Assembly: GCA_027972325.1 (NCBI GenBank)
Contig: JAPMOS010000184.1
Span: 1-60,200, forward strand
DNA: 60,200 nt
Direction: 5' to 3'
From: Paratrimastix pyriformis
Lineage: Eukaryota; Preaxostyla; Paratrimastigidae
The position numbers and the translations under genes were made by a program. Positions within the stretch are counted from its first letter, which is position 1, and each line of letters begins with the position of its first letter. Of the stretch, positions 1 to 60,200 are shown piece by piece. Under the pieces are notes generated by a model. It was not told where the DNA came from and searched no databases. It saw nothing but the letters and a program-made list of their open reading frames with translations.

Positions 1-262
1 CGTTTTCGGCTATGGATATGATGAATACGGATCGAGATTTTGAGCCTCAGGATAAAGAAATTGAGGAGGAGAGCGCTGGCGGAGGAGGACTTGAGTAAGA
101 GGAAGGAGATGTTGAAACAGTGAGTCGGTGCATTATGGTAAGAGATAGGGCATTGGAGGAAAGCGCAAGCGTATTTATAAGAGTATCATGACGGATGGCG
201 CGGCGCCAATTACAACCTACGTGACTCGAAATGCGGAGGGGAAGGTGGACAGGGTGGTCTCC
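1..262 (+). mobile_element. LINE fragment, linker before reverse transcriptase
   Basis: This stretch aligns by eye, in the opposite orientation, with the LINE fragment at 20411-20882. Both share 'aatacggatcg', a block of arginine- and glutamate-rich codons, 'atgacggatggcg', and a segment reading like K-V-D-(K/R)-V-V. In the better preserved copy this block leads into a sequence typical of the start of a LINE reverse transcriptase, so the piece belongs to the linker between endonuclease and RT. It contains in-frame stops and is clearly decayed. It runs off the left edge of the window. Similarity to the second copy is seen directly; the LINE assignment follows from that copy. Confidence 0.6.
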
Positions 263-497
263 CCCGGTCGCATAGACCCTCGAGTTTTGAATTCCTTTGC
301 CCCGTTTTTGCGTCGATTCTCTCGCTGCCTCTTGCTATTTTCCAATGAACAAGACTGAAGAACAATCTGGGATGACGATGGAGCAAATGGAAGAAGCCGG
401 GAAGATTGAGGAGAAGAAACGGATGCAGAAGCAGCTGTTGCGCAATCGGAGGCTGCGAGCAAAAGAGACGTGAGGGTAAGGTCGGTATATTTCGCTT

Positions 498-969
498 TTG
501 TGGTGGGGTGAGGGACCTGCATCGGGTCCCGGCCCTCTCAATGTGATCGTGGTCTTACTGGTAGTTTGTTGGATGATGTCTCTTTTGTCGCAGAGAGTCC
601 GTGTTCCGGTTCGTTTCAAGAAGCCTCTGGACTCGTCCTCGCCCAACTATCGAAACTTGACATTGGCAATGGAGAGGATGGATTCGCTGAGCCGCTGGTG
701 GAGGGTTCCTACCCTCCTTTGAGGTGCTCATCTATGAAGATGATTTGGAGCTATTGGACAAGTTTTGTGGGGTGAAGGGATTGGACATCCTGGACCACCG
801 AATGGAGGAATTACCTGAGTCGCGCTCAGCCACTACGATTGTTGGGGACTTCTCCCTGGAGTTGCTCCTGAAAGCGATTAGGGAAGCCAATCCTGGCTGC
901 TTTGTGACTGGGAAACAAGTTCATGGCAAGGTCTGTCAGGTGGGGTTGGGAATGATCATCTCTTGGTAG
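498..969 (+). other. possible decayed coding stretch, unassigned
   Basis: Two short plus-strand frames (566-775 and 724-969) look more protein-like than their surroundings, with a run around 730-930 containing EVLIYEDDLELLDKF and REANPGCFVTGKQV. They are in different frames, so either a frameshift or an unseen intron separates them. A possible acceptor (tgtctcttttgtcgcag) precedes 594 and a possible donor (caag/gtctgt) follows near 930. I do not recognise the product. It could be LINE-derived, since LINE remnants lie on both sides, or a host exon. Confidence is low. Confidence 0.25.
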
Positions 970-1502
970 GTGCAAGACCCTACGATGAAGGTGTTCCGTG
1001 TGCTATGTGTGGTGAGGGGCCCGCCAGTGTGGCCATCGGTCGTGGCGGGTCGCCGGCCGATTTTGCCGGGGAGCGGTCGGAGCAGTTCGAGAATGTGCCT
1101 GGCAAGACGGTCATCGTGCTGAGGCCGGCCGGTTGCAGATCGGTGGCCGACGTGATGCGGTGGTTTGACGAGCGGTCTCACCGCCCCGGACCAAATCAAA
1201 CTGAAGGATCGCGATTTGGATTCGGGGCGGTGGGACGGGGCTTCGTCCTCCGCATCCCGACCGACGAGGTCCCCAGGGCCCGGGCTATGGCGCGGAGGGC
1301 AGGAAGTGGGGGCTGTTGTTGCGGATACGGGCGGGCTGTGAGTGAAGGAGCTGGGCGGGTTGTGGACGGGTGCGTGGGGGTGGGCAGCTGCTGTGATCAT
1401 CGGCCCCCCACTATTCTCCCTGTCCTTCTGTGTTGGCACTGTCTGAAAACGAGTGGAAGGGAGCTGGTGAAGGGTGCAGAAAGGGGACTGGGTGGAGAAT
1501 AA
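963..1502 (+). other. unassigned open frame in G-rich DNA
   Basis: A 179-codon plus-strand open frame with a CAMCGEGPASV segment and a plausible stretch near VIVLRPAGCRSVADVMRW. The minus strand is also open across the same bases, so strand choice is uncertain, and composition (G-rich plus strand) could keep either frame open by chance. No domain was recognised. From 1503 to about 1870 the sequence is purine-rich with only short frames, and I see nothing supportable there. Confidence 0.2.
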
Positions 1503-1958
1503 TGGAAGGGGTGGGCGCAATTGGAGAGGTGGATCGTGTAATCGCGAGTTTTCTTTGGTGGCACGATGTATTGAATACCGAAAAACGAGGGGGAAAGGGG
1601 GCGAGGGGATATGGGAAAAGGGAAAGAAGGGGTGGGGCTTGGTTGGAATGGGAGGGGAATCATTATGCAACTGAGGGGGTGGAACCAGATGGTGGAATTG
1701 GTGGAGAGGTGGAAGGTAAAATTGGGTGGGTGGAGATATCACAGACAAGAAGGAGGGGAACGGGAATTGGGTGGGGAATTAATAAAGGGTAAATGTAGTT
1801 GATCCAAAGAGAGGGGCGAGAAGCGTGGTTGTCTGGGTTGGATAAAGACTGGTAATGAGAACTGGGAATGCTGGTACGGAGAGGGGGAAGACCTATGGAA
1901 GGGGCGAAGGGGCCGGTGGTGGAAGGGAGAGAGATGGGATCAGGAGGGTTGGCGGGGG

Positions 1959-2600
1959 TTGGGATGGCTGTTTTCTCCCGCGTTTTCTGGTGGGCTGAGC
2001 GCCCCTACTTTCCAACTGTGGTTGGATGGTGTGCCGGCTTGGTGGGGTGGCTGCATTGGGTGGCGGCTGCCCTCAGGTTGGTGTGGTATGTCTAGCCGAT
2101 GTCTCGTTGGTCTGTGGATGGAGGAAGATGGATGGCGAGTTTCTAATCATGCTTTGATCATAGTCTCCCGGCTGGACAGAGTGCTTTGCCTCGGAGGTGG
2201 GCCCTGTCTGGTGTCGGAAATAACTACCGGTTTGTTGGTTGTTGGGACGTCTGGCAGCGGCTCATCCTTAGAATTTCAGATATCTGGCCCCCTGAGATGC
2301 CTGTCTGACCGTCTGGTCAGATGGAAGATCCTTCTCTGGGATGTTGCTGATGCGGCACGTTCTTTGGGAGAGAGTCTGTCTTTCCGGTATTCTTTTTTGT
2401 CATCTTCAGAAACTTTTAGGAATGTGGCCGCTGATTTTGTTAAGGCTGGTCAAGGGCAGCATGGTTATTGTTTTGAGCTTTCCTGGAATGGGGTTGGTCT
2501 GTGTGTACCTTGTTTTTCTGTCATCCAATTCCAATACTGGACTGAGCAGATGGGAGCTCCAATGCCTGCATCCGCACAAAACCTCCGAATGAATGGGCAA
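1959..2600 (+). mobile_element. RNase H-like remnant, probably from a retroelement
   Basis: The open frame starting at 1959 contains, around 2320-2440, LVRWKILLWDVADAAR followed by a serine-rich stretch and RNVAADFVKAG. This order (conserved W, an aspartate, a spacer, then N-x-A-A-D) resembles the C-terminal part of RNase H domains carried by many LINEs. No full set of catalytic residues could be assembled by eye. A GT...AG pair around 2626-2642 may mark a small intron. The position between LINE debris and a tyrosine-recombinase element fits a retroelement tail. The assignment is tentative; the sequence shows only the partial motif. Confidence 0.35.
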
Positions 2601-2919
2601 CTTTGGACGACGTCTGAAGGTCTGTGTAAGTATTCATTTATTACAGTTTACTCATTTTCTGAGATCGATGATCTCGGTAGGACTGGTGGTGACGCTAGGG
2701 CCGGTCAAGGTCGCCTCGTTCATTGCGGATGAAGCCATGGAGAGGGACCTCAGCTCGGGCTCAGCAGGGCACGTCGCTCAGCACTGTCCATGTACTTCAC
2801 CATGAGTGGCCACCCTCTATCACCGGAAGGCAAACTGGTGAAACAAGTCGTCACCGGCATCGAAGGACAAACCGGCGGGGGGCAAAGACCTCGGTCCGAT
2901 CTGGGACCGAGCAGATCTC

Positions 2920-3609
2920 TTGAAATTGCTCGAGGGGGAATGGGCCAACAATGCGACCCTTGACCAAAATCGGCTCATTGGTAAAGTCGCCAGCTTGTTG
3001 GAGATCGCGGGTTTGAGGGTCATGGACACGACCTCGATCTCTTTTTCCGACTCACGCTTTGAGTTCGGCCAGCCGGGGTGTGAGCACTCAGTTCGGCTGA
3101 AGGTGTGTCCGAAGGAGACACACAACACCAAGATTCGATGGGTCCAGGTGGTCGGGGCTCCCGACAACCCACTGTGCCTACACTGCGCCATGAAACAGTG
3201 GCTGACCAAGCGGCCGACGGAACCAGCGGTTGCGGGTCAGGCAGTGTCGGACACCTTCTTTGTCTTTCCACGGGATAATTCAGTGAAGTGCAGGGTGGGC
3301 AAAGCCATTTCGGCAGACTGGATCCGGAACTGCGTGCGTTCGACGATGACGGTGGCAGGCATTCCCCTGCAGTGGGGTGCCCATTCAATTCGCTCAGCCG
3401 CCGCGTCGAAAGCCGCTGCACTGGGCATTCCACTGCCACAGATTCTGACCAGGTATCGTTGGAGCTCCAGGTCCAGCACCTACCAAATGCACTATGGTCG
3501 TGCAGTGGAAGGAGTCACGGATCGCTTCGACGAGGCACTGTTGGCGGGTCGGTTCAGTGGCAAACCTCATGAAATGTCGGGGCCGCTGAACCTGACAAGG
3601 GGACCCTAG
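2920..3609 (+). CDS. tyrosine recombinase of DIRS-like gamma (fossil)
   Basis: A 229-codon frame with the layout of DIRS-type tyrosine recombinases. It has an N-terminal helical part (LLEGEWANNATLD), the first-arginine region (LLEIAGLRVMDTTSI), a basic beta region with KVCPKETHNTK, a cysteine pair in LCLHCAMKQW, then GAHSIRSAAASKAAALG (the HxxR box), LTRYRW and a tyrosine in YQMHYGR. These match the R...HxxR...H/W...Y catalytic order. The enzyme would integrate a circular DNA copy by recombination, which fits the absence of target duplications seen in this window. The region upstream to about 2700 also reads like recombinase N-terminus. A Crypton origin was considered, but the adjacent ICR and inverted repeat favour DIRS. 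Confidence 0.75.
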   Translation: MKLLEGEWANNATLDQNRLIGKVASLLEIAGLRVMDTTSISFSDSRFEFGQPGCEHSVRLKVCPKETHNTKIRWVQVVGAPDNPLCLHCAMKQWLTKRPTEPAVAGQAVSDTFFVFPRDNSVKCRVGKAISADWIRNCVRSTMTVAGIPLQWGAHSIRSAAASKAAALGIPLPQILTRYRWSSRSSTYQMHYGRAVEGVTDRFDEALLAGRFSGKPHEMSGPLNLTRGP

Positions 3610-3667
3610 GGGTTCCCCCCTTTAGCAGAGCACGAGTTGGGAGGCAGTGTGATTCCTTTGGCATGCT

Positions 3668-3791
3668 GTCTATTTTCCTGGGGGTTTGGGAAGATGAAGG
3701 TCGTCGAGATTGATTACTCGTTCGCCGAGGCTCCGAGGCTGAAGCGAGGAATCATCGAGACTCTTCTTCCCAAACCCCAGAAATACTCCCA
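3668..3791. repeat. internal complementary region of gamma
   Basis: The segment is the reverse complement of gamma's right end joined to its left end. The left portion, ending ...gaggctgaa at 3743, matches the left terminal repeat seen at about 17690-17743. From 3744 onward, gcgaggaatcatcg is the complement of 13697-13710, and gactcttcttcccaaac is the complement of the bases just before 4740. Such a junction copy is diagnostic of DIRS elements, where it helps template a circular intermediate. Confidence 0.7.
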
Positions 3792-3808
3792 CCCGCCTCC
3801 CTGGTGGC

Positions 3809-4327
3809 GTGGAGCACCACATGGCTTACAGCCCCACTGCCTCACCACCTCCTGAGCCTGCCGACACCACCTTGCCCTCCTGCCAATTTGAGGAGCAAAG
3901 GGTGGGGAGAGAAGACAGATCATGTTACCTTTTCCCCCCTCTGTCACAACACCACCACACTCGCCCGCACACAGCCCTCGCGCTGGACCCGGGCAAGGAA
4001 CTCTCGGTCTACAACGCCAACCGGCGTCTGACCGCGGCCAAGCGAGGCTATGATCACCCCAAGGCCGCTACGCGCCTCTTCACTCTGGAAGATGGGTCGC
4101 GCGTCGTCGTCTCGAACACCCACCGCGGCCGCAGTGGACACTGGGTCTCGTCGCGCGGAGGCGGAGGCTCTGCTGTTCGAGGCGCGACCCGAGGATGGTC
4201 TCGGGGTGCTACTCGTGGCCGTGGCCGTGGCCGTGGCCGTGGCGGCCGCAAGTTCTTTTCGGCCGCCTCTTCTGCCCGTGGCAAGAGCTCCGTTGAGGAG
4301 TCTGCTGCGGAGGGGGGGAAGAAGTGA
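3809..4327 (+). CDS. Arg/Gly-rich open frame between ICR and right end of gamma (fossil)
   Basis: A 172-codon frame whose second half is an RG-repeat tail (GATRGRGRGRGRGGRKF) preceded by ELSVYNANRRLTAAKRG and FTLEDGSRVVVSNTHRG. RG-box tails bind nucleic acid, so a nucleocapsid-like role is possible. The tail sits beyond the ICR, close to the terminal repeat, which is not where DIRS elements normally keep a gene. A similar RG/F-rich frame occupies the same position in beta (53223-53474). The start codon is uncertain; a splice acceptor-like cacacag occurs near 3972. Function is inferred from composition only. Confidence 0.4.
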   Translation: MEHHMAYSPTASPPPEPADTTLPSCQFEEQRVGREDRSCYLFPPLSQHHHTRPHTALALDPGKELSVYNANRRLTAAKRGYDHPKAATRLFTLEDGSRVVVSNTHRGRSGHWVSSRGGGGSAVRGATRGWSRGATRGRGRGRGRGGRKFFSAASSARGKSSVEESAAEGGKK

Positions 4328-4615
4328 ATGGAAGGCGCTTCGTCCCCCGGGGGTCTTTTTCTGAGGCTTCGCCCCCTCTGTGTTTTTCCCTGATTTTTAT
4401 TTTTGCGTGACCTGGTAAGCCGGAGGTTTCTCCACCCTCCTCTTTCCCTCCGCAGACACATGCTTACCGGGGTGAGCTTCGGCGGCTCATGGGGAGGAGA
4501 AGTTGAATTTGATTGTGCCGATGTTTGATCAATCTTTGAAAGCCTCTCTTGTTTTGTCTCTCTCGTCTTTCTGTCCACCTTCCGGAGTGGTGCCCGGCCC
4601 CTTTGGCGTGCTTAC

Positions 4616-4740
4616 GCAAGGGCGGGTTCCACTATTCGTGTCATCTGACATGGAATTTCTTTCTATTTGTGGTCAGTGCCGCTTTTTGCGTTGCCTGACG
4701 TGATGTCTATTTTCCTGGGGGTTTGGGAAGAAGAAGAGTC
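4616..4740. repeat. right terminal repeat of gamma
   Basis: It matches the gamma left terminal repeat at about 17585-17690 in inverted sense (shared blocks ccactattcgtgtcatctg, gtcagtgccgctttttgcg and cctgggggtttgggaag). The two ends then diverge into end-specific extensions. The core gtcagtgccg...ttttgcgt also occurs in alpha's terminal repeats, suggesting common recognition. Between 4328 and 4615 I see no gene. Confidence 0.65.
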
Positions 4741-4895
4741 TGGTGGGATAGCCGAGTAATCTCTTCCCCAAACAAACCCAAACCAAGAAAGAGTGAACAC
4801 TTGCACAGCAAGCACGCAAAACGGCACTGACATCCAAAAATTTATCAAAAAGAATTTGACATGTCATGTCAGTGCCGGCAGTCGACTTGTCCTTT
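4741..4895. repeat. left terminal repeat of alpha copy A, with hairpin
   Basis: The outer 24 bases (TGGTGGGATAGCCGAG...) are specific to this end. From about 4765 the sequence matches the opposite end in inverted sense up to 4895. Inside it, 4823-4876 forms a hairpin with perfect 11-bp arms (GGCACTGACAT / ATGTCAGTGCC) around an A/T-rich loop. The same hairpin is present in every alpha terminal repeat in the window. Confidence 0.8.
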
Positions 4896-6387
4896 AAGCA
4901 TAAGCCCATTCGGACGACGACACGCCAGCCACCGACGCAGAGAAAGGTGGGAAGGGAGTCAGTACCGCGCAACGCAGTAAAACCAATCCAGTTGGGAGTC
5001 AAAGCTCCCGAAGGTTTCAATGAAAACGACGAAGAGAGATACATGATCAACCATGCGAACCCCAAACATCTCCTCAAGCGGGTCGCGACCCGCCCCGGGG
5101 GGTGCACGTCTAGTCAGGGAAAGAGGAGGCTGGAGAAAACCCCGACGCACCGCTGTAACCGGTCAGCAAAAACAGGTGGGAGAGAAGAAGCCAAACAAAA
5201 GGAGGGGCGAAACCTTCAAAGGCCCCGAGGGCACCGAGTCTTCCCGTACTCGGCACCCTCCATAGGGAATCCTTCCCTCAACGGGTCGGACCCCCCGCAA
5301 ATAAAAACAACGAAGAAGATCGGACAAAACAGCGAGAGGACTCGTTGTCCGACATGCCGCGGGCCAAAGGCACGCGTCGAGAGAAACGCAGAGCACGACG
5401 GAGCCGCGACAGGCACCTTGCCTCGCAGATCCCAGGAGGGTTCTCGCCCCCGTGCTCGCGGCTCCTTCGTCACCAGTCGCCGACCGGCGCCGGTGAAGCG
5501 GTGGAGGCACCCTTGCCGTGCAGGCGTCGAATTCTGTATAAAGAACCCAAGCCCCCACCAAAAACGCAAACCCCGAAGGGAGAGAGAGCACAAAAGGTGA
5601 CGTATCGCTCGCCACTTCAGGGTGCTCAACAAATATCCCTCCCGCGAGAGGGAGGTGTGCGGTGGGGTGAGCGCGGTAGTTCACGGGCACAACGCCCACG
5701 ATGAAATCACATGAGCTGTTGTCAAAACAGAACAGACGACGGTGAATAACAAACCCCGACCCCCGCATTCTGAATGTGGAGGATGCATGGTGCCCACCAC
5801 GACCATGGTAAAGCCACACAGTTGTGCCACAACAAAACGAAAACGGGGTGAAAGATAACACCCGCAGCAGTTCCTCGAGCTGTTGCCCATTCAGAACAGA
5901 AAGGAGGAAGACAACACCCACACCGCTATGAAGGTGCATGATGGATGTCTTAAGAGTACAACGAGCAGGATGACCATAGGCTGTTGTTCAAGCAAAGTAG
6001 CTGGGGGTGAATGACCACAACTCCCCCACCATGAATGCCCAATCACATCAGACGAGGGTGAATGAGGGTGCATGAAGGGTGGTGTCTCAAGGTCAAAAGG
6101 CCCCGACGAGACCCCACACATTGTTGTCAAAGGGAACCAAACAAGGTTGAACAACAGCCACACTCGCCTCCCCACGAGGCAGCCCTCCTGACTTGTCAAT
6201 CAGATTGTCGGGTTGAACAGGCAGCAGTACAGCCAAGGGAGCACGTACGAAGATTGCGCTGCGAAGACAAAATGCCCACCATCATTCATGACCATGGGGT
6301 ACACGTTGAGTCGAAGCTTCGCGGGGGAAAGCAGCAACAAACAAACCCAGTGCCACTCGTCAGGCAGGGAGGTGGGTGGGAGACTTG
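4896..6387. other. non-coding distal segment of alpha (between end and ICR)
   Basis: About 1.5 kb with no convincing gene. It contains several degenerate repeats of 'gagctgttg' followed by acaacacccc-type runs (about 5700-6060), also present in copies B, C, D and the fragment at 59052-60200. Other alpha copies preserve the order but not any reading frame. Confidence 0.55.
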
Positions 6388-6517
6388 TCTTGGTTTGGGT
6401 TTGTTTGGGGAAGAGATTACTCGGCTATCCCACCATTCTCCTTCACGAGTTCGGAGAACGAGGGACAGCCTTCGTGGGATAGCCCCAAACAAACCCAAAC
6501 CAAGAAAGAGTGAACAC
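6388..6517. repeat. internal complementary region of alpha copy A
   Basis: Bases 6388-6435 are the reverse complement of the left end, and 6436-6517 are the reverse complement of the right end. Together they spell the two ends of the element joined head to tail, GGAGAA|TGGTGGG on the minus strand. The join agrees to the base with ends deduced independently from the insertion sites of copies A and D. This is the hallmark of DIRS elements. Confidence 0.85.
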
Positions 6518-6829
6518 CATACCAAAGGAATAGCTTTCCCCCTTCCGCACTCTACGTGACCCGGCTAACGGGATGCTCCGCCCAACACTCTTGGCCGATG
6601 AGCCGGCTCTACGGATACCCATCCTGATGTTGGGAGTGCGCGTGCCGGAGGGCCAGAACGAGCATCAAACAGCTGAGAGGTGGTACACACTCCACAGTGT
6701 CCCCCGCGTGTGTCCGGGGTCGCTCCCCAAAGGTGCCGAGTGCTGTCACTGCTTCCGACAGACAAGAAGGCATCAGTCGATGCGAGAGCAGGCATGAAAC
6801 ATCGAGCATCACACTGCCCCAGCAAAGCC

Positions 6830-7470
6830 CCACTCTGATGGTGCTGGTGTGGTGATTCTGGCCTGAATGCGCTGGTGTGGGTGTGATGCTGCTGCTGGAG
6901 TGAGAATGAACACCAGGAGGCATATGGGCACACAGGCCCGCCCCAGACGCCTCGCCACGCAGCTGTCCTGGTGTGCCAGGGCGCATTCAGGGGCATGATG
7001 AGCACACAGGCCCGCCCCGACAGAACACCACTCTGGTGGTGCTGGGTGATGGTGTTGGTGTTGCTGCTGCTGGTGTGAGAATGCACACCAGAGGGCATGT
7101 GGGCACACACAGGCCCGCCCTGAGACGCCTCAAGCAGTCAAGCAGCTGTCAGGACGCATTCAAGGGCATGATGAGCACACAGGCCCGCCCGAAAAGTCAC
7201 CACACTGGTGGTGCTGATGATACTGTTGGTGTGAGAGTGTACACCAGGGGACATGTGGGGCACACTCCGGCCCGCCCCAGACGCATCAAACAGATGTCCT
7301 GGTGTGCCAGGACCCATTCAAGGCATGATGAGCACACAGGCCCGCCCTGAGCAACGCCACACTGATGGTGCGTGTGCTGGTGGTGGTGCTGTGATGATGC
7401 TGCCGGTGTGAGAGTGCATCCAAGGGGCATGTTGGGCGCACTCAGGCCCGCCCCTGATGAACATACCGGG
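6830..7470. repeat. degenerate tandem array with hairpins in alpha
   Basis: A core (A/C)GGCCCGCCC recurs at about 6931, 7005, 7108, 7178, 7265, 7335 and 7441. Spacing alternates between about 70-74 and 87-106 bases, implying a two-part unit of roughly 160-180 bp. Units also carry short inverted repeats such as GTCCTGGTGTGCCAGG and CACCACTCTGGTGGTG. The array is present in B (about 23040-23760), C (about 30000-30700) and D (about 32850-33480). Confidence 0.6.
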
Positions 7471-7922
7471 GCATGAACAGGTGCAAGCCCCTCAAGTGCA
7501 TAGCACCAATTTTCCCGGTGTTGGTGTACCCACGGGCACCGCATCCGAACATACCACGGATCGCCCTCCTGAAAAAACCAGCGGTGCATGCATGCCATCG
7601 TCACGGTGTTGGTGAGTCAACGTACACACCGAGGCAGAGGGGCATCCGGAAATCCAACGGAGCGCCCTCATGAGAAAACCCGCGGTGCGGCACGTAAACG
7701 AGCAGATACGCGCTGAAATCACACAAGGGTCCCAGTGTTGGGGTGATGGTCATGGGCAAGCGCAGGCCTACCCCAAAGAAAAACACCGAACACTGGTGTT
7801 GGTGTGCCAGATGTGTCACAGAGAGGGCCCGCCTGGAAAAACACGACTTCAGGTGCGGGTGTGACAGCGCACACGGGATCGGAAGAGAACCCATTGAGGA
7901 ACGACGTGCAACTATGAGGCTT

Positions 7923-8002
7923 GCTGGCGGTCAGTGAATTCTCTCAATCTCTAGACCTAGCAGTGCCGAAATCCCAAAGTTGTTTCTGACCTGACCGCCA
8001 GC
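7923..8002. repeat. conserved stem-loop in alpha
   Basis: The arms gctggcggtcag (7923-7934) and ctgaccgccagc (7991-8002) are perfectly complementary over 12 bp around a 56-base loop. The older copy B keeps both arms (24124-24135, 24193-24204) although its loop has changed. C and D each carry one difference in one arm. Confidence 0.5.
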
Positions 8003-9893
8003 TTGTTGGGACCTCTCGATCCCCGAGCGTGGGACCCGTGGGTGCACAAGTATGCGCGCGTCCCTGACGTCTCACAGTTTGTTGTTGTTTCTGACCCTGT
8101 ACGGTCTGTGTGAGGGTGTGGGCGCAAACAAACACAGGCCCGCCCAACCAAATGCTCTCAGTATAGTTCGCGTCCGTGTGTGAAGTGTGATCCCACTCCA
8201 GGCAGGACAGCACCGCAGAGCACCGAGTAGGGGAGCAGAAATACTATGGAATAATGCCACCCGGCTGTGGGCAAGGCGGACAAGTGCACTGTTCTCAGCC
8301 TTGCCTGTGAATGGACAGAGTGACCCCAAGCAGGAGTGATCGTGATGGGTCCAAGACAGGGATGCTCGCCCTCCCGGGACGGAGCCGCCCCATCATGGCC
8401 CTCGGAGGTGGGGATGGGATGAGCCGGAATGATGGGCAGGGACTGGAAGGTGTACGTGGGTGCTGAGGGCACGCACTCGGAGGAGGGAGAGTGCGCAGAG
8501 ATCACGAGTGGTGTTTCACCCAAGAGGGCGGAGAGAGGATGCGACGACAGACTTTCCTCTCTGCTCCCGTCAAGCTTGCCCGACGTCTCGTGCCCAGGCT
8601 GAGAGTTGAACGGGGTATTTGTAGAGCGCCCTCGGCCGCTGGCGCCTAGTCCCACCACCCTTCGCCGGGTGGAAGCTGCGGCTGCACCACCTTCATTTGG
8701 GGCCCCACTTGTATAGCGCCGGACCCCTGGGGCGCTCCTCCCGTGCCCCCACTGGGGGTCCCAAAGGGAACGGCCGCCAGTGTGTCAGTCTCATCGATCG
8801 GGTGTAGGGGACGAGGACGTGCGTTCGTTGACCCGACGCTCACATTTTGCAAAGGAGCAGGCAGTCCCCAATCCGCGCGAAGAACCCCGCAACGAGACCC
8901 CGATGTGCATGGCCGAAGTGGGGCACTCGCCCCTTTCAGCATGGATGCCCTGGCCACAGAAGAGCCAACGTGTGAGTTCAGGACGCTCACGATCTTGGGC
9001 TTGGGCAACTGAGGAGTTGTTGAGCAGCCCGTGGGTCATGGGAGCCTTTCAGGTCCGCGGTGAGCATGACTCTTGTCCGGGCGATGTTGTCCCCGGGAGG
9101 AACGGTACCAGGGACACTCCCGTCGGGTGTTGTGGGTCCAATGGGCCAGGAGAAGAGGACAACTGCGATGACCTCACGCTCGTCTCTACGCACCCAGAGT
9201 CAGGGAAGGGCTCTTTCACGAAGCCAGACTTTGTAACGAGGCACTCCGTCACACGTTCCATTCTCCTTCACGTGTGTCGGGTACCTGACCGCTCACATTT
9301 TTTGCAAAGGGGGAGCCAGTCCCCAGGCCAGATGCAGACCCCGTCACGAGGGGTGGACAACCCTGGTGTGCATGGTCGAAGTAGAGAACTCGACAGTGGG
9401 GCCTATGTGTGTCCTGGAAGCTCGCGATCCTGGACTTGAGGAAAGACAGACCCGTTCCCTAGAACACGTCTCCTCCCTCTTGGGGGACATCTGTTAGATC
9501 AGGCCCTTCCCCCCCCCAGGGGAACGTCATGCTCACCCGGTCCCGCGCGGGGTGGTGGCCCAGGCATGTCGAGCACACGATGCTTCCCTCCTAAACGTAC
9601 GCCGTGTGAAAGAGCAACGGGGGGTGTTTCCCTCGGTTCCGAAAGAGTATAAGACCTCTGAAACGTGGTGTGGCGACCGCCATGGTTCCATGTGGGACAT
9701 GGAGTCCGGACCGAGTCATCGTGTCTCCGATCCGAAACCGGGGAGTTGGCTGCTCCCCTGGTGCGCGCCCAAAATAGATGAAGCTCCTCTCTTGCAACCG
9801 CCAGTGTGTGTTGAAGAGGGAGAAGCTCGCAGTGTGCGTTGTTGTAAAATCCTGCGAGTTGTGCCGCAGGAACGTGCGCGCCTGTGTGCCCGC

Positions 9894-9991
9894 AGATCAT
9901 CAGGGCCATGAGTCGGCTCCCTGGTCGAACGGTGCGTGGTAGCAGATCATCAGGGCCATGAGTCGGCTCCCTGGTCGAACGGTGCGTGGTG
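9894..9991. repeat. 48-bp tandem duplication private to alpha copy A
   Basis: The segment starting agatcatcagggccatgag occurs twice in immediate succession here and once in copies C and D, so it arose after these copies separated. It has no coding meaning. Confidence 0.75.
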
Positions 9992-11001
9992 GACATGGGA
10001 CCTCCTGCCTTGCCCCGCGACAACATGGGCTCCGCGACAACACGGCCATGCGAAGATGGTCGAAGCCAAACGTTCTGGCGAAGTGAGAGGTTCGAAGTGG
10101 GAGGTTTGCCCTCTGGCACAAAGAATGGCCACGGAATGAAGAGGGCGACGTGAAGATGCCAAGTGCAGACCCACAAGACAACTGGTCGATTGTTCAGAAG
10201 TGACTCGGAGCGTTCGCTATATTCTCCCTCCCGAGCGACCAGGTCAATCAACCCCAGATGGAAGACCGGCTTGAGAAGAACTTGAGCGCGAAATGAGTTG
10301 CGCGCGTGACCAGTAATCGTGCGAATTTCAGAGTCACACGTGGACTAAACGCTGATAGCGGAGGTCATCCACTGACGTGGGCCCAGAGCGAGTGCACGGG
10401 CGTCCCTCGCCGGATAACCGTTGACCCAGCATTCCATTCATCTCATTGTTCGATCCTGAAAAACCCATGAAGGATTTTGGCCTGAAATATTTGCCAACCA
10501 GGTGTTTCGACAGACTGAGTGGCTCCGCAGAGTCTGAGACATGGCCAGAAGAGACCACCAGCATTTCCGAGATCCTCTAAGCCGCCTGTCAAATGACACT
10601 GGTGATGAAATTCCTTCAAAGGAATTGAACAGACTGTATGAAAAAGTTTGTTGTTGTGCCAAACGAGCACCGTGGGGTCGAACGAACAGAGTATCGAACT
10701 GATTCGTCAGCCCTTTCAACCGCAAAGTCAAATCGACCAGTGAATAAATTCCTTCAAAGGAATTAAACAGACTGTACAACAGAGGTTGCTTGCGTGTCGA
10801 ACGAGCCCCGTGGGGCCGAATGAGCAGAGTATCAAACTGATTCGCTCAAAACGTGACGTGGTGGTCTGGTGGGTCTGTCAGTGAACGTATGTATCAAGGT
10901 TGCTTTGAAACTGAACCGACACCTCAAGCAGGCATCCTTCGTCCCGAAGCAATGAGTATTCCAGCGCATGTCACACGGTGACCAGGCACCAACGAACAGT
11001 G

Positions 11002-12837
11002 GGGACTGATTTCGAGATCCTGGTACTCGGGTCGGAAAAAAATAATGTGTGCGTAAAAGAACGGACCTTGCACGGTGTGTACGGGGTGGTGGGCCACTAA
11101 GGTGGGAGGGCCTCGGGCCCGGGTGGGTGGGGTGATGAAGATTGCGCATTCGAAAAAAAGTGTTCCGATCCAAATGTCAAGTGGACTAACAAGAAGCTGT
11201 GAGATGAACTCGTGGGTTGGTGTGGTGAGAGGGACTCCGGTGCCAAGTGGTGCCAATGAAATGAGGATAAACTAATGTCTGAAGTGACCGAAGTGAGTTG
11301 AGACCTGGGAATGCCTTGAATGTGAGTGTGAATAAAGGAGATGCGAATGAAATGACGATCTAGAGCAAGTGTGAGGTGGAAAGTGATAAGTGATTCCCAT
11401 CCCTAAAAAAGCGATAAAGCGGCGATCTATTCGAAAAGGGAGCAATGAAGTACATAAAAAAACACAACAGAAACAAAAGATTAGCCAGAAAAAGAAAGCG
11501 CCGCGACCAACAACGGCTGGAAAAATGACGCGTTTAAAAAAGGCAGAGATACTGAAGCGCAGGTTGAAGCCGCCCCGGTCATTTTTGAATCTTGTTGGGG
11601 TCCCACGACCCCTGTGCAGCGGGCTTTTCGGCCATGTTGCCGTTTTGAAAAATTCTTTGTTTGATTGCGCTTCGTTTTCAGTTCCCAAAATAGGGTACCT
11701 AGCCAAACTTTTTCCTCATTCTTTTATTTGGATGCCCGTGCAGCGGGCTTTTTCAAGGTTTGGATAGAACAGGGTGTTGGGCCGTTAGGTGCCCAAAGAT
11801 TGACGGACTCAAAACCGGGTACCTAGGGACGATTTAAGGAGCTGGGCCGCGATCGGCCATCGACGGTTCTGGTTTGTGGAAATCAGTCCCAGAGAGAACA
11901 TGCTGTGTATTTGCGAGGGCGCAGGCGACAAGTTCCCAGAAAGAAAGGTTACTCGCGCCTTCGCGCCATGCGTTACACTCCGGGGGGAGCCGGGCCAAAC
12001 GACCCGATGAAAGTTGGCTCCTCCCGGCCGGTGGCCCGCTCGGAGGCGGTGCCGCCCGGTGATGGGTGGTGGGAGGGTGTCGCCGGTGTGTGTTCATCTC
12101 CGGCGACGGCGGCGAGCTCGTGGCTGGGGTGGGCCAGGGTCCCCAGAATCGAGTGTCCCGTGAGTCGTCCCCAATGGGACGACGGGAACGAGCTGCCTGA
12201 TGGGGACGGCTTCCAGAGGGATGACGGGCCCGTAGGGGAACGGCGGCGGGGGCACAAGGGGCGCAGGTGGTTGCGGACGGTGACGTTCACGTGGAGCAGA
12301 ACGCTTCAGGGGCGGTGGTGGAGGAGTGGACTCACGATGACCGGAATGTTGCACCACCATTGGAGTCGGAGTCGGAGGAGCGATGGCATGATCTGATGCC
12401 GGTGGGTCAGGCACCTTTTTGGATGTAAGAGGCTGCACAGATGCTTTCTTGGGTTTCGGAGGCGGAAACCGGGATTCCGATTTTGAATTCCGCATGGACC
12501 GGTAATGGGGGTCGGATTTCAATTCCGGGTATCGATCGAGCACACGAATGGTGAAGGGAGTAAGCGTCGGGAAAAGGTATGAGGAAAGGTGCTCGCTGAA
12601 ATCCTTTGGCGCATGTTGGGCAATGAAATCGACCAGAGAGCAGATGTCGACACTGAGCTGTCTGACATCTCTCTCGTAGTGGTGGCGGACACGACGAGCG
12701 AGACCGCTTTCGTGCTTCTTTATGGCATTGGATAGCCACTGAAGAGAGCCAGAGGTTTCTGGAATAGAGCTCATTCTTTGAAGAAAGAGCGCACTCAAAT
12801 TTGATTTGAATGCGAATAGAACCCCAGGCGAAAGGTG
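11002..12837 (-). other. extra 1.84-kb segment in alpha copy A
   Basis: Copies C and D run directly from '...aacgaacagtg' into 'ccattccaaagg'. Copy A instead holds about 1.84 kb between these bases, with GTG at both edges and no clear terminal inverted repeat. It contains an A-rich part (about 11340-11560), two copies of gtgcagcgggcttttt (about 11615 and 11740) and the open frame 12094-12774. It could be host DNA captured by copy A, or an ancestral internal part missing from the shorter copies. Its place near the minus-strand start of the element would suit a Gag-like gene. Confidence 0.6.
12094..12774 (-). CDS. 226-aa open frame in the extra segment of alpha A, unknown
   Basis: It starts at MSSIPETSGSLQWLSNA. 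Residues 1-110 look like a folded helical protein (KKHESGLARRVRHHYERD, DICSLVDFIAQHAPKDF, LFPTLTPFTIRVLDRYPEL). The rest is proline-rich, with a basic end (RARRRRRR). The first half resembles no family I can name. Two explanations fit: a Gag-like protein of an ancestral alpha, since it lies just inside the minus-strand leader, or a captured host exon. It is intact as an open frame. The helical part makes chance unlikely; function is unknown. Confidence 0.45.
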   Translation of the reverse strand: MSSIPETSGSLQWLSNAIKKHESGLARRVRHHYERDVRQLSVDICSLVDFIAQHAPKDFSEHLSSYLFPTLTPFTIRVLDRYPELKSDPHYRSMRNSKSESRFPPPKPKKASVQPLTSKKVPDPPASDHAIAPPTPTPMVVQHSGHRESTPPPPPLKRSAPRERHRPQPPAPLVPPPPFPYGPVIPLEAVPIRQLVPVVPLGTTHGTLDSGDPGPPQPRARRRRRR

Positions 12838-13517
12838 CCATTCCAAAGGAAACTGGGGTGATACCCCAACCGAAAGTCTTTGCGGAGGATGGCGGCGCAA
12901 ATTGGCCCAAGCCCAACGAGCTCAGCCAGTTCAAAGTTGCACGCAGGACGGTCACGAAAACGGAATAAAGACTATCTTTCTTTGCTTTTCCGTTTTGGTT
13001 TTTTCTGATCTTTGTTTGGAAGTTTTTGTTTCCTTCCGTTTTTGGTTTGTAAAAAACAAAATATAAAGCGAGTGCTATTGTGACGCCACAGACCCGGAAA
13101 GGAGGACCCAGATTCTGAGATTCCAGGTGATTCTTCTCCAGTCCGTCCGGGAAAGTTGAAAGGCCGGCAAAAGGGCCTGTAACCCTCACAAAGTAAAACG
13201 CGGCGACCCACGAGGAGGTGGGAAGAGAGAGACGCGATGAGTTGATCAATGAGATCAGTCGTTCAAGGCTACAAGGCAGGGGTTGAAAAGTGACAAGGCG
13301 GCCTTGAAAAATCAATTGAAATAAGGCCAGCACTTTCAGAGCGCCAAAGGAGCGGCACGTTGGCCGACATCTCTTAGATCATTCCAAAAGTCAACCCAAC
13401 TCGACGAAACAAAATGCAAGGTCTTCAGAGCTCGAGTAACTCTTCGAAAATTCTTGAAAAAGCATAGAAACCCGAAAACCCGGGAATAAAATATGCGTTG
13501 CGATTTGCTTATTGCGC

Positions 13518-13695
13518 AAAAGGACAAGTCGACTGCCGGCACTGACATGACATGTCAAATTCTTTTTGATAAATTTTTGGATGTCAGTGCCGTTTTGCGT
13601 GCTTGCTGTGCAAGTGTTCACTCTTTCTTGGTTTGGGTTTGTTTGGGGCTATCCCACGAAGGCTGTCCCTCGTTCTCCGAACTCGTGAAGGAGAA
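13518..13695. repeat. right terminal repeat of alpha copy A
   Basis: It is the inverted match of 4765-4895, including the 11-bp-arm hairpin, followed by an end-specific extension gctatcccacgaaggctg...gaaggagaa. Bases 13696-13710 beyond it are the displaced tip of gamma. Confidence 0.8.
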
Positions 13696-13710
13696 TCGAT
13701 GATTCCTCGC

Positions 13711-14585
13711 GGGGGCGTCGTCCGAGCCCTTCGCCTCCGCAGCCTCCTTGGCCTCATGAGGCGGCCCAGGCTTCCGGCGGGCCGGTGGCGGTGGGGCCGG
13801 GGCCGCGGCCTTCGCCTCCTTGGCGGCCTCCTTCTTGGACTTGGCGGCCACCGGGGCCGCCTTCTTGCCTTCTTCGGGGGCCTCGCGATCCTTCTTGGGC
13901 TTGGCGGCCACCGGGGCCGCCTTCTTGGGCTTGGGCGGGCTCGGCACATCATCGTCGTCCAGGATTCTGAAATCCAAAAAAGAATCAGCTGGGAAAGGCC
14001 AGAACCCGCTCCGACAGACGGCCGAGCGGCTCCAGTTCCCTTGTCCTTGTGCTCGACGGCGCCAGAGGCGGGCGTCGTCGGACGGGCCGGGGTCGGGGCG
14101 GTCGGGGCGGTCGGGGCCTTCGGGGCGGTAGGGGTGGGCAGGGGGCGCTCCTGGTGCGGTGTGCGTGGCGGCGGGGGCGGGAGACCGAACAAAGAACGAA
14201 TTTAGCACCGAGCCGGAGGTGCGATGCAAACACGGACGAGGGCTCCTCGCGTTCGGGCTCGTCCTCCTCCCCACCGATGTCGAGGAGGAGGTCTTTGGCG
14301 GCGGAATCAGGTGAGGACGGCCGGAAAAGGCCGTCAAAAGTCTGTTGAATCAGCTCCAGATGGTAGGGCGTCACGAGCCCCGCGCCCAACGGCTGGGTGA
14401 GGGAGTAGAGGCGTCGACGGAAGCTATGACAACAAGTTTCGGAAAAACGAGGGAGCGAGTAAAAACAAACCAATTGATCGCCTGGTAACCCTCGGCCCAT
14501 TTCGGGGGGTCCTGGCCGATCGCACCCTCGCAATACTCAATGGCTTCTTGGGGGTGTGGAACTGGTTCCAATCGATCGAGTTCAT
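13711..14585 (-). CDS. host gene fragment with HEAT/TOG-like segment, interrupted by mobile elements
   Basis: Four exons can be read on the minus strand: 14471-14585, 14234-14423, 14020-14150 and 13711-13966. The introns of 47, 83 and 53 nt start GT and end AG, and all keep frame. The first two exons encode a helical stretch (PHPQEAIEYCEGAI, PPKWAEGYQAIN, then RRRLYSLTQPLGAG and LELIQQTFDGLF) that resembles one HEAT repeat pair of TOG domains, which bind tubulin; this is a weak resemblance. An acidic patch follows, then an alanine/lysine/proline-rich linker with repeated PKKAAPVAAK-type units. An acceptor at 14586-14587 shows that further upstream exons existed, now separated by the zeta repeat at 14653. 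The 3' side is cut by gamma and alpha A at 13711, so the gene is probably dead. Confidence 0.6.
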
Positions 14586-14652
14586 CTGAAAACGGCAAAA
14601 GGCGCGTTAACAAAGGTTAGAACCCGGGGTAAGGTCCACCTCGCGAGTTGAA

Positions 14653-14754
14653 TGAGAACACCACCACCTCGAAAAATTCGATGTCAGAACACCACCTCGA
14701 AAAATTCGATTTCTATTGAAAATCTATACCGCCGGTATGGATTTTAGTACCCCC
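14653..14754 (-). repeat. zeta repeat, partial unit
   Basis: It matches the end of the about 140-bp zeta unit (ccacctcgaaaaattcgat, palindrome around ataccgccggtat, then tagtacccccgac). A short duplicated start is visible at 14653-14676. It lies directly upstream of the surviving host exons. Confidence 0.7.
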
Positions 14755-14790
14755 GACAAATAGTCCTGGGCGCAAAGGCCTTTTTGCGCA

Positions 14791-16424
14791 TTTTACCCGA
14801 GCGTAGCCACCCCCCTCCACCCTCCTCCCTCTCCTCCCTCCCCCCTCCTCCCCTCCCCCCCCCTCGCTCCCTCGCTCCCCTCGCTCCCTCCCCCACCCAT
14901 CCCCGCCCCCCTCCCCACCCATCCCGCCCCCCCACCCATCCCCGCCCCCCTCCCCACCCCCACCCATCCCCCCCCACCCCCCACCCCCCACCCATCCCCC
15001 ACCATCCCCCCCACCCCCCCCCACCCCCCCGCCCCTGGCCAATCGGTCAAAAGCAGAGGTCTCAAAACAGAGGTCTTCGAGAAAAACAACCCAACTGAAA
15101 GTCACAGCATGCTCTCGCAGGAGACGGTGGATTGAGCTGGGGCCAAATGATATTGTCGGATCCGTGATCTACGTGCCCGTGGTCGTTTCGACGGTAGGGC
15201 ATGAGTGGTCGGCAGACAGGACGAGCGATGACCTCAACCGGGCAAGGTTGGGAGCCGGGCATCGATCGATTGTTTTTCATCTGGACTCATTCAGCGTGCT
15301 TTTGGTGCCCAAAACAAGCACAGACCAAAACAAAAGAACTTTGGAACAAAGCGAGAATCGAGACACGCAGCATTCTGGGGTGGTGAAGAATGCCAATGCA
15401 CGGAAGTGACCTGACCACTCTTATCGTCGATTTATAAAAGAATCACAAAGTGATGTGAAAAAACATCTGGGATCGAATGGTCAACAATGAAGGACCCAGC
15501 ATTTCGAAAACGGTCGAATGCAATGAGGCGAACGAAACCGCCTGACGTCGGATCGAATGAAAATCATAAAAATGAAAAGAGGATTGCAATAAAGCCAAGT
15601 GTGAAAGAGAGCTTCACATCAGGGAGGCCGGAAACGAGAACGCCGGCAAAGGAGAGCGAGTGGGACTTGCGAAGGGGTTCGGTCGGCTATCGCATCTTGA
15701 CAGGTCAGAGCGGTGAGTTCGCAACGCAGCCCGGAATCGCACCAAAATGCATGGGATCACGAGCCTAAATGAGGAGAAGCTAACCGAATGATGCCCAATG
15801 ACGCTGGTCTCGGCCCGTTCAAAGATCATCTTCCGAGCATTTCAGGGAAGTACTTGTGTCGGCACGCCTGGAAAGTGGCTCAGTCCATTTGGGTGTGCGT
15901 CAGGTCTGTGCCACGCACATTGCTTCCGCTGGGCAAATCGAAGTCTCCGCAATGCACATGTCGGAATGAGGTCCCGGCTCCCCGGGAGGGGTTTGCCGGA
16001 GAGAGTCCCCGACCCCACCAGTCCACCGGCCCCACCACGGTGCGTGAGGCGCACGAAAAACCGCACGCGGGACCCACCGGGTTGGCCCGAGCCGCCCCCG
16101 TGAACCTTTGGCACGACGTGTGGCTCCAACCCCGGGGAGGCAGACCCCCAAAATGTCGAGCGCACTCGGCCTTGGGGCCCCGCCGGGACTGATGGGGTTG
16201 GCTTGGGAGCATTCGGATTTTCAGTTTTTTTCACTGTGCACTCGGATCTCCCCCACCAGGGCCGATCTCGAAAATCGCCCCCAAGCGTTTCTGAAGAAGA
16301 CCCCCAGGACCCCGCCCGAACAAGTGCTGTGAGTTTCCCGGTCGATTTGCTGCCGTGAGTTTGGCCGGCAGATTTCCCAGTTACGCTCCCTATATAGACC
16401 CGGGGCTACGCTCCGGGTAAACAT
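14791..16424. mobile_element. possible small element with terminal inverted repeats
   Basis: Left edge TTTACCCGAGCGTAGCC (about 14791) and right edge GGCTACGCTCCGGGTAA (about 16408-16424) are inverted repeats with one base difference. They bracket 1.63 kb lying between two zeta arrays. No transposase was recognised. The interior holds a C-rich tract (14806-15037), an A/G-rich part (15280-15790) and a G/C-rich part (15960-16190) with no convincing gene. It might be a non-autonomous DNA transposon, or the interior of a larger zeta-bounded repeat. Confidence 0.35.
14806..15037. repeat. C-rich low-complexity tract
   Basis: About 230 bases are nearly all C with scattered T and A, built from ccccaccc- and ccctcc-type runs. 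The minus strand is therefore a run of G blocks able to form G-quadruplexes. Open frames across it are compositional artefacts. Confidence 0.85.
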
Positions 16425-16697
16425 CGCGATACGGGTTCTGATGATGTAAATCGATGAGTTTCATCGAAAAAACACTTGGGATGATGTCAGAACACCACCT
16501 CGAAAAATTCGATTTCTATTGAAAATCCATACCGCCGGTATGGATTTTAGTACCCCCGACAAACATCGCGATACGGGTTCTGATGATGTAAATCGATGAG
16601 TTTCATCGCACTTGGGATGATGTCAGAACACCACCTCGAAAAATTCGATTTCTATTGAAAATCCATACCGCCGGTATGGATTTTAGTACCCCCGACA
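16425..16697 (-). repeat. zeta tandem array, two units
   Basis: Two head-to-tail units of about 137-139 bp, each running from atcgcgatacgggttctg through gatgagtttcatcg, ccacctcgaaaaattcg and the palindromic ccataccgccggtatgg to tagtacccccgac. The second unit lacks a short A-run. The array is in inverted orientation to that at 48584-49053, and both are bordered by the same 'gatggtttagtggctct' sequence (or its complement). Confidence 0.8.
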
Positions 16698-16710
16698 AAC
16701 ATTTGATGGT

Positions 16711-17537
16711 TTAGTGGCTCTCCTCCAGCTCGCTGGCCTCGATGATGCAGGCCTCGGGCATCTTCGTCCCGTCCTCCAGCCGGCACAGTGGGCGCCACTC
16801 GCTCCGGCGGAGGTCGCTAAGGGTCCTCGTCGTTTCCTTGAGGGCATCCAGAGCCAGGATGCCAAGGTTTCGAGCGGCCTCGAATGAGAGCTCAGACGGC
16901 GATGATGCCGTCGAAAGGTTGGCGAGTGCCACCAGAGTCTGTAGAGGGCGCATAGCGGAGAACACCCCTGCTGTAGCCCGAGCCAGCGCACTGTCCCGTT
17001 GAGTCGCCGCCTTCCGCAGGTCTGGATCAATGAGGCGTAAGGCACTCACTGGTGGTGCAACTGCAGGATCGGCCTTGCCCTGGTCTCGAAAGTTGGGAAA
17101 CGCGCGGCCGACGTGAACAACGCGAGCGAATTCCTCTTGTGTCGGTGCTTCGTGTTGAAGACGATTGAATTGCAGCCCCAGCATCTGCAAAGTCTGTGCT
17201 TCTCTTTCTGGTAAGGTTGGAGGAGTCACCACCTTTTTTGTAGGGGCCTCCTTCGCAAAGATGTCCGGTAACTTGGCCGTTGGTTTGAAATAGATCTGTT
17301 GGAGAGTATCGAAGTAGTATTGTCCGACTTCCTCTTGATCTTGATCGCTTTCATCTTCTTTTTCTTCAGGATTTGTTGCACCCAACAGAGAGCTGTCACC
17401 CTCCGCTCCAGTGTCGCCTTCAGGGTCAGGAGGTTGGGTTTGGGGGCCAGGGTTGGCCGGATGTTCAGGGTCAAGGGCGGGCCCCTGTTGCTGCTGGGTC
17501 TGTTGTTGTGGTGTTGCTTGTTGATCTGCTTGATCCA
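16711..17537 (-). CDS. Gag-like protein of gamma (fossil, cut at its end)
   Basis: From MDQADQQATPQQQ the protein has a glutamine-, proline- and acid-rich N-terminus (about residues 1-75). A mainly helical region follows (TLQMLGLQFNRLQHEAP, FARVVHVGRAFPNF, then ALRLIDPDLRKAATQRD and ATAGVFSAMRPLQTLVAL). Beta's Gag-like gene shows the same layout: a Q-rich start and a helical core with an aspartate- and arginine-containing segment. A codon upstream in the same frame (17607) lies within the terminal repeat, so the start at 17537 is preferred. Its last codons overlap sequence that also borders the other zeta array, so the true C-terminus is probably missing. Confidence 0.5.
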
Positions 17538-17743
17538 TTCTTTGCCCAATAGGGATGCGTCTTGAAGCGTGCGAAACGCAAAGGGCGGGTTCCACTATTC
17601 GTGTCATCTGACATGGAATTTCTTTCTATTTGTGGTCAGTGCCGCTTTTTGCGTTGCCTGACGTGATGTCTATTTTCCTGGGGGTTTGGGAAGATGAAGG
17701 TCGTCGAGATTGATTACTCGTTCGCCGAGGCTCCGAGGCTGAA
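16711..17743 (-). mobile_element. DIRS-like gamma, left end with Gag-like gene (fossil)
   Basis: Reading on the minus strand, the left terminal repeat begins at 17743 (ttcagcctcggagcc) and continues to about 17585, then a Gag-like frame runs to 16711. The terminal repeat matches both the gamma ICR (3668-3743) and the right repeat at 4616-4740, so this is the same family as the recombinase fragment at 2700. It abuts delta sequence at 17744 and is cut on its far side by a zeta array. Only the left part remains; the visible gene shows no clear break apart from the cut end. Confidence 0.7.
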
Positions 17744-19860
17744 TGCGTGGTGCGGCGCAGACGGATGGCCTTGCGCAGGCGTCCGTAGAGGTGATCTCGC
17801 GCCGGGGAAGGCACCCCAAGCGCGTCGTGAATCAGATTGACCACGGTGGCGATGAGCGACAGGGTTGACCGGGGCCGGCAGCTGGCCCGGGTGGCCTCGT
17901 CGGTGTAGTCGGCCAGCGCGCTCACGGGCATGGGCACCAGCGGGATGCCCCGGCGGGCGCAGAATCGCGCCAGGGCACGCAGCCGGTTGGTGAGGCTCTT
18001 CTCGGTGGTGGGCTTTACAGCAGCCGAGACAAGTAGCTGGCGACCTTGGGCGCTCCAATGGGCCGCTCCGGCCGCCCAGAAATCCTGAAGGCGCAGACGC
18101 GCCAGCTGAGGTTCTTCGTCGGCTCCGAGTGGCCGGAAGCAGCCGGGCGGAAGGCCCGCGGGTCCTGCGGCAGGAGCACGGGCCAGTCCACCGTCAGGGC
18201 CAGCAGCAGGGGCCACCAGGGCTGGCTCGGCCAGACCGGGGCCAGCAGGGTGCACTCCACGCCGGGCCCGGAGTGCTGCAGGTGGCGCAGGACGCGGTGG
18301 ATCTGCGAAAAGGGCGGGTTGACCCAGCTGTTCTCGCCGGGCTCCCACCGGGCCGAAAAAGTGTCGACGCGCAGGGACTGCACATCGCGGTGGCGGCTCT
18401 CGTAGCGGGGCACCTGGCGCGTCGCGAAGGTGGCCATGCGGTCGATCGAGTGCGGGCCCCAGAGCCGGTCCAGCGAACGGAACAGCGCCGGGTGGAGCAT
18501 CCAGTCGCTGCGGTCGAAGTCCCGCGAGAGCTGGTCCGCCGTGGTATTCGTCACGCCCGCCATGCTCGGCCTGCAGGGTGATCCCGTGGCGCGCTGCAAG
18601 GGCGTGGATGGCCCGGGCGATCCCGTCCAGGGCCTGGTTGAGGCGGCCGAACCCGTTGAGGTGGGCCACCGTCGTCGCGTTGTCGACCTGGAAGAGCACC
18701 GTGCGGCCCCGCCAGGCCGGCGTCGCGGCCCTGAGCACGGCCATGCTCTCGCGCTGGTTGATGGGCGTCTCGCGCATGACGCCCGTCCAGGGGCCCTGGG
18801 CCGTCTCGTTGCGCTCCAGCCAGCCGATGTCCGAGGCGTCCGTGGCGCAGGTCAGATCGGCCGGCGCCGGGAGCGGACAGGCCCCGTTCCAGCCCTCGAG
18901 GCCCTCCAGCCACCAGCGGAGGTCCCCCCGGGCCGGCTCGTCCAGCATCACGCAGCAGTGCCAGTTGGGGGCTGCTGCGACCACGCGGTAGACGTTGCGC
19001 AGGAGAAACTTGGCGGGCGCCACGGCCCGCGAGACGGACAGGCAGAGGCCCGCCACGTGGGCCACCCGGCGCACGTGGGGCCGCGAGCAGCGCAGCAGCC
19101 GGGCGATCTCGTGCCGGATGGTGCGCCGCTTCTCGGCGGGCACGCAGTAGCGCACCTGGGGAGCGGTCTCGACCTCGTACCCCAGGAACTGCTGCCGCGG
19201 GGCGGGCGGATGGCACTTCTCCAGCTTGAGGTTCATGCCCGCCTGCTCCATCACGGCCACGAAGCGCGCCCACTCGCGATCGGCCTCGGCCGGCCGACTG
19301 GCCACGATGAAGTCGTCGATGTAGGAGAGCATCCGCAGGCCGCACGAGGGGCCCCGGAGGTACTCGCAGAGGGGCCTGAGAAACTTGGTAAAGGCCCAGG
19401 GCGCACAGGAGAGGCCGAACGGGAGAACCGTGTAGACGTAGTAGCGGCCCCGCCAGGCGAAGCCCAGAAACTGCTGGTCGTCGGGGTGAATGCGCAGGTG
19501 ATGGTAGCCCTCGGAGAGGTCCGCCGTCGAGATGTAGTCCCCGTCGCGCAGCAGGGGCGCCAGCGTGGTCAGGTCCTCCAGCTTGAAGGCCGGCGCCTGG
19601 ACGAAGGAGTTGACGAAGCGCATGTCGATGCACAGCCTCAACTTGCCGTTCTTCTTGGGCGCGCACGTCAGCGGGGAGATGTTGTGCGGCGGCGCCTGGA
19701 CGGGTCGGATCGCGCCCGTCTCGAGGAGGCGAGCCACCTCCTGGTCGACGAAGGAGGCGTGCTCGGGGTGCACGTAGTTGGGCAAATGGGAGCGGCACGG
19801 CTTGCAGAGGAGCGGGATGCGGAAGCCGTGCAGGAGCCAGTTGTGCACGGGGCGGGGCAA
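17744..19860 (-). CDS. reverse transcriptase-RNase H of delta (fossil)
   Basis: RT motifs are visible in order: a proline-rich approach (ETGAIRPVQAPPHNISPL), PKKNGKLRLCIDMRFVN, DYISTADLSEGYHHLRI, the palm VLPFGLSCAPWAFTKF, the catalytic box SYIDDFIVAS, and LNLKLEKCHPP-type sequence with FLGYEV. RNase H follows, with CATDASDIGW, RESMAVL and VDNATTVAHLN supplying the acidic residues. This domain order and the LPFGLSCAP palm are typical of DIRS-group RTs rather than LINEs. The frame continues past 17744 into the adjoining gamma repeat only by chance. Confidence 0.8.
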
Positions 19861-20072
19861 GTGGAAATGCGCCTCCCAGAAGGCCCGGAAGGGCGGGAGG
19901 GAGGGGCGCCCGGTGCTGAAGCGAGGGGGTGATGGTGATGGTGGTGGTGGTGCGGCCGGCCCGAGAGCGGGGGGATGGTCGCACCGTAGCGGCGGCAGCG
20001 GGGAGGACAGCGGTGATGGTGGTGGTGAAGGCGGACCCCGTTGCTGCCGCGGCGCGCGGGCTCTGCGCGCCG

Positions 20073-20410
20073 TTACTGCTCGCCGGCGCCGCCCGACTGC
20101 GCCTGCTGGCGCCCGCCTGCGGAGCCGTTGTTGCCGCCACCATTGTCGAAGCGGCGCCGCTGCGGGAAGCTGCGCTGCTGGCGCTGGGCAAAGTCGTTGA
20201 ACCGGTCGCCGCCTCGGCCAAACCCGCCGCCATAGCTGCGCCCGCCGAAGCCGCCGCGGCCACCCGACGAGCGGAAGTCGCGATCCCGGCCCCCGCCCAT
20301 GCGACGCCCGCCAGGCTGGCCGCCGCGTTGCTGCTGCTGCTGGCCGGGCAGGGCGCGCATGCCCTGAGCGAGGCGGATGGCGAAGTCGAGCTGCTGGAGG
20401 TTCTGGCCCG
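20073..20410 (-). CDS. Arg/Gly-rich Gag tail of delta (fossil)
   Basis: The frame reads LDFAIRLAQGMRALPGQQ, then a run of RGG-type repeats (GGRRMGGGRDRDF, GGRGGFGGRSYGGGFGRG) and a glutamine/arginine end (FAQRQQRSFPQRRRF). Such tails act as nucleic-acid-binding nucleocapsid parts. In delta it precedes RT in reading order, unlike the RG frames of gamma and beta, which lie near the other end. It is fused in frame, by insertion, to LINE sequence upstream. Confidence 0.5.
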
Positions 20411-20882
20411 CTGCCTTGCCATCTGGGAGTGCTCCCAGGATCGTTTCAACGTCATGCATGGTAAGGGGGGCCATGATGACCCTCTCCTCCTCCTGAGACC
20501 TTCCCACCGGTGCCTGCTTCATTCCGCCCATCGGCATCACTCTCCTTGCCAGGTCCGCCATGAATTCCCTCCATCCCCTCTTCACCAATTCTGGATCTGT
20601 CACCACCTTATCCACCTTGCCTTCACCGTTCTTGGTGGCATACGCCGTGACGGGCGCCACCCCGTCAGTCATTATGCCCTTATATATCCGTTTGCGTTTT
20701 CCCTCCAACGCCCTGTCCCGCTTCTTGTAGTGCATGCTTCTCATCTTTGCCAATTGGCGCTGCATCTCCCTCCTCCTTTCCGAGTCCCTCTCCTCCACCG
20801 CCCTCCGCCGCAGCTTCCTCATGCGGTGGGGCTCGTAGTCCCGATCCGTATTTGTAACCTCCCGGTACCCAAACACATGCCC
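20411..20882 (-). mobile_element. LINE fragment, linker and start of reverse transcriptase
   Basis: The minus-strand frame reads DRDYEPHRMRKLRRR, MRSMHYKKRDRALEGKRKR, an EGKVDKVVTDPELV segment, WREFMADLARRV and finally APLTMHDVETILGALPDGKAAG. The last piece is the usual entry into a LINE RT domain (a helix ending in lp-x-G-K-A-x-G). The catalytic RT part is missing because delta begins here. Related sequence opens the window at 1-262. The frame is open throughout, so this copy is younger than that one. It joins alpha copy B at 20883. Confidence 0.7.
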
Positions 20883-23800
20883 TGGTGGGATAGCCGAGTA
20901 ATCTCTTCCCCAAACAAACCCAAACCAAGAAAGAGTGAACACTTGCACAGCAAGCACGCAAAACGGCACTGACATCCAAAAATTTTATCAAAAGAATTGA
21001 CATGTCATGTCAGTGCCGGCAGTCGACTCGTCCTTTAAGCATAAGCCCATTCGGACGACGACACGCCAGCCACCGACGCAGAGTACGGTGGGAAGGGAGT
21101 CAGTACCGCGCAACGCAGTAAAAACAATCCAGCTGGGAGTCACAGCTCCCGAAGGTTTCAAAGAAAACGACGAAGAGAGATTCATGATCAACCATGCGAA
21201 CCCCAAACATCTCCTCAAGCGGGTCGCGACCCGCCCCGGGGTGTGCACGTCTAGTCAGGGAAAGAGGAGGCTGGAGAAAACCCCGACGCACCGCTGTAAC
21301 CGGTCAGCAAAAAACAGGTGGGAGAGAAGAAGCCACAAATAAAGGGAGGGGCGAAACCTGCAAAGGCCCCGAAGGTACCGAGTCTTCCCGTACCCGGCAC
21401 CCTCCTTAGGGAGTCCTTCCCTCAACGGGTCGGACTCCCCGCATAAAACAAGAAGATCGGACAAAACAGCGAGAGGACTCGTTGTCCGGCATGAGGCACG
21501 CGTCGAGAAAAACGCAGAGCACGACGGAGCCGCGACAGGCACCTTGCCTCGCAGATCCCAGGAGGGTTCTCCGACCCCGTGCTCGCGGCCTCTTCGTCAC
21601 CAGTCGCCGACCGACGCCGATGAAGAGGTGGAGGCACCCTTGCCGTGTGGGCGTCAAGTTCTGTAAAAGAACAAGCCCCCCACCAAAAAGCCAAATCCCG
21701 AAGGGAGAGAGAGCACAAAAGGTGACGTATCGATCGCCACTTCAGAGTGCTCAACCAATATCCCTCCCGCGAGAGGGAGGTGTGTGGTGGAGTGATCGGG
21801 GGTGGTTCACGGGGACAACGACCACGATGAAATCACATGAGCTGTCGTCAAATCAAAACAGACGGCAGTGAAAGAAAAACCCCACCCCCCCATATGAACG
21901 AGGAGGAGGTATGGTGTCCACCACGACCACGATAAAGCCACATGGCTGTTGCCAACAAAACGGTGGTGAAAGACAACACCCCGCACCACGATGAAGTCCC
22001 TCGAGCTGTTGTCCATTCATAGCAGACCAGGGGGAAGACTCCTACAAGAGCACAACGAGCAGGATGAACCCATAACCCATAAGTTGCAAGCAAAGTACCT
22101 GGGGTGAATAACCACACCTCACTCACCCCACCATGATTACCTAATCACATCTGACGAGGGTGAATGAGGGTGAATGAAGGGGGGACTCCGCGTAAGCCGG
22201 GAAGTATCACACACACGCACCCACACACGAATGAAGGGTGGTGACTTAAGGGCAAACGGCCCCGATAAGGCCCCCCACACTGTTGTCAAAGGGAATCTAA
22301 CAAGCTTGAAACCCAGCCACACATTGCCTCTCCCACGAGGCAGGCCAACTGACTTGTCAATCAGATCGTGTGGATGAAAAGGCAACAGTAACGCCAAGGC
22401 AGCACGTAGTAAGACAGCGCCGTGAAGACAAAATGCCCACCATCATTCACTGTCTGTGGGTACACGTTGACGTCCAGCTGTCGAGAGTTCGCGGGGAAAG
22501 CAGAAACAAACAAACCCAGTGCCCCTCATCAGGCAGGGAGGTGGGTGGGAGACTTGTCTTGGTTTGGGTTTGTTTGGGGAAGAGATTACTCGGCTATCCC
22601 ACCATTCTCCTTCACGAGTTCGGAGAACGAGGGACAGCCTTCGTGGGATAGCCCCAAACAAACCCAAACCAAGAAAGAGTGAACACCATACCAAAGGAAT
22701 AGCTTTCCCCACCTCTTAACTCGACACCAAGCTCCTCTCGGCCGATGAGCCGACTCTACCCATGCCCATCCGGGTGTTGGGAGTGCGCGTGCCGGAGGGG
22801 CAGCACACCAGAAGGAGCATTAAACAGGTGAGACATACCCACTCCACAGTGTCCCCCGCATGTGCCGGGGTCGCCCCGAAAGGTGCCGAGTGCTGCCGTT
22901 GCTTCCGGCAGAGAGGCACAGCCCGCCTGGAAAAGGCATCAGTCGATGCGAATGCAGACATGAACAGCCTCACACCGCCCCGAGCAAAACCCCACGATGA
23001 TGGTGCTGGTGTGGTGGTTCCGATCTGAAGGTGCTGGTGTGATGCCGCTGCTGGTGTGAGAGTGAACGCCAGGAGGCATGTGGGGCACACAGGCCCGCCC
23101 CAGAAGCATCACGCAGCTGTCCTGGTATGCCAGGACGCATTCAAGGGCATGATGAGCACACAGGCCCGCCCTGAAAAACACCACTCCAGTGGTGCTGTGT
23201 GATGGTGTCGGCGTGATGCTGCTGCTGGTGTGAGAATGTACACCAGGGGGCATGTGGGCACACTCAGGCCCGCCCTGAAAAATCACTGCACTGGTGGTAC
23301 TGATGATGCTGTTGGTGTGTGAGAGTGCACACCAGGGCTTATGGGGGGCACACTCAGGTCCGCCCCCAGACGCCTCAAACAGATGTCCTGGTGCCAGGAC
23401 CCATCCAAGGGCATGATGAGCACACAGGCCCGCCCTGAAAAATCACCGCACTGGTGGTACTGATGATGCTGTTGGTGTGTGAGAGTGTACCCCAGGTCCG
23501 CCCCAGACGCATCAAACGGATGTCCTGGTGTACCAGGACCCGATGCGCACACAGGTTTCGCCCCGAGAAAACGTCAAACTGATGGAGCGTGTGGTGGTGA
23601 TGGTGCTGTGATAATGCTACTGGCGTGAGAGTGCATCCAGGGGGCATGCTGGGCGCACTCAGGCCCGCCCCAGACGATGGTCTGCCAGGACAGATCCAAG
23701 GACATGATGAGCACACAAGCCCGCCCCAGAAAAGCACCAACTCTTGGTGCTGCCGTGCAGCAGTGCACCATAGGCCAGCAAGGCCGCCCTCAAGGACACC

Positions 23801-25525
23801 CCACCGGGTAACAGTGTGGGTGCCCGTGAACACGCACTGGCTGATGAGTGCAAAGACACACTCGCGGCACCGCCCTTCATTGTGGCCGCGGAGGCATGAG
23901 TGGGTAAACATACCCCTGTGGATATATACACCCATTGGCATAGGGCATTCGGATATACAACGGATCGCCCTCATGAGAAAGCCAGCGGTGCAAGTCTGCC
24001 AAGGTCCCAGTCTTGGGGTGACGGTCATAGGCAAGCACAGATCCACCCTCAGGTGTGGGTGTGACAGCGCACATGATATCAGACGAGCACCCACTGAGGA
24101 AAGAAGTGAAAACTATTAAGCTTGCTGGCGGTCAGTGAACTATCTCCATTCTCTACACCTAGCAGTGCCGAAGTCCCAAAGTTGTTTCTGACCTGACCGC
24201 CAGCTTTGCTGGTGCCTCGATCCCAGTGTGTGAGACCCGTGGGTGCATAAGTATGAGCGCCTGTTCCTGACGCCGAAGAGCATGTCTTCTCCCGGGGTAT
24301 AGTCTCGCAGTCTGTTGTTGTTTCTGACCCAGTGAGAGTGGTCTGTGTGAGCATCCGTGCCCGGTGTGGGCGCAGACAAGCACATGTTCGCCAAACCAAA
24401 TGCTCTTGGTAATGAGTGTCCGTGTGTGAGGTGTAAACTCTCTACTACGGGCAGCTCCCCAGTGGAGCAGAAATTCGATGGAATAATGCCACCTCGCGGT
24501 CAAGTGCACAGTAGCCCTCAGTCTCGTTTATGAATGGACAGAGTGACCCCAAGCAGGAGTGATCGTGATGGGTCCAAGACAGGGGTGCTCGCCCTCCCGG
24601 GACGGAGCCCCCCCATCATGTCCCTTGGAGCAGGGGATGGGATGAGACGGAGTGATGGGCCGGGACAGGAAGGTGCACATGGGTGCTGCGACTGGTGTGT
24701 CACACAATGAGGAAGGAGAGAGAACATTCCGACGGACTTTCCCTCTGCTGCTGCCAAGGCAGTCGGCCCCCCTGTCGCGCCTGAAAGTTGACGGGGTATT
24801 TCTCGGCCGGTACGGCTGTTTGTGGGGTGCCCGGGGAGACTGGATGGCCAATGTGAGCTCGACCCAAGGTGGTCACCATGTGCAGGGTCGCGAGGTTGTG
24901 ACGCTCCCTCCGTGCGCGATGGTCAAAGGAAGTGAACCCCTTCCGCATGAACGGTACAATGCGGGAAAGTGCATCCCCCGGGACTTGACAACCTGGTAGT
25001 AATTGCCCCAACTGTTAGCTGATGTGAAGCTGAAGAATGCTGCCGGACCGTTGGGGGACTCGGGGGGGGGGGGGGGTGAGGAGCCCCTTGTTCAAGAAAC
25101 CCATGAGGGCATGCTTCCCCGTCCGGCGGGCGAGTGAGTCTGTCCCCGATGGGGCGCCTGCCGGAAAACACCCGAGTGAGATCATTTCGTGCGAGGATGG
25201 TGGCGCAGACGAGTCCCGTGCCTCCGGGTCTCCCACGACGGGGGCTGTGTAGTAGTACTCCGGCTGTTGGGCGATGACCGGTGATACCAATTTTGAGCTC
25301 GCCCCAACTCGATGTGACGAGGGCGGGCGTCCCATGACGCTCATGCTTGCAATCGGCGCGCATGACGCACGAGCACATTGTCAATGAGAGAGTTCAAGCC
25401 GTGTGCCATGTCCAAAAAGGAAGATAACCGCATTCAGCGTAACCTGGTGGGTGCCTGGGGGAAGCTCCCGCCCCGCGACTTGCCACCTGGTAATGAGCCT
25501 GAACTGTCAACGGATGTGGAGCTGA
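20883..25525 (-). mobile_element. DIRS-like alpha, copy B, first part (fossil, older subfamily)
   Basis: It begins TGGTGGGATAGCC at 20883, with the terminal repeat, non-coding distal segment, ICR, tandem array and stem-loop in the same order as copy A. It differs from A at many sites throughout, and from about 24800 to 25525 it shares little with A. It is cut at 25526 by copy C. A likely continuation reappears at 39529-40641. No gene was seen. Divergence marks it as older than A, C and D. Confidence 0.7.
22557..22686. repeat. internal complementary region of alpha copy B
   Basis: It has the same structure as in copy A: the complement of the left end up to 22604, then the complement of the right end from 22605. 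It is conserved although the rest of the copy has diverged. Confidence 0.8.
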
Positions 25526-28500
25526 TTCTCCTTCACGAGTTCGGAGAACGAGGGACAGCCTTCGTGGGATAGCCCCAAACAAACCCAAACCAAGAAAGAG
25601 TGAACACTTGCACAGCAAGCACGCAAAACGGCACTGACATCCAAAAATTTATCAAAAAGAATTTGACATGTCATGTCAGTGCCGGCAGTCGACTTGTCCT
25701 TTTGCGCAATAAGCAAATCGCAACGCATATTTTATTCCCGGGTTTTCGGGTTTCTATGCTTTTTCAAGAATTTTCGAATAGTTACTCGAAAGCTCTGAAG
25801 ACCTTGCATTTTGTTTCGTCGAGTTGGGTTGACTTTTGGAATGATCTAAGAGATGTCGGCCAACGTGCCGCTCCTTTGGCGCTCTGAAAGTGCTGGCCTT
25901 ATTTCAATTGATTTTTCAAGGCCGCCTTGTCACTTTTCAACCCTGCTGCCTTGTAGCCTTGAACGACTGATCTCATTGATCAACTCATCGCGTCTCTCTC
26001 TTCCCACCTCCTCGTGGGTCGCCGCGTTTTACTTTGTGAGGGTTACAGGCCCTTTTGCCGGCCTTTCAACTTTCCCGGACGGACTGGAGAAGAATCACCT
26101 GGAATCTCAGAATCTGGGTCCTCCTTTCCGGGTCTGTGGCGTCACAATAGCACTCGCTTTATATTTTGTTTTTTACAAACCAAAAACGGAAGGAAACAAA
26201 AACTTCCAAACAAAGATCAGAAAAAACCAAAACGGAAAAGCAAAGAAAGATAGTCTTTATTCCGTTTTCGTGACCGTCCTGCGTGCAACTTTGAACTGGC
26301 TGAGCTCGTTGGGCTTGGGCCAATTTGCGCCGCCATCCTCCGCAAAGACTTTCGGTTGGGGTATCACCCCAGTTTTCATCAGAAAAAACCAAAACGGAAA
26401 AGCAAAGAAAGATAGTCTTTATTCCGTTTTCGTGACCGTCCTGCGTGCAACTTTGAACTGGCTGAGCTCGTTGGGCTTGGGCCAATTTGCGCCATCCTCC
26501 GCAAAGACTTTCGGTTGGGGTATCACCCCAGTTTCCTTTGGAATGGCACTGTTCGTTGGTGCCTGGTCACCGTGACATGCGCTGGAATACTCATTGCTTC
26601 GGGACGAAGGATGCCTGCTTGAGGTGTCGGTTCAGTTTCAAAGCAACCTTGATACATACGTTCACTGACAGACCCACCAGACCACCACGTCACGTTTTGA
26701 GCGAATCAGTTTGATACTCTGCTCATTCGGCCCCACGGGGCTCGTTCGACACGCCAGCAACCTCTGTTGTACAGTCTGTTTAATTCCTTTGAAGGAATTT
26801 ATTCACTGGTCGATTTGACTTTGCGGTTGAAAGGGCTGACGAATCAGTTCGATACTCTGTTCGTTCGACCCCACGGTGCTCGTTTGGCACAACAACAAAC
26901 TTTTCATACAGTCTGTTCAATTCCTTTGAAGGAATTTCATCACCAGTGTCATTTGACAGGCGGCTTAGAGGATCTCGGAAATGCTGGTGGTCTCTCTTCT
27001 GGCCATGTCTCAGACTCTGCGGAGCCACTCAGTCTGTCGAAACACCTGGTTGGCAAATATTTCAGGCCAAAATCCTTCATGGGTTTTTCAGGATCGAACA
27101 ATGAGATGAATGGAATGCTGGGTCAACGGTTATCCGGCGAGGGACGCCCGTGCACTCGCTCTGGGCCCACGTCAGTGGATGACCTCCGCTATCAGCGTTT
27201 AGTCCACGTGTGACTCTGAAATTCGCACGATTACTGGTCACGCGCGCAACTCATTTCGCGCTCAAGTTCTTCTCAAGCCGGTCTTCCATCTGGGGTTGAT
27301 TGACCTGGTCGCTCGGGAGGGAGAATATAGCGAACGCTCCGAGTCACTTCTGAACAATCGACCAGTTGTCTTGTGGGTCTGCACTTGGCATCTTCACGTC
27401 GCCCTCTTCATTCCGTGGCCATTCTTTGTGCCAGAGGGCAAACCTCCCACTTCGAACCTCTCACTTCGCCAGAACGCTTGGCTTCGACCATCTTCGCGTG
27501 GCCGTGTTGTCGCGGAGCCCATGTTGTCGCGGGGCAAGGCAGGAGGTCCCATGTCCACCACGCACCGTTCGACCAGGGAGCCGACTCATGGCCCTGATGA
27601 TCTGCGGGCACACAGGCGCGCACGTTCCTGCGGCACAACTCGCAGGATTTTACAACAACGCACACTGCGAGCTTCTCCCTCTTCAACACACACTGGCGGT
27701 TGCAAGAGAGGAGCTTCATCTATTTTGGGCGCGCACCAGGGGAGCAGCCAACTCCCCGGTTTCGGATCGGAGACACGATGACTCGGTCCGGACTCCATGT
27801 CCCACATGGAACCATGGCGGTCGCCACACCACGTTTCAGAGGTCTTATACTCTTTCGGAACCGAGGGAAACACCCCCCGTTGCTCTTTCACACGAAATAC
27901 GTTTAGGAGGGAAGCATCGTGTGCTCGACATGCCTGGGCCACCACCCCGCGCGGGACCGGGTGAGCATGACGTTCCCCTGGGGGGGGGGGGAAGGGCCTG
28001 ATCTAACAGATGTCCCCCAAGAGGAGGAGACGTGTTCTAGGGAACGGGTCTGTCTTTCCTCAAGTCCAGGATCGCGAGCTTCCAGGACACACACATAGGC
28101 CCCACTGTCGAGTTCTCTACTTCGACCATGCACACCAGGGTTGTCCACCCCCTCGTGACGGGGGTCTGCATCTGGCCTGGGGACTGGCTCCCCCCTTTTG
28201 CAAAAATGTGAGCGGTCAGGTACCCGACACACGTGAAGGAGAATGGAACGTGTGACGGAGTGCCTCGTTACAAAGTCTGGCTTCGTGAAAGAGCCCTTCC
28301 CTGACTCTGGGTGCGTAGAGACGAGCGTGAGGTCATCGCAGTTGTCCTCTTCTCCTGGCCCATTGGACCCACAACACCCGACGGGAGTGTCCCTGGTACC
28401 GTTCCTCCCGGGGGACAACATCGCCCGGACAAGAGTCATGCTCACCGCGGACCCCACCAGAAAGGCTCCCATGACCCACGGGCTGCTCAACAACTCCTCA

Positions 28501-30769
28501 GTTGCCCAAGCCCAAGATCGTGAGCGTCCTGAACTCACACGTTGGCTCTTCTGTGGCCAGGGCATCCATGCTGAAAGGGGCGAGTGCCCCACTTCGGCCA
28601 TGCACATCGGGGTCTCGTTGCGGGGTTCTTCGCGCGGATTGGGGACTGCCTGCTCCTTTGCAAAATGTGAGCGTCGGGTCAACGAACGCACGTCCTCGTC
28701 CCCTACACCCGATCGATGAGACTGACACACTGGCGGCCGTTCCCTTTGGGACCCCCAGTGGGGGCACGGGAGGAGCGCCCCAGGGGTCCGGCGCTATACA
28801 AGTGGGGCCCCAAATGAAGGTGGTGCAGCCGCAGCTTCCACCCGGCGAAGGGTGGTGGGACTAGGCGCCAGCGGCCGAGGGCGCTCTACAAATACCCGTT
28901 CAACTCTCAGCCTGGGCACGAGACGTCGGGCAAGCTTGACGGGAGCAGAGAGGAAAGTCTGTCGTCGCATCCTCTCTCCGCCCTCTTGGGTGAAACACCA
29001 CTCGTGATCTCTGCGCACTCTCCCTCCTCCGAGTGCGTGCCCTCAGCACCCACGTACACCTTCCAGTCCCTGCCCATCACTCCGGCTCATCCCATCCCCA
29101 CCTCCGAGGGCCATGATGGGGCGGCTCCGTCCCGGGAGGGCGAGCATCCCTGTCTTGGACCCATCACGATCACTCCTGCTTGGGGTCACTCTGTCCATTC
29201 ACAGGCAAGGCTGAGAACAGTGCACTTGTCCGCCTTGCCCACAGCCGGGTGGCATTATTCCATAGTATTTCTGCTCCCCTACTCGGTGCTCTGCGGTGCT
29301 GTCCTGCCTGGAGTGGGATCACACTTCACACACGGACGCGAACTATACTGAGAGCATTTGGTTGGGCGGGCCTGTGTTCGTCTGCGCCCACACCCTCACA
29401 CAGACCGTACAGGGTCAGAAACAACAACAAACTGTGAGACGTCAGGGACGCGCGCATACTTGTGCACCCACGGGTCCCACGCTCGGGGATCGAGAGGTCC
29501 CAACAAGCTGGCGGCCAGGTCAGAAACAACTTTGGGATCTCGGCACTGCTAGGTCTAGAGATTGGAGAGAATTCACTGACCGCCAGCAAGCCTCATAGTT
29601 GCACGTCGTTCCTCAATGGGTTCTCTTCCGATCCCGTGTGCGCTGTCACACCCGCACCTGAAGTCGTGTTTTTTTTTCCAGGCGGGCCCTCTCTGTGACA
29701 CATCTGGCGCACCAACACCAGTGTTCGGTGTTTTTTCTTTGGGGTAGGCCTGCGCTTGCCCATGACCATCACCCCAACACTGGGACCCTTGTGTGATTTC
29801 AGCGCGTATCTGCTCGTTTACGTGCCCGCACCGCGGGTTTTCTCATGAGGGCGCTCCGTTGGATTTCCGGATGCCCCTCTGCCTCGGTGTGTACGTTGAC
29901 TCACCAACACCGTGACGATGGCATGCATGCACCGCTGGTTTTTTCAGGAGGGCGATCCGTGGTATGTTCGGATGCGGTGCCCGTGGGTACACCAACACCG
30001 GGAAAAATTGGTGCTATGCACTTGAGGGCTTGCACCTGTTCATGCCCCGGTATGTTCATCAGGGGGCGGGCCTGAGTGCGCCCAACATGCCCCCTTGGAT
30101 GCACTCTCACACCGGCAGCATCATCACAGCACCACCACCAGCACACGCACCATCAGTGTGGCGTTGCTCAGGGCGGGCCTGTGTGCTCATCATGCCTTGA
30201 ATGGGTCCTGGCACACCAGGACATCTGTTTGATGCGTCTGGGGCGGGCCGGAGTGTGCCCCACATGTCCCCCGGTGTACACTCTCACACCAACAGTATCA
30301 TCAGCACCACCAGTGTGGTGACTTTTCGGGCGGGCCTGTGTGCTCATCATGCCCTTGAATGCGTCCTGACAGCTGCTTGACTGCTTGAGGCGTCTCAGGG
30401 CGGGCCTGTGTGTGCCCACATGCCCTCTGGTGTGCATTCTCACACCAGCAGCAGCAACACCAACACCATCACCCAGCACCACCAGAGTGGTGTTCTGTCG
30501 GGGCGGGCCTGTGTGCTCATCATGCCCCTGAATGCGCCCTGGCACACCAGGACAGCTGCGTGGCGAGGCGTCTGGGGGCGGGCCTGTGTGCCCATATGCC
30601 TCCTGGTGTTCATTCTCACTCCAGCAGCAGCATCACACCCACACCAGCGCATTCAGGCCAGAATCACCACACCAGCACCATCAGAGTGGGGCTTTGCTGG
30701 GGGCAGTGTGATGCTCGATGTTTCATGCCTGCTCTCGCATCGACTGATGCCTTCTTGTCTGTCGGAAGC
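25526..30769 (+). mobile_element. DIRS-like alpha, copy C, first part (fossil)
   Basis: It is inverted relative to copies A, B and D: it opens with the complement of the right end (TTCTCCTTCACGAG) and proceeds inward. At 30769 it is interrupted by copy D. The sequence that should follow resumes at 37664 without loss or duplication. It is nearly identical to A and D, so it is young. It carries a tandem duplication at 26216-26540. No gene was recognised. Confidence 0.8.
26216..26540. repeat. tandem duplication of about 160 bp in alpha copy C
   Basis: The block from atcagaaaaaaccaaaacgg through gcaaagactttcggttgg occurs twice in succession here and once in copies A and D. The two halves differ by a 3-base step (gccgccatcc against gccatcc). 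Confidence 0.75.
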
Positions 30770-33700
30770 TGGTGGGATAGCCGAGTAATCTCTTCCCCAA
30801 ACAAACCCAAACCAAGAAAGAGTGAACACTTGCACAGCAAGCACGCAAAACGGCACTGACATCCAAAAATTGATCAAAAAGAATTTGACATGTCATGTCA
30901 GTGCCGGCAGTCGACTTGTCCTTTAAGCATAAGCCCATTCGGACGACGACACGCCAGCCACCGACGCAGAGAAAGGTGGGAAGGGAGTCAGTACCGCGCA
31001 ACGCAGTAAAAACAATCCAGTTGGGAGTCACAGCTCCCGAAGGTTTCAATGAAAACGAAGAAGAGATTCATGATCAACCATGCGAACCCCAAACATCTCC
31101 TCAAGCGGGTCGCGACCCGCCCCGGGGGGTGCACGTGTAGTCAGGGAAAGAGGAGGCTGGAGAAAACCCCGACGCACCGCTGTAACCGGTCAGCAAAAAC
31201 AGGTGGGAGAGAAGAAGCCAAACAAAGGAGGGCGAAACCTTCAAAGGCCCCGAGGGCACCGAGTCTTCCGTACTCGGCACCCTCCATAGGGAATCCTTCC
31301 CTCAACGGGTCGGACCCCCGCAAATAAAAACAACGAAGAAGATCGGACAAAACAGCGAGAGGACTCGTTGTCCGACATGCCGCGGGCCAAAGGCACGCGT
31401 CGAGAGAAAACGCAGAGCACGACGGAGCCGCGACAGGCACCTTGCCTCGCAGATCCCAGGAGGGTTCTCGCCCCCGTGCTCGCGGCTTCTTCGTCACCAG
31501 TCGCCGACCGGCGCCGGTGAAGCGGTGGAGGCACCCTTGCCGTGCAGGCGTCGAGTTCTGTATAAAGAACCCAAGCCCCACCAAAACGCAAACCCCGCAG
31601 GGAGAGAGCACGAAAGGTGACGTATCGATCGCCACTTCAGGGTGCTCAACAAATATCCCTCCCGCGAGAGGGGAGGGTGTGCGGTGGGGTGAGCGCGGTG
31701 GTTCACGGGCACAACGCCCACGATGAAATCACATGAGCTGTTGTCAAAACAGAACAGACGACGGTGAATAACAAACCCCGACCCCCGCATTCTGAATGTG
31801 GAGGATGCATGGTGCCCACCACGACCATGGTAAAGCCACACAGTTGTGCCACAACAAAACGAAAACGGGGGTGAAAGATAACACCCCGCACCAGTTCCTC
31901 GAGCTGTTGCCCATTCAGAACAGAAAAGGAGGAAGACAACACCCCACACCGCTGATGGATGTCTTAAGAGTACAACGTACAGGATGACCATAGGCTGTTG
32001 TTCAAGCAAAGTAGCTGGGGTGAATGACCACAACTCCCCACCATGAATGCCCAATCACATCAGACGAGGGTGAATGAGGGTGCATGAAGGGTGGTGTCTC
32101 AAGGTCAAAGGCCCCGACGAGACCCCACACATTGTTGTCAAAGGGAACCAAACAAGGTTGAACAACAGCCACACTCGCCTCCCCACGAGGCAGCCCTCCT
32201 GACTTGTCAATCAGATTGTCGGGCTGAACAGGCAGCAGTACAGCCAAGGGAGCACGTACGAAGATTGCGCTGCGAAGACAAAATGCCCACCATCATTCAT
32301 GACCATGGGGTACACGTTGAGTCGAAGCTTCGCGGGGAAAGCAGCAACAAACAAACCCAGTGCCACTCATCAGGCAGGGAGGTGGGTGGGAGACTTGTCT
32401 TGGTTTGGGTTTGTTTGGGGAAGAGATTACTCGGCTATCCCACCATTCTCCTTCACGAGTTCGGAGAACGAGGGACAGCCTCGTGGGATAGCCCCAAACA
32501 AACCCAAACCAAGAAAGAGTGAACACCATACCAAAGGAATAGCTTTCCCCCCCCTTCCGCACTCTACGTGACCCGGCTAACGGGATGCTCCGCCCAACAC
32601 TCTTGGCCGATGAGCCGGCTCTACGGATACCCATCCTGATGTTGGGAGTGCGCGTGCCGGAGGGCCAGAACGAGCATCAAACAGCTGAGAGGTGGTACAC
32701 ACTCCACAGTGTCCCCCGCGTGTGTCCGGGGTCGCCCCCAAAGGTGCCGAGTGCTGTCACTGCTTCCGACAGACAAGAAGGCATCAGTCGATGCGAGAGC
32801 AGGCATGAAACATCGAGCATCACACTGCCCCAGCAAAGCCCCACTCTGATGGTGCTGGTGTGGTGATTCTGGCCTGAATGCGCTGGTGTGGGTGTGATGC
32901 TGCTGTTGGAGTGAGAATGAACACCAGGAGGCATATGGGCACACAGGCCCGCCCCAGACGCCTCGCCACGCAGCTGTCCTGGTGTGCCAGGGCGCATTCA
33001 GGGGCATGATGAGCACACAGGCCCGCCCGACAGAACACCACTCTGGTGGTGCTGGGTGATGGTGTTGGTGTTGCTGCTGCTGGTGTGAGAATGCACACCA
33101 GAGGGCATGTGGGCACACACAGGCCCGCCCTGAGACGCCTCAAGCAGTCAAGCAGCTGTCAGGACGCATTCAAGGGCATGATGAGCACACAGGCCCGCCC
33201 GAAAAGTCACCACACTGGTGGTGCTGATGATACTGTTGGTGTGAGAGTGTACACCAGGGGACATGTGGGGCACACTCCGGCCCGCCCCCAGACGCATCAA
33301 ACAGATGTCCTGGTGTGCCAGGACCCATTCAAGGCATGATGAGCACACAGGCCCGCCCTGAGCAACGCCACACTGATGGTGCGTGTGCTGGTGGTGGTGC
33401 TGTGATGATGCTGCCGGTGTGAGAGTGCATCCAAGGGGCATGTTGGGCGCACTCAGGCCCGCCCCCTGATGAACATACCGGGGCATGAACAGGTGCAAGC
33501 CCCTCAAGTGCATAGCACCAATTTTTCCCGGTGTTGGTGTACCCACGGGCACCGCATCCGAACATACCACGGATCGCCCTCCTGAAAAAACCAGCGGTGC
33601 ATGCATGCCATCGTCACGGTGTTGGTGAGTCAACGTACACACCGAGGCAGAGGGGCATCCGGAAATCCAACGGAGCGCCCTCATGAGAAAACCCGCGGTG

Positions 33701-36700
33701 CGGGCACGTAAACGAGCAGATACGCGCTGAAATCACACAAGGGTCCCAGTGTTGGGGTGATGGTCATGGGCAAGCGCAGGCCTACCCCAAAGAAAAAACA
33801 CCGAACACTGGTGTTGGTGCGCCAGATGTGTCACAGAGAGGGCCCGCCTGGAAAAAAAAACACGACTTCAGGTGCGGGTGTGACAGCGCACACGGGATCG
33901 GAAGAGAACCCATTGAGGAACGACGTGCAACTATGAGGCTTGCTGGCGGTCAGTGAATTCTCTCCAATCTCTAGACCTAGCAGTGCCGAGATCCCAAAGT
34001 TGTTTCTGACCTGGCCGCCAGCTTGTTGGGACCTCTCGATCCCCGAGCGTGGGACCCGTGGGTGCACAAGTATGCGCGCGTCCCTGACGTCTCACAGTTT
34101 GTTGTTGTTTCTGACCCTGTACGGTCTGTGTGAGGGTGTGGGCGCAGACGAACACAGGCCCGCCCAACCAAATGCTCTCAGTATAGTTCGCGTCCGTGTG
34201 TGAAGTGTGATCCCACTCCAGGCAGGACAGCACCGCAGAGCACCGAGTAGGGGAGCAGAAATACTATGGAATAATGCCACCCGGCTGTGGGCAAGGCGGA
34301 CAAGTGCACTGTTCTCAGCCTTGCCTGTGAATGGACAGAGTGACCCCAAGCAGGAGTGATCGTGATGGGTCCAAGACAGGGATGCTCGCCCTCCCGGGAC
34401 GGAGCCGCCCCATCATGGCCCTCGGAGGTGGGGATGGGATGAGCCGGAGTGATGGGCAGGGACTGGAAGGTGTACGTGGGTGCTGAGGGCACGCACTCGG
34501 AGGAGGGAGAGTGCGCAGAGATCACGAGTGGTGTTTCACCCAAGAGGGCGGAGAGAGGATGCGACGACAGACTTTCCTCTCTGCTCCCGTCAAGCTTGCC
34601 CGACGTCTCGTGCCCAGGCTGAGAGTTGAACGGGGTATTTGTAGAGCGCCCTCGGCCGCTGGCGCCTAGTCCCACCACCCTTCGCCGGGTGGAAGCTGCG
34701 GCTGCACCACCTTCATTTGGGGCCCCACTTGTAGAGCGCCGGACCCCTGGGGCGCTCCTCCCGTGCCCCCAATGGGGGTCCCAAAGGGAACGGCCGCCAG
34801 TGTGTCAGTCTCATCGATCGGGTGTAGGGGACGAGGACGTGCGTTCGTTGACCCGACGCTCACATTTTGCAAAGGAGCAGGCAGTCCCCAATCCGCGCGA
34901 AGAACCCCGCAACGAGACCCCGATGTGCATCGGGCGATGTTGTCCCCCGGGAGGAACGGTACCAGGGACACTCCCGTCGGGTGTTGTGGGTCCAATGGGC
35001 CAGGAGAAGAGGACAACTGCGATGACCTCACGCTCGTCTCTACGCCCCCAGAGTCAGGGAAGGGCTCTTTCACGAAGCCAGACTTTGTAACGAGGCACTC
35101 CGTCACACGTTCCATTCTCCTTCACGTGTGTCGGGTACCTGACCGCTCACATTTTTGCAAAAAGGGGGGAGCCAGTCCCCAGGCCAGATGCAGACCCCCG
35201 TCACGAGGGGGTGGACAACCCTGGTGTGCATGGTCGAAGTAGAGAACTCGACAGTGGGGCCTATGTGTGTGTCCTGGAAGCTCGCGATCCTGGACTTGAG
35301 GAAAGACAGACCCGTTCCCTAGAACACGTCTCCTCCTCTTGGGGGACATCTGTTAGATCAGGCCCTTCCCCCCCCCCCCAGGGGAACGTCATGCTCACCC
35401 GGTCCCGCGCGGGGTGGTGGCCCAGGCATGTCGAGCACACGATGCTTCCCTCCTAAACGTATTTCGTGTGAAAGAGCAACGGGGGGTGTTTCCCTCGGTT
35501 CCGAAAGAGTATAAGACCTCTGAAACGTGGTGTGGCGACCGCCATGGTTCCAGGTGGGACATGGAGTCCGGACCGAGTCATCGTGTCTCCGATCCGAAAC
35601 CGGGGAGTTGGCTGCTCCCCTGGTGCGCGCCCAAAATAGATGAAGCTCCTCTCTTGCAACCGCCAGTGTGTGTTGAAGAGGGAGAAGCTCGCAGTGTGCG
35701 TTGTTGTAAAATCCTGCGAGTTGTGCCGCAGGAACGTGCGCGCCTGTGTGCCCGCAGATCATCAGGGCCATGAGTCGGCTCCCTGGTCGAACGGTGCGTG
35801 GTGGACATGGGACCTCCTGCCTTGCCCCGCGACAACATGGGCTCCGCGACAACACGGCCATGCGAAGATGGTCGAAGCCAAACGTTCTGGCGAAGTGAGA
35901 GGTTCGAAGTGGGAGGTTTGCCCTCTGGCACAAAGAATGGCCACGGAATGAAGAGGGCGACGTGAAGATGCCAAGTGCAGACCCACAAGACAACTGGTCG
36001 ATTGTTCAGAAGTGACTCGGAGCGTTCGCTATATTCTCCCTCCCGAGCGACCAGGTCAATCAACCCCAGATGGAAGACCGGCTTGAGAAGAACTTGAGCG
36101 CGAAATGAGTTGCGCGCGTGACCAGTAATCGTGCGAATTTCAGAGTCACACGTGGACTAAACGCTGATAGCGGAGGTCATCCACTGACGTGGGCCCAGAG
36201 CGAGTGCACGGGCGTCCCTCGCCGGATAACCGTTGACCCAGCATTCCATTCATCTCATTGTTCGATCCTGAAAAACCCATGAAGGATTTTGGCCTGAAAT
36301 ATTTGCCAACCAGGTGTTTCGACAGACTGAGTGGCTCCGCAGAGTCTGAGACATGGCCAGAAGAGAGACCACCAGCATTTCCGAGATCCTCTAAGCCGCC
36401 TGTCAAATGACACTGGTGATGAAATTCCTTCAAAGGAATTGAACAGACTGTATGAAAAAGTTTGTTGTTGTGCCAAACGAGCACCGTGGGGTCGAACGAA
36501 CAGAGTATCGAACTGATTCGTCAGCCCTTTCAACCGCAAAGTCAAATCGACCAGTGAATAAATTCCTTCAAAGGAATTAAACAGACTGTACAACAGAGGT
36601 TGCTGGCGTGTCGAACGAGGCCCGTGGGGCCGAATGAGCAGAGTATCAAACTGATTCGCTCAAAACGTGACGTGGTGGTCTGGTGGGTCTGTCAGTGAAC

Positions 36701-37663
36701 GTATGTATCAAGGTTGCTTTGAAACTGAACCGACACCTCAAGCAGGCATCCTTCGTCCCGAAGCAATGAGTATTCCAGCGCATGTCACGGTGACCAGGCA
36801 CCAACGAACAGTGCCATTCCAAAGGAAACTGGGGTGATACCCCAACCGTAAGTCTTTGCGGAGGATGGCGCAAATTGGCCCAAGCCCAACGAGCTCAGCC
36901 AGTTCAAAGTTGCACGCAGGACGGTCACGAAAACGGAATAAAGACTATCTTTCTTTGCCGTTTTGGTTTTTTCTGATCTTTGTTTGGAAGTTTTTGTTTC
37001 CTTCCGTTTTTGGTTTGTAAAAGACAAAATATAAAGCGAGTGCTATTGTGACGCCACAGACCCGGAAAGGAGGACCCAGATTCTGAGATTCCAGGTGATT
37101 CTTCTCCAGTCCGTCCGGGAGAGTTGAGAGGCCGGCAAAAGGGCCTGTAACCCTCACAAAGTAAAACGCGGCGACCCACGAGGAGGTGGGAAGAGAGAGA
37201 CGCGATGAGTTGATCAATGAGATCAGTCGTTCAAGGCTACAAGGCAGGGGTTGAAAAGTGACAAGGCGGCCTTGAAAAATCAATTGAAATAAGGCCAGCA
37301 CTTTCAGAGCGCCAAAGGAGCGGCACGTTGGCCGACATCTCTTAGATCATTCCAAAAGTCAACCCAACTCGACGAAACAAAATGCAAGGTCTTCAGAGCT
37401 CGAGTAACTCTTCGAAAATTCTTGAAAAAGCATAGAAACCCGAAAACCCGGGAATAAAATATGCGTTGCGATTTGCTTATTGCGCAAAAGGACAAGTCGA
37501 CTGCCGGCACTGACATGACATGTCAAATTCTTTTTGATCAATTTTTGGATGTCAGTGCCGTTTTGCGTGCTTGCTGTGCAAGTGTTCACTCTTTCTTGGT
37601 TTGGGTTTGTTTGGGGCTATCCCACGAAGGCTGTCCCTCGTTCTCCGAACTCGTGAAGGAGAA
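30770..37663 (-). mobile_element. DIRS-like alpha, copy D (fossil, structurally whole)
   Basis: A 6.9-kb alpha copy from TGGTGGGATAGCC (30770) to GTGAAGGAGAA (37663), with both terminal repeats, ICR, tandem array and stem-loop. It is inserted in copy C: the flanks ggaagc and agtgac rejoin exactly to the uninterrupted sequence seen in copy A (6745-6765, complement), with no target duplication. It lacks the 1.84-kb segment of copy A. It is the youngest insertion of this nest. No gene is seen. Confidence 0.85.
32398..32526. repeat. internal complementary region of alpha copy D
   Basis: It is complementary to the left end up to 32445 and to the right end from 32446, as in copy A. Confidence 0.8.
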
Positions 37664-39529
37664 AGTGACAGCACTCGGCACCTTTGGGGAGCGACCCCGG
37701 ACACACGCGGGGGGACACTGTGGAGTGTGTACCACCTCTCAGCTGTTTGATGCTCGTTCTGGCCCTCCGGCACGCGCACTCCCAACATCAGGATGGGTAT
37801 CCGTAGAGCCGGCTCATCGGCCAAGAGTGTTGGGCGGAGCATCCCGTTAGCCGGGTCACGTAGAGTGCGGAAGGGGGGGGAAAGCTATTCCTTTGGTATG
37901 GTGTTCACTCTTTCTTGGTTTGGGTTTGTTTGGGGCTATCCCACGAAGGCTGTCCCTCGTTCTCCGAACTCGTGAAGGAGAATGGTGGGATAATGAGTAA
38001 TCTCTTCCCAAACAAACCCAAACCACAAGTCTCCACCCACCTCCTGCCTGATGAGTGGCACTGGGTTTGTTTGTTGCTTTCCCCGCGAAGCTTCGACTCA
38101 ACGTGTACCCCATGGTCATGAATGATGGTGGGCATTTTGTCTTCGCAGCGCAATCTTCGTACGTGCTCCTTGGCTGTACTGCCTGTTCAGCCCGACAATC
38201 TGATTGACAAGTCAGGAGGGCTGCCTCGTGGGGGAGGCGAGTGTGTGTTCAACCTTGTTTGGTTCCCTTTGACAACAATGTGTGGGGTCTCGTCGGGGCC
38301 TTTTGACCTTGAGACACCACCCTTCATGCACCCTCATTCACCCTCGTCTGATGTGATTGGGCATTCATGGTGGGGAGTTGTGGTCATTCACCCCCAGCTA
38401 CTTTGCTTGAACAACAGCCTATGGTCATCCTGCTCGTTGTACTCTTAAGACATCCATCATGCACCTTCAGCGGTGTGGGGTGTTGTCTTCCTCCTTTCTG
38501 TTCTGAATGTGCTCGAGGAACTGCTGCGGGGTGTTATCTTTCACCCCGTTTTCGTTTGTTGGCGCACAACTGTGTGGCTTTACCATGGTCGTGGTGGGCA
38601 CCATGCATCCTCCACATTCAGAATGCGGGGGGGTCGGGGTTTATTCACCGTCGTCTGTTCTGTTTTGACAACAGCTCATGTGATTTCTTCGTGGGCGTTG
38701 TGCCCGTGAACTACCGCTCACCCACCGCACCGCGGGAGGGGATATTTGTTGAGCACCCTGAAGTGAGAGCGATACGTCACCTTTGTGCTCTCTCTCCTTC
38801 GGGGTTTGCGTTTTGGTGGGGCTTGGGTTCTTTATACAGAATTCGACGCCTGCACGGCAGGGTGCCTCCACCGCTTCACCGGCGGTCGGCGACTGGTGAC
38901 GAAGGAGCCGCGAGCACGGGGCGAGAACCCTCCTGGGATCTGCGAGGCAAGGTGCCTGTCGCGGCTCCGTCGTGCTCTGCGTTTCTCGACGCGTGCCTTT
39001 GGCCCGCGGCATGTCGGACAACGAGTCCTCTCGCTGTTGGTCGTCCGATCTTCTTCGTTGTTTTTATTTGCGGGGTCCGACCCGTTGGGAAGGATTCCCT
39101 ATGGAGGGCGCCGAGTACGGAAGACTCGGTGCCCTCTGGCGATTGAGGTGACTCGGAGCGTCCTTTTGTTTCCCGAGCTTCTTCTCAATCCCCCTGTTTT
39201 GCTGACCGGTTACAGCGGTGCGTCGGGGTTTTCTCCAGCCTCCTCTTTCCCTGACTAGACGTGTACCCGGGGCGGTCGCGACCCGCTTGAGGAGATGTTT
39301 GGGGTTCGCATGGTTGATCATGAATCTCTCTTCTTCATTTTCATTGAAACCCGGGAGCTGTGACCTGAACTGGATTGTTTTACTGCGTTTCGCGGACTGA
39401 CTCCTCCGCCTTTCTCTGAGTCATGGCGTGTCGAGTCCGAATGGGCTTATGCTTAAAGGACAAGTCGACTGCCGGCACTGACATGACATGTCAAATTCTT
39501 TTTGATAAATTTTTGGATGTCAGTGCCGT
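37664..39529 (+). mobile_element. DIRS-like alpha, copy C, second part (fossil)
   Basis: It continues copy C after the copy D insertion: the remaining interior (37664-37900), the ICR (about 37905-38030, joint at 37982|37983), the distal non-coding segment and part of the terminal repeat. It ends abruptly at about 39529 inside the terminal hairpin, where older alpha sequence begins. Compared with its near-duplicate at 58733-60200 it carries an unusual density of small indels, which may reflect consensus quality rather than age. Confidence 0.75.
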
Positions 39530-40641
39530 TTGTTGTTGTGCCAAACGAGCACCGTGGGTCGAACGAACAGAGTATCGAACTGATTCGTCAGCCCTTTCAA
39601 CCAAAAAGTCAAATCGACCAGTGAATAAATTCCTGAATTGCGAGACTCCTCTCCACAGTATCTGAGTGGCTGTCACCAAGACCACGCGTCCCAATGAGCA
39701 AGCAAGTCCCGCTGATTGGCAAAACATGACGTAGTTCAAGGTTGTGCAGAGCCGATCGGAAGCAGCCATCCGAGTCTGTGAGGGTGGTCAACGTGTCACT
39801 CAGACTCGAGTGCCATTCCAAAGAAACTGGGGTGATACCCCAACCGAAAGTCTTTGCGGAGGATGGCGCAAATTGGCCCAAGCCCAACGAGCTCAGCCAG
39901 TTCAAAGTTGCACGCAGGACGGTCACGAAAACGGAATAAAGACTATCTTTCTTTGCTTTTCCGTTTTGGTTTTCTGATCTTTGTTTGGAAGTTTTGTTTC
40001 CTTCCGTTTTTGGTTTGTAAAACAAAATATAAAGCGAGTGCTATTGTGACGCCACAGACCCGGAAAGGAGGACCCAGATTCTGAGATTCCAGGTGATTCT
40101 TCTCCAGTCCGTCCGGGAGAGTTGAGAGGCCGGCAAAAGGGCCTGTAACCCTCACAAAGTAAAACGCGGCGACCCACGAGGAGGTGGGAAGAGAGACGCG
40201 ATGAGTTGATCAATGAGATCAGTCGTTCAAGGCTACAAGGCAGCAGGGTTGAAAAGTGACAAGGCGGCCTTGAAAAATCAATTGAAATAAGGCCAGCACT
40301 TTCAGAGCGCCAAAGGAGCGGCACGTTGGCCGACATCTCTTAGATCATTCCAAAAGTCAACCCAACTCGACGAAACAAAATGCAAGGTCTTCAGAGCTCT
40401 CGAGTAACTATTCGAAAATTCTTGAAAAGCATAGAAACCCGAAAACCCGGGAATAAAAGATGCGTTGCGATTTGCTTATTGCGCAAAGGACGAGTCGACT
40501 GCCGGCACTGACATGACATGTCAAATTCTTTTGATAAAATTTTTGGATGTCAGTGCCGTTTTGCGTGCTTGCTGTGCAAGTGTTCACTCTTTCTTGGTTT
40601 GGGTTTGTTTGGGGCTATCCCACGAAGGCTGTCCCTCGTTC
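39529..40641 (-). mobile_element. alpha fragment, probably the far part of copy B (fossil)
   Basis: Plus-oriented alpha interior (matching A from about 10650) followed by a terminal repeat that stops at ccctcgttc near 40641. Orientation and position fit the missing right part of copy B beyond the inserted copy C. About 39640-39810 has no counterpart in A, C or D. Confidence 0.55.
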
Positions 40642-41969
40642 AGCCGAGAGCATTCCAGAATGAGCGAGACCCAAGACCCAGACTTTGCAAAATAGTCCGC
40701 CGAAAAAGAGGGGACCCGCATGGTTTTCCAAGAAAAAGGGGGAGTTGGGCGAAAGAAGCGGAACTAAAGAAGAATGAGCATTTCGAGCGTCCGAGAATGA
40801 GTGCAGTGCTTGGCAAACCCGCTTTGAAAGACCGCACTAAAATAACAGTGTCCAGCTCACACAAGACGAAGCGTTTGGTTGAAAGGGTGAAGGACTGCCA
40901 GAGAATGAGACTCAAAATGAGGTCCAAATGAGGGGCGAACGCAAATCCAAACAGACTTGCGCTACGCCAGAACGTGTCGTCTTTGTGGTAAACCAATCAA
41001 AGACCTCAAAGAGACGCCTCATCGGAGCCCTCGCAATGAGTATTTCTCGCATGCAGCGCTGGAGTGAAGCGCCCGTGAAAAGAGCAGCCGTTCGAAGAAA
41101 TCGAATACAAAACTGCAGCCACAGTACTGCATTTCACCAGACGCGCTCGGGTGTGAAATGAGGACCCAAGTTCAAACCAGCACGTTCAAAGCTGCAAGCA
41201 GTCTGTATAAAAAACGGTAATGTTTGTTCTTTCTTCGTGCTGGTTTTGTTTGTTTTCGTTCATTTGAGAACAAGGAACAGAGTTTTTCACGTCTGTCTCT
41301 TCTGGAAGAGCAAATACCAGGGATCAACACAGACCCGAGAGGGGTGGTGGGAGGCCAGGGCCTCCGATCATTCTCCAATCACCTCACAAGACCCAGCGGG
41401 TCACAAGTCCGTTTCAGCCGGCAAACGACGAAAAGCACGAGGATAATAACTACGGGGGGACCCCGAAGAAACCCGAGTGCCAACCGATACATGAGCGGGA
41501 GGTCGCGATAATGCACCACCGAAGTGGCGCGGAAGCGAGTGCGCGTGAGCCAAAGGGCACCGCCCACCGTTCCCAAGAAGAGCGCAGATCTTTTCCAGAG
41601 CTCGTTGAAGCTTGAAAGCGACATTGTCAAAACAGATGAGGTCGATCATTCAAACCCCGCTCCTGTGGACAATGATGATGCAGTTTTCTTTGACTTCAGA
41701 GTTCCCAATAAGCTATGAAAAATGAGTCCGAGAGGACCGAGAAAATGGAGAACTCCGGGATAAAGGATTGCGTTGCGATTTGCTTAGTGCGCAAAAGGAC
41801 GAGTCGACTGCCGGCACTGACATGACATGTCAATTCTTTTGATAAAATTTTTGGATGTCAGTGCCGTTTTGCGTGCTTGCTGTGCAAGTGTTCACTCTTT
41901 CTTGGTTTGGGTTTGTTTGGGGCTATCCCACGAAGGCTGTCCCTCGTTCTCCGAACTCGTGAAGGAGAA
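40642..41969 (-). mobile_element. alpha right-end fragment of a second subfamily (fossil)
   Basis: It ends with a complete alpha terminal repeat (about 41785-41969, finishing GAAGGAGAA). The subterminal sequence ccaataagctatgaaaaatg...ggataaaggattg differs from A, C and D but is shared with the miniature at 44566-44856. The stretch 40642-41700 is A-rich and without a recognisable gene. It is assigned to this element by continuity only. Confidence 0.5.
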
Positions 41970-42450
41970 GGACTCTGGGGGCTGCGATGGGACGGTGATC
42001 TCGGTCAGGCAAAAGGCAGCGGAACAACAATGGTCTGGCATTATATTTCAGAAAACAAGATGAACGAAGGACACTGGAGATGTATCAGCCAGTGGATCGC
42101 ACGGTGGGCGAGGGTGGTAATGGCAGGGTTGGGGCTGACATGGAATTGGTTGTTGGCGATGGGGATAGCGGAATGTGAGGTGCAGAGGAGGAGATTGTGG
42201 GAAAAGGAAGAAGCGCAAAGAAAGGTGCGGAGATGGAGTGGGGAGACGGGGCGGAAGACGGCTCGGAGAAGGGTGCGGGGGATGGCGCGGCATGGACGAG
42301 GGCGGGGCGGATGGATGCCGGGGGGTTCGGTTGGTAGGGATGGGGTGAAAGTGGTGGCATCGAGAGGTGTCGATGGGTGTCCGGGCGAGGATGTACCCCT
42401 GGAGGGGAGAGGCATGGACGATTTGGATGGGGAGGAGCGGGCAGCCGGGG

Positions 42451-43260
42451 ATGGATAGGGTACCGGTGCAGGGAGACGTCGAGCAATATCGTGGCATCGC
42501 CAACACGACTGGACACAGGTGTTGGTTGAGCGCCGGGCTGCAGGCGGCGGAGGCGGTTGGTGGGGCAGATCCGCTGTTTGATGTGGTCAGAGGTGTCGGT
42601 GGGGACCCTGATGGAGAAGAAGGGATTTGGAAGAGGGGACGGAGGACTGGATGAGACGCAGGATGGAGAAGCAGTGGTGGCTGTGATTGAGCTGCTGAAA
42701 GGGCGCGGATCCCGGTGGGAGTCAGGATGAGGGTGGTGGACGTGTGTGTGGAATGCGGATGTGAAAGTGTTGGCAGAGAGGGCGCGGGAGTGCTTGTTTG
42801 TGCGTCTGATGAGGGACGGAGACAGTATGAATGAGGCGGTAAGGAGGGTAGTGATGGCAGATGACCGTGTCATGAAGAAGTGTCCGGTGTGTGGTGGGGA
42901 CCAGTGGCATGCACGGGATGAGCGTGCGATAGAAGGGGAGAGTGTCCTGGTGGTGCAGGTGGTTCGGAACCAGAGGGGTAGGGGGCGGATCAGACGCAGT
43001 GGAAAGTGCAGCCGGACATAGTAGACGTACTCGGGACAAGCTACCACCTGGAAGCGGAGGCGGAATTCTGTGGAAGAAGGGGCGGGGGCGTCATTGGGTG
43101 GCACTGAAAAGGATTGATGGGGCGTGGTGGAGGTTCAATGACAGTGTGGTGTATGAGGTGGAGGAGTGCGAGATTATGCATGGGGATGTTTTCGTGTACG
43201 TGGCTGAAGCTGGAATGGGGTCGCGGATGCAAAGGTCCGGGAGGGGGCCAGCATTTGGGG
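42451..43260 (+). pseudogene. USP-like cysteine peptidase (C19) domain within the LINE
   Basis: Family C19 enzymes cleave ubiquitin from proteins. The Cys box reads YRGIANTTGHRCWLSAGLQ, with the catalytic cysteine codon at 42520-42522, matching the G-x-x-N-x-x-x-x-CW-x-x-x-x-LQ pattern of USPs. Two zinc-finger pairs follow, CVEC near 42750 and CPVCGGDQW near 42890. Next come VLVVQVVRN, SYHLEAEAEFCG and the His box RHWVALKRIDGAWWRFNDS (near 43090-43140), which supplies the histidine and a trailing aspartate. Order and spacing fit a compact USP of about 250 residues. The parts lie in three different frames: Cys box in one, CPVC in a second, His box in a third. At least two frameshifts have therefore accumulated. 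Peptidases of other classes are known in some retroelements; this class in a LINE is unfamiliar to me. Confidence 0.65.
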
Positions 43261-43495
43261 GAGCTGCAGAGGGGAGACTGCAGTAGGTATCGTGTGCGGT
43301 GAGGAAAGAGAGTCAAGGGATGACAGGGCGGGGAGCAGACAAGGCGGAGAAGCCTGAAGGACAGGAGGAGCAGGTCCTGGTAGCGGGCGTGTCGTATCCG
43401 GAAGTGAGTCGGCGACCTGGGGATGGGATGAGCAGGAAGGCAAGGAAGAAGAGGGGGAAGAAGGATGCACAAAGGAAGAGGAGGCAAAAAGCAAA

Positions 43496-44565
43496 ATGTT
43501 GGATATTGAGAGGGGATATGACGTGAAGGCGGAGGAGGAGGAGTTTCGGGGGGTGGAGAAGTGGTGCCAGGGGAGGAAGGAGGCCAACCTGAGGGCGGGG
43601 TTGCCGATGAAGGAGGAGGACAGGATGCGGGTGGCAGGGTGGAATGTGCGAGGACTTGGGTCAGAGTGGAAGCGGGTAGACATTGCCCTGTTGCAAGAAA
43701 CAAAGGGGACGAAGGCGAATAAGGAGCAGTTGGAGGAGAAGTGGATGAGGGGATGGCGGTGGAGGAGTTCGGTGGTGGAGAATGCGGTGGAGCGTCACCC
43801 CAAGGGGGTGATGATAGGATATAGACGGACCCTGCAGATGGCGGTGCGTCGTGTCACGGAGGTCCTGCCGGGCTATTTGATGTACATGGACTGGTCGGAG
43901 GGAAAGACCAACCTCCGGCTGGTGAATATGTACTATCCGACTGGGGAGGGAGATGACAAGGAGAGGGTCAGGAAGGTGATTATTGAAAGGCTGGATGAGT
44001 GCATGGCGGAGGGGCGGCAGAGGGAAGGGGAGTGGTGGTGTACACGGATGCGAATAGCTGGGCCAAGGAAGTCGGAGAGCATGAGAAGTTGGGACTGTAT
44101 GACACGGCGAAGATGGTAGGCAAGGAGAATGAGATCACGTTTGTGCGGAACAAGAAGGGGGGGGATGCAGAGGAGAAGGACAAGCAGCCGGGGATGAAAG
44201 GGGTGGCTCGGTTGGACCTTTGCCTCGCAACGCAAGGGACGATGGCAAGGATGCTCGATAACCTATGGGTATGGAGAAATGAGGAGATACAGTGGAGCGA
44301 AGTTACAGACCATCACATGGTCGTGACTGACTTGAGGAACATGCTGCCGGCATGGGCGGGGACGACAAGGAGGAAGGTGGCCATTTGCCCGTCCAGGTCG
44401 GACTTGGACGCGTTGCTGCGTGAAAAAGGGAGAGAAGAGTATGATGTGTTGGTGGAGAAGATGGGCTCATATAGGAGGAAGGTGGCGGAGATGATTCGAA
44501 AGGCATCGGGGAAGGGGGAGGAGCTGTCATTCGAACAGATGGGTCGGATCCTGAGGGAAACGGCG
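43496..44565 (+). pseudogene. AP-type endonuclease domain of the LINE, partial
   Basis: The frame from 43496 reads MRVAGWNVRGLGSEWKRVD, then IALLQETKGTKANKEQLEE (the N and E motifs of the endonuclease/exonuclease/phosphatase fold), NLRLVNMYYPTGEG, and is then left for another frame near 44030. That frame continues with VVYTDANSW (in place of the usual GDLN), GVARLDLCLATQ and VTDHHMVVTDL (the terminal S/T-D-H motif). The enzyme would nick target DNA to prime reverse transcription. One frameshift is visible, and the domain is followed by a helical linker up to the miniature at 44566. Confidence 0.7.
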
Positions 44566-44856
44566 TTCTCCTTCACGAGTTCGGAGAACGAGGGACAGCC
44601 TTCGTGGGATAGCCCCAAACAAACCCAAACCAAGAAAGAGTGAACACTTGCACAGCAAGCACGCAAAACGGCACTGACATCCAAAAATTTTATCAAAAGA
44701 ATTGACATGTCATGTCAGTGCCGGCAGTCGACTCGTCCTTTTGCGCACTAAGCAAATCGCAACGCAATCCTTTATCCCGGAGTTCTCCATTTTCTCGGTC
44801 CTCTCGGACTCATTTTTCATAGCTTATTGGGAAGAGATTACTCGGCTATCCCACCA
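44566..44856 (+). mobile_element. 291-bp alpha miniature (fossil, non-autonomous)
   Basis: It has the complement of the right end at 44566 (TTCTCCTTCACGAG), the terminal hairpin, about 100 bases of second-subfamily subterminal sequence, and then only the outermost left-end bases (aagagattactcggctatcccacca) to 44856. Both outer ends agree with those of full copies. There is no ICR and no interior. It is an internal-deletion form resembling a MITE but with DIRS ends. It lies between two LINE fragments. Confidence 0.75.
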
Positions 44857-45035
44857 GTTCCCCTGATCAGCAAATGGCACAGAACCCTCATCCTTCCGCT
44901 CACATGCCACATCTTCTCGGTCCCCACAGCTTCTCCATCCTGCGTCTCATCCAGTCCCTCCGTCCCCCTCTTCCAAATCCCTTCTTCTCCATCAGGGTCC
45001 CCACCGACACCTCTGACCACATGTTCCAGGGTTTC
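44857..45035 (-). mobile_element. LINE fragment (USP-domain region)
   Basis: On the minus strand it reads HVVRGVGGDPDGEEGIWKRG followed by EGLDETQDGEAVG, closely matching plus-strand 42580-42680 within the USP-like region. It is a separate copy of the same LINE family in opposite orientation. From 45036 to 45345 I see no gene; a repeated 'gttttc.tg.acagaccctccc' occurs near 45095 and 45150. Confidence 0.65.
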
Positions 45036-45345
45036 TGTGGACGCTATAGACATTGAGATTTCTATAGAAAAAAGCCCGACGCTCTGGCCTCCGGGTTTTC
45101 GTGGACAGACCCTCCCCACTCGGCCTGTCTGTAGTGAGGGCCCGCGGGTTTTCATGAACAGACCCTCCCAAATCCTCCTTGCTTCACTTTCACCTTGCTT
45201 CACCCTGACGCACTTCCTCCTCCTTTTTTCGAGAGAAAACGTCGAGCCTCTAATTTCGGATCAAAAAGAGAACCAGATTCATTACTCGTCTTCGTCTTCG
45301 TCTTCCCCTTGGGGGTTGGCGTTGTAGTCGTTGTTGCCAGTGTCG

Positions 45346-46495
45346 TCATCCGAATTTATCGCCGGCAAACCATTCATCTTCGTCATCATCGGCTACCGGC
45401 ACGTTCTCGGGAAGGGGCACGGATTCCGGCACGGGTTCGGGCTCAGCCACAAGGACAGGAAGGGGCAGAGGAAGGGGCCCAGTTAAGAGGAAGTCCCAAA
45501 GGGTAGGAAGCTCGCGCGAGCAGGTGCTGGTGCGGAACTTGTGGCACTGAATCGACCAGTCATAGGTCTTCCGTTCGTCCGCGGAGAGAGAGAGGTATTC
45601 ACGTTCGCAGGCCAGGAATACCTTGGGGAACTGTTCTCCGTAGTAGTCAGTGCGCTCCAACAGGGAACGGTCACGAAGAACCCCCCTGAGGTAGAAGGGG
45701 TAAGAGCGTTCCCAGAGGACGATCTCATCGAGCCTCATCGGGCCCTCGATGGGGTGGTCGATGTCGAATGCAGCCTCGGAATCAAGGAGCAGGGTAATGA
45801 GCAAGGCTCTTGCTGACAGGCCCCTGTAGGTCTGCGACGTATCAGAACAGCGTCCGCTGGTCAAGGAAAAAGGACGCCACCGAAAGCGAGAACCATCCGG
45901 GTGAGTACCTTGTGCAACTCAACACAGATGGGAGCGGAGAAATGGTACTCAGTCAACGGCTTCAAAAAGTGAACGGGGACGATGAGGCCGGGATTCAGAT
46001 GATTCGTGTTCGGGAACCAACTTGCCAGCAGCTTGGGGAAGATCCGTTCGTAAAAGCCTGTCGGCTTAGGTGCACCTCGGTCTTGTCCTCCGGTTGAAAG
46101 AAGTCGTAGGTCCTGGAGGAGAGGCATGAGAAACCCACAACACATCAGGGAAAACAGTAAACAGACCGATTGAGGAGCGGGGGAGCAGCGGACTTCGTAG
46201 CCGGGGGGGCTTGTCGTGGCATCATGCCGGGAAGGGGCTCAGGAAGGGGCTCAGGAAGGGGCTCAGGAAGGGGCTCAGGAAGGGGCTCAGGAAGGGGCTC
46301 AGGAAGGGGCTCAGGAAGGGGCTCAGGAAGGGGCTCAGGAAGGGGCTCAGGAAGGGGCTCAGGAAGGGGCTCAGGAAGGGGCTCAGGAAGGGACTCGGGA
46401 ACGTCCTCGACGAGAATGATCACCTGGCGAGACCGAGTCCGTCTGCTAAGCATGGCATGACTTGCGTGCTTCCTCTGCATTTTGGCGGTTTCCAT
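45346..46495 (-). pseudogene. paralogue B of an unknown two-exon gene, broken
   Basis: Exon 1 (46167-46495) encodes [15 protein letters not shown], a basic stretch, [13 protein letters not shown] and then about 14 PLPE repeats. A 54-nt GT-AG intron (46113-46166) follows. Exon 2 (down to 45346) encodes FYERIFPKLLASWFP, LIVPVHFLKPLTEY, then DSEAAFDIDHPIEGPMRLDE, DYYGEQFPKVFLACEREYLSL and DERKTYDWSIQCHKF, ending in an acidic tail. Every block of exon 2 aligns with gene A, but two single-base losses relative to A (just before FYERIF, and in the T-run near 45870) shift the frame. It is therefore a pseudogene or carries consensus errors. The product is not recognised. Adjacent tandem arrangement with A shows local duplication. 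Confidence 0.6.
46226..46400. repeat. 12-bp minisatellite, about 14 copies
   Basis: The unit ggctcaggaagg is repeated almost perfectly and encodes PLPE repeats on the minus strand within exon 1 of gene B. The final units carry base changes (ggactcggg). Copy number is expected to vary between individuals. Confidence 0.9.
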
Positions 46496-46824
46496 GCGGG
46501 ATACTCCAGGGGGTAACAGCCACTCTTTTCAAAACCAGGAAGTTCAAAATCAGACACAAGGAAAGCACTATTTCTCACGCCATCTCTCTGTTTTGTTCCC
46601 CTTGTAGGACGAACTACGGCTGGCACACGCTCTTCTCGGTGAACGGACCCACGCTGACGGGTTCCGCACAAGATAAAAGTTATGGTCGAACAATAGATCA
46701 ACGGTCTTCTCGATGCGACTAGGCTCCAGGGGGTAATAGCCACTCTTTTCAAAAAAACAGGGACACATGGAAAGCGGGAAGAAGGTGGCGGAGAGAGATA
46801 GAGACAAAAAAAGTCTCGGGTTGT
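46496..46824. other. intergenic stretch between paralogues with duplicated block
   Basis: The block ccagggggtaa(c/t)agccactc followed by ttttcaaaa occurs at about 46505 and 46730. A related ggctattaccc lies upstream of gene A near 48541. These may be copies of a promoter-proximal or transcript-end region made by the same duplication as the genes. No separate gene is seen. Confidence 0.4.
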
Positions 46825-48523
46825 TTATGCGTTCCCAGTGAACTTGAAGAGACAGTCCCAATGGGCCGGAATCTCGCGGTAGCAGGTGTTGGTGCGGAAC
46901 TTGTGGCACTGAATCGACCAGTCATAGGTCTTCCGTTCGTCTTCGGAGAGAGCGAGGTATTCACGTTCGCAAGCCTGGAATACCTTGGGGAACTGTTCTC
47001 CGTAGTAGTCAGTGAGTTCCAACATGGAACGGTCATGAAAAACCTCCTTGACGTAGAAGGGGAAAGTGCGTTCCCAGAGGGCAAGCTCATCCAGCCTCAT
47101 GTGGCCATCGACGGCACGGTCGACGCCGAATGCAGCCTCGGAATCCAGACACACAAGAATCATCAAGGCTCTTGAAGTCAGGAACTGGTAGGTCTTCTCG
47201 ATATCAGCACTTTGACCGCAGGTCATCGAAAACAGGATTTTTCCGAAGGTGAGTCCCAACCGGTTAAGTACCTTGTGCAACTCAACACAGATGGCAGCGG
47301 AGAGTCGGTACTCAGCCATGGTCTCGAAAAAATGAACAGGGACGATGAGACCGCGATTCAGATGGTTTGTGCTCGGGAACCAACTTGCAAGCAGCTTGGG
47401 AAAGATCCGTTCGTAAAATGCCTGTCGAGTGAGTTTCAACACTTCCTTTGTCTCCGATTGCCAGACGAGGTAGATCCTGGAGGAGAGGTTTTAAGGAACC
47501 CACAAGAGGTAAAACAGAAAAACAGACCGATTGAGGGGCGGGGGGGCGGTGTTCGACGACGACAGAGGCTGATGAGGACTCGAAGTTGTGGGAGGGACTG
47601 ATGACGTGGAACTCGTGGCGGTGCGGGGCGTTCTGGGAGGCACGGAAGCTCGATCCGGAGCCACTGCTGGAGGCTTTGCAGTCGTGCTCGTGGCGGTGAC
47701 CGGGGCTGCACGTGGGGTTCTGGGAGGCACGGAAGCCCGACCCGGAGCCACTGCTGGAGGCGTGGCAGTAGTGCTCGTGGCGGTGACCGGGGCTGCACGT
47801 GAGGCGGAGGACGCGACAGGGGCTGCACGTGGGGTTCTGGAAGGCACGGATGCCGGAGGCGGAGGCGTCTTGAGAGCAACGATTGAACCAGCAGCCGGCG
47901 GCGGCGGTGAACGCTGGGTTGCCAGGATCGATGTCGGGGGAACGGGAGCGGACCTCTTGATAGCCGGGGGGCCTGTGCTGGCGTCTTGGGCGGGATGGAG
48001 TCGGGCAGTTTCTTGGGAGGCGAACCCGCCCTCGGTTTCGGAGGAGGGGCAAGCGACGACGACGGAGGGGCGGTCCGGCGTTGGGCGGGCTGCTTTGAGG
48101 GCGTCGGAGGAGGGGCTGCGGTCTGCTCGGGTTCGGGGGTCAGCTCAGGTTCGGCGGGCTGCTCGGGTTCGGCGAGCTGCTCGGGTTCACCAGGGACGGA
48201 CTGCTCGGCGGCTTCCGGTTCTGTGCCGGTTTGCTGTAGTTCGGACTGCGCCGGTTCGGGTTCTGAGGGTTCTGCGGGTTCGGTGGTGGTGGCCTGCACA
48301 GGGTCGGAGGTAGTCACCTCGGGTTCAGTTGTGGTGGTCTCCAAAGGTTCGATGGTGGTCTGCTCAGGCACGGGCTCGGTGGTCTGCTCTGGCACGGTGG
48401 TCTGCTCAGGCTCAGGGGTCTCCTCGGGCTCGGCGGTGGGCGGCTCGGGTAGCACGCTCGCCCGCGCATGTTCGCTGCTGGAAGAATGCTCGGCTGATGG
48501 AATGAAGACGACTGGTTGGGCAT
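46825..48523 (-). CDS. gene A, unknown protein with Pro/Thr/Glu-rich N-terminus
   Basis: Exon 2 (46825-47476) follows a 51-nt intron (47477-47527, GTCTGTTT...CTCCTCCAG) that keeps frame. It encodes IYLVWQSETKEVLKLTRQ, FYERIFPKLLASWFP, VPVHFFETMAEYRLSAAI, VLNRLGLTFGKILFSMTCG, LDSEAAFGVDRAVDGHMRLD, YGEQFPKVFQACEREYL, a DERKTYDWSIQCHKFRTN block and a stop after KFTGNA. Exon 1 is a long low-complexity region of PEPEQTT- and EPE-type repeats, then 25-residue repeats (RASVPPRTPRAAPVTA). It changes frame once at a G-run near 47969, where a one-base indel (real or a consensus error) would explain the switch. The start lies near 48480-48523 but is not fixed. No known domain was recognised; the folded part is exon 2. 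A cell-surface or linker role for the N-terminus would be speculation. Confidence 0.55.
47640..47840. repeat. in-gene repeat of about 87-100 bp, two and a half copies
   Basis: Direct copies of a block running ggggttctgggaggcacgg...gtggcggtgaccggggctgc encode PPRTPRAAPVTATSTT-type repeats of gene A. The unit lies entirely within exon 1. Confidence 0.7.
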
Positions 48524-48583
48524 TTTGGCGGGATCAAGTGTGGCTATTACCCAAGGTTAGAGCCACTAAACCATCAAATGTTT

Positions 48584-49053
48584 GTCGGGGGTACTAAAAT
48601 CCATACCGGCGGTATGGATTTTCAATAGAAATCGAATTTTTCGAGGTGGTGTTCCGACATCATCCCAAGTGTTTTTTCGATGAAACTCATCGATTTACAT
48701 CATCAGAACCGGTATCGCGATGTTTGTCGGGGGTACTAAAATCCATACCGGCGGTATGGATTTTCAATAGAAATCGAATTTTTCGAGGTGGTGTTCTGAC
48801 ATCATCCCAAGTGTTTTTTCGATGAAACAAATCGATTTGCATCATCAGAACCCGTATCGCGATGTTTGTCGGGGGTACTAAAATCCATACCGGCGGTATG
48901 GATTTTCAATAGAAATCGAATTTTTCGAGGTGGTGTTCCGACATCATCCCAAGTGTTTTTTCGATGAAACTCATCGATTTGCATCATCAGAACCGGTATC
49001 GCGATGTTTGTCGGGGGTACTAAAATCCATACCGGCGGTATGGATTTTCAATA
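48584..49053 (+). repeat. zeta tandem array, three and a partial unit
   Basis: Units start tttgtcgggggtac and carry in order: AAAATCCATACC-GGC-GGTATGGATTTT (12-bp arms), gaatttttcgaggtggtg, catcatcccaagtg, tcgatgaaac(t)catcga and catcatcagaac. Starts lie near 48584, 48723, 48867 and 49006. The array is bordered on the gene A side by agagccactaaaccatcaaa, as at 16698. The last unit is cut by the end of delta copy b. Confidence 0.85.
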
Positions 49054-49804
49054 GTGAGTCGACAGCCGAAGTCGAGGCAGGATAGGTGCTATATCTCCTT
49101 GTTCTTCATGATAAACACCACACAATGCAGAAAAGTCACAAGTCAAACCCAGGTGAAAGCACTTGGAAACATCTCAAAAAAAGTGTCCTGGGTGGAGAAC
49201 CGGTCAGGATGGACATGGGTCGACCGGTGGTCGATAGGGTTGGTTCGACCGAAAAAAACCAATCCTAAAATTAAAATCGTATGGTCACGACGGGCAGCGT
49301 GTCCAATACGCGTCCATAAATCACAACAAAAATCGGAGAGAGAGGTCAAAGGGAGCCAAGAACATCGGGCGAAAAGAAAAAATTTAACACGCATCGGAAG
49401 GGGTGAGATTCGGGGTTAACGGCCCGAGATTCGGCAAATCTCCGATCTCCGAAAACCGTTAAGGTAATTGCGGGCCAACGGTCCATGATCGAACCGTGAA
49501 GTGACCCCGATTTGGGCTCCGGAAGGGGTCCCAAGAGAGGGTAAAAAGCACGGATGTCGAAATCACAACAGAGCAAAAGTTGAAAAAATGAGATCTGAAA
49601 TTTCCCGCCCAATTCCAGTACTTAAGGGGGCGCCCCGGACCAGCACAGTGCCTTCGTTTTGGAGTGGTGTTCTCCGTACGAGTCGCGGCAGAGGCGGCCG
49701 GTTGAAATGGCGTACAAACCCCGTCAGTAGCAGCAGGATGGGTGCGGGTGGGTCCAGCGCTCAAGGGAGAAGCAGAAAAATTAAAACAGCAGACAAGAGG
49801 AGGG

Positions 49805-49913
49805 TAGCACCTATCCTGCCTCGACTTCGGCTGTCGACTCACTATCCATCGTAAGACTCAGGATAGCAGCCGACAGCCTCCGTCTTCGGCAGTCTAGGTG
49901 CTATCACATGCAG
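49805..49913. repeat. probable internal complementary region of delta
   Basis: Bases 49805-49846 are the reverse complement of the element's outer end at 49054-49097 over about 40 bases. An adjoining, different segment ending tctaggtgctatcac shares the taggtgctat core, as expected for the complement of the opposite end. That opposite end is not in the window, so the second half is inferred. Confidence 0.55.
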
Positions 49914-50306
49914 AGAGAGTCGTGGGAGAAAAGCAAAACAGAAAACCCACAGCAGCGCAGCATCTAGTCGGCTGGCCGCAGACAAAAGGAAAAAATGAAA
50001 ATTCCCAGAAAGGCATGCCAAAACCAGCATCTAGTCGGCCGGCGGCAGGAGAAACACAGAAAACATAAAACAGACAAATGAGGCCCGGCGCGGCAACTCA
50101 AAAGCACTCGCCGGCGGGCAGGCTGGACGAATCCGCCTCGAGCTCGTCGTTCTCGTCGTCATCAGACGGCCTGGCCCAGAGAGCGCTCCGGCGGCGGCGG
50201 CGCGGAGCAGAAGGCGCCCTGCTCGAGCGGCGGCGAGCAGGCGCAGCAGGCGTGCTCGTGGCATCGCCCGAAGGACTCGCCTCATCGGAAACGTCGTCGT
50301 CGCATA

Positions 50307-51199
50307 TCACAACGCGCTGGCGTGGCGGAGCGGCCGGGCGGTGACGCGGCGTGGCCGCCGACAGCGAGAGCGACGAAGCAGGCGAGCCTGGCGGCAGGGC
50401 GGAGGCGGAGGCGCCGGACGCACGGCCTGGACGAGATCCGTGGCGGCGAGCGGCGCGGCGGCGCCAGGGGCACGGGGCGGCGGCGGCGGCGGCGCCGGGG
50501 CGAACATCAGGTCGGTGAAGTTGCTGTCGACGCCCGTCTGCACGTAGTGCTGCGCAAACACTTTGGCCGAAGCCCAGCGGCCCAGGTGCAGGATCTTGTC
50601 GGGCATGACCTCGCGCGCAATGGCCCAGCTGGCCCCGCCACGGCGGAAGCCGCGGGCCGAGAGGAGCGAGCGATCGCCCCGCCGGCGACGATGACCTCGT
50701 TGAGGATGTGGCTGATGGTGGCCGGCTTGACGCCCTCGTAGGGGCGGCGCAGCTGGATAACGACCCGCGACGGTCCGGGCGGGTCGGGGCGCATGGCGCG
50801 CGTGCGGCGGAGCCAGCACTGGTAGCAGCTCACCGGGTCGAGCAGCGCATCGGCGGCGCGCCAGATGGTGACGGAGGCGCCCTGGGCGGTGTAGTCGTTC
50901 TTGAAGCCCAGCAGGCAGACCACCAGCCGATCGGCGGCCGGCGGCACGGCCACCTGCGCCACGGTGGGCAGGGTCACGTCCGAGGGCCGAAGCAGCGCCA
51001 GGAAGGCCAGCAGGGCGACCAGCTTAGCGCGGAGGCGCTCCAGCGGAAGCGCGTCGTTGGGGCCCCACCGGTGGAAGAGCTCCACCAGCAGGGTGGGCGG
51101 CACGGGCAGCCCCTTCTGGACGGGCTGCGTGGTGCGGCGCAGACGGATGGCCTTGCGCAGGCGTCCGTAAGGTGGTCTCGCGCCGGGGAAGGCACCCAA
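50307..51199 (-). CDS. tyrosine recombinase of delta (fossil)
   Basis: Visible parts are LPVPPTLLVELFHRWGP, LVALLAFLALLRPSDVTL (the first-arginine helix region), CLLGFKNDYTAQGASVTI (basic strand), a CYQCWLRR pair, PATISHILNEVIV, then a separate open stretch with FRRGGASWAIAREVMP and ILHLGRWASAKVFAQHYVQ (the R, W and Y of the C-terminal catalytic half). A proline-rich tail follows. It would catalyse integration of circular DNA. It lies next to the ICR as in other DIRS elements. Confidence 0.65.
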
Positions 51200-52899
51200 G
51201 CGCGTCGTGAATCAGATTGACCACAGTGGCGATGAGCGACAGAGTCGACCGGGGCCGGCAGCTGGCCCGGGTAGCCTCGTCGGTGTAGTCGGCCAGCGCG
51301 CTCACGGGCATGGGCACCAGCGGGATGCCCCGGCGGCGCAGAACCGTGCCAGGGCACGCAGCCGGTTGGTGAGGCTCTTCTCGGTGGTGGGCTTTACAGC
51401 AGCCGAGACAAGTAGCTGGCGACCTTGGGCGCTCAATGGGCCGCTCCGGCCGCCCAGAAATCCTGAAGGCGCAGACGCGCCAGCTGAGGTTCTTCGTCGG
51501 CTCCGAGTGGCCGGAAGCAGCCGGGCGGAAGGCCCGCGGGTCCTGCGGCAGGAGCACGGGCCAGGCCACCGTCAGGGCCAGCAGCAGGGGCCACCAGGGC
51601 TGGCTCGGCCAGACCGGGGCCAGCAGGGTGCACTCCACGCCGGGCCCGGAGTGCTGCAGGTGGCGCAGGACGCGGTGGATCTGCGAAAAGGGGGGTTGAC
51701 CCAGCTGTTCTCGCCGGGCTCCCACCGGGCCGAAAACGTGTCGGCGCGCAGGGACTGCACATCGCGGTGGCGGCTCTCGTAGCGGGGCACCTGGCGCGTC
51801 GCGAAGGTGGCCATGCGGTCGATCGAGTGCGGGCCCCAGAGCCGGTCCAGCGAGCGGAACAGCGCCGGGTGGAGCATCCAGTCGCTGCGGTCGAAGTCCC
51901 GCGAGCTGGTCCGCCGTGGTATTCGTCACGCCCGCCACGTGCTCGGCCTGCAGGGTAATCCCGTGGCGCGCTGCGAGGGCGTGGATGGCCCGGGCGATCC
52001 CGTCCAGGGCCTGGTTGAGGCGGCCGAACCCGTTGAGGTGGGCCACCGTCGTCGCGTTGTCGACCTGGAAGAGCACCGTGCAGCCCCGCCAGGTCGGCGT
52101 CGCGGCCCAGATGCGCAGGGCGTTGAGCACGGCCATGCTCTCGCGCTGGTTGATGGGCGTCTCGCGCATGACGCCCGTCCAGGGGCCCTGGGCTGTCTCG
52201 TTGCGCTCCAGCCAGCAGGCCCCCAGCCGATGTCCGAGGCGTCCGTGGCGCAGGTCAGATCGGCCGGCGCCGGGAGCGGACAGGCCCGTTCCAGCCCTCG
52301 AGGCCCTCCAGCCACCAGCGGAGGTCCCCGGGCCGGCTCGTCCAGCATCACGCAGCAGTGCCAGTTGGGGGCTGCTGCGACCACGCGGTAGACGTTGCGC
52401 AGGAGAAGCTTGGCGGGCGCCACGGCCCGCGAGACGGACAGGCAGAGGCCCGCCACGTGGGCCACCCGGCGCACGTGGGGCCGCGAGCAGCGCAGCAGCC
52501 GGGCGATCTCGTGCCGGATGGTGCGCCGCTTCTCGGCGGGCACGCAGTAGCGCACCTGGGGAGCGGTCTCGACCTCGTACCCCAGGAACTGCTGCCGCGG
52601 GGCGGGCGGATGGCACTTCTCCAGCTTGAGGTTCATGCCCGCCTGCTCCATCACGGCCACGAAGCGCGCCCACTCGCGATCGGCCTCGGCCGGCCGACTG
52701 GCCACGATGAAGTCGTCGATGTAGGAGAGCATCCGCAGGCCGCACGAGGGGCCCCGGAGGTACTCGCAGAGGGGCCTGAGAAACTTGGTAAAGGCCCACG
52801 GCGCACAGGAGAGGCCGAACGGGAGAACCGTGTAGACGTAGTAGCGGCCCCGCCAGGCGAATCCCAAGAGCTGCTGGTCGTCGGGGTGAATGCGCAGGT
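51200..52899 (-). CDS. reverse transcriptase-RNase H of delta copy b (fossil, partial)
   Basis: It is nearly the same protein as in delta copy a: VLPFGLSCAPWAFTKF, SYIDDFIVASRPAEAD and FLGYEVETAPQVRYC for RT, then CATDASDIG, RESMAVLNALRIWA and FQVDNATTVAHLNGFG for RNase H. The start of RT is missing at the beta junction. The sequence after RNase H leads to the recombinase, a connection lost in copy a. Confidence 0.75.
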
Positions 52900-53222
52900 G
52901 GATGAGCTACAAAGGGGGGGGCTGTGCTCATGACTAGTCTTCGTATTCACCCGACTTTCAAAGAATAATAATAATAAAAATAAAACTGAAAATAGTCCAC
53001 ATCACCCCGTCGTTTCGAGTCGAATCCAATCCAAAATGGGATGGGAAGGGTGGGGGAACTAACATATAAGTAGGAAAAAGTCAGCAAAGAAGGAAAGACC
53101 ACGGAAAAGGACCGCGAGGTTGAGGTGAGAAGACCTACCACGCGAAATCCAGCACGAAGTCAAGAAGAAGAGAGGAAAAAAGCTAGAACGAGGTCACAAA
53201 AGGGAAAACCACCTCCAATGGC

Positions 53223-53474
53223 TTAGCGGCGCGGCCGCTGGAACTTCTGCTGCCGCTGCGGCGCAGGAGTGGAGGCCGCTGGAGGCGCCCCCGCAGCAGG
53301 CCCGGGCCGGGAGAAACCGCCCCTGAAGCGCGCGAACCGGTAAGGACGGCCAGAGAAACCAGAAGAGGGCTGGTGCTGGCCGCCGGAAGAGAAGCCGGAC
53401 GCAGGAGCCGAGCCGCGACCACGCTGGAAGAAACCGCGTTGGTGCTTGCGGCCCGCCAGGGAGGGGACGCCCAA
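53223..53474 (-). CDS. RG/F-rich frame between ICR and right end of beta (fossil)
   Basis: It reads MGVPSLAGRKHQRGFFQRGRG, then FSSGGQHQPSSGFSGRPYRF, FRGGFSRPGPAAGAPP and a basic end QRQQKFQRPRR. A pyrimidine-rich stretch with cccgcag lies upstream (minus strand, near 53537), a possible splice acceptor. The composition suggests nucleic-acid binding. It occupies the same post-ICR position as the RG frame of gamma (3809-4327). Confidence 0.45.
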   Translation of the reverse strand: MGVPSLAGRKHQRGFFQRGRGSAPASGFSSGGQHQPSSGFSGRPYRFARFRGGFSRPGPAAGAPPAASTPAPQRQQKFQRPRR

Positions 53475-53776
53475 GTTGGCCGCCTTGAACAGAGCCGCGG
53501 CCGCCTTGTTGCCCGCGATGCGCTCTGCGGGGAAGACAAAGGGCCAGGCACGAGGAAGACAAAGGAAAAACGGGACAGCGAAGAGAGGGAAACAAAGTGA
53601 AAAGATGAGACCTCCCGGTGCTCATAGCACCCCGAGATCATCGAACTTGACCGCACTACTCCCATGGAGTTGCGTGCGAAAACTATCAGCCTTGGTGTCA
53701 GCAAAATGCACGAAAACAAGGCTGGAGCCAAAGAGGACCTGGTCGACATCACATTTGCGGTGGGAGGGTGGGAGCG

Positions 53777-53870
53777 ATGAGCACAGCCCCCCCCTTTGTA
53801 GCTCATCCATCTTCCGTCCAAAGTAGGAAGAATGAGAGCTACTCATCGGTAAGGGGGGGCTGTGCTCATG
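53777..53870. repeat. internal complementary region of beta
   Basis: gagcacagcccccccctttg and gctcatcc (53778-53808) complement the left-hand outer end at 52900-52930. The following segment, ending in ggggctgtgctcatgac at 53870, shares the terminal core and complements the opposite end, whose outermost extension is absent at 58513. Confidence 0.7.
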
Positions 53871-53905
53871 ACAATTGAAAGGAAATGCCGACCTGGGTCC
53901 TCATT

Positions 53906-54732
53906 CTATTCTCGATCGAGCCCGGCAGCATCTGCCGGCCCGAAAACTGCCGAAGCCAAAGCCTTTGCAGTGCCAACCGACTGGTGGAGATAATGTTTGG
54001 TGAGTGTCGCACCCTTGCGCGACCACCGAAACTGTGCAGACACAGCCAGCCCGTCAAGCCCAGTCGACGCTGCCTTCGAGGCCGCAGCGGCCCTGACAGA
54101 GTGCGGGCCCCACTCTTTGCCCAAGCCTGCGGCCAGCATCAGCCGCTTGCCACAAGACAACAACCATGTTGTTGTGCATTTTCCCCATTCTTGAGCTTCC
54201 ACATCAGAGCTGGGGTGCACCGCTCTGGACGGCGGTCATTCAATTCAATCACCGCGCAGTGAAAACAGAGCAGTGGGTCAGCCTCGTTTCCTCCCATTTT
54301 TTGCATGACCCATTCCTTCTTTCTCCTTTCCTTGGGCAGGACTTTGAGTTCGCACATGTGGTCGCCATCAATGAGGCGAAGGTCCTCCAACCGTGCGGTG
54401 TTGAGGTCCGCCGCTCTCAGTCCGAGGGCCTCGCCCAACAGGACAATTTTTCCCAGAAGGTCGCGATGGTCCAGCTTGGAATTTGTCCCAAGTGATCTGA
54501 GATGGCGCCAGATGAGGTCCGTGTCGAAGGTTCCCTTCCTGACTGACACTGGCTTTGTCTTCTCCATCCCCGTCAAAACGGCCTTCACTGTGGCTGAGGT
54601 GCCTGGATCAGGCCTCCCGTGGAGGAGGAAGTAGCGAGCAATGGCGGATCTCTTTTTCATCGCGGTGCTGGGCGCCCATTTCTTGCTACCTTCCGCGAGG
54701 AAGTTTGCCAGGTCTGTGTCCGTCGCTTGCAA
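53906..54732 (-). CDS. tyrosine recombinase of beta (fossil)
   Basis: The N-terminal part has DLANFLAEGSKKWAPSTAMK and ARYFLLHGRPDPGTSATVK (SAM-like DNA-binding domain). It continues with TDLIWRHLRSLGTN, LLGEALGLRAADLNTARL (first catalytic arginine region), KVLPKERRKKEW (basic strand) and LLCFHCAVIEL. The C-terminal half shows GPHSVRAAAASKAAS (HxxR box), FRWSRKGATL and a tyrosine in TKHYLHQ. The layout is close to that of gamma's recombinase, including the cysteine pair, so beta and gamma are related. Confidence 0.75.
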
Positions 54733-54879
54733 GATCTCCCGCTCATTTTTCCCAAGTAGGCAGCAAACTGGGCAACGGCCGTATCGTAGTTTTTCTGAGT
54801 CTTGCTCTCGACCGAGTGAGCGATGAGCTGCCGGGCTGCCTCACTCAGTTGGTGGGGGGGTGAGTCCTCTCCCACGAGG

Positions 54880-56709
54880 TCAATAACGACAGGTCCAGCT
54901 GATGGAGCTTCTCCCCCACGTCTGCCTCGCTGTCGCGACCCTCGCCAGCTCCCCGCTGACATGAATCACCCTGCTCTGCCATCTGGGTGGCCCCACTGGG
55001 GTCTGGTTCCGGGTGCGGCCCGGGAGGAAGAGGCAGTCCACCCGAGGGAGCGCCAGGGGGGGTGAGATCTGCATCCCCTGGGCCATTGGCCACCATGGGG
55101 CCGTGTCCCACTCTGGGATCAGGACTAATGCTTCCCTCTCTGATCCCGTAGAGCTGCCAGCACCCTCCCGATCATGGAGAAGGGCGGATTGAGCCACAAG
55201 GGCAGCCCCGGAGGCTGGTGGAAGAAGTCCACCCCGAGCAACCCGGCTCGAGGACCCAACTCCACCACCTTGGCAACAGGTGGTTGCGCGCTGAGGCGAA
55301 GCCGTCCACCATGGGGCGGAAGCGCAGGTTCGTGACCAGCTGGAAGATCGCCGGATTGAGCATCCAATCCTCGCGCTCGACCTCTCTGGAGAGCTGGTCC
55401 GCCACTCCGTTGTCTTCCCGGGAAGATACTCTGGGAGGAGAGTGATGTCCCACTGCTGACAGAGGTTGTGCAGTTTCTGGGTGCCCTCGGTCATGTCCAC
55501 GCTCTTCCCCTTCCACTTCCCCACGCAGGCAACAACTACCTTGTTGTCCGAGCGCCACTGGACCGTCTGGCCCTGCAAGTGGCTGTGGAGGAGAGCTACC
55601 GCCCTGATGCCCGCCTCCAGCTCGAGGCGATTCACCGAGGAGAATGTCTGCGTCTCCAGGAAGTCCTTCTCCCAGATTTCCCGTGCGTGGATCGGTTGCG
55701 GGGGTGGCCTGCCCGCCTGCGGGGGATGGAGACTGCGCAGCGTCGCGCCCCATGCGTAGGCGCTTGCGTCGGTGGTCAGCTCCCACGCTGGGGGGACTGC
55801 CCTCCAGCACTGCTGACACTGGTCCTGGGGCACCATGGCCCACCAGTGGAGATCCGCTTTGGCTGCCTCGTCGAGGGTGGCCATGCCCTCCCAGCCGTGT
55901 GACCACACCGCACGTGACTTCACTCGGTCCAATCCCCTTGTGTGCAGGTGAGCGGCCTCGACGGCCGGGCGGAGCGAGGACAACTTGCCGATGATGCGGG
56001 CCAGTGCCCTGACGAGCAGTCTGTCCTTTTTCATGAGGTTCCGACACTCCTGTCTGATCCCCTCCATCTTCTCCACGGGGACCCGCACTGTCTGCGTCCT
56101 GGAGTCCAGCTGGAATCCCAAGAACTCGACGACCTGTGATGGGTTGGGGTCTGTCTTCTCCCAGTTCACAGTTAACCCCAGCTGGTGGAGGAAATACATC
56201 GCTGCTATCGTATCCCTGCGTGCCTTCTGTGGGGACTGGGCCATGAAGAGAAGGTCGTCCAGGTAGAAGACTACCTGGACGCCTGCTGCCCGCATCACTC
56301 TCACCGCCTGTTTGATCAGTTTGGTGAATGAGCGTGGGGCCACTGAGAGGCCGAACGGGAGTGCCGTCCACTGGAGTTCCCTCCCCTCCCAGCTGAAACA
56401 CAGGTACGGGATGAGGTGTGGTGCCACTCCCATGTGCAGGTAAGCATTCGAAAGATCGACTTTCGTGAAGAACGTGCCATGTGGGGCTAGTGGGAAGGCT
56501 GTCCCCAGCCCCTCCATCTTGAAATGGGGCAATCGATCCGCCTGTTTAGTGCGGACAAGTCGATCACCACCCTCCATTTCAAGGAATGGGGCTTGGGGAC
56601 GCCGAAGATCGGACTCTCCCACAACAATTTGGTACCACACTCCTGCACTGCCCCGAGCGTTCCATACTCGCTCAAGACTGCCGAGACCTCCCTCTGCTCT
56701 CTGGTCCAA
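54880..56709 (-). CDS. reverse transcriptase-RNase H of beta (fossil)
   Basis: A 609-codon frame. RT shows FFTKVDLSNAYLHMGVAP, LPFGLSVAPRSFTKLIKQ, the catalytic box VVFYLDDLLFMAQSP, LTVNWEKTDPNPSQ and FLGFQLD. RNase H shows ELTTDASAYAWGATL, NRLELEAGIRAVALL and QWRSDNKVVVACVG. The domain order and palm motif match DIRS-group RTs. The first RT motif (VPKPHSLKWRVVIDLSALN) is read in the overlapping Gag-like frame. Recoding or read-through between Gag and RT is known in retroelements and may apply. Confidence 0.8.
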   Translation of the reverse strand: MDQRAEGGLGSLERVWNARGSAGVWYQIVVGESDLRRPQAPFLEMEGGDRLVRTKQADRLPHFKMEGLGTAFPLAPHGTFFTKVDLSNAYLHMGVAPHLIPYLCFSWEGRELQWTALPFGLSVAPRSFTKLIKQAVRVMRAAGVQVVFYLDDLLFMAQSPQKARRDTIAAMYFLHQLGLTVNWEKTDPNPSQVVEFLGFQLDSRTQTVRVPVEKMEGIRQECRNLMKKDRLLVRALARIIGKLSSLRPAVEAAHLHTRGLDRVKSRAVWSHGWEGMATLDEAAKADLHWWAMVPQDQCQQCWRAVPPAWELTTDASAYAWGATLRSLHPPQAGRPPPQPIHAREIWEKDFLETQTFSSVNRLELEAGIRAVALLHSHLQGQTVQWRSDNKVVVACVGKWKGKSVDMTEGTQKLHNLCQQWDITLLPEYLPGKTTEWRTSSPERSSARIGCSIRRSSSWSRTCASAPWWTASPQRATTCCQGGGVGSSSRVARGGLLPPASGAALVAQSALLHDREGAGSSTGSEREALVLIPEWDTAPWWPMAQGMQISPPLALPRVDCLFLPGRTRNQTPVGPPRWQSRVIHVSGELARVATARQTWGRSSISWTCRY

Positions 56710-58334
56710 AATAGTGGACTCCGGCGAGCCAGCTGCTGGTCCCCGTTTCCAGTGTCCTTCCAGAACCTGCTATAAGAGGGGCTCGGCTTTCTGGGCTCTG
56801 CAGTGGTGCGGTGCATCCCACCGTTTTCTGGGAGTTCTGGGGCTCCTCGGTCTTGCTGGTTTGGCCCATTCTCGGGCGGCGCGACGGGATGCGCACTGGC
56901 GCAATCGGTGGGTCCCCCAACCAATGCCAGGTCAGACCCTCTTCCACCCAATTCTTCACCTCGAGTGGTAGTGGTAGGCTCAGCCAACGTGAGCGGTGTG
57001 GTTCGCGGTTCACTCGGCCCGCCAGAGGGCCCACCAATGGCGATCGCCTTTGAAATGAGGTCTGGATTTGTTTCACTGTGAGGTTTTTCATTTCTCCCCA
57101 CTGGAAAAAATTCTAGGTCCTGGACCTCCAAGACTTGGGTCTTTGCGGACTGGGCCTCACGGCCATTCTCGACTTCAGCGAATGCAATTGCGGCTTGCCG
57201 CTGTTCACTCTCTGCTGGTTCGGTTCGAGGTTTTTTATGCACTTCTGGTACATGGTCTGTGCTTTTGCTTTCGGTTTCCACCGACACCGAGGCACCGGTC
57301 GCTGATGCAGATGCAATTGCCTGCTGTCTTGCGGTGCGCTTCGCGGAAAACCGTGCCAGCCTGTTGAACGGCTTGTGGTGGACAATGGTCTGTGAAGACG
57401 CTGTCACTTTGGACACTTCGCACTGACTCTTGCCATGCAATAGTGCGGCCCCCGAGGTGATCACCAGTCGGGAGCGGGACAGACCCTTGATCTCGACAGG
57501 ACCGAAGAGGTCCTCGGAGACCTCGTTGAGAGCCGCGGCAGCTCCCTGGTCCGCCTCGGATTCGTCCTCATTCTCCTCATCACCAGCACCAGACTTGGGC
57601 TTGAGGCCCTTGACGGCCAGCAGCTCTTGGCGGCCGGCGGCCCCTTGGCGGAGGGCATGGGCCAGGAGGGCCGCAGCGTCGAGGTGGGGCTCCATGGCGG
57701 CTCTCCGGGCCTCGGAGAGCTGCTCCGTCAGCATGACCAACCCGAGCTGGACGGCCTTGAGGGCGGCCTTCAGCTGGTCGGCGTTCAGCTGCGTGTCCTC
57801 GGACTCGGAGCCGAAGATCCCCACGTAGCCATAGGCCAAGGCCCTGGTGGTGAGCTGGACCGTGTCCAACATGGACACCAGGCGGCCGTCAGCTGCCATA
57901 AGGTCTGTGGGGCCCCGCGTGCGTGCATGGCACTCTTGGGTGGGGCGTTGAGCACCTTGGGCTTCCCGAAGCTTAAGAGGAGGGAAGCGCTTGAGGATGG
58001 CCTTCACATAGGCCTTCTCCGGGTCTCGGAGTGCGTGGTGTTGCTGGGCCAGGAAACTCTCAGGGACGAGGTCCCTGAGGAACGCGCGCTGCAGCTCAGC
58101 GTCAACACCCGAGCCCAGGCAGGCCAGCGGGTCGGCCTCTTGACGGCGCGCCTCTTCAAAGGACAAGACTTCCGGATGGGCCGGGTCAAGCGGGTGCTCG
58201 AAGGCATCCGGCGAGGACCAGAAGGCGGCCGCCAAGGTCGGCGTGGGAAGGAACTGGTCCTTGGAAGGAGCCGACTCTGCCGCCGCTGGTGGTGCTTGTT
58301 GTTGTTGTTCTTGTTGTTGATCTTGTTGTTGCAT
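56487..58334 (-). CDS. Gag-like protein of beta (fossil)
   Basis: A 615-codon frame starting MQQQDQQQEQQQQAPPAA. It has a helical middle (FEEARRQEADPLACLGSG, YVKAILKRFPPLKLREAQ, LKAALKAVQLGLVMLTEQL, AALLAHALRQGAAGRQELL), an acidic region (AGDEENEDESEADQG) and a low-complexity C-terminal part. The Q-rich start and helical core resemble gamma's Gag-like gene. It starts about 70 bases inside the terminal repeat, as expected for the first gene of a DIRS element. Confidence 0.6.
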   Translation of the reverse strand: MQQQDQQQEQQQQAPPAAAESAPSKDQFLPTPTLAAAFWSSPDAFEHPLDPAHPEVLSFEEARRQEADPLACLGSGVDAELQRAFLRDLVPESFLAQQHHALRDPEKAYVKAILKRFPPLKLREAQGAQRPTQECHARTRGPTDLMAADGRLVSMLDTVQLTTRALAYGYVGIFGSESEDTQLNADQLKAALKAVQLGLVMLTEQLSEARRAAMEPHLDAAALLAHALRQGAAGRQELLAVKGLKPKSGAGDEENEDESEADQGAAAALNEVSEDLFGPVEIKGLSRSRLVITSGAALLHGKSQCEVSKVTASSQTIVHHKPFNRLARFSAKRTARQQAIASASATGASVSVETESKSTDHVPEVHKKPRTEPAESEQRQAAIAFAEVENGREAQSAKTQVLEVQDLEFFPVGRNEKPHSETNPDLISKAIAIGGPSGGPSEPRTTPLTLAEPTTTTRGEELGGRGSDLALVGGPTDCASAHPVAPPENGPNQQDRGAPELPENGGMHRTTAEPRKPSPSYSRFWKDTGNGDQQLARRSPLFWTREQREVSAVLSEYGTLGAVQECGTKLLWESPIFGVPKPHSLKWRVVIDLSALNRRIDCPISRWRGWGQPSH

Positions 58335-58404
58335 AGTAACGAGTAATGCTTGGTTGTCTTGAAACCAATAAAAAGTGGTAACGCAAAAAGTTTGCTTTTC
58401 TCAG

Positions 58405-58513
58405 TCGGGTTCGACGAAGAAACGACGGGGTGATGTGGACTATTTTCAGTTTTATTTTTTATTATTATTATTCTTTGAAAGTCGGGTGAATACGAAGACT
58501 AGTCATGAGCACA
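58405..58513. repeat. left terminal repeat of beta
   Basis: It is the inverted match of about 52919-53030 (tgatgtggactattttcag; gaaagtcgggtgaatacg; actagtcatgagcaca), with a short A/T trinucleotide run in the middle. The outer extension expected from the ICR is missing; alpha sequence begins about 12 bases later. Confidence 0.75.
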
Positions 58514-58525
58514 CGGCGGGCAATA

Positions 58526-60200
58526 AAATATGCGTTGCGATTTGCTTATTGCGCAAAAGGACAAGTCGACTGCCGGCACTGACATGACATGTCAAATTCT
58601 TTTTGATCAATTTTTGGATGTCAGTGCCGTTTTGCGTGCTTGCTGTGCAAGTGTTCACTCTTTCTTGGTTTGGGTTTGTTTGGGGCTATCCCACGAAGGC
58701 TGTCCCTCGTTCTCCGAACTCGTGAAGGAGAAAGTGACAGCACTCGGCACCTTTGGGGAGCGACCCCGGACACACGCGGGGGGACACTGTGGAGTGTGTA
58801 CCACCTCTCAGCTGTTTGATGCTCGTTCTGGCCCTCCGGCACGCGCACTCCCAACATCAGGATGGGTATCCGTAGAGCCGGCTCATCGGCCAAGAGTGTT
58901 GGGCGGAGCATCCCGTTAGCCGGGTCACGTAGAGTGCGGAAGGGGGGGGAAAGCTATTCCTTTGGTATGGTGTTCACTCTTTCTTGGTTTGGGTTTGTTT
59001 GGGGCTATCCCACGAAGGCTGTCCCTCGTTCTCCGAACTCGTGAAGGAGAATGGTGGGATAGCCGAGTAATCTCTTCCCCAAACAAACCCAAACCAAGAC
59101 AAGTCTCCCACCCACCTCCCTGCCTGATGAGTGGCACTGGGTTTGTTTGTTGCTGCTTTCCCCCGCGAAGCTTCGACTCAACGTGTACCCCATGGTCATG
59201 AATGATGGTGGGCATTTTGTCTTCGCAGCGCAATCTTCGTACGTGCTCCCTTGGCTGTACTGCTGCCTGTTCAGCCCGACAATCTGATTGACAAGTCAGG
59301 AGGGCTGCCTCGTGGGGGAGGCGAGTGTGGCTGTTGTTCAACCTTGTTTGGTTCCCTTTGACAACAATGTGGGGTCTCGTCGGGGCCTTTGACCTTGAGA
59401 CACCACCCTTCATGCACCCTCATTCACCCTCGTCTGATGTGATTGGGCATTCATGGTGGGGAGTTGTGGTCATTCACCCCCAGCTACTGCTTGAACAACA
59501 GCCTATGGTCATCCTGCTCGTTGTACTCTTAAGACATCCATCATGCACCTTCATAGCGGTGTGGGTGTTGTCTTCCTCCTTTTCTGTTCTGAATGGGCAA
59601 CAGCTCGAGGAACTGCTGCGGGGTGTTATCTTTCACCCCCGTTTTCGTTTTGTTGTGGCACAACTGTGTGGCTTTACCATGGTCGTGGTGGGCACCATGC
59701 ATCCTCCATTCAGAATGCGGGGGGTCGGGGTTTGTTATTCACCGTCGTCTGTTCTGTTTTGACAACAGCTCATGTGATTTCATCGTGGGCGTTGTGCCCG
59801 TGAACTACCGCGCTCACCCCACCGCACACCTCCCCTCTCGCGGGAGGATATTTGTTGAGCACCCTGAAGTGGCGAGCGATACGTCACCTTTGTGCTCTCT
59901 CTCCCTTCGGGGTTTGCGTTTTTGGTGGGGGCTTGGGTTCTTTATACAGAATTCGACGCCTGCACGGCAAGGGTGCCTCCACCGCTTCACCGGCGCCGGT
60001 CGGCGACTGGTGACGAAGAACCGCGAGCACGGGGGCGAGAACCCTCCTGGGATCTGCGAGGCAAGGTGCCTGTCGCGGCTCCGTCGTGCTCTGCGTTTCT
60101 CTCGACGCGTGCCTTTGGCCCGCGGCATGTGTCGAACAACGAGTCGCTCGTTTTGTCCGATCTTCTTCGTTGTTTTATTTGCGGGGTCCGACCCGTTGAG
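58526..60200 (+). mobile_element. alpha sequence repeating the copy D / copy C junction (fossil)
   Basis: 58526-58732 is the right terminal repeat of a D-like copy, and 58733 onward is C-like sequence. The joint (gaaggagaa|agtgac) is identical to that at 37663|37664. It then follows copy C through its ICR (joint at 59051|59052) and the distal non-coding segment to the window edge. It is therefore a duplicate of 37456-39130 rather than an independent insertion. No gene is seen. Confidence 0.75.

Follow-up and report, generated by a model that had tools for sequence, protein, structure and literature searches.

Large DIRS-like elements without detectable genes in the genome of Paratrimastix pyriformis

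Can a DIRS element several kilobases long multiply with no genes of its own? The question is raised by a 60,200-nucleotide stretch of the Paratrimastix pyriformis genome (contig JAPMOS010000184.1, positions 1 to 60,200; 'the window'), which holds several copies of one such family, called alpha here. This genome also has coding DIRS families, including two that we call gamma and delta.

Structure and insertion of alpha

The sequence at 4741-13695 (copy 1) is a DIRS-type element, with inverted terminal repeats (ITRs) of 130 bp, unequal outer extensions of 25 and 47 nt, and an internal complementary region (ICR) of 130 nt (Table 1). A preliminary description of this DNA had reported ITRs and an ICR spelling the joined ends, GGAGAA followed by TGGTGGG, and both were found there: the element begins with TGGTGGG at 4741 and finishes with GGAGAA at 13695. 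The window contains the 13-mer GGAGAATGGTGGG 5 times exactly, and 6 times when up to one mismatch is allowed, against 0.18 expected. In 37 of 62 cases anchored on a left terminus, the alpha ICR lies 1.60-1.86 kb from one end, which we take to be the 3' end from the DIRS ICR rule itself and from the unequal extensions; by the position of its ICR, the sense strand of copy 1 would be the minus strand of the window. The size first given was 7-9 kb. Only the lower figure describes the basic element, which measures about 7 kb (6.8-7.2 kb in eight of the nine mapped end pairs under 11 kb); copy 1 is longer because it carries a 1.83-kb insert and a second one of about 160 bp near 8920-9077, the latter also missing from copy 3.

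Table 1. Features of the window; for alpha, the strand is that of the inferred sense
Feature	Position	Strand	Remarks
Gamma tyrosine recombinase ORF	2842..3609	+	Phage_integrase E 9.3e-5, score under the curated cut-off; gamma hosts copy 1
Gamma ICR	3664..3778	+	Spells gamma's own joined ends
Alpha copy 1 (alpha1)	4741..13695	-	8955 bp including inserts; within the 3' extension of the coding DIRS gamma
Copy 1 left (sense 3') outer extension	4741..4765	-	25 nt, outside the ITR
Copy 1 left ITR	4766..4895	-	130 bp, identical to 13519-13648
Copy 1 ICR	6388..6517	-	130 nt; reverse complement of right end (82 nt) and left end (48 nt), joined
Copy 1 insert	about 11002..12828		1.83 kb; also in C174, absent from copy 30770-37663
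Copy 1 right ITR	13519..13648	-	
Copy 1 right (sense 5') outer extension	13649..13695	-	47 nt, bears TTCTCC..GGAGAA inverted arms
Gamma 5' end (17743) and gag-like ORF	16714..17743	-	
Alpha copy 4 (alpha2-like), left part	20883..25525	-	ICR 22557-22686; resumes at about 39633, ends at 41969
Alpha copy 2 (alpha1), sense-5' part	25526..30769	+	Lies inside copy 4
Alpha copy 3 (alpha1)	30770..37663	-	6894 bp; ICR 32398-32526; nested in copy 2, exact empty site
Alpha miniature	44566..44856	+	291 bp; both outer ends, one ITR, no ICR
Delta, coding DIRS	53990..58400	-	Gag-like, RT, RNase H, recombinase; broken frames
Alpha right end, truncated, then partial alpha1 copy in opposite orientation	58519..60200		Right end 58519-58732; ICR of partial copy 58971-59099; cut by the contig end

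Copy 2 continues beyond copy 3, at 37664-39531, where its ICR occupies about 37901-38011; its left end was not found.

Six of nine independent testable alpha insertions have an exact empty site, with neither duplication nor deletion, while for the other three an empty site was looked for and not found. Exact integration without duplication fits the prediction for a tyrosine recombinase. However, it is common to tyrosine-recombinase elements generally, and would also be expected if alpha spread as DNA, either through a recombinase that excises and reinserts circles or through ectopic recombination and duplication, the ICR then being a relic.

Copy number, subfamilies and retention of the ICR

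Across the assembly, we found 88 ICR junctions on 51 contigs (at most two mismatches in 25 nt; 85 are exact over 25 nt), with 178 left-end and 201 right-end matches, both of these counts including ICRs. Reversed patterns, our control, gave 0 matches genome-wide in the ICR and end searches. Alpha is thus multi-copy, as had been proposed, and the objection that the ICR might be a chance repeat fails. The alpha ICR had no match in viral_contigs.

Some features of these copies would suit a spread as DNA: haplotigs inflate the counts, as C95 and C174 share their flanks, and a pair of contigs discussed below, C166 and C191, suggests local duplication. However, the other read copies have flanks that differ from one another. 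A relic ICR should also drift, whereas the ICR diverges between clusters by 0-0.1% against 9-30% for the flanking sequence, a contrast that is biased because the loci were found through the ICR. The main argument for ICR retention, above this contrast, is a count anchored on left ends: among 62 left termini that match exactly and are not preceded by A, picked independently of the ICR, 37 have an ICR 1.60-1.86 kb inside. We therefore consider a spread of alpha as DNA very unlikely.

Comparison of the fully read copies distinguishes at least three alpha subfamilies. Their ends and ICR are near-identical, and two of them, alpha1 and alpha2, have unrelated sense-5' halves of about 2.8 kb. Is the family young, as first described? 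Substitutions say so, with ungapped identities of 98.4-99.3% within alpha1 and 98.9-99.5% within alpha2, but gapped blastn identities within subfamilies are lower (about 90-99%, and 90-93% in places) and speak against it. The 130-bp ITRs show 0-1 mismatches within the element in nine of ten elements and 5 in C205, the alignments of C174, C184 and C106 having many gap columns as well; the right end of C174 is degraded. ITR mismatches average 0.9 within elements and 1.8 between them, in a sample too small and gap-ridden to lean on.

Coding content of alpha and of its surroundings

No RT, RNase H or recombinase was detectable in any of the nine fully read alpha copies. Thirteen protein queries, from the DIRS elements of this genome and neighbouring ORFs, had no match inside nine full copies at E 1e-4, and 86 ORFs of at least 100 aa from three copies had no Pfam support (best E 0.039). 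Coding DIRS families were readily found in the same assembly, and the description of alpha as gene-less holds for these nine copies. The recombinase at 2992-3495, once a candidate alpha gene, is part of gamma; copy 1 is inserted in the 3' extension of that element. A captured gene in the alpha2 copy C184 was likewise rejected: the only matches to the longest ORF of this copy, of 311 aa, were predicted proteins from P. pyriformis itself.

Could alpha have its own protein, one not recognised by profile searches? Predicted proteins in public databases match an alpha2 ORF (PAPYR_11196 and eight others), and the longest ORF of C238, at 344 aa, is equalled in only 5 of 100 shuffles. However, ORF lengths are unremarkable in the other four of the five copies so compared (reached by 74, 17, 66 and 51 of 100 shuffles), and four of the predicted-protein models have a common start and then diverge to varying degrees. 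Most indels between subfamilies have lengths not divisible by three; like the unrelated sense-5' halves of alpha1 and alpha2, this speaks against a protein of alpha's own, which we find scarcely credible. In this assembly, built from long reads, a broken frame is by itself weak evidence, and gamma serves as the control: among the first 51 matches to the gamma recombinase, 49 are at 90% identity or more and 45 have no stop.

Alternatively, alpha may be autonomous, with a minority of copies carrying RT, RNase H and recombinase between alpha ends and the gene-less copies derived from these. As the PF00589 profile misses many recombinases here, we added searches with the gamma and delta recombinases and the gamma RT. 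The count of ICRs close to a coding locus thereby rose from 16 to 28, and the case for non-autonomy became slightly weaker. The other 60 of the 88 ICR loci have no recombinase or gamma-RT locus from 9.5 kb upstream to 2 kb downstream, in sense, among the matches listed, beyond which coding loci may exist; a family with most copies coding was thus looked for and not seen. Where a coding locus is listed in range, it lies outside alpha by a mapped end in 8 cases and by reading in 3, and is unplaced in 17, which favours autonomy to that extent. These 17 are C7:114096, C18:101746, C54:26067, C114:34500, C119:19558, C185:7430, C478:84813 and C478:108552, one each on C156, C161, C162, C291 and C345, and two each on C166 and C191.

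The best candidates against non-autonomy are four places of one layout (C166:4935, C166:13133, C191:23772 and C191:31805), where an alpha ICR is preceded, 1.5-1.6 kb away in the sense-upstream direction, by the end of a delta recombinase on the same strand; at one of the four, an RT lies behind this recombinase. However, all four appear to represent a single tandem pair that turns up on two contigs (the ICRs are 8198 and 8033 apart), and the nearest left end is in an unexpected orientation at three of them. Delta at C196 has its own ends and ICR, different from those of alpha, and judged by that geometry the delta 3' end should fall about 0.3 kb short of the C166/C191 ICR. A constant ICR-recombinase spacing of 3.9 kb made C298, C162 and C345 suspect as autonomous alpha copies, but C298, the one read, is an alpha2 copy cut at 6907 next to a broken gamma. 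Most mapped copies, moreover, have a uniform length of about 7 kb and long shared interiors, unlike simple deletion derivatives, and the nine read copies hold no coding remnants. Autonomy of alpha is in our view unlikely.

Proposed helper and mechanism, and known systems

Because alpha keeps the DIRS signals while its genes are undetectable, it probably constitutes a large non-autonomous family of DIRS-type retrotransposons that moves with enzymes borrowed from a coding DIRS of the same genome. The likeliest helper would be gamma, which is abundant, or a family closely related to it, since alpha and gamma share a stretch of the ITR and the layout of the junction. The alpha and gamma 5' ends align with a local score of 34, whereas the highest score is 28 among 3000 random windows of the genome and 29 among 500 shuffled sequences; the alignment is limited to about 55 bp of ITR, and the end sequences differ. 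At the junction, both families have an arm on one side and TTC, 17 nt and a GAACGAG arm on the other; the alpha arms, which were picked by eye, are weakly inverted (p 0.018). Alpha interiors share a single 29-nt blastn match with gamma (E 1.7e-4). Delta was rejected as helper, as alpha-delta terminal scores do not exceed shuffles, although the C166/C191 association keeps it in play; the comparison of gamma and delta 5' termini gives a z of 3.4.

In this non-autonomous cycle, the alpha transcript would be copied by the RT and RNase H of a coding DIRS. The ICR would act as the template that joins and completes both ends into a circle, with CCCACCA followed by TTCTCC at the junction in sense, and the helper tyrosine recombinase would recognise the inverted arms there and recombine the circle into the genome. 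Constraint would then rest on the ends and the ICR, and the alpha interior would therefore be free to diverge or be swapped. More tentatively, alpha could be a cargo-tolerant gene-less class in which only ends, ITRs and ICR are constrained and the 2.8-kb sense-5' halves are exchanged, perhaps by RT template switching, with another DIRS family driving the whole in trans; this is possible rather than probable. With none of nine copies coding, we file alpha only as a non-autonomous element built like a DIRS, which probably works like one. Of the non-autonomous DIRS class originally put forward, the non-coding, multi-copy family with intact ITRs and ICR stands; its non-autonomy we infer, with 17 loci unplaced and the helper named from terminal similarity.

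DIRS-1-like elements, as defined in an excerpt of PMC8969392, have ITRs, an ICR complementary to the outer ends in two parts and no target duplication, all of which recur in alpha; the ICR of DIRS elements also features in a section of PMC5633606. Descriptions of DIRS elements include gag, RT/RNase H/methyltransferase and recombinase, none of which alpha has; the alpha ICR is also farther from the sense 3' end, at 1.6-1.9 kb, than those of gamma and delta in this genome, at about 1 kb. In the main text of the P. pyriformis genome paper (PMC10703272), the stems 'transpos' and 'DIRS' are absent. Alpha, gamma and delta document DIRS diversity in Preaxostyla.

What a retroelement minimally needs in cis can be read from its non-autonomous partners, and alpha is such a natural experiment for DIRS: its retained ends, ITR and ICR should be the needs of replication and integration, among them a site for the recombinase, with inverted arms, where the circle is joined. 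Alpha is also informative about what the ICR does, a role little tested so far. It suggests, too, that DIRS can sustain a large parasitic class in the way that LTR elements do. Among the latter, LARD and TRIM are gene-less, non-autonomous elements that keep their replication signals and borrow enzymes, with LTR ends and a DDE integrase in place of alpha's ITRs and ICR and the tyrosine recombinase proposed to move it. Cryptons are DNA transposons with a tyrosine recombinase and are not known to have RT, ITRs or an ICR; alpha's own ITRs and ICR rule out that assignment.

Other non-autonomous tyrosine-recombinase retroelements are already known, among them TOC1 and SIRE. TOC1 of Chlamydomonas is a non-coding retroelement of several kilobases, presumably mobilised by a tyrosine recombinase, but has split repeats, unlike the ITRs and ICR of alpha. 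SIRE, the partner of VIPER in Trypanosoma cruzi, is like alpha a non-autonomous element of tyrosine-recombinase type, according to the section of PMC6681497 that treats it; it is about 0.4 kb long, of the split-direct-repeat type, and its ends match those of VIPER directly, whereas alpha is about 7 kb long, with ITRs, an ICR and an interior of its own.

Structure and extent of the alpha family

Alpha is a real and sizeable DIRS family with strong structural support. The preliminary description credited it with inverted terminal repeats (ITRs) and an internal complementary region (ICR) spelling its own joined ends, and both are evident in copy 1, an alpha1 copy (see table); beyond its ITRs lie outer extensions of 25 nt (left) and 47 nt (right). 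The sense strand of alpha is presumably the minus strand of the window, because DIRS ICRs sit towards the 3' end, as they do in gamma and delta, two coding DIRS families of this genome.

We searched 56.06 Mb in 495 contigs, the window being one entire contig (C95); the published assembly comprises 56.63 Mb in 633 scaffolds, with 60.94% G+C, and both Nanopore and Illumina reads went into its polishing (PMC10703272). Alpha had been presented as a multi-copy family, and its ends and ICR do recur genome-wide: with up to 2 mismatches, the right-end pattern has 201 matches, the left-end pattern 178 (positions listed for about 100 of each) and the ICR junction 88, on 51 contigs, against none for the reversed controls of all three. 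The junction is exact over 25 nt at 85 of the 88 loci, part of which are probably haplotigs, since C174 carries copy 1 with identical flanks.

The ICR lies 1.60-1.86 kb inside 37 of 62 exact left termini (preceding base not A); miniatures and broken copies are among the remaining 25. Of 13 left/right pairs that contain an ICR and whose right flank is not T, nine span 6.8-8.0 kb, all but one of these within 6.8-7.2 kb. Another is mispaired within the window, and the last three, at 12.4-12.7 kb, are probably nested or mispaired. Six short elements also carry both alpha ends; no ICR is listed in any, the sequence having been read whole for the 291-bp element of the window. A nest of three levels occupies 20883-41969, with copy 3 (30770-37663) within copy 2 within copy 4, the last of a different subfamily from the copy 2 it contains.

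Identity, gaps not counted, is 98.4-99.3% among three alpha1 copies and 98.9-99.5% among five alpha2 copies, alpha3 having one full copy; with gaps counted, blastn pieces within subfamilies are about 90-99% identical. Alpha1 and alpha2 are mostly 80-98% identical over the left ~3.9 kb (left end, ICR and middle), interrupted by gaps and a few poor stretches, then fall to about 42%, the level of unrelated sequence, over the following ~2.8 kb, and are identical again at the right end; in the blastn listing the two halves of this comparison fall in separate copies. Between clusters of 30 loci, which were chosen by ICR match, the ICR differs by 0-0.1% and the flanks by 9-30%.

Features of the alpha family and its surroundings (bare coordinates refer to the window)
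Feature	Location	Strand	Observation
Copy 1	4741-13695	minus (presumed sense)	both ends mapped
Copy 1 ITRs	4766-4895; 13519-13648		mutually identical
Copy 1 ICR	6388-6517		reverse complement of right end + left end joined, 82 + 48 nt
Empty site, copy 1	gamma 3' extension		no duplication/deletion
Empty site, copy 3	inside an alpha1 copy		no duplication/deletion
Empty site, C205 copy			94-95% match
Empty site, C114b (copy on C114)			83-85% match
Empty site, C106 copy	RT region of delta		no duplication/deletion
Empty site, C148 copy			no duplication/deletion
ICRs whose coding locus lies outside alpha by a mapped end	C71:51612; C89:56517; C108:20095; C114:37981; C185:18740; C205; C410:58508; C478:98087
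291-bp short elements	44566-44856; C88:9863-10153		both alpha ends
77-bp short elements	C98:29418-29494; C98:51062-51138; C188:33810-33886		both alpha ends
~1.67-kb short element	C478:36940-38605		both alpha ends

Coding content within and around alpha copies

The family is apparently gene-less. Thirteen protein queries (delta, gamma and neighbouring ORFs) had no match inside nine full alpha copies at E 1e-4; one match runs outward from the C106 copy, starting on its terminal base. A Pfam scan of 86 ORFs of at least 100 aa, from one copy per subfamily, returned three matches, the best at E 0.039, and an ORF partly within the insert of copy 1 stays under its Pfam cut-off (E 0.025). In five copies, a length at least that of the longest ORF occurred in 74, 17, 66, 51 and 5 of 100 shuffles, and the majority of indels between subfamilies are not multiples of three. 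Gamma recombinase is a useful control here because the assembly is long-read: among its first 51 matches, 49 have at least 90% identity and 45 are free of stops. Nine hypothetical P. pyriformis proteins in public databases (PAPYR_11196, 8840, 12116 and 11476 among them) match an alpha2 ORF at L043:4814-5746; they are probably spurious gene models, and seven lie on contigs equal in length to alpha-bearing ones (C89, C478, C184, C114, C185, C109 and C205).

Each of the 88 ICRs was also checked for matches to Pfam recombinase, gamma and delta recombinase and gamma RT, over a range that extends 9.5 kb upstream of it in the sense direction and 2 kb downstream. For the last three, scoring covered 149 of 276 candidates, 150 of 246 and 70 of 701, respectively, and both the gamma and the delta recombinase comparison rest on part of the scored matches. 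Among the matches listed, no recombinase or gamma-RT locus is in range of 60 ICRs. At least 28 ICRs have one or more coding loci in range, at least 22 of them a recombinase. In eight of the 28 a mapped end puts the coding locus outside alpha, and three were settled by reading: C95:59043 and C196 adjoin a delta copy that is oppositely oriented or has ends of its own, and a coding alpha at C298 was rejected, the alpha copy there being cut and adjoining a broken gamma. Among the best 150 of 904 RVT_1 candidates, three fall in ICR range, all beyond a mapped right end.

The 17 unplaced ICRs include C119, rearranged on reading, and four with a common layout (C166:4935, C166:13133, C191:23772 and C191:31805), where a same-strand delta recombinase ends 1.5-1.6 kb sense-upstream of the ICR. 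Since the delta 3' end at C196 lies ~1.24 kb past the end of its recombinase, these ICRs would fall ~0.3 kb outside delta. With ICR spacings of 8198 and 8033, they may be a single tandem pair represented on both contigs. A unit of ~8.1 kb, in which a delta recombinase precedes the alpha ICR, is repeated over C166:3367-15326 and C191:22200-33991, and in three places an inverted left end lies 1.57-1.59 kb past the ICR. This short list of ICR loci could still overturn the proposed non-autonomy of alpha.

Target sites and a candidate helper

From 11 flank pairs, we set aside a contig-end pair without usable flank and C174, probably an allele of copy 1. For six of the nine remaining insertions there is a matching empty site, with nothing duplicated or deleted. 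The genome sequence searched had no empty site for C184, C238 or the 291-bp miniature of the window. The base following exact right ends (n=60, next base not T) is C in 36, G in 14 and A in 10, by a genome-wide hand tally that includes haplotigs, a hint of target preference. Tandem repeats of ~136-142 bp are common to 16419-16702 and 48578-49054, and the C114b insertion lies within a repeat related to them.

The coding nature of gamma shows at C298, where a gag-like ORF, RT, RNase H and recombinase occur together; gamma RT at C298 and C114 is 95-97% identical to the C119 query ORF. Gamma carries ITRs, and its ICR spells GATGATTCCTCGC|TTCAGCC. About 55 bp of the gamma and alpha ITRs can be aligned, at the same depth, with a score (34) higher than in any of 500 shuffles, at either end, and in any of 3000 random genomic windows. 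Both families share the junction layout arm | TTC - 17 nt - GAACGAG arm; inverted arms, picked by eye, were reached in 0 of 2000 shuffles for gamma and at p 0.018 for alpha. From such resemblances, the likeliest driver of alpha would be gamma or a relative.

Of the three RT ORFs that were scanned, one contains a Dam-type methyltransferase domain (E 1.4e-4), and it is not the delta ORF. At C196:24229-24440 a gamma 3' end follows an alpha ICR within ~10 nt. Another DIRS-like family has an RT-bearing ORF at 17629-20445 (minus), which, judged by eye, stops in a seeming recombinase start, where a gamma copy sets in with its 5' end at 17743.

Comparison with known elements

We found no paper on 'non-autonomous DIRS' or variant phrases, nor any joining Paratrimastix with DIRS or P. 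pyriformis with transposable elements, in a literature search to which subscription papers and Repbase were external, so earlier reports are possible. TOC1 is a non-autonomous tyrosine-recombinase element. SIRE is another (PMC6681497). DIRS elements are described as combining ITRs with an ICR (PMC8969392, PMC5633606), and copy 1 has this same plan.
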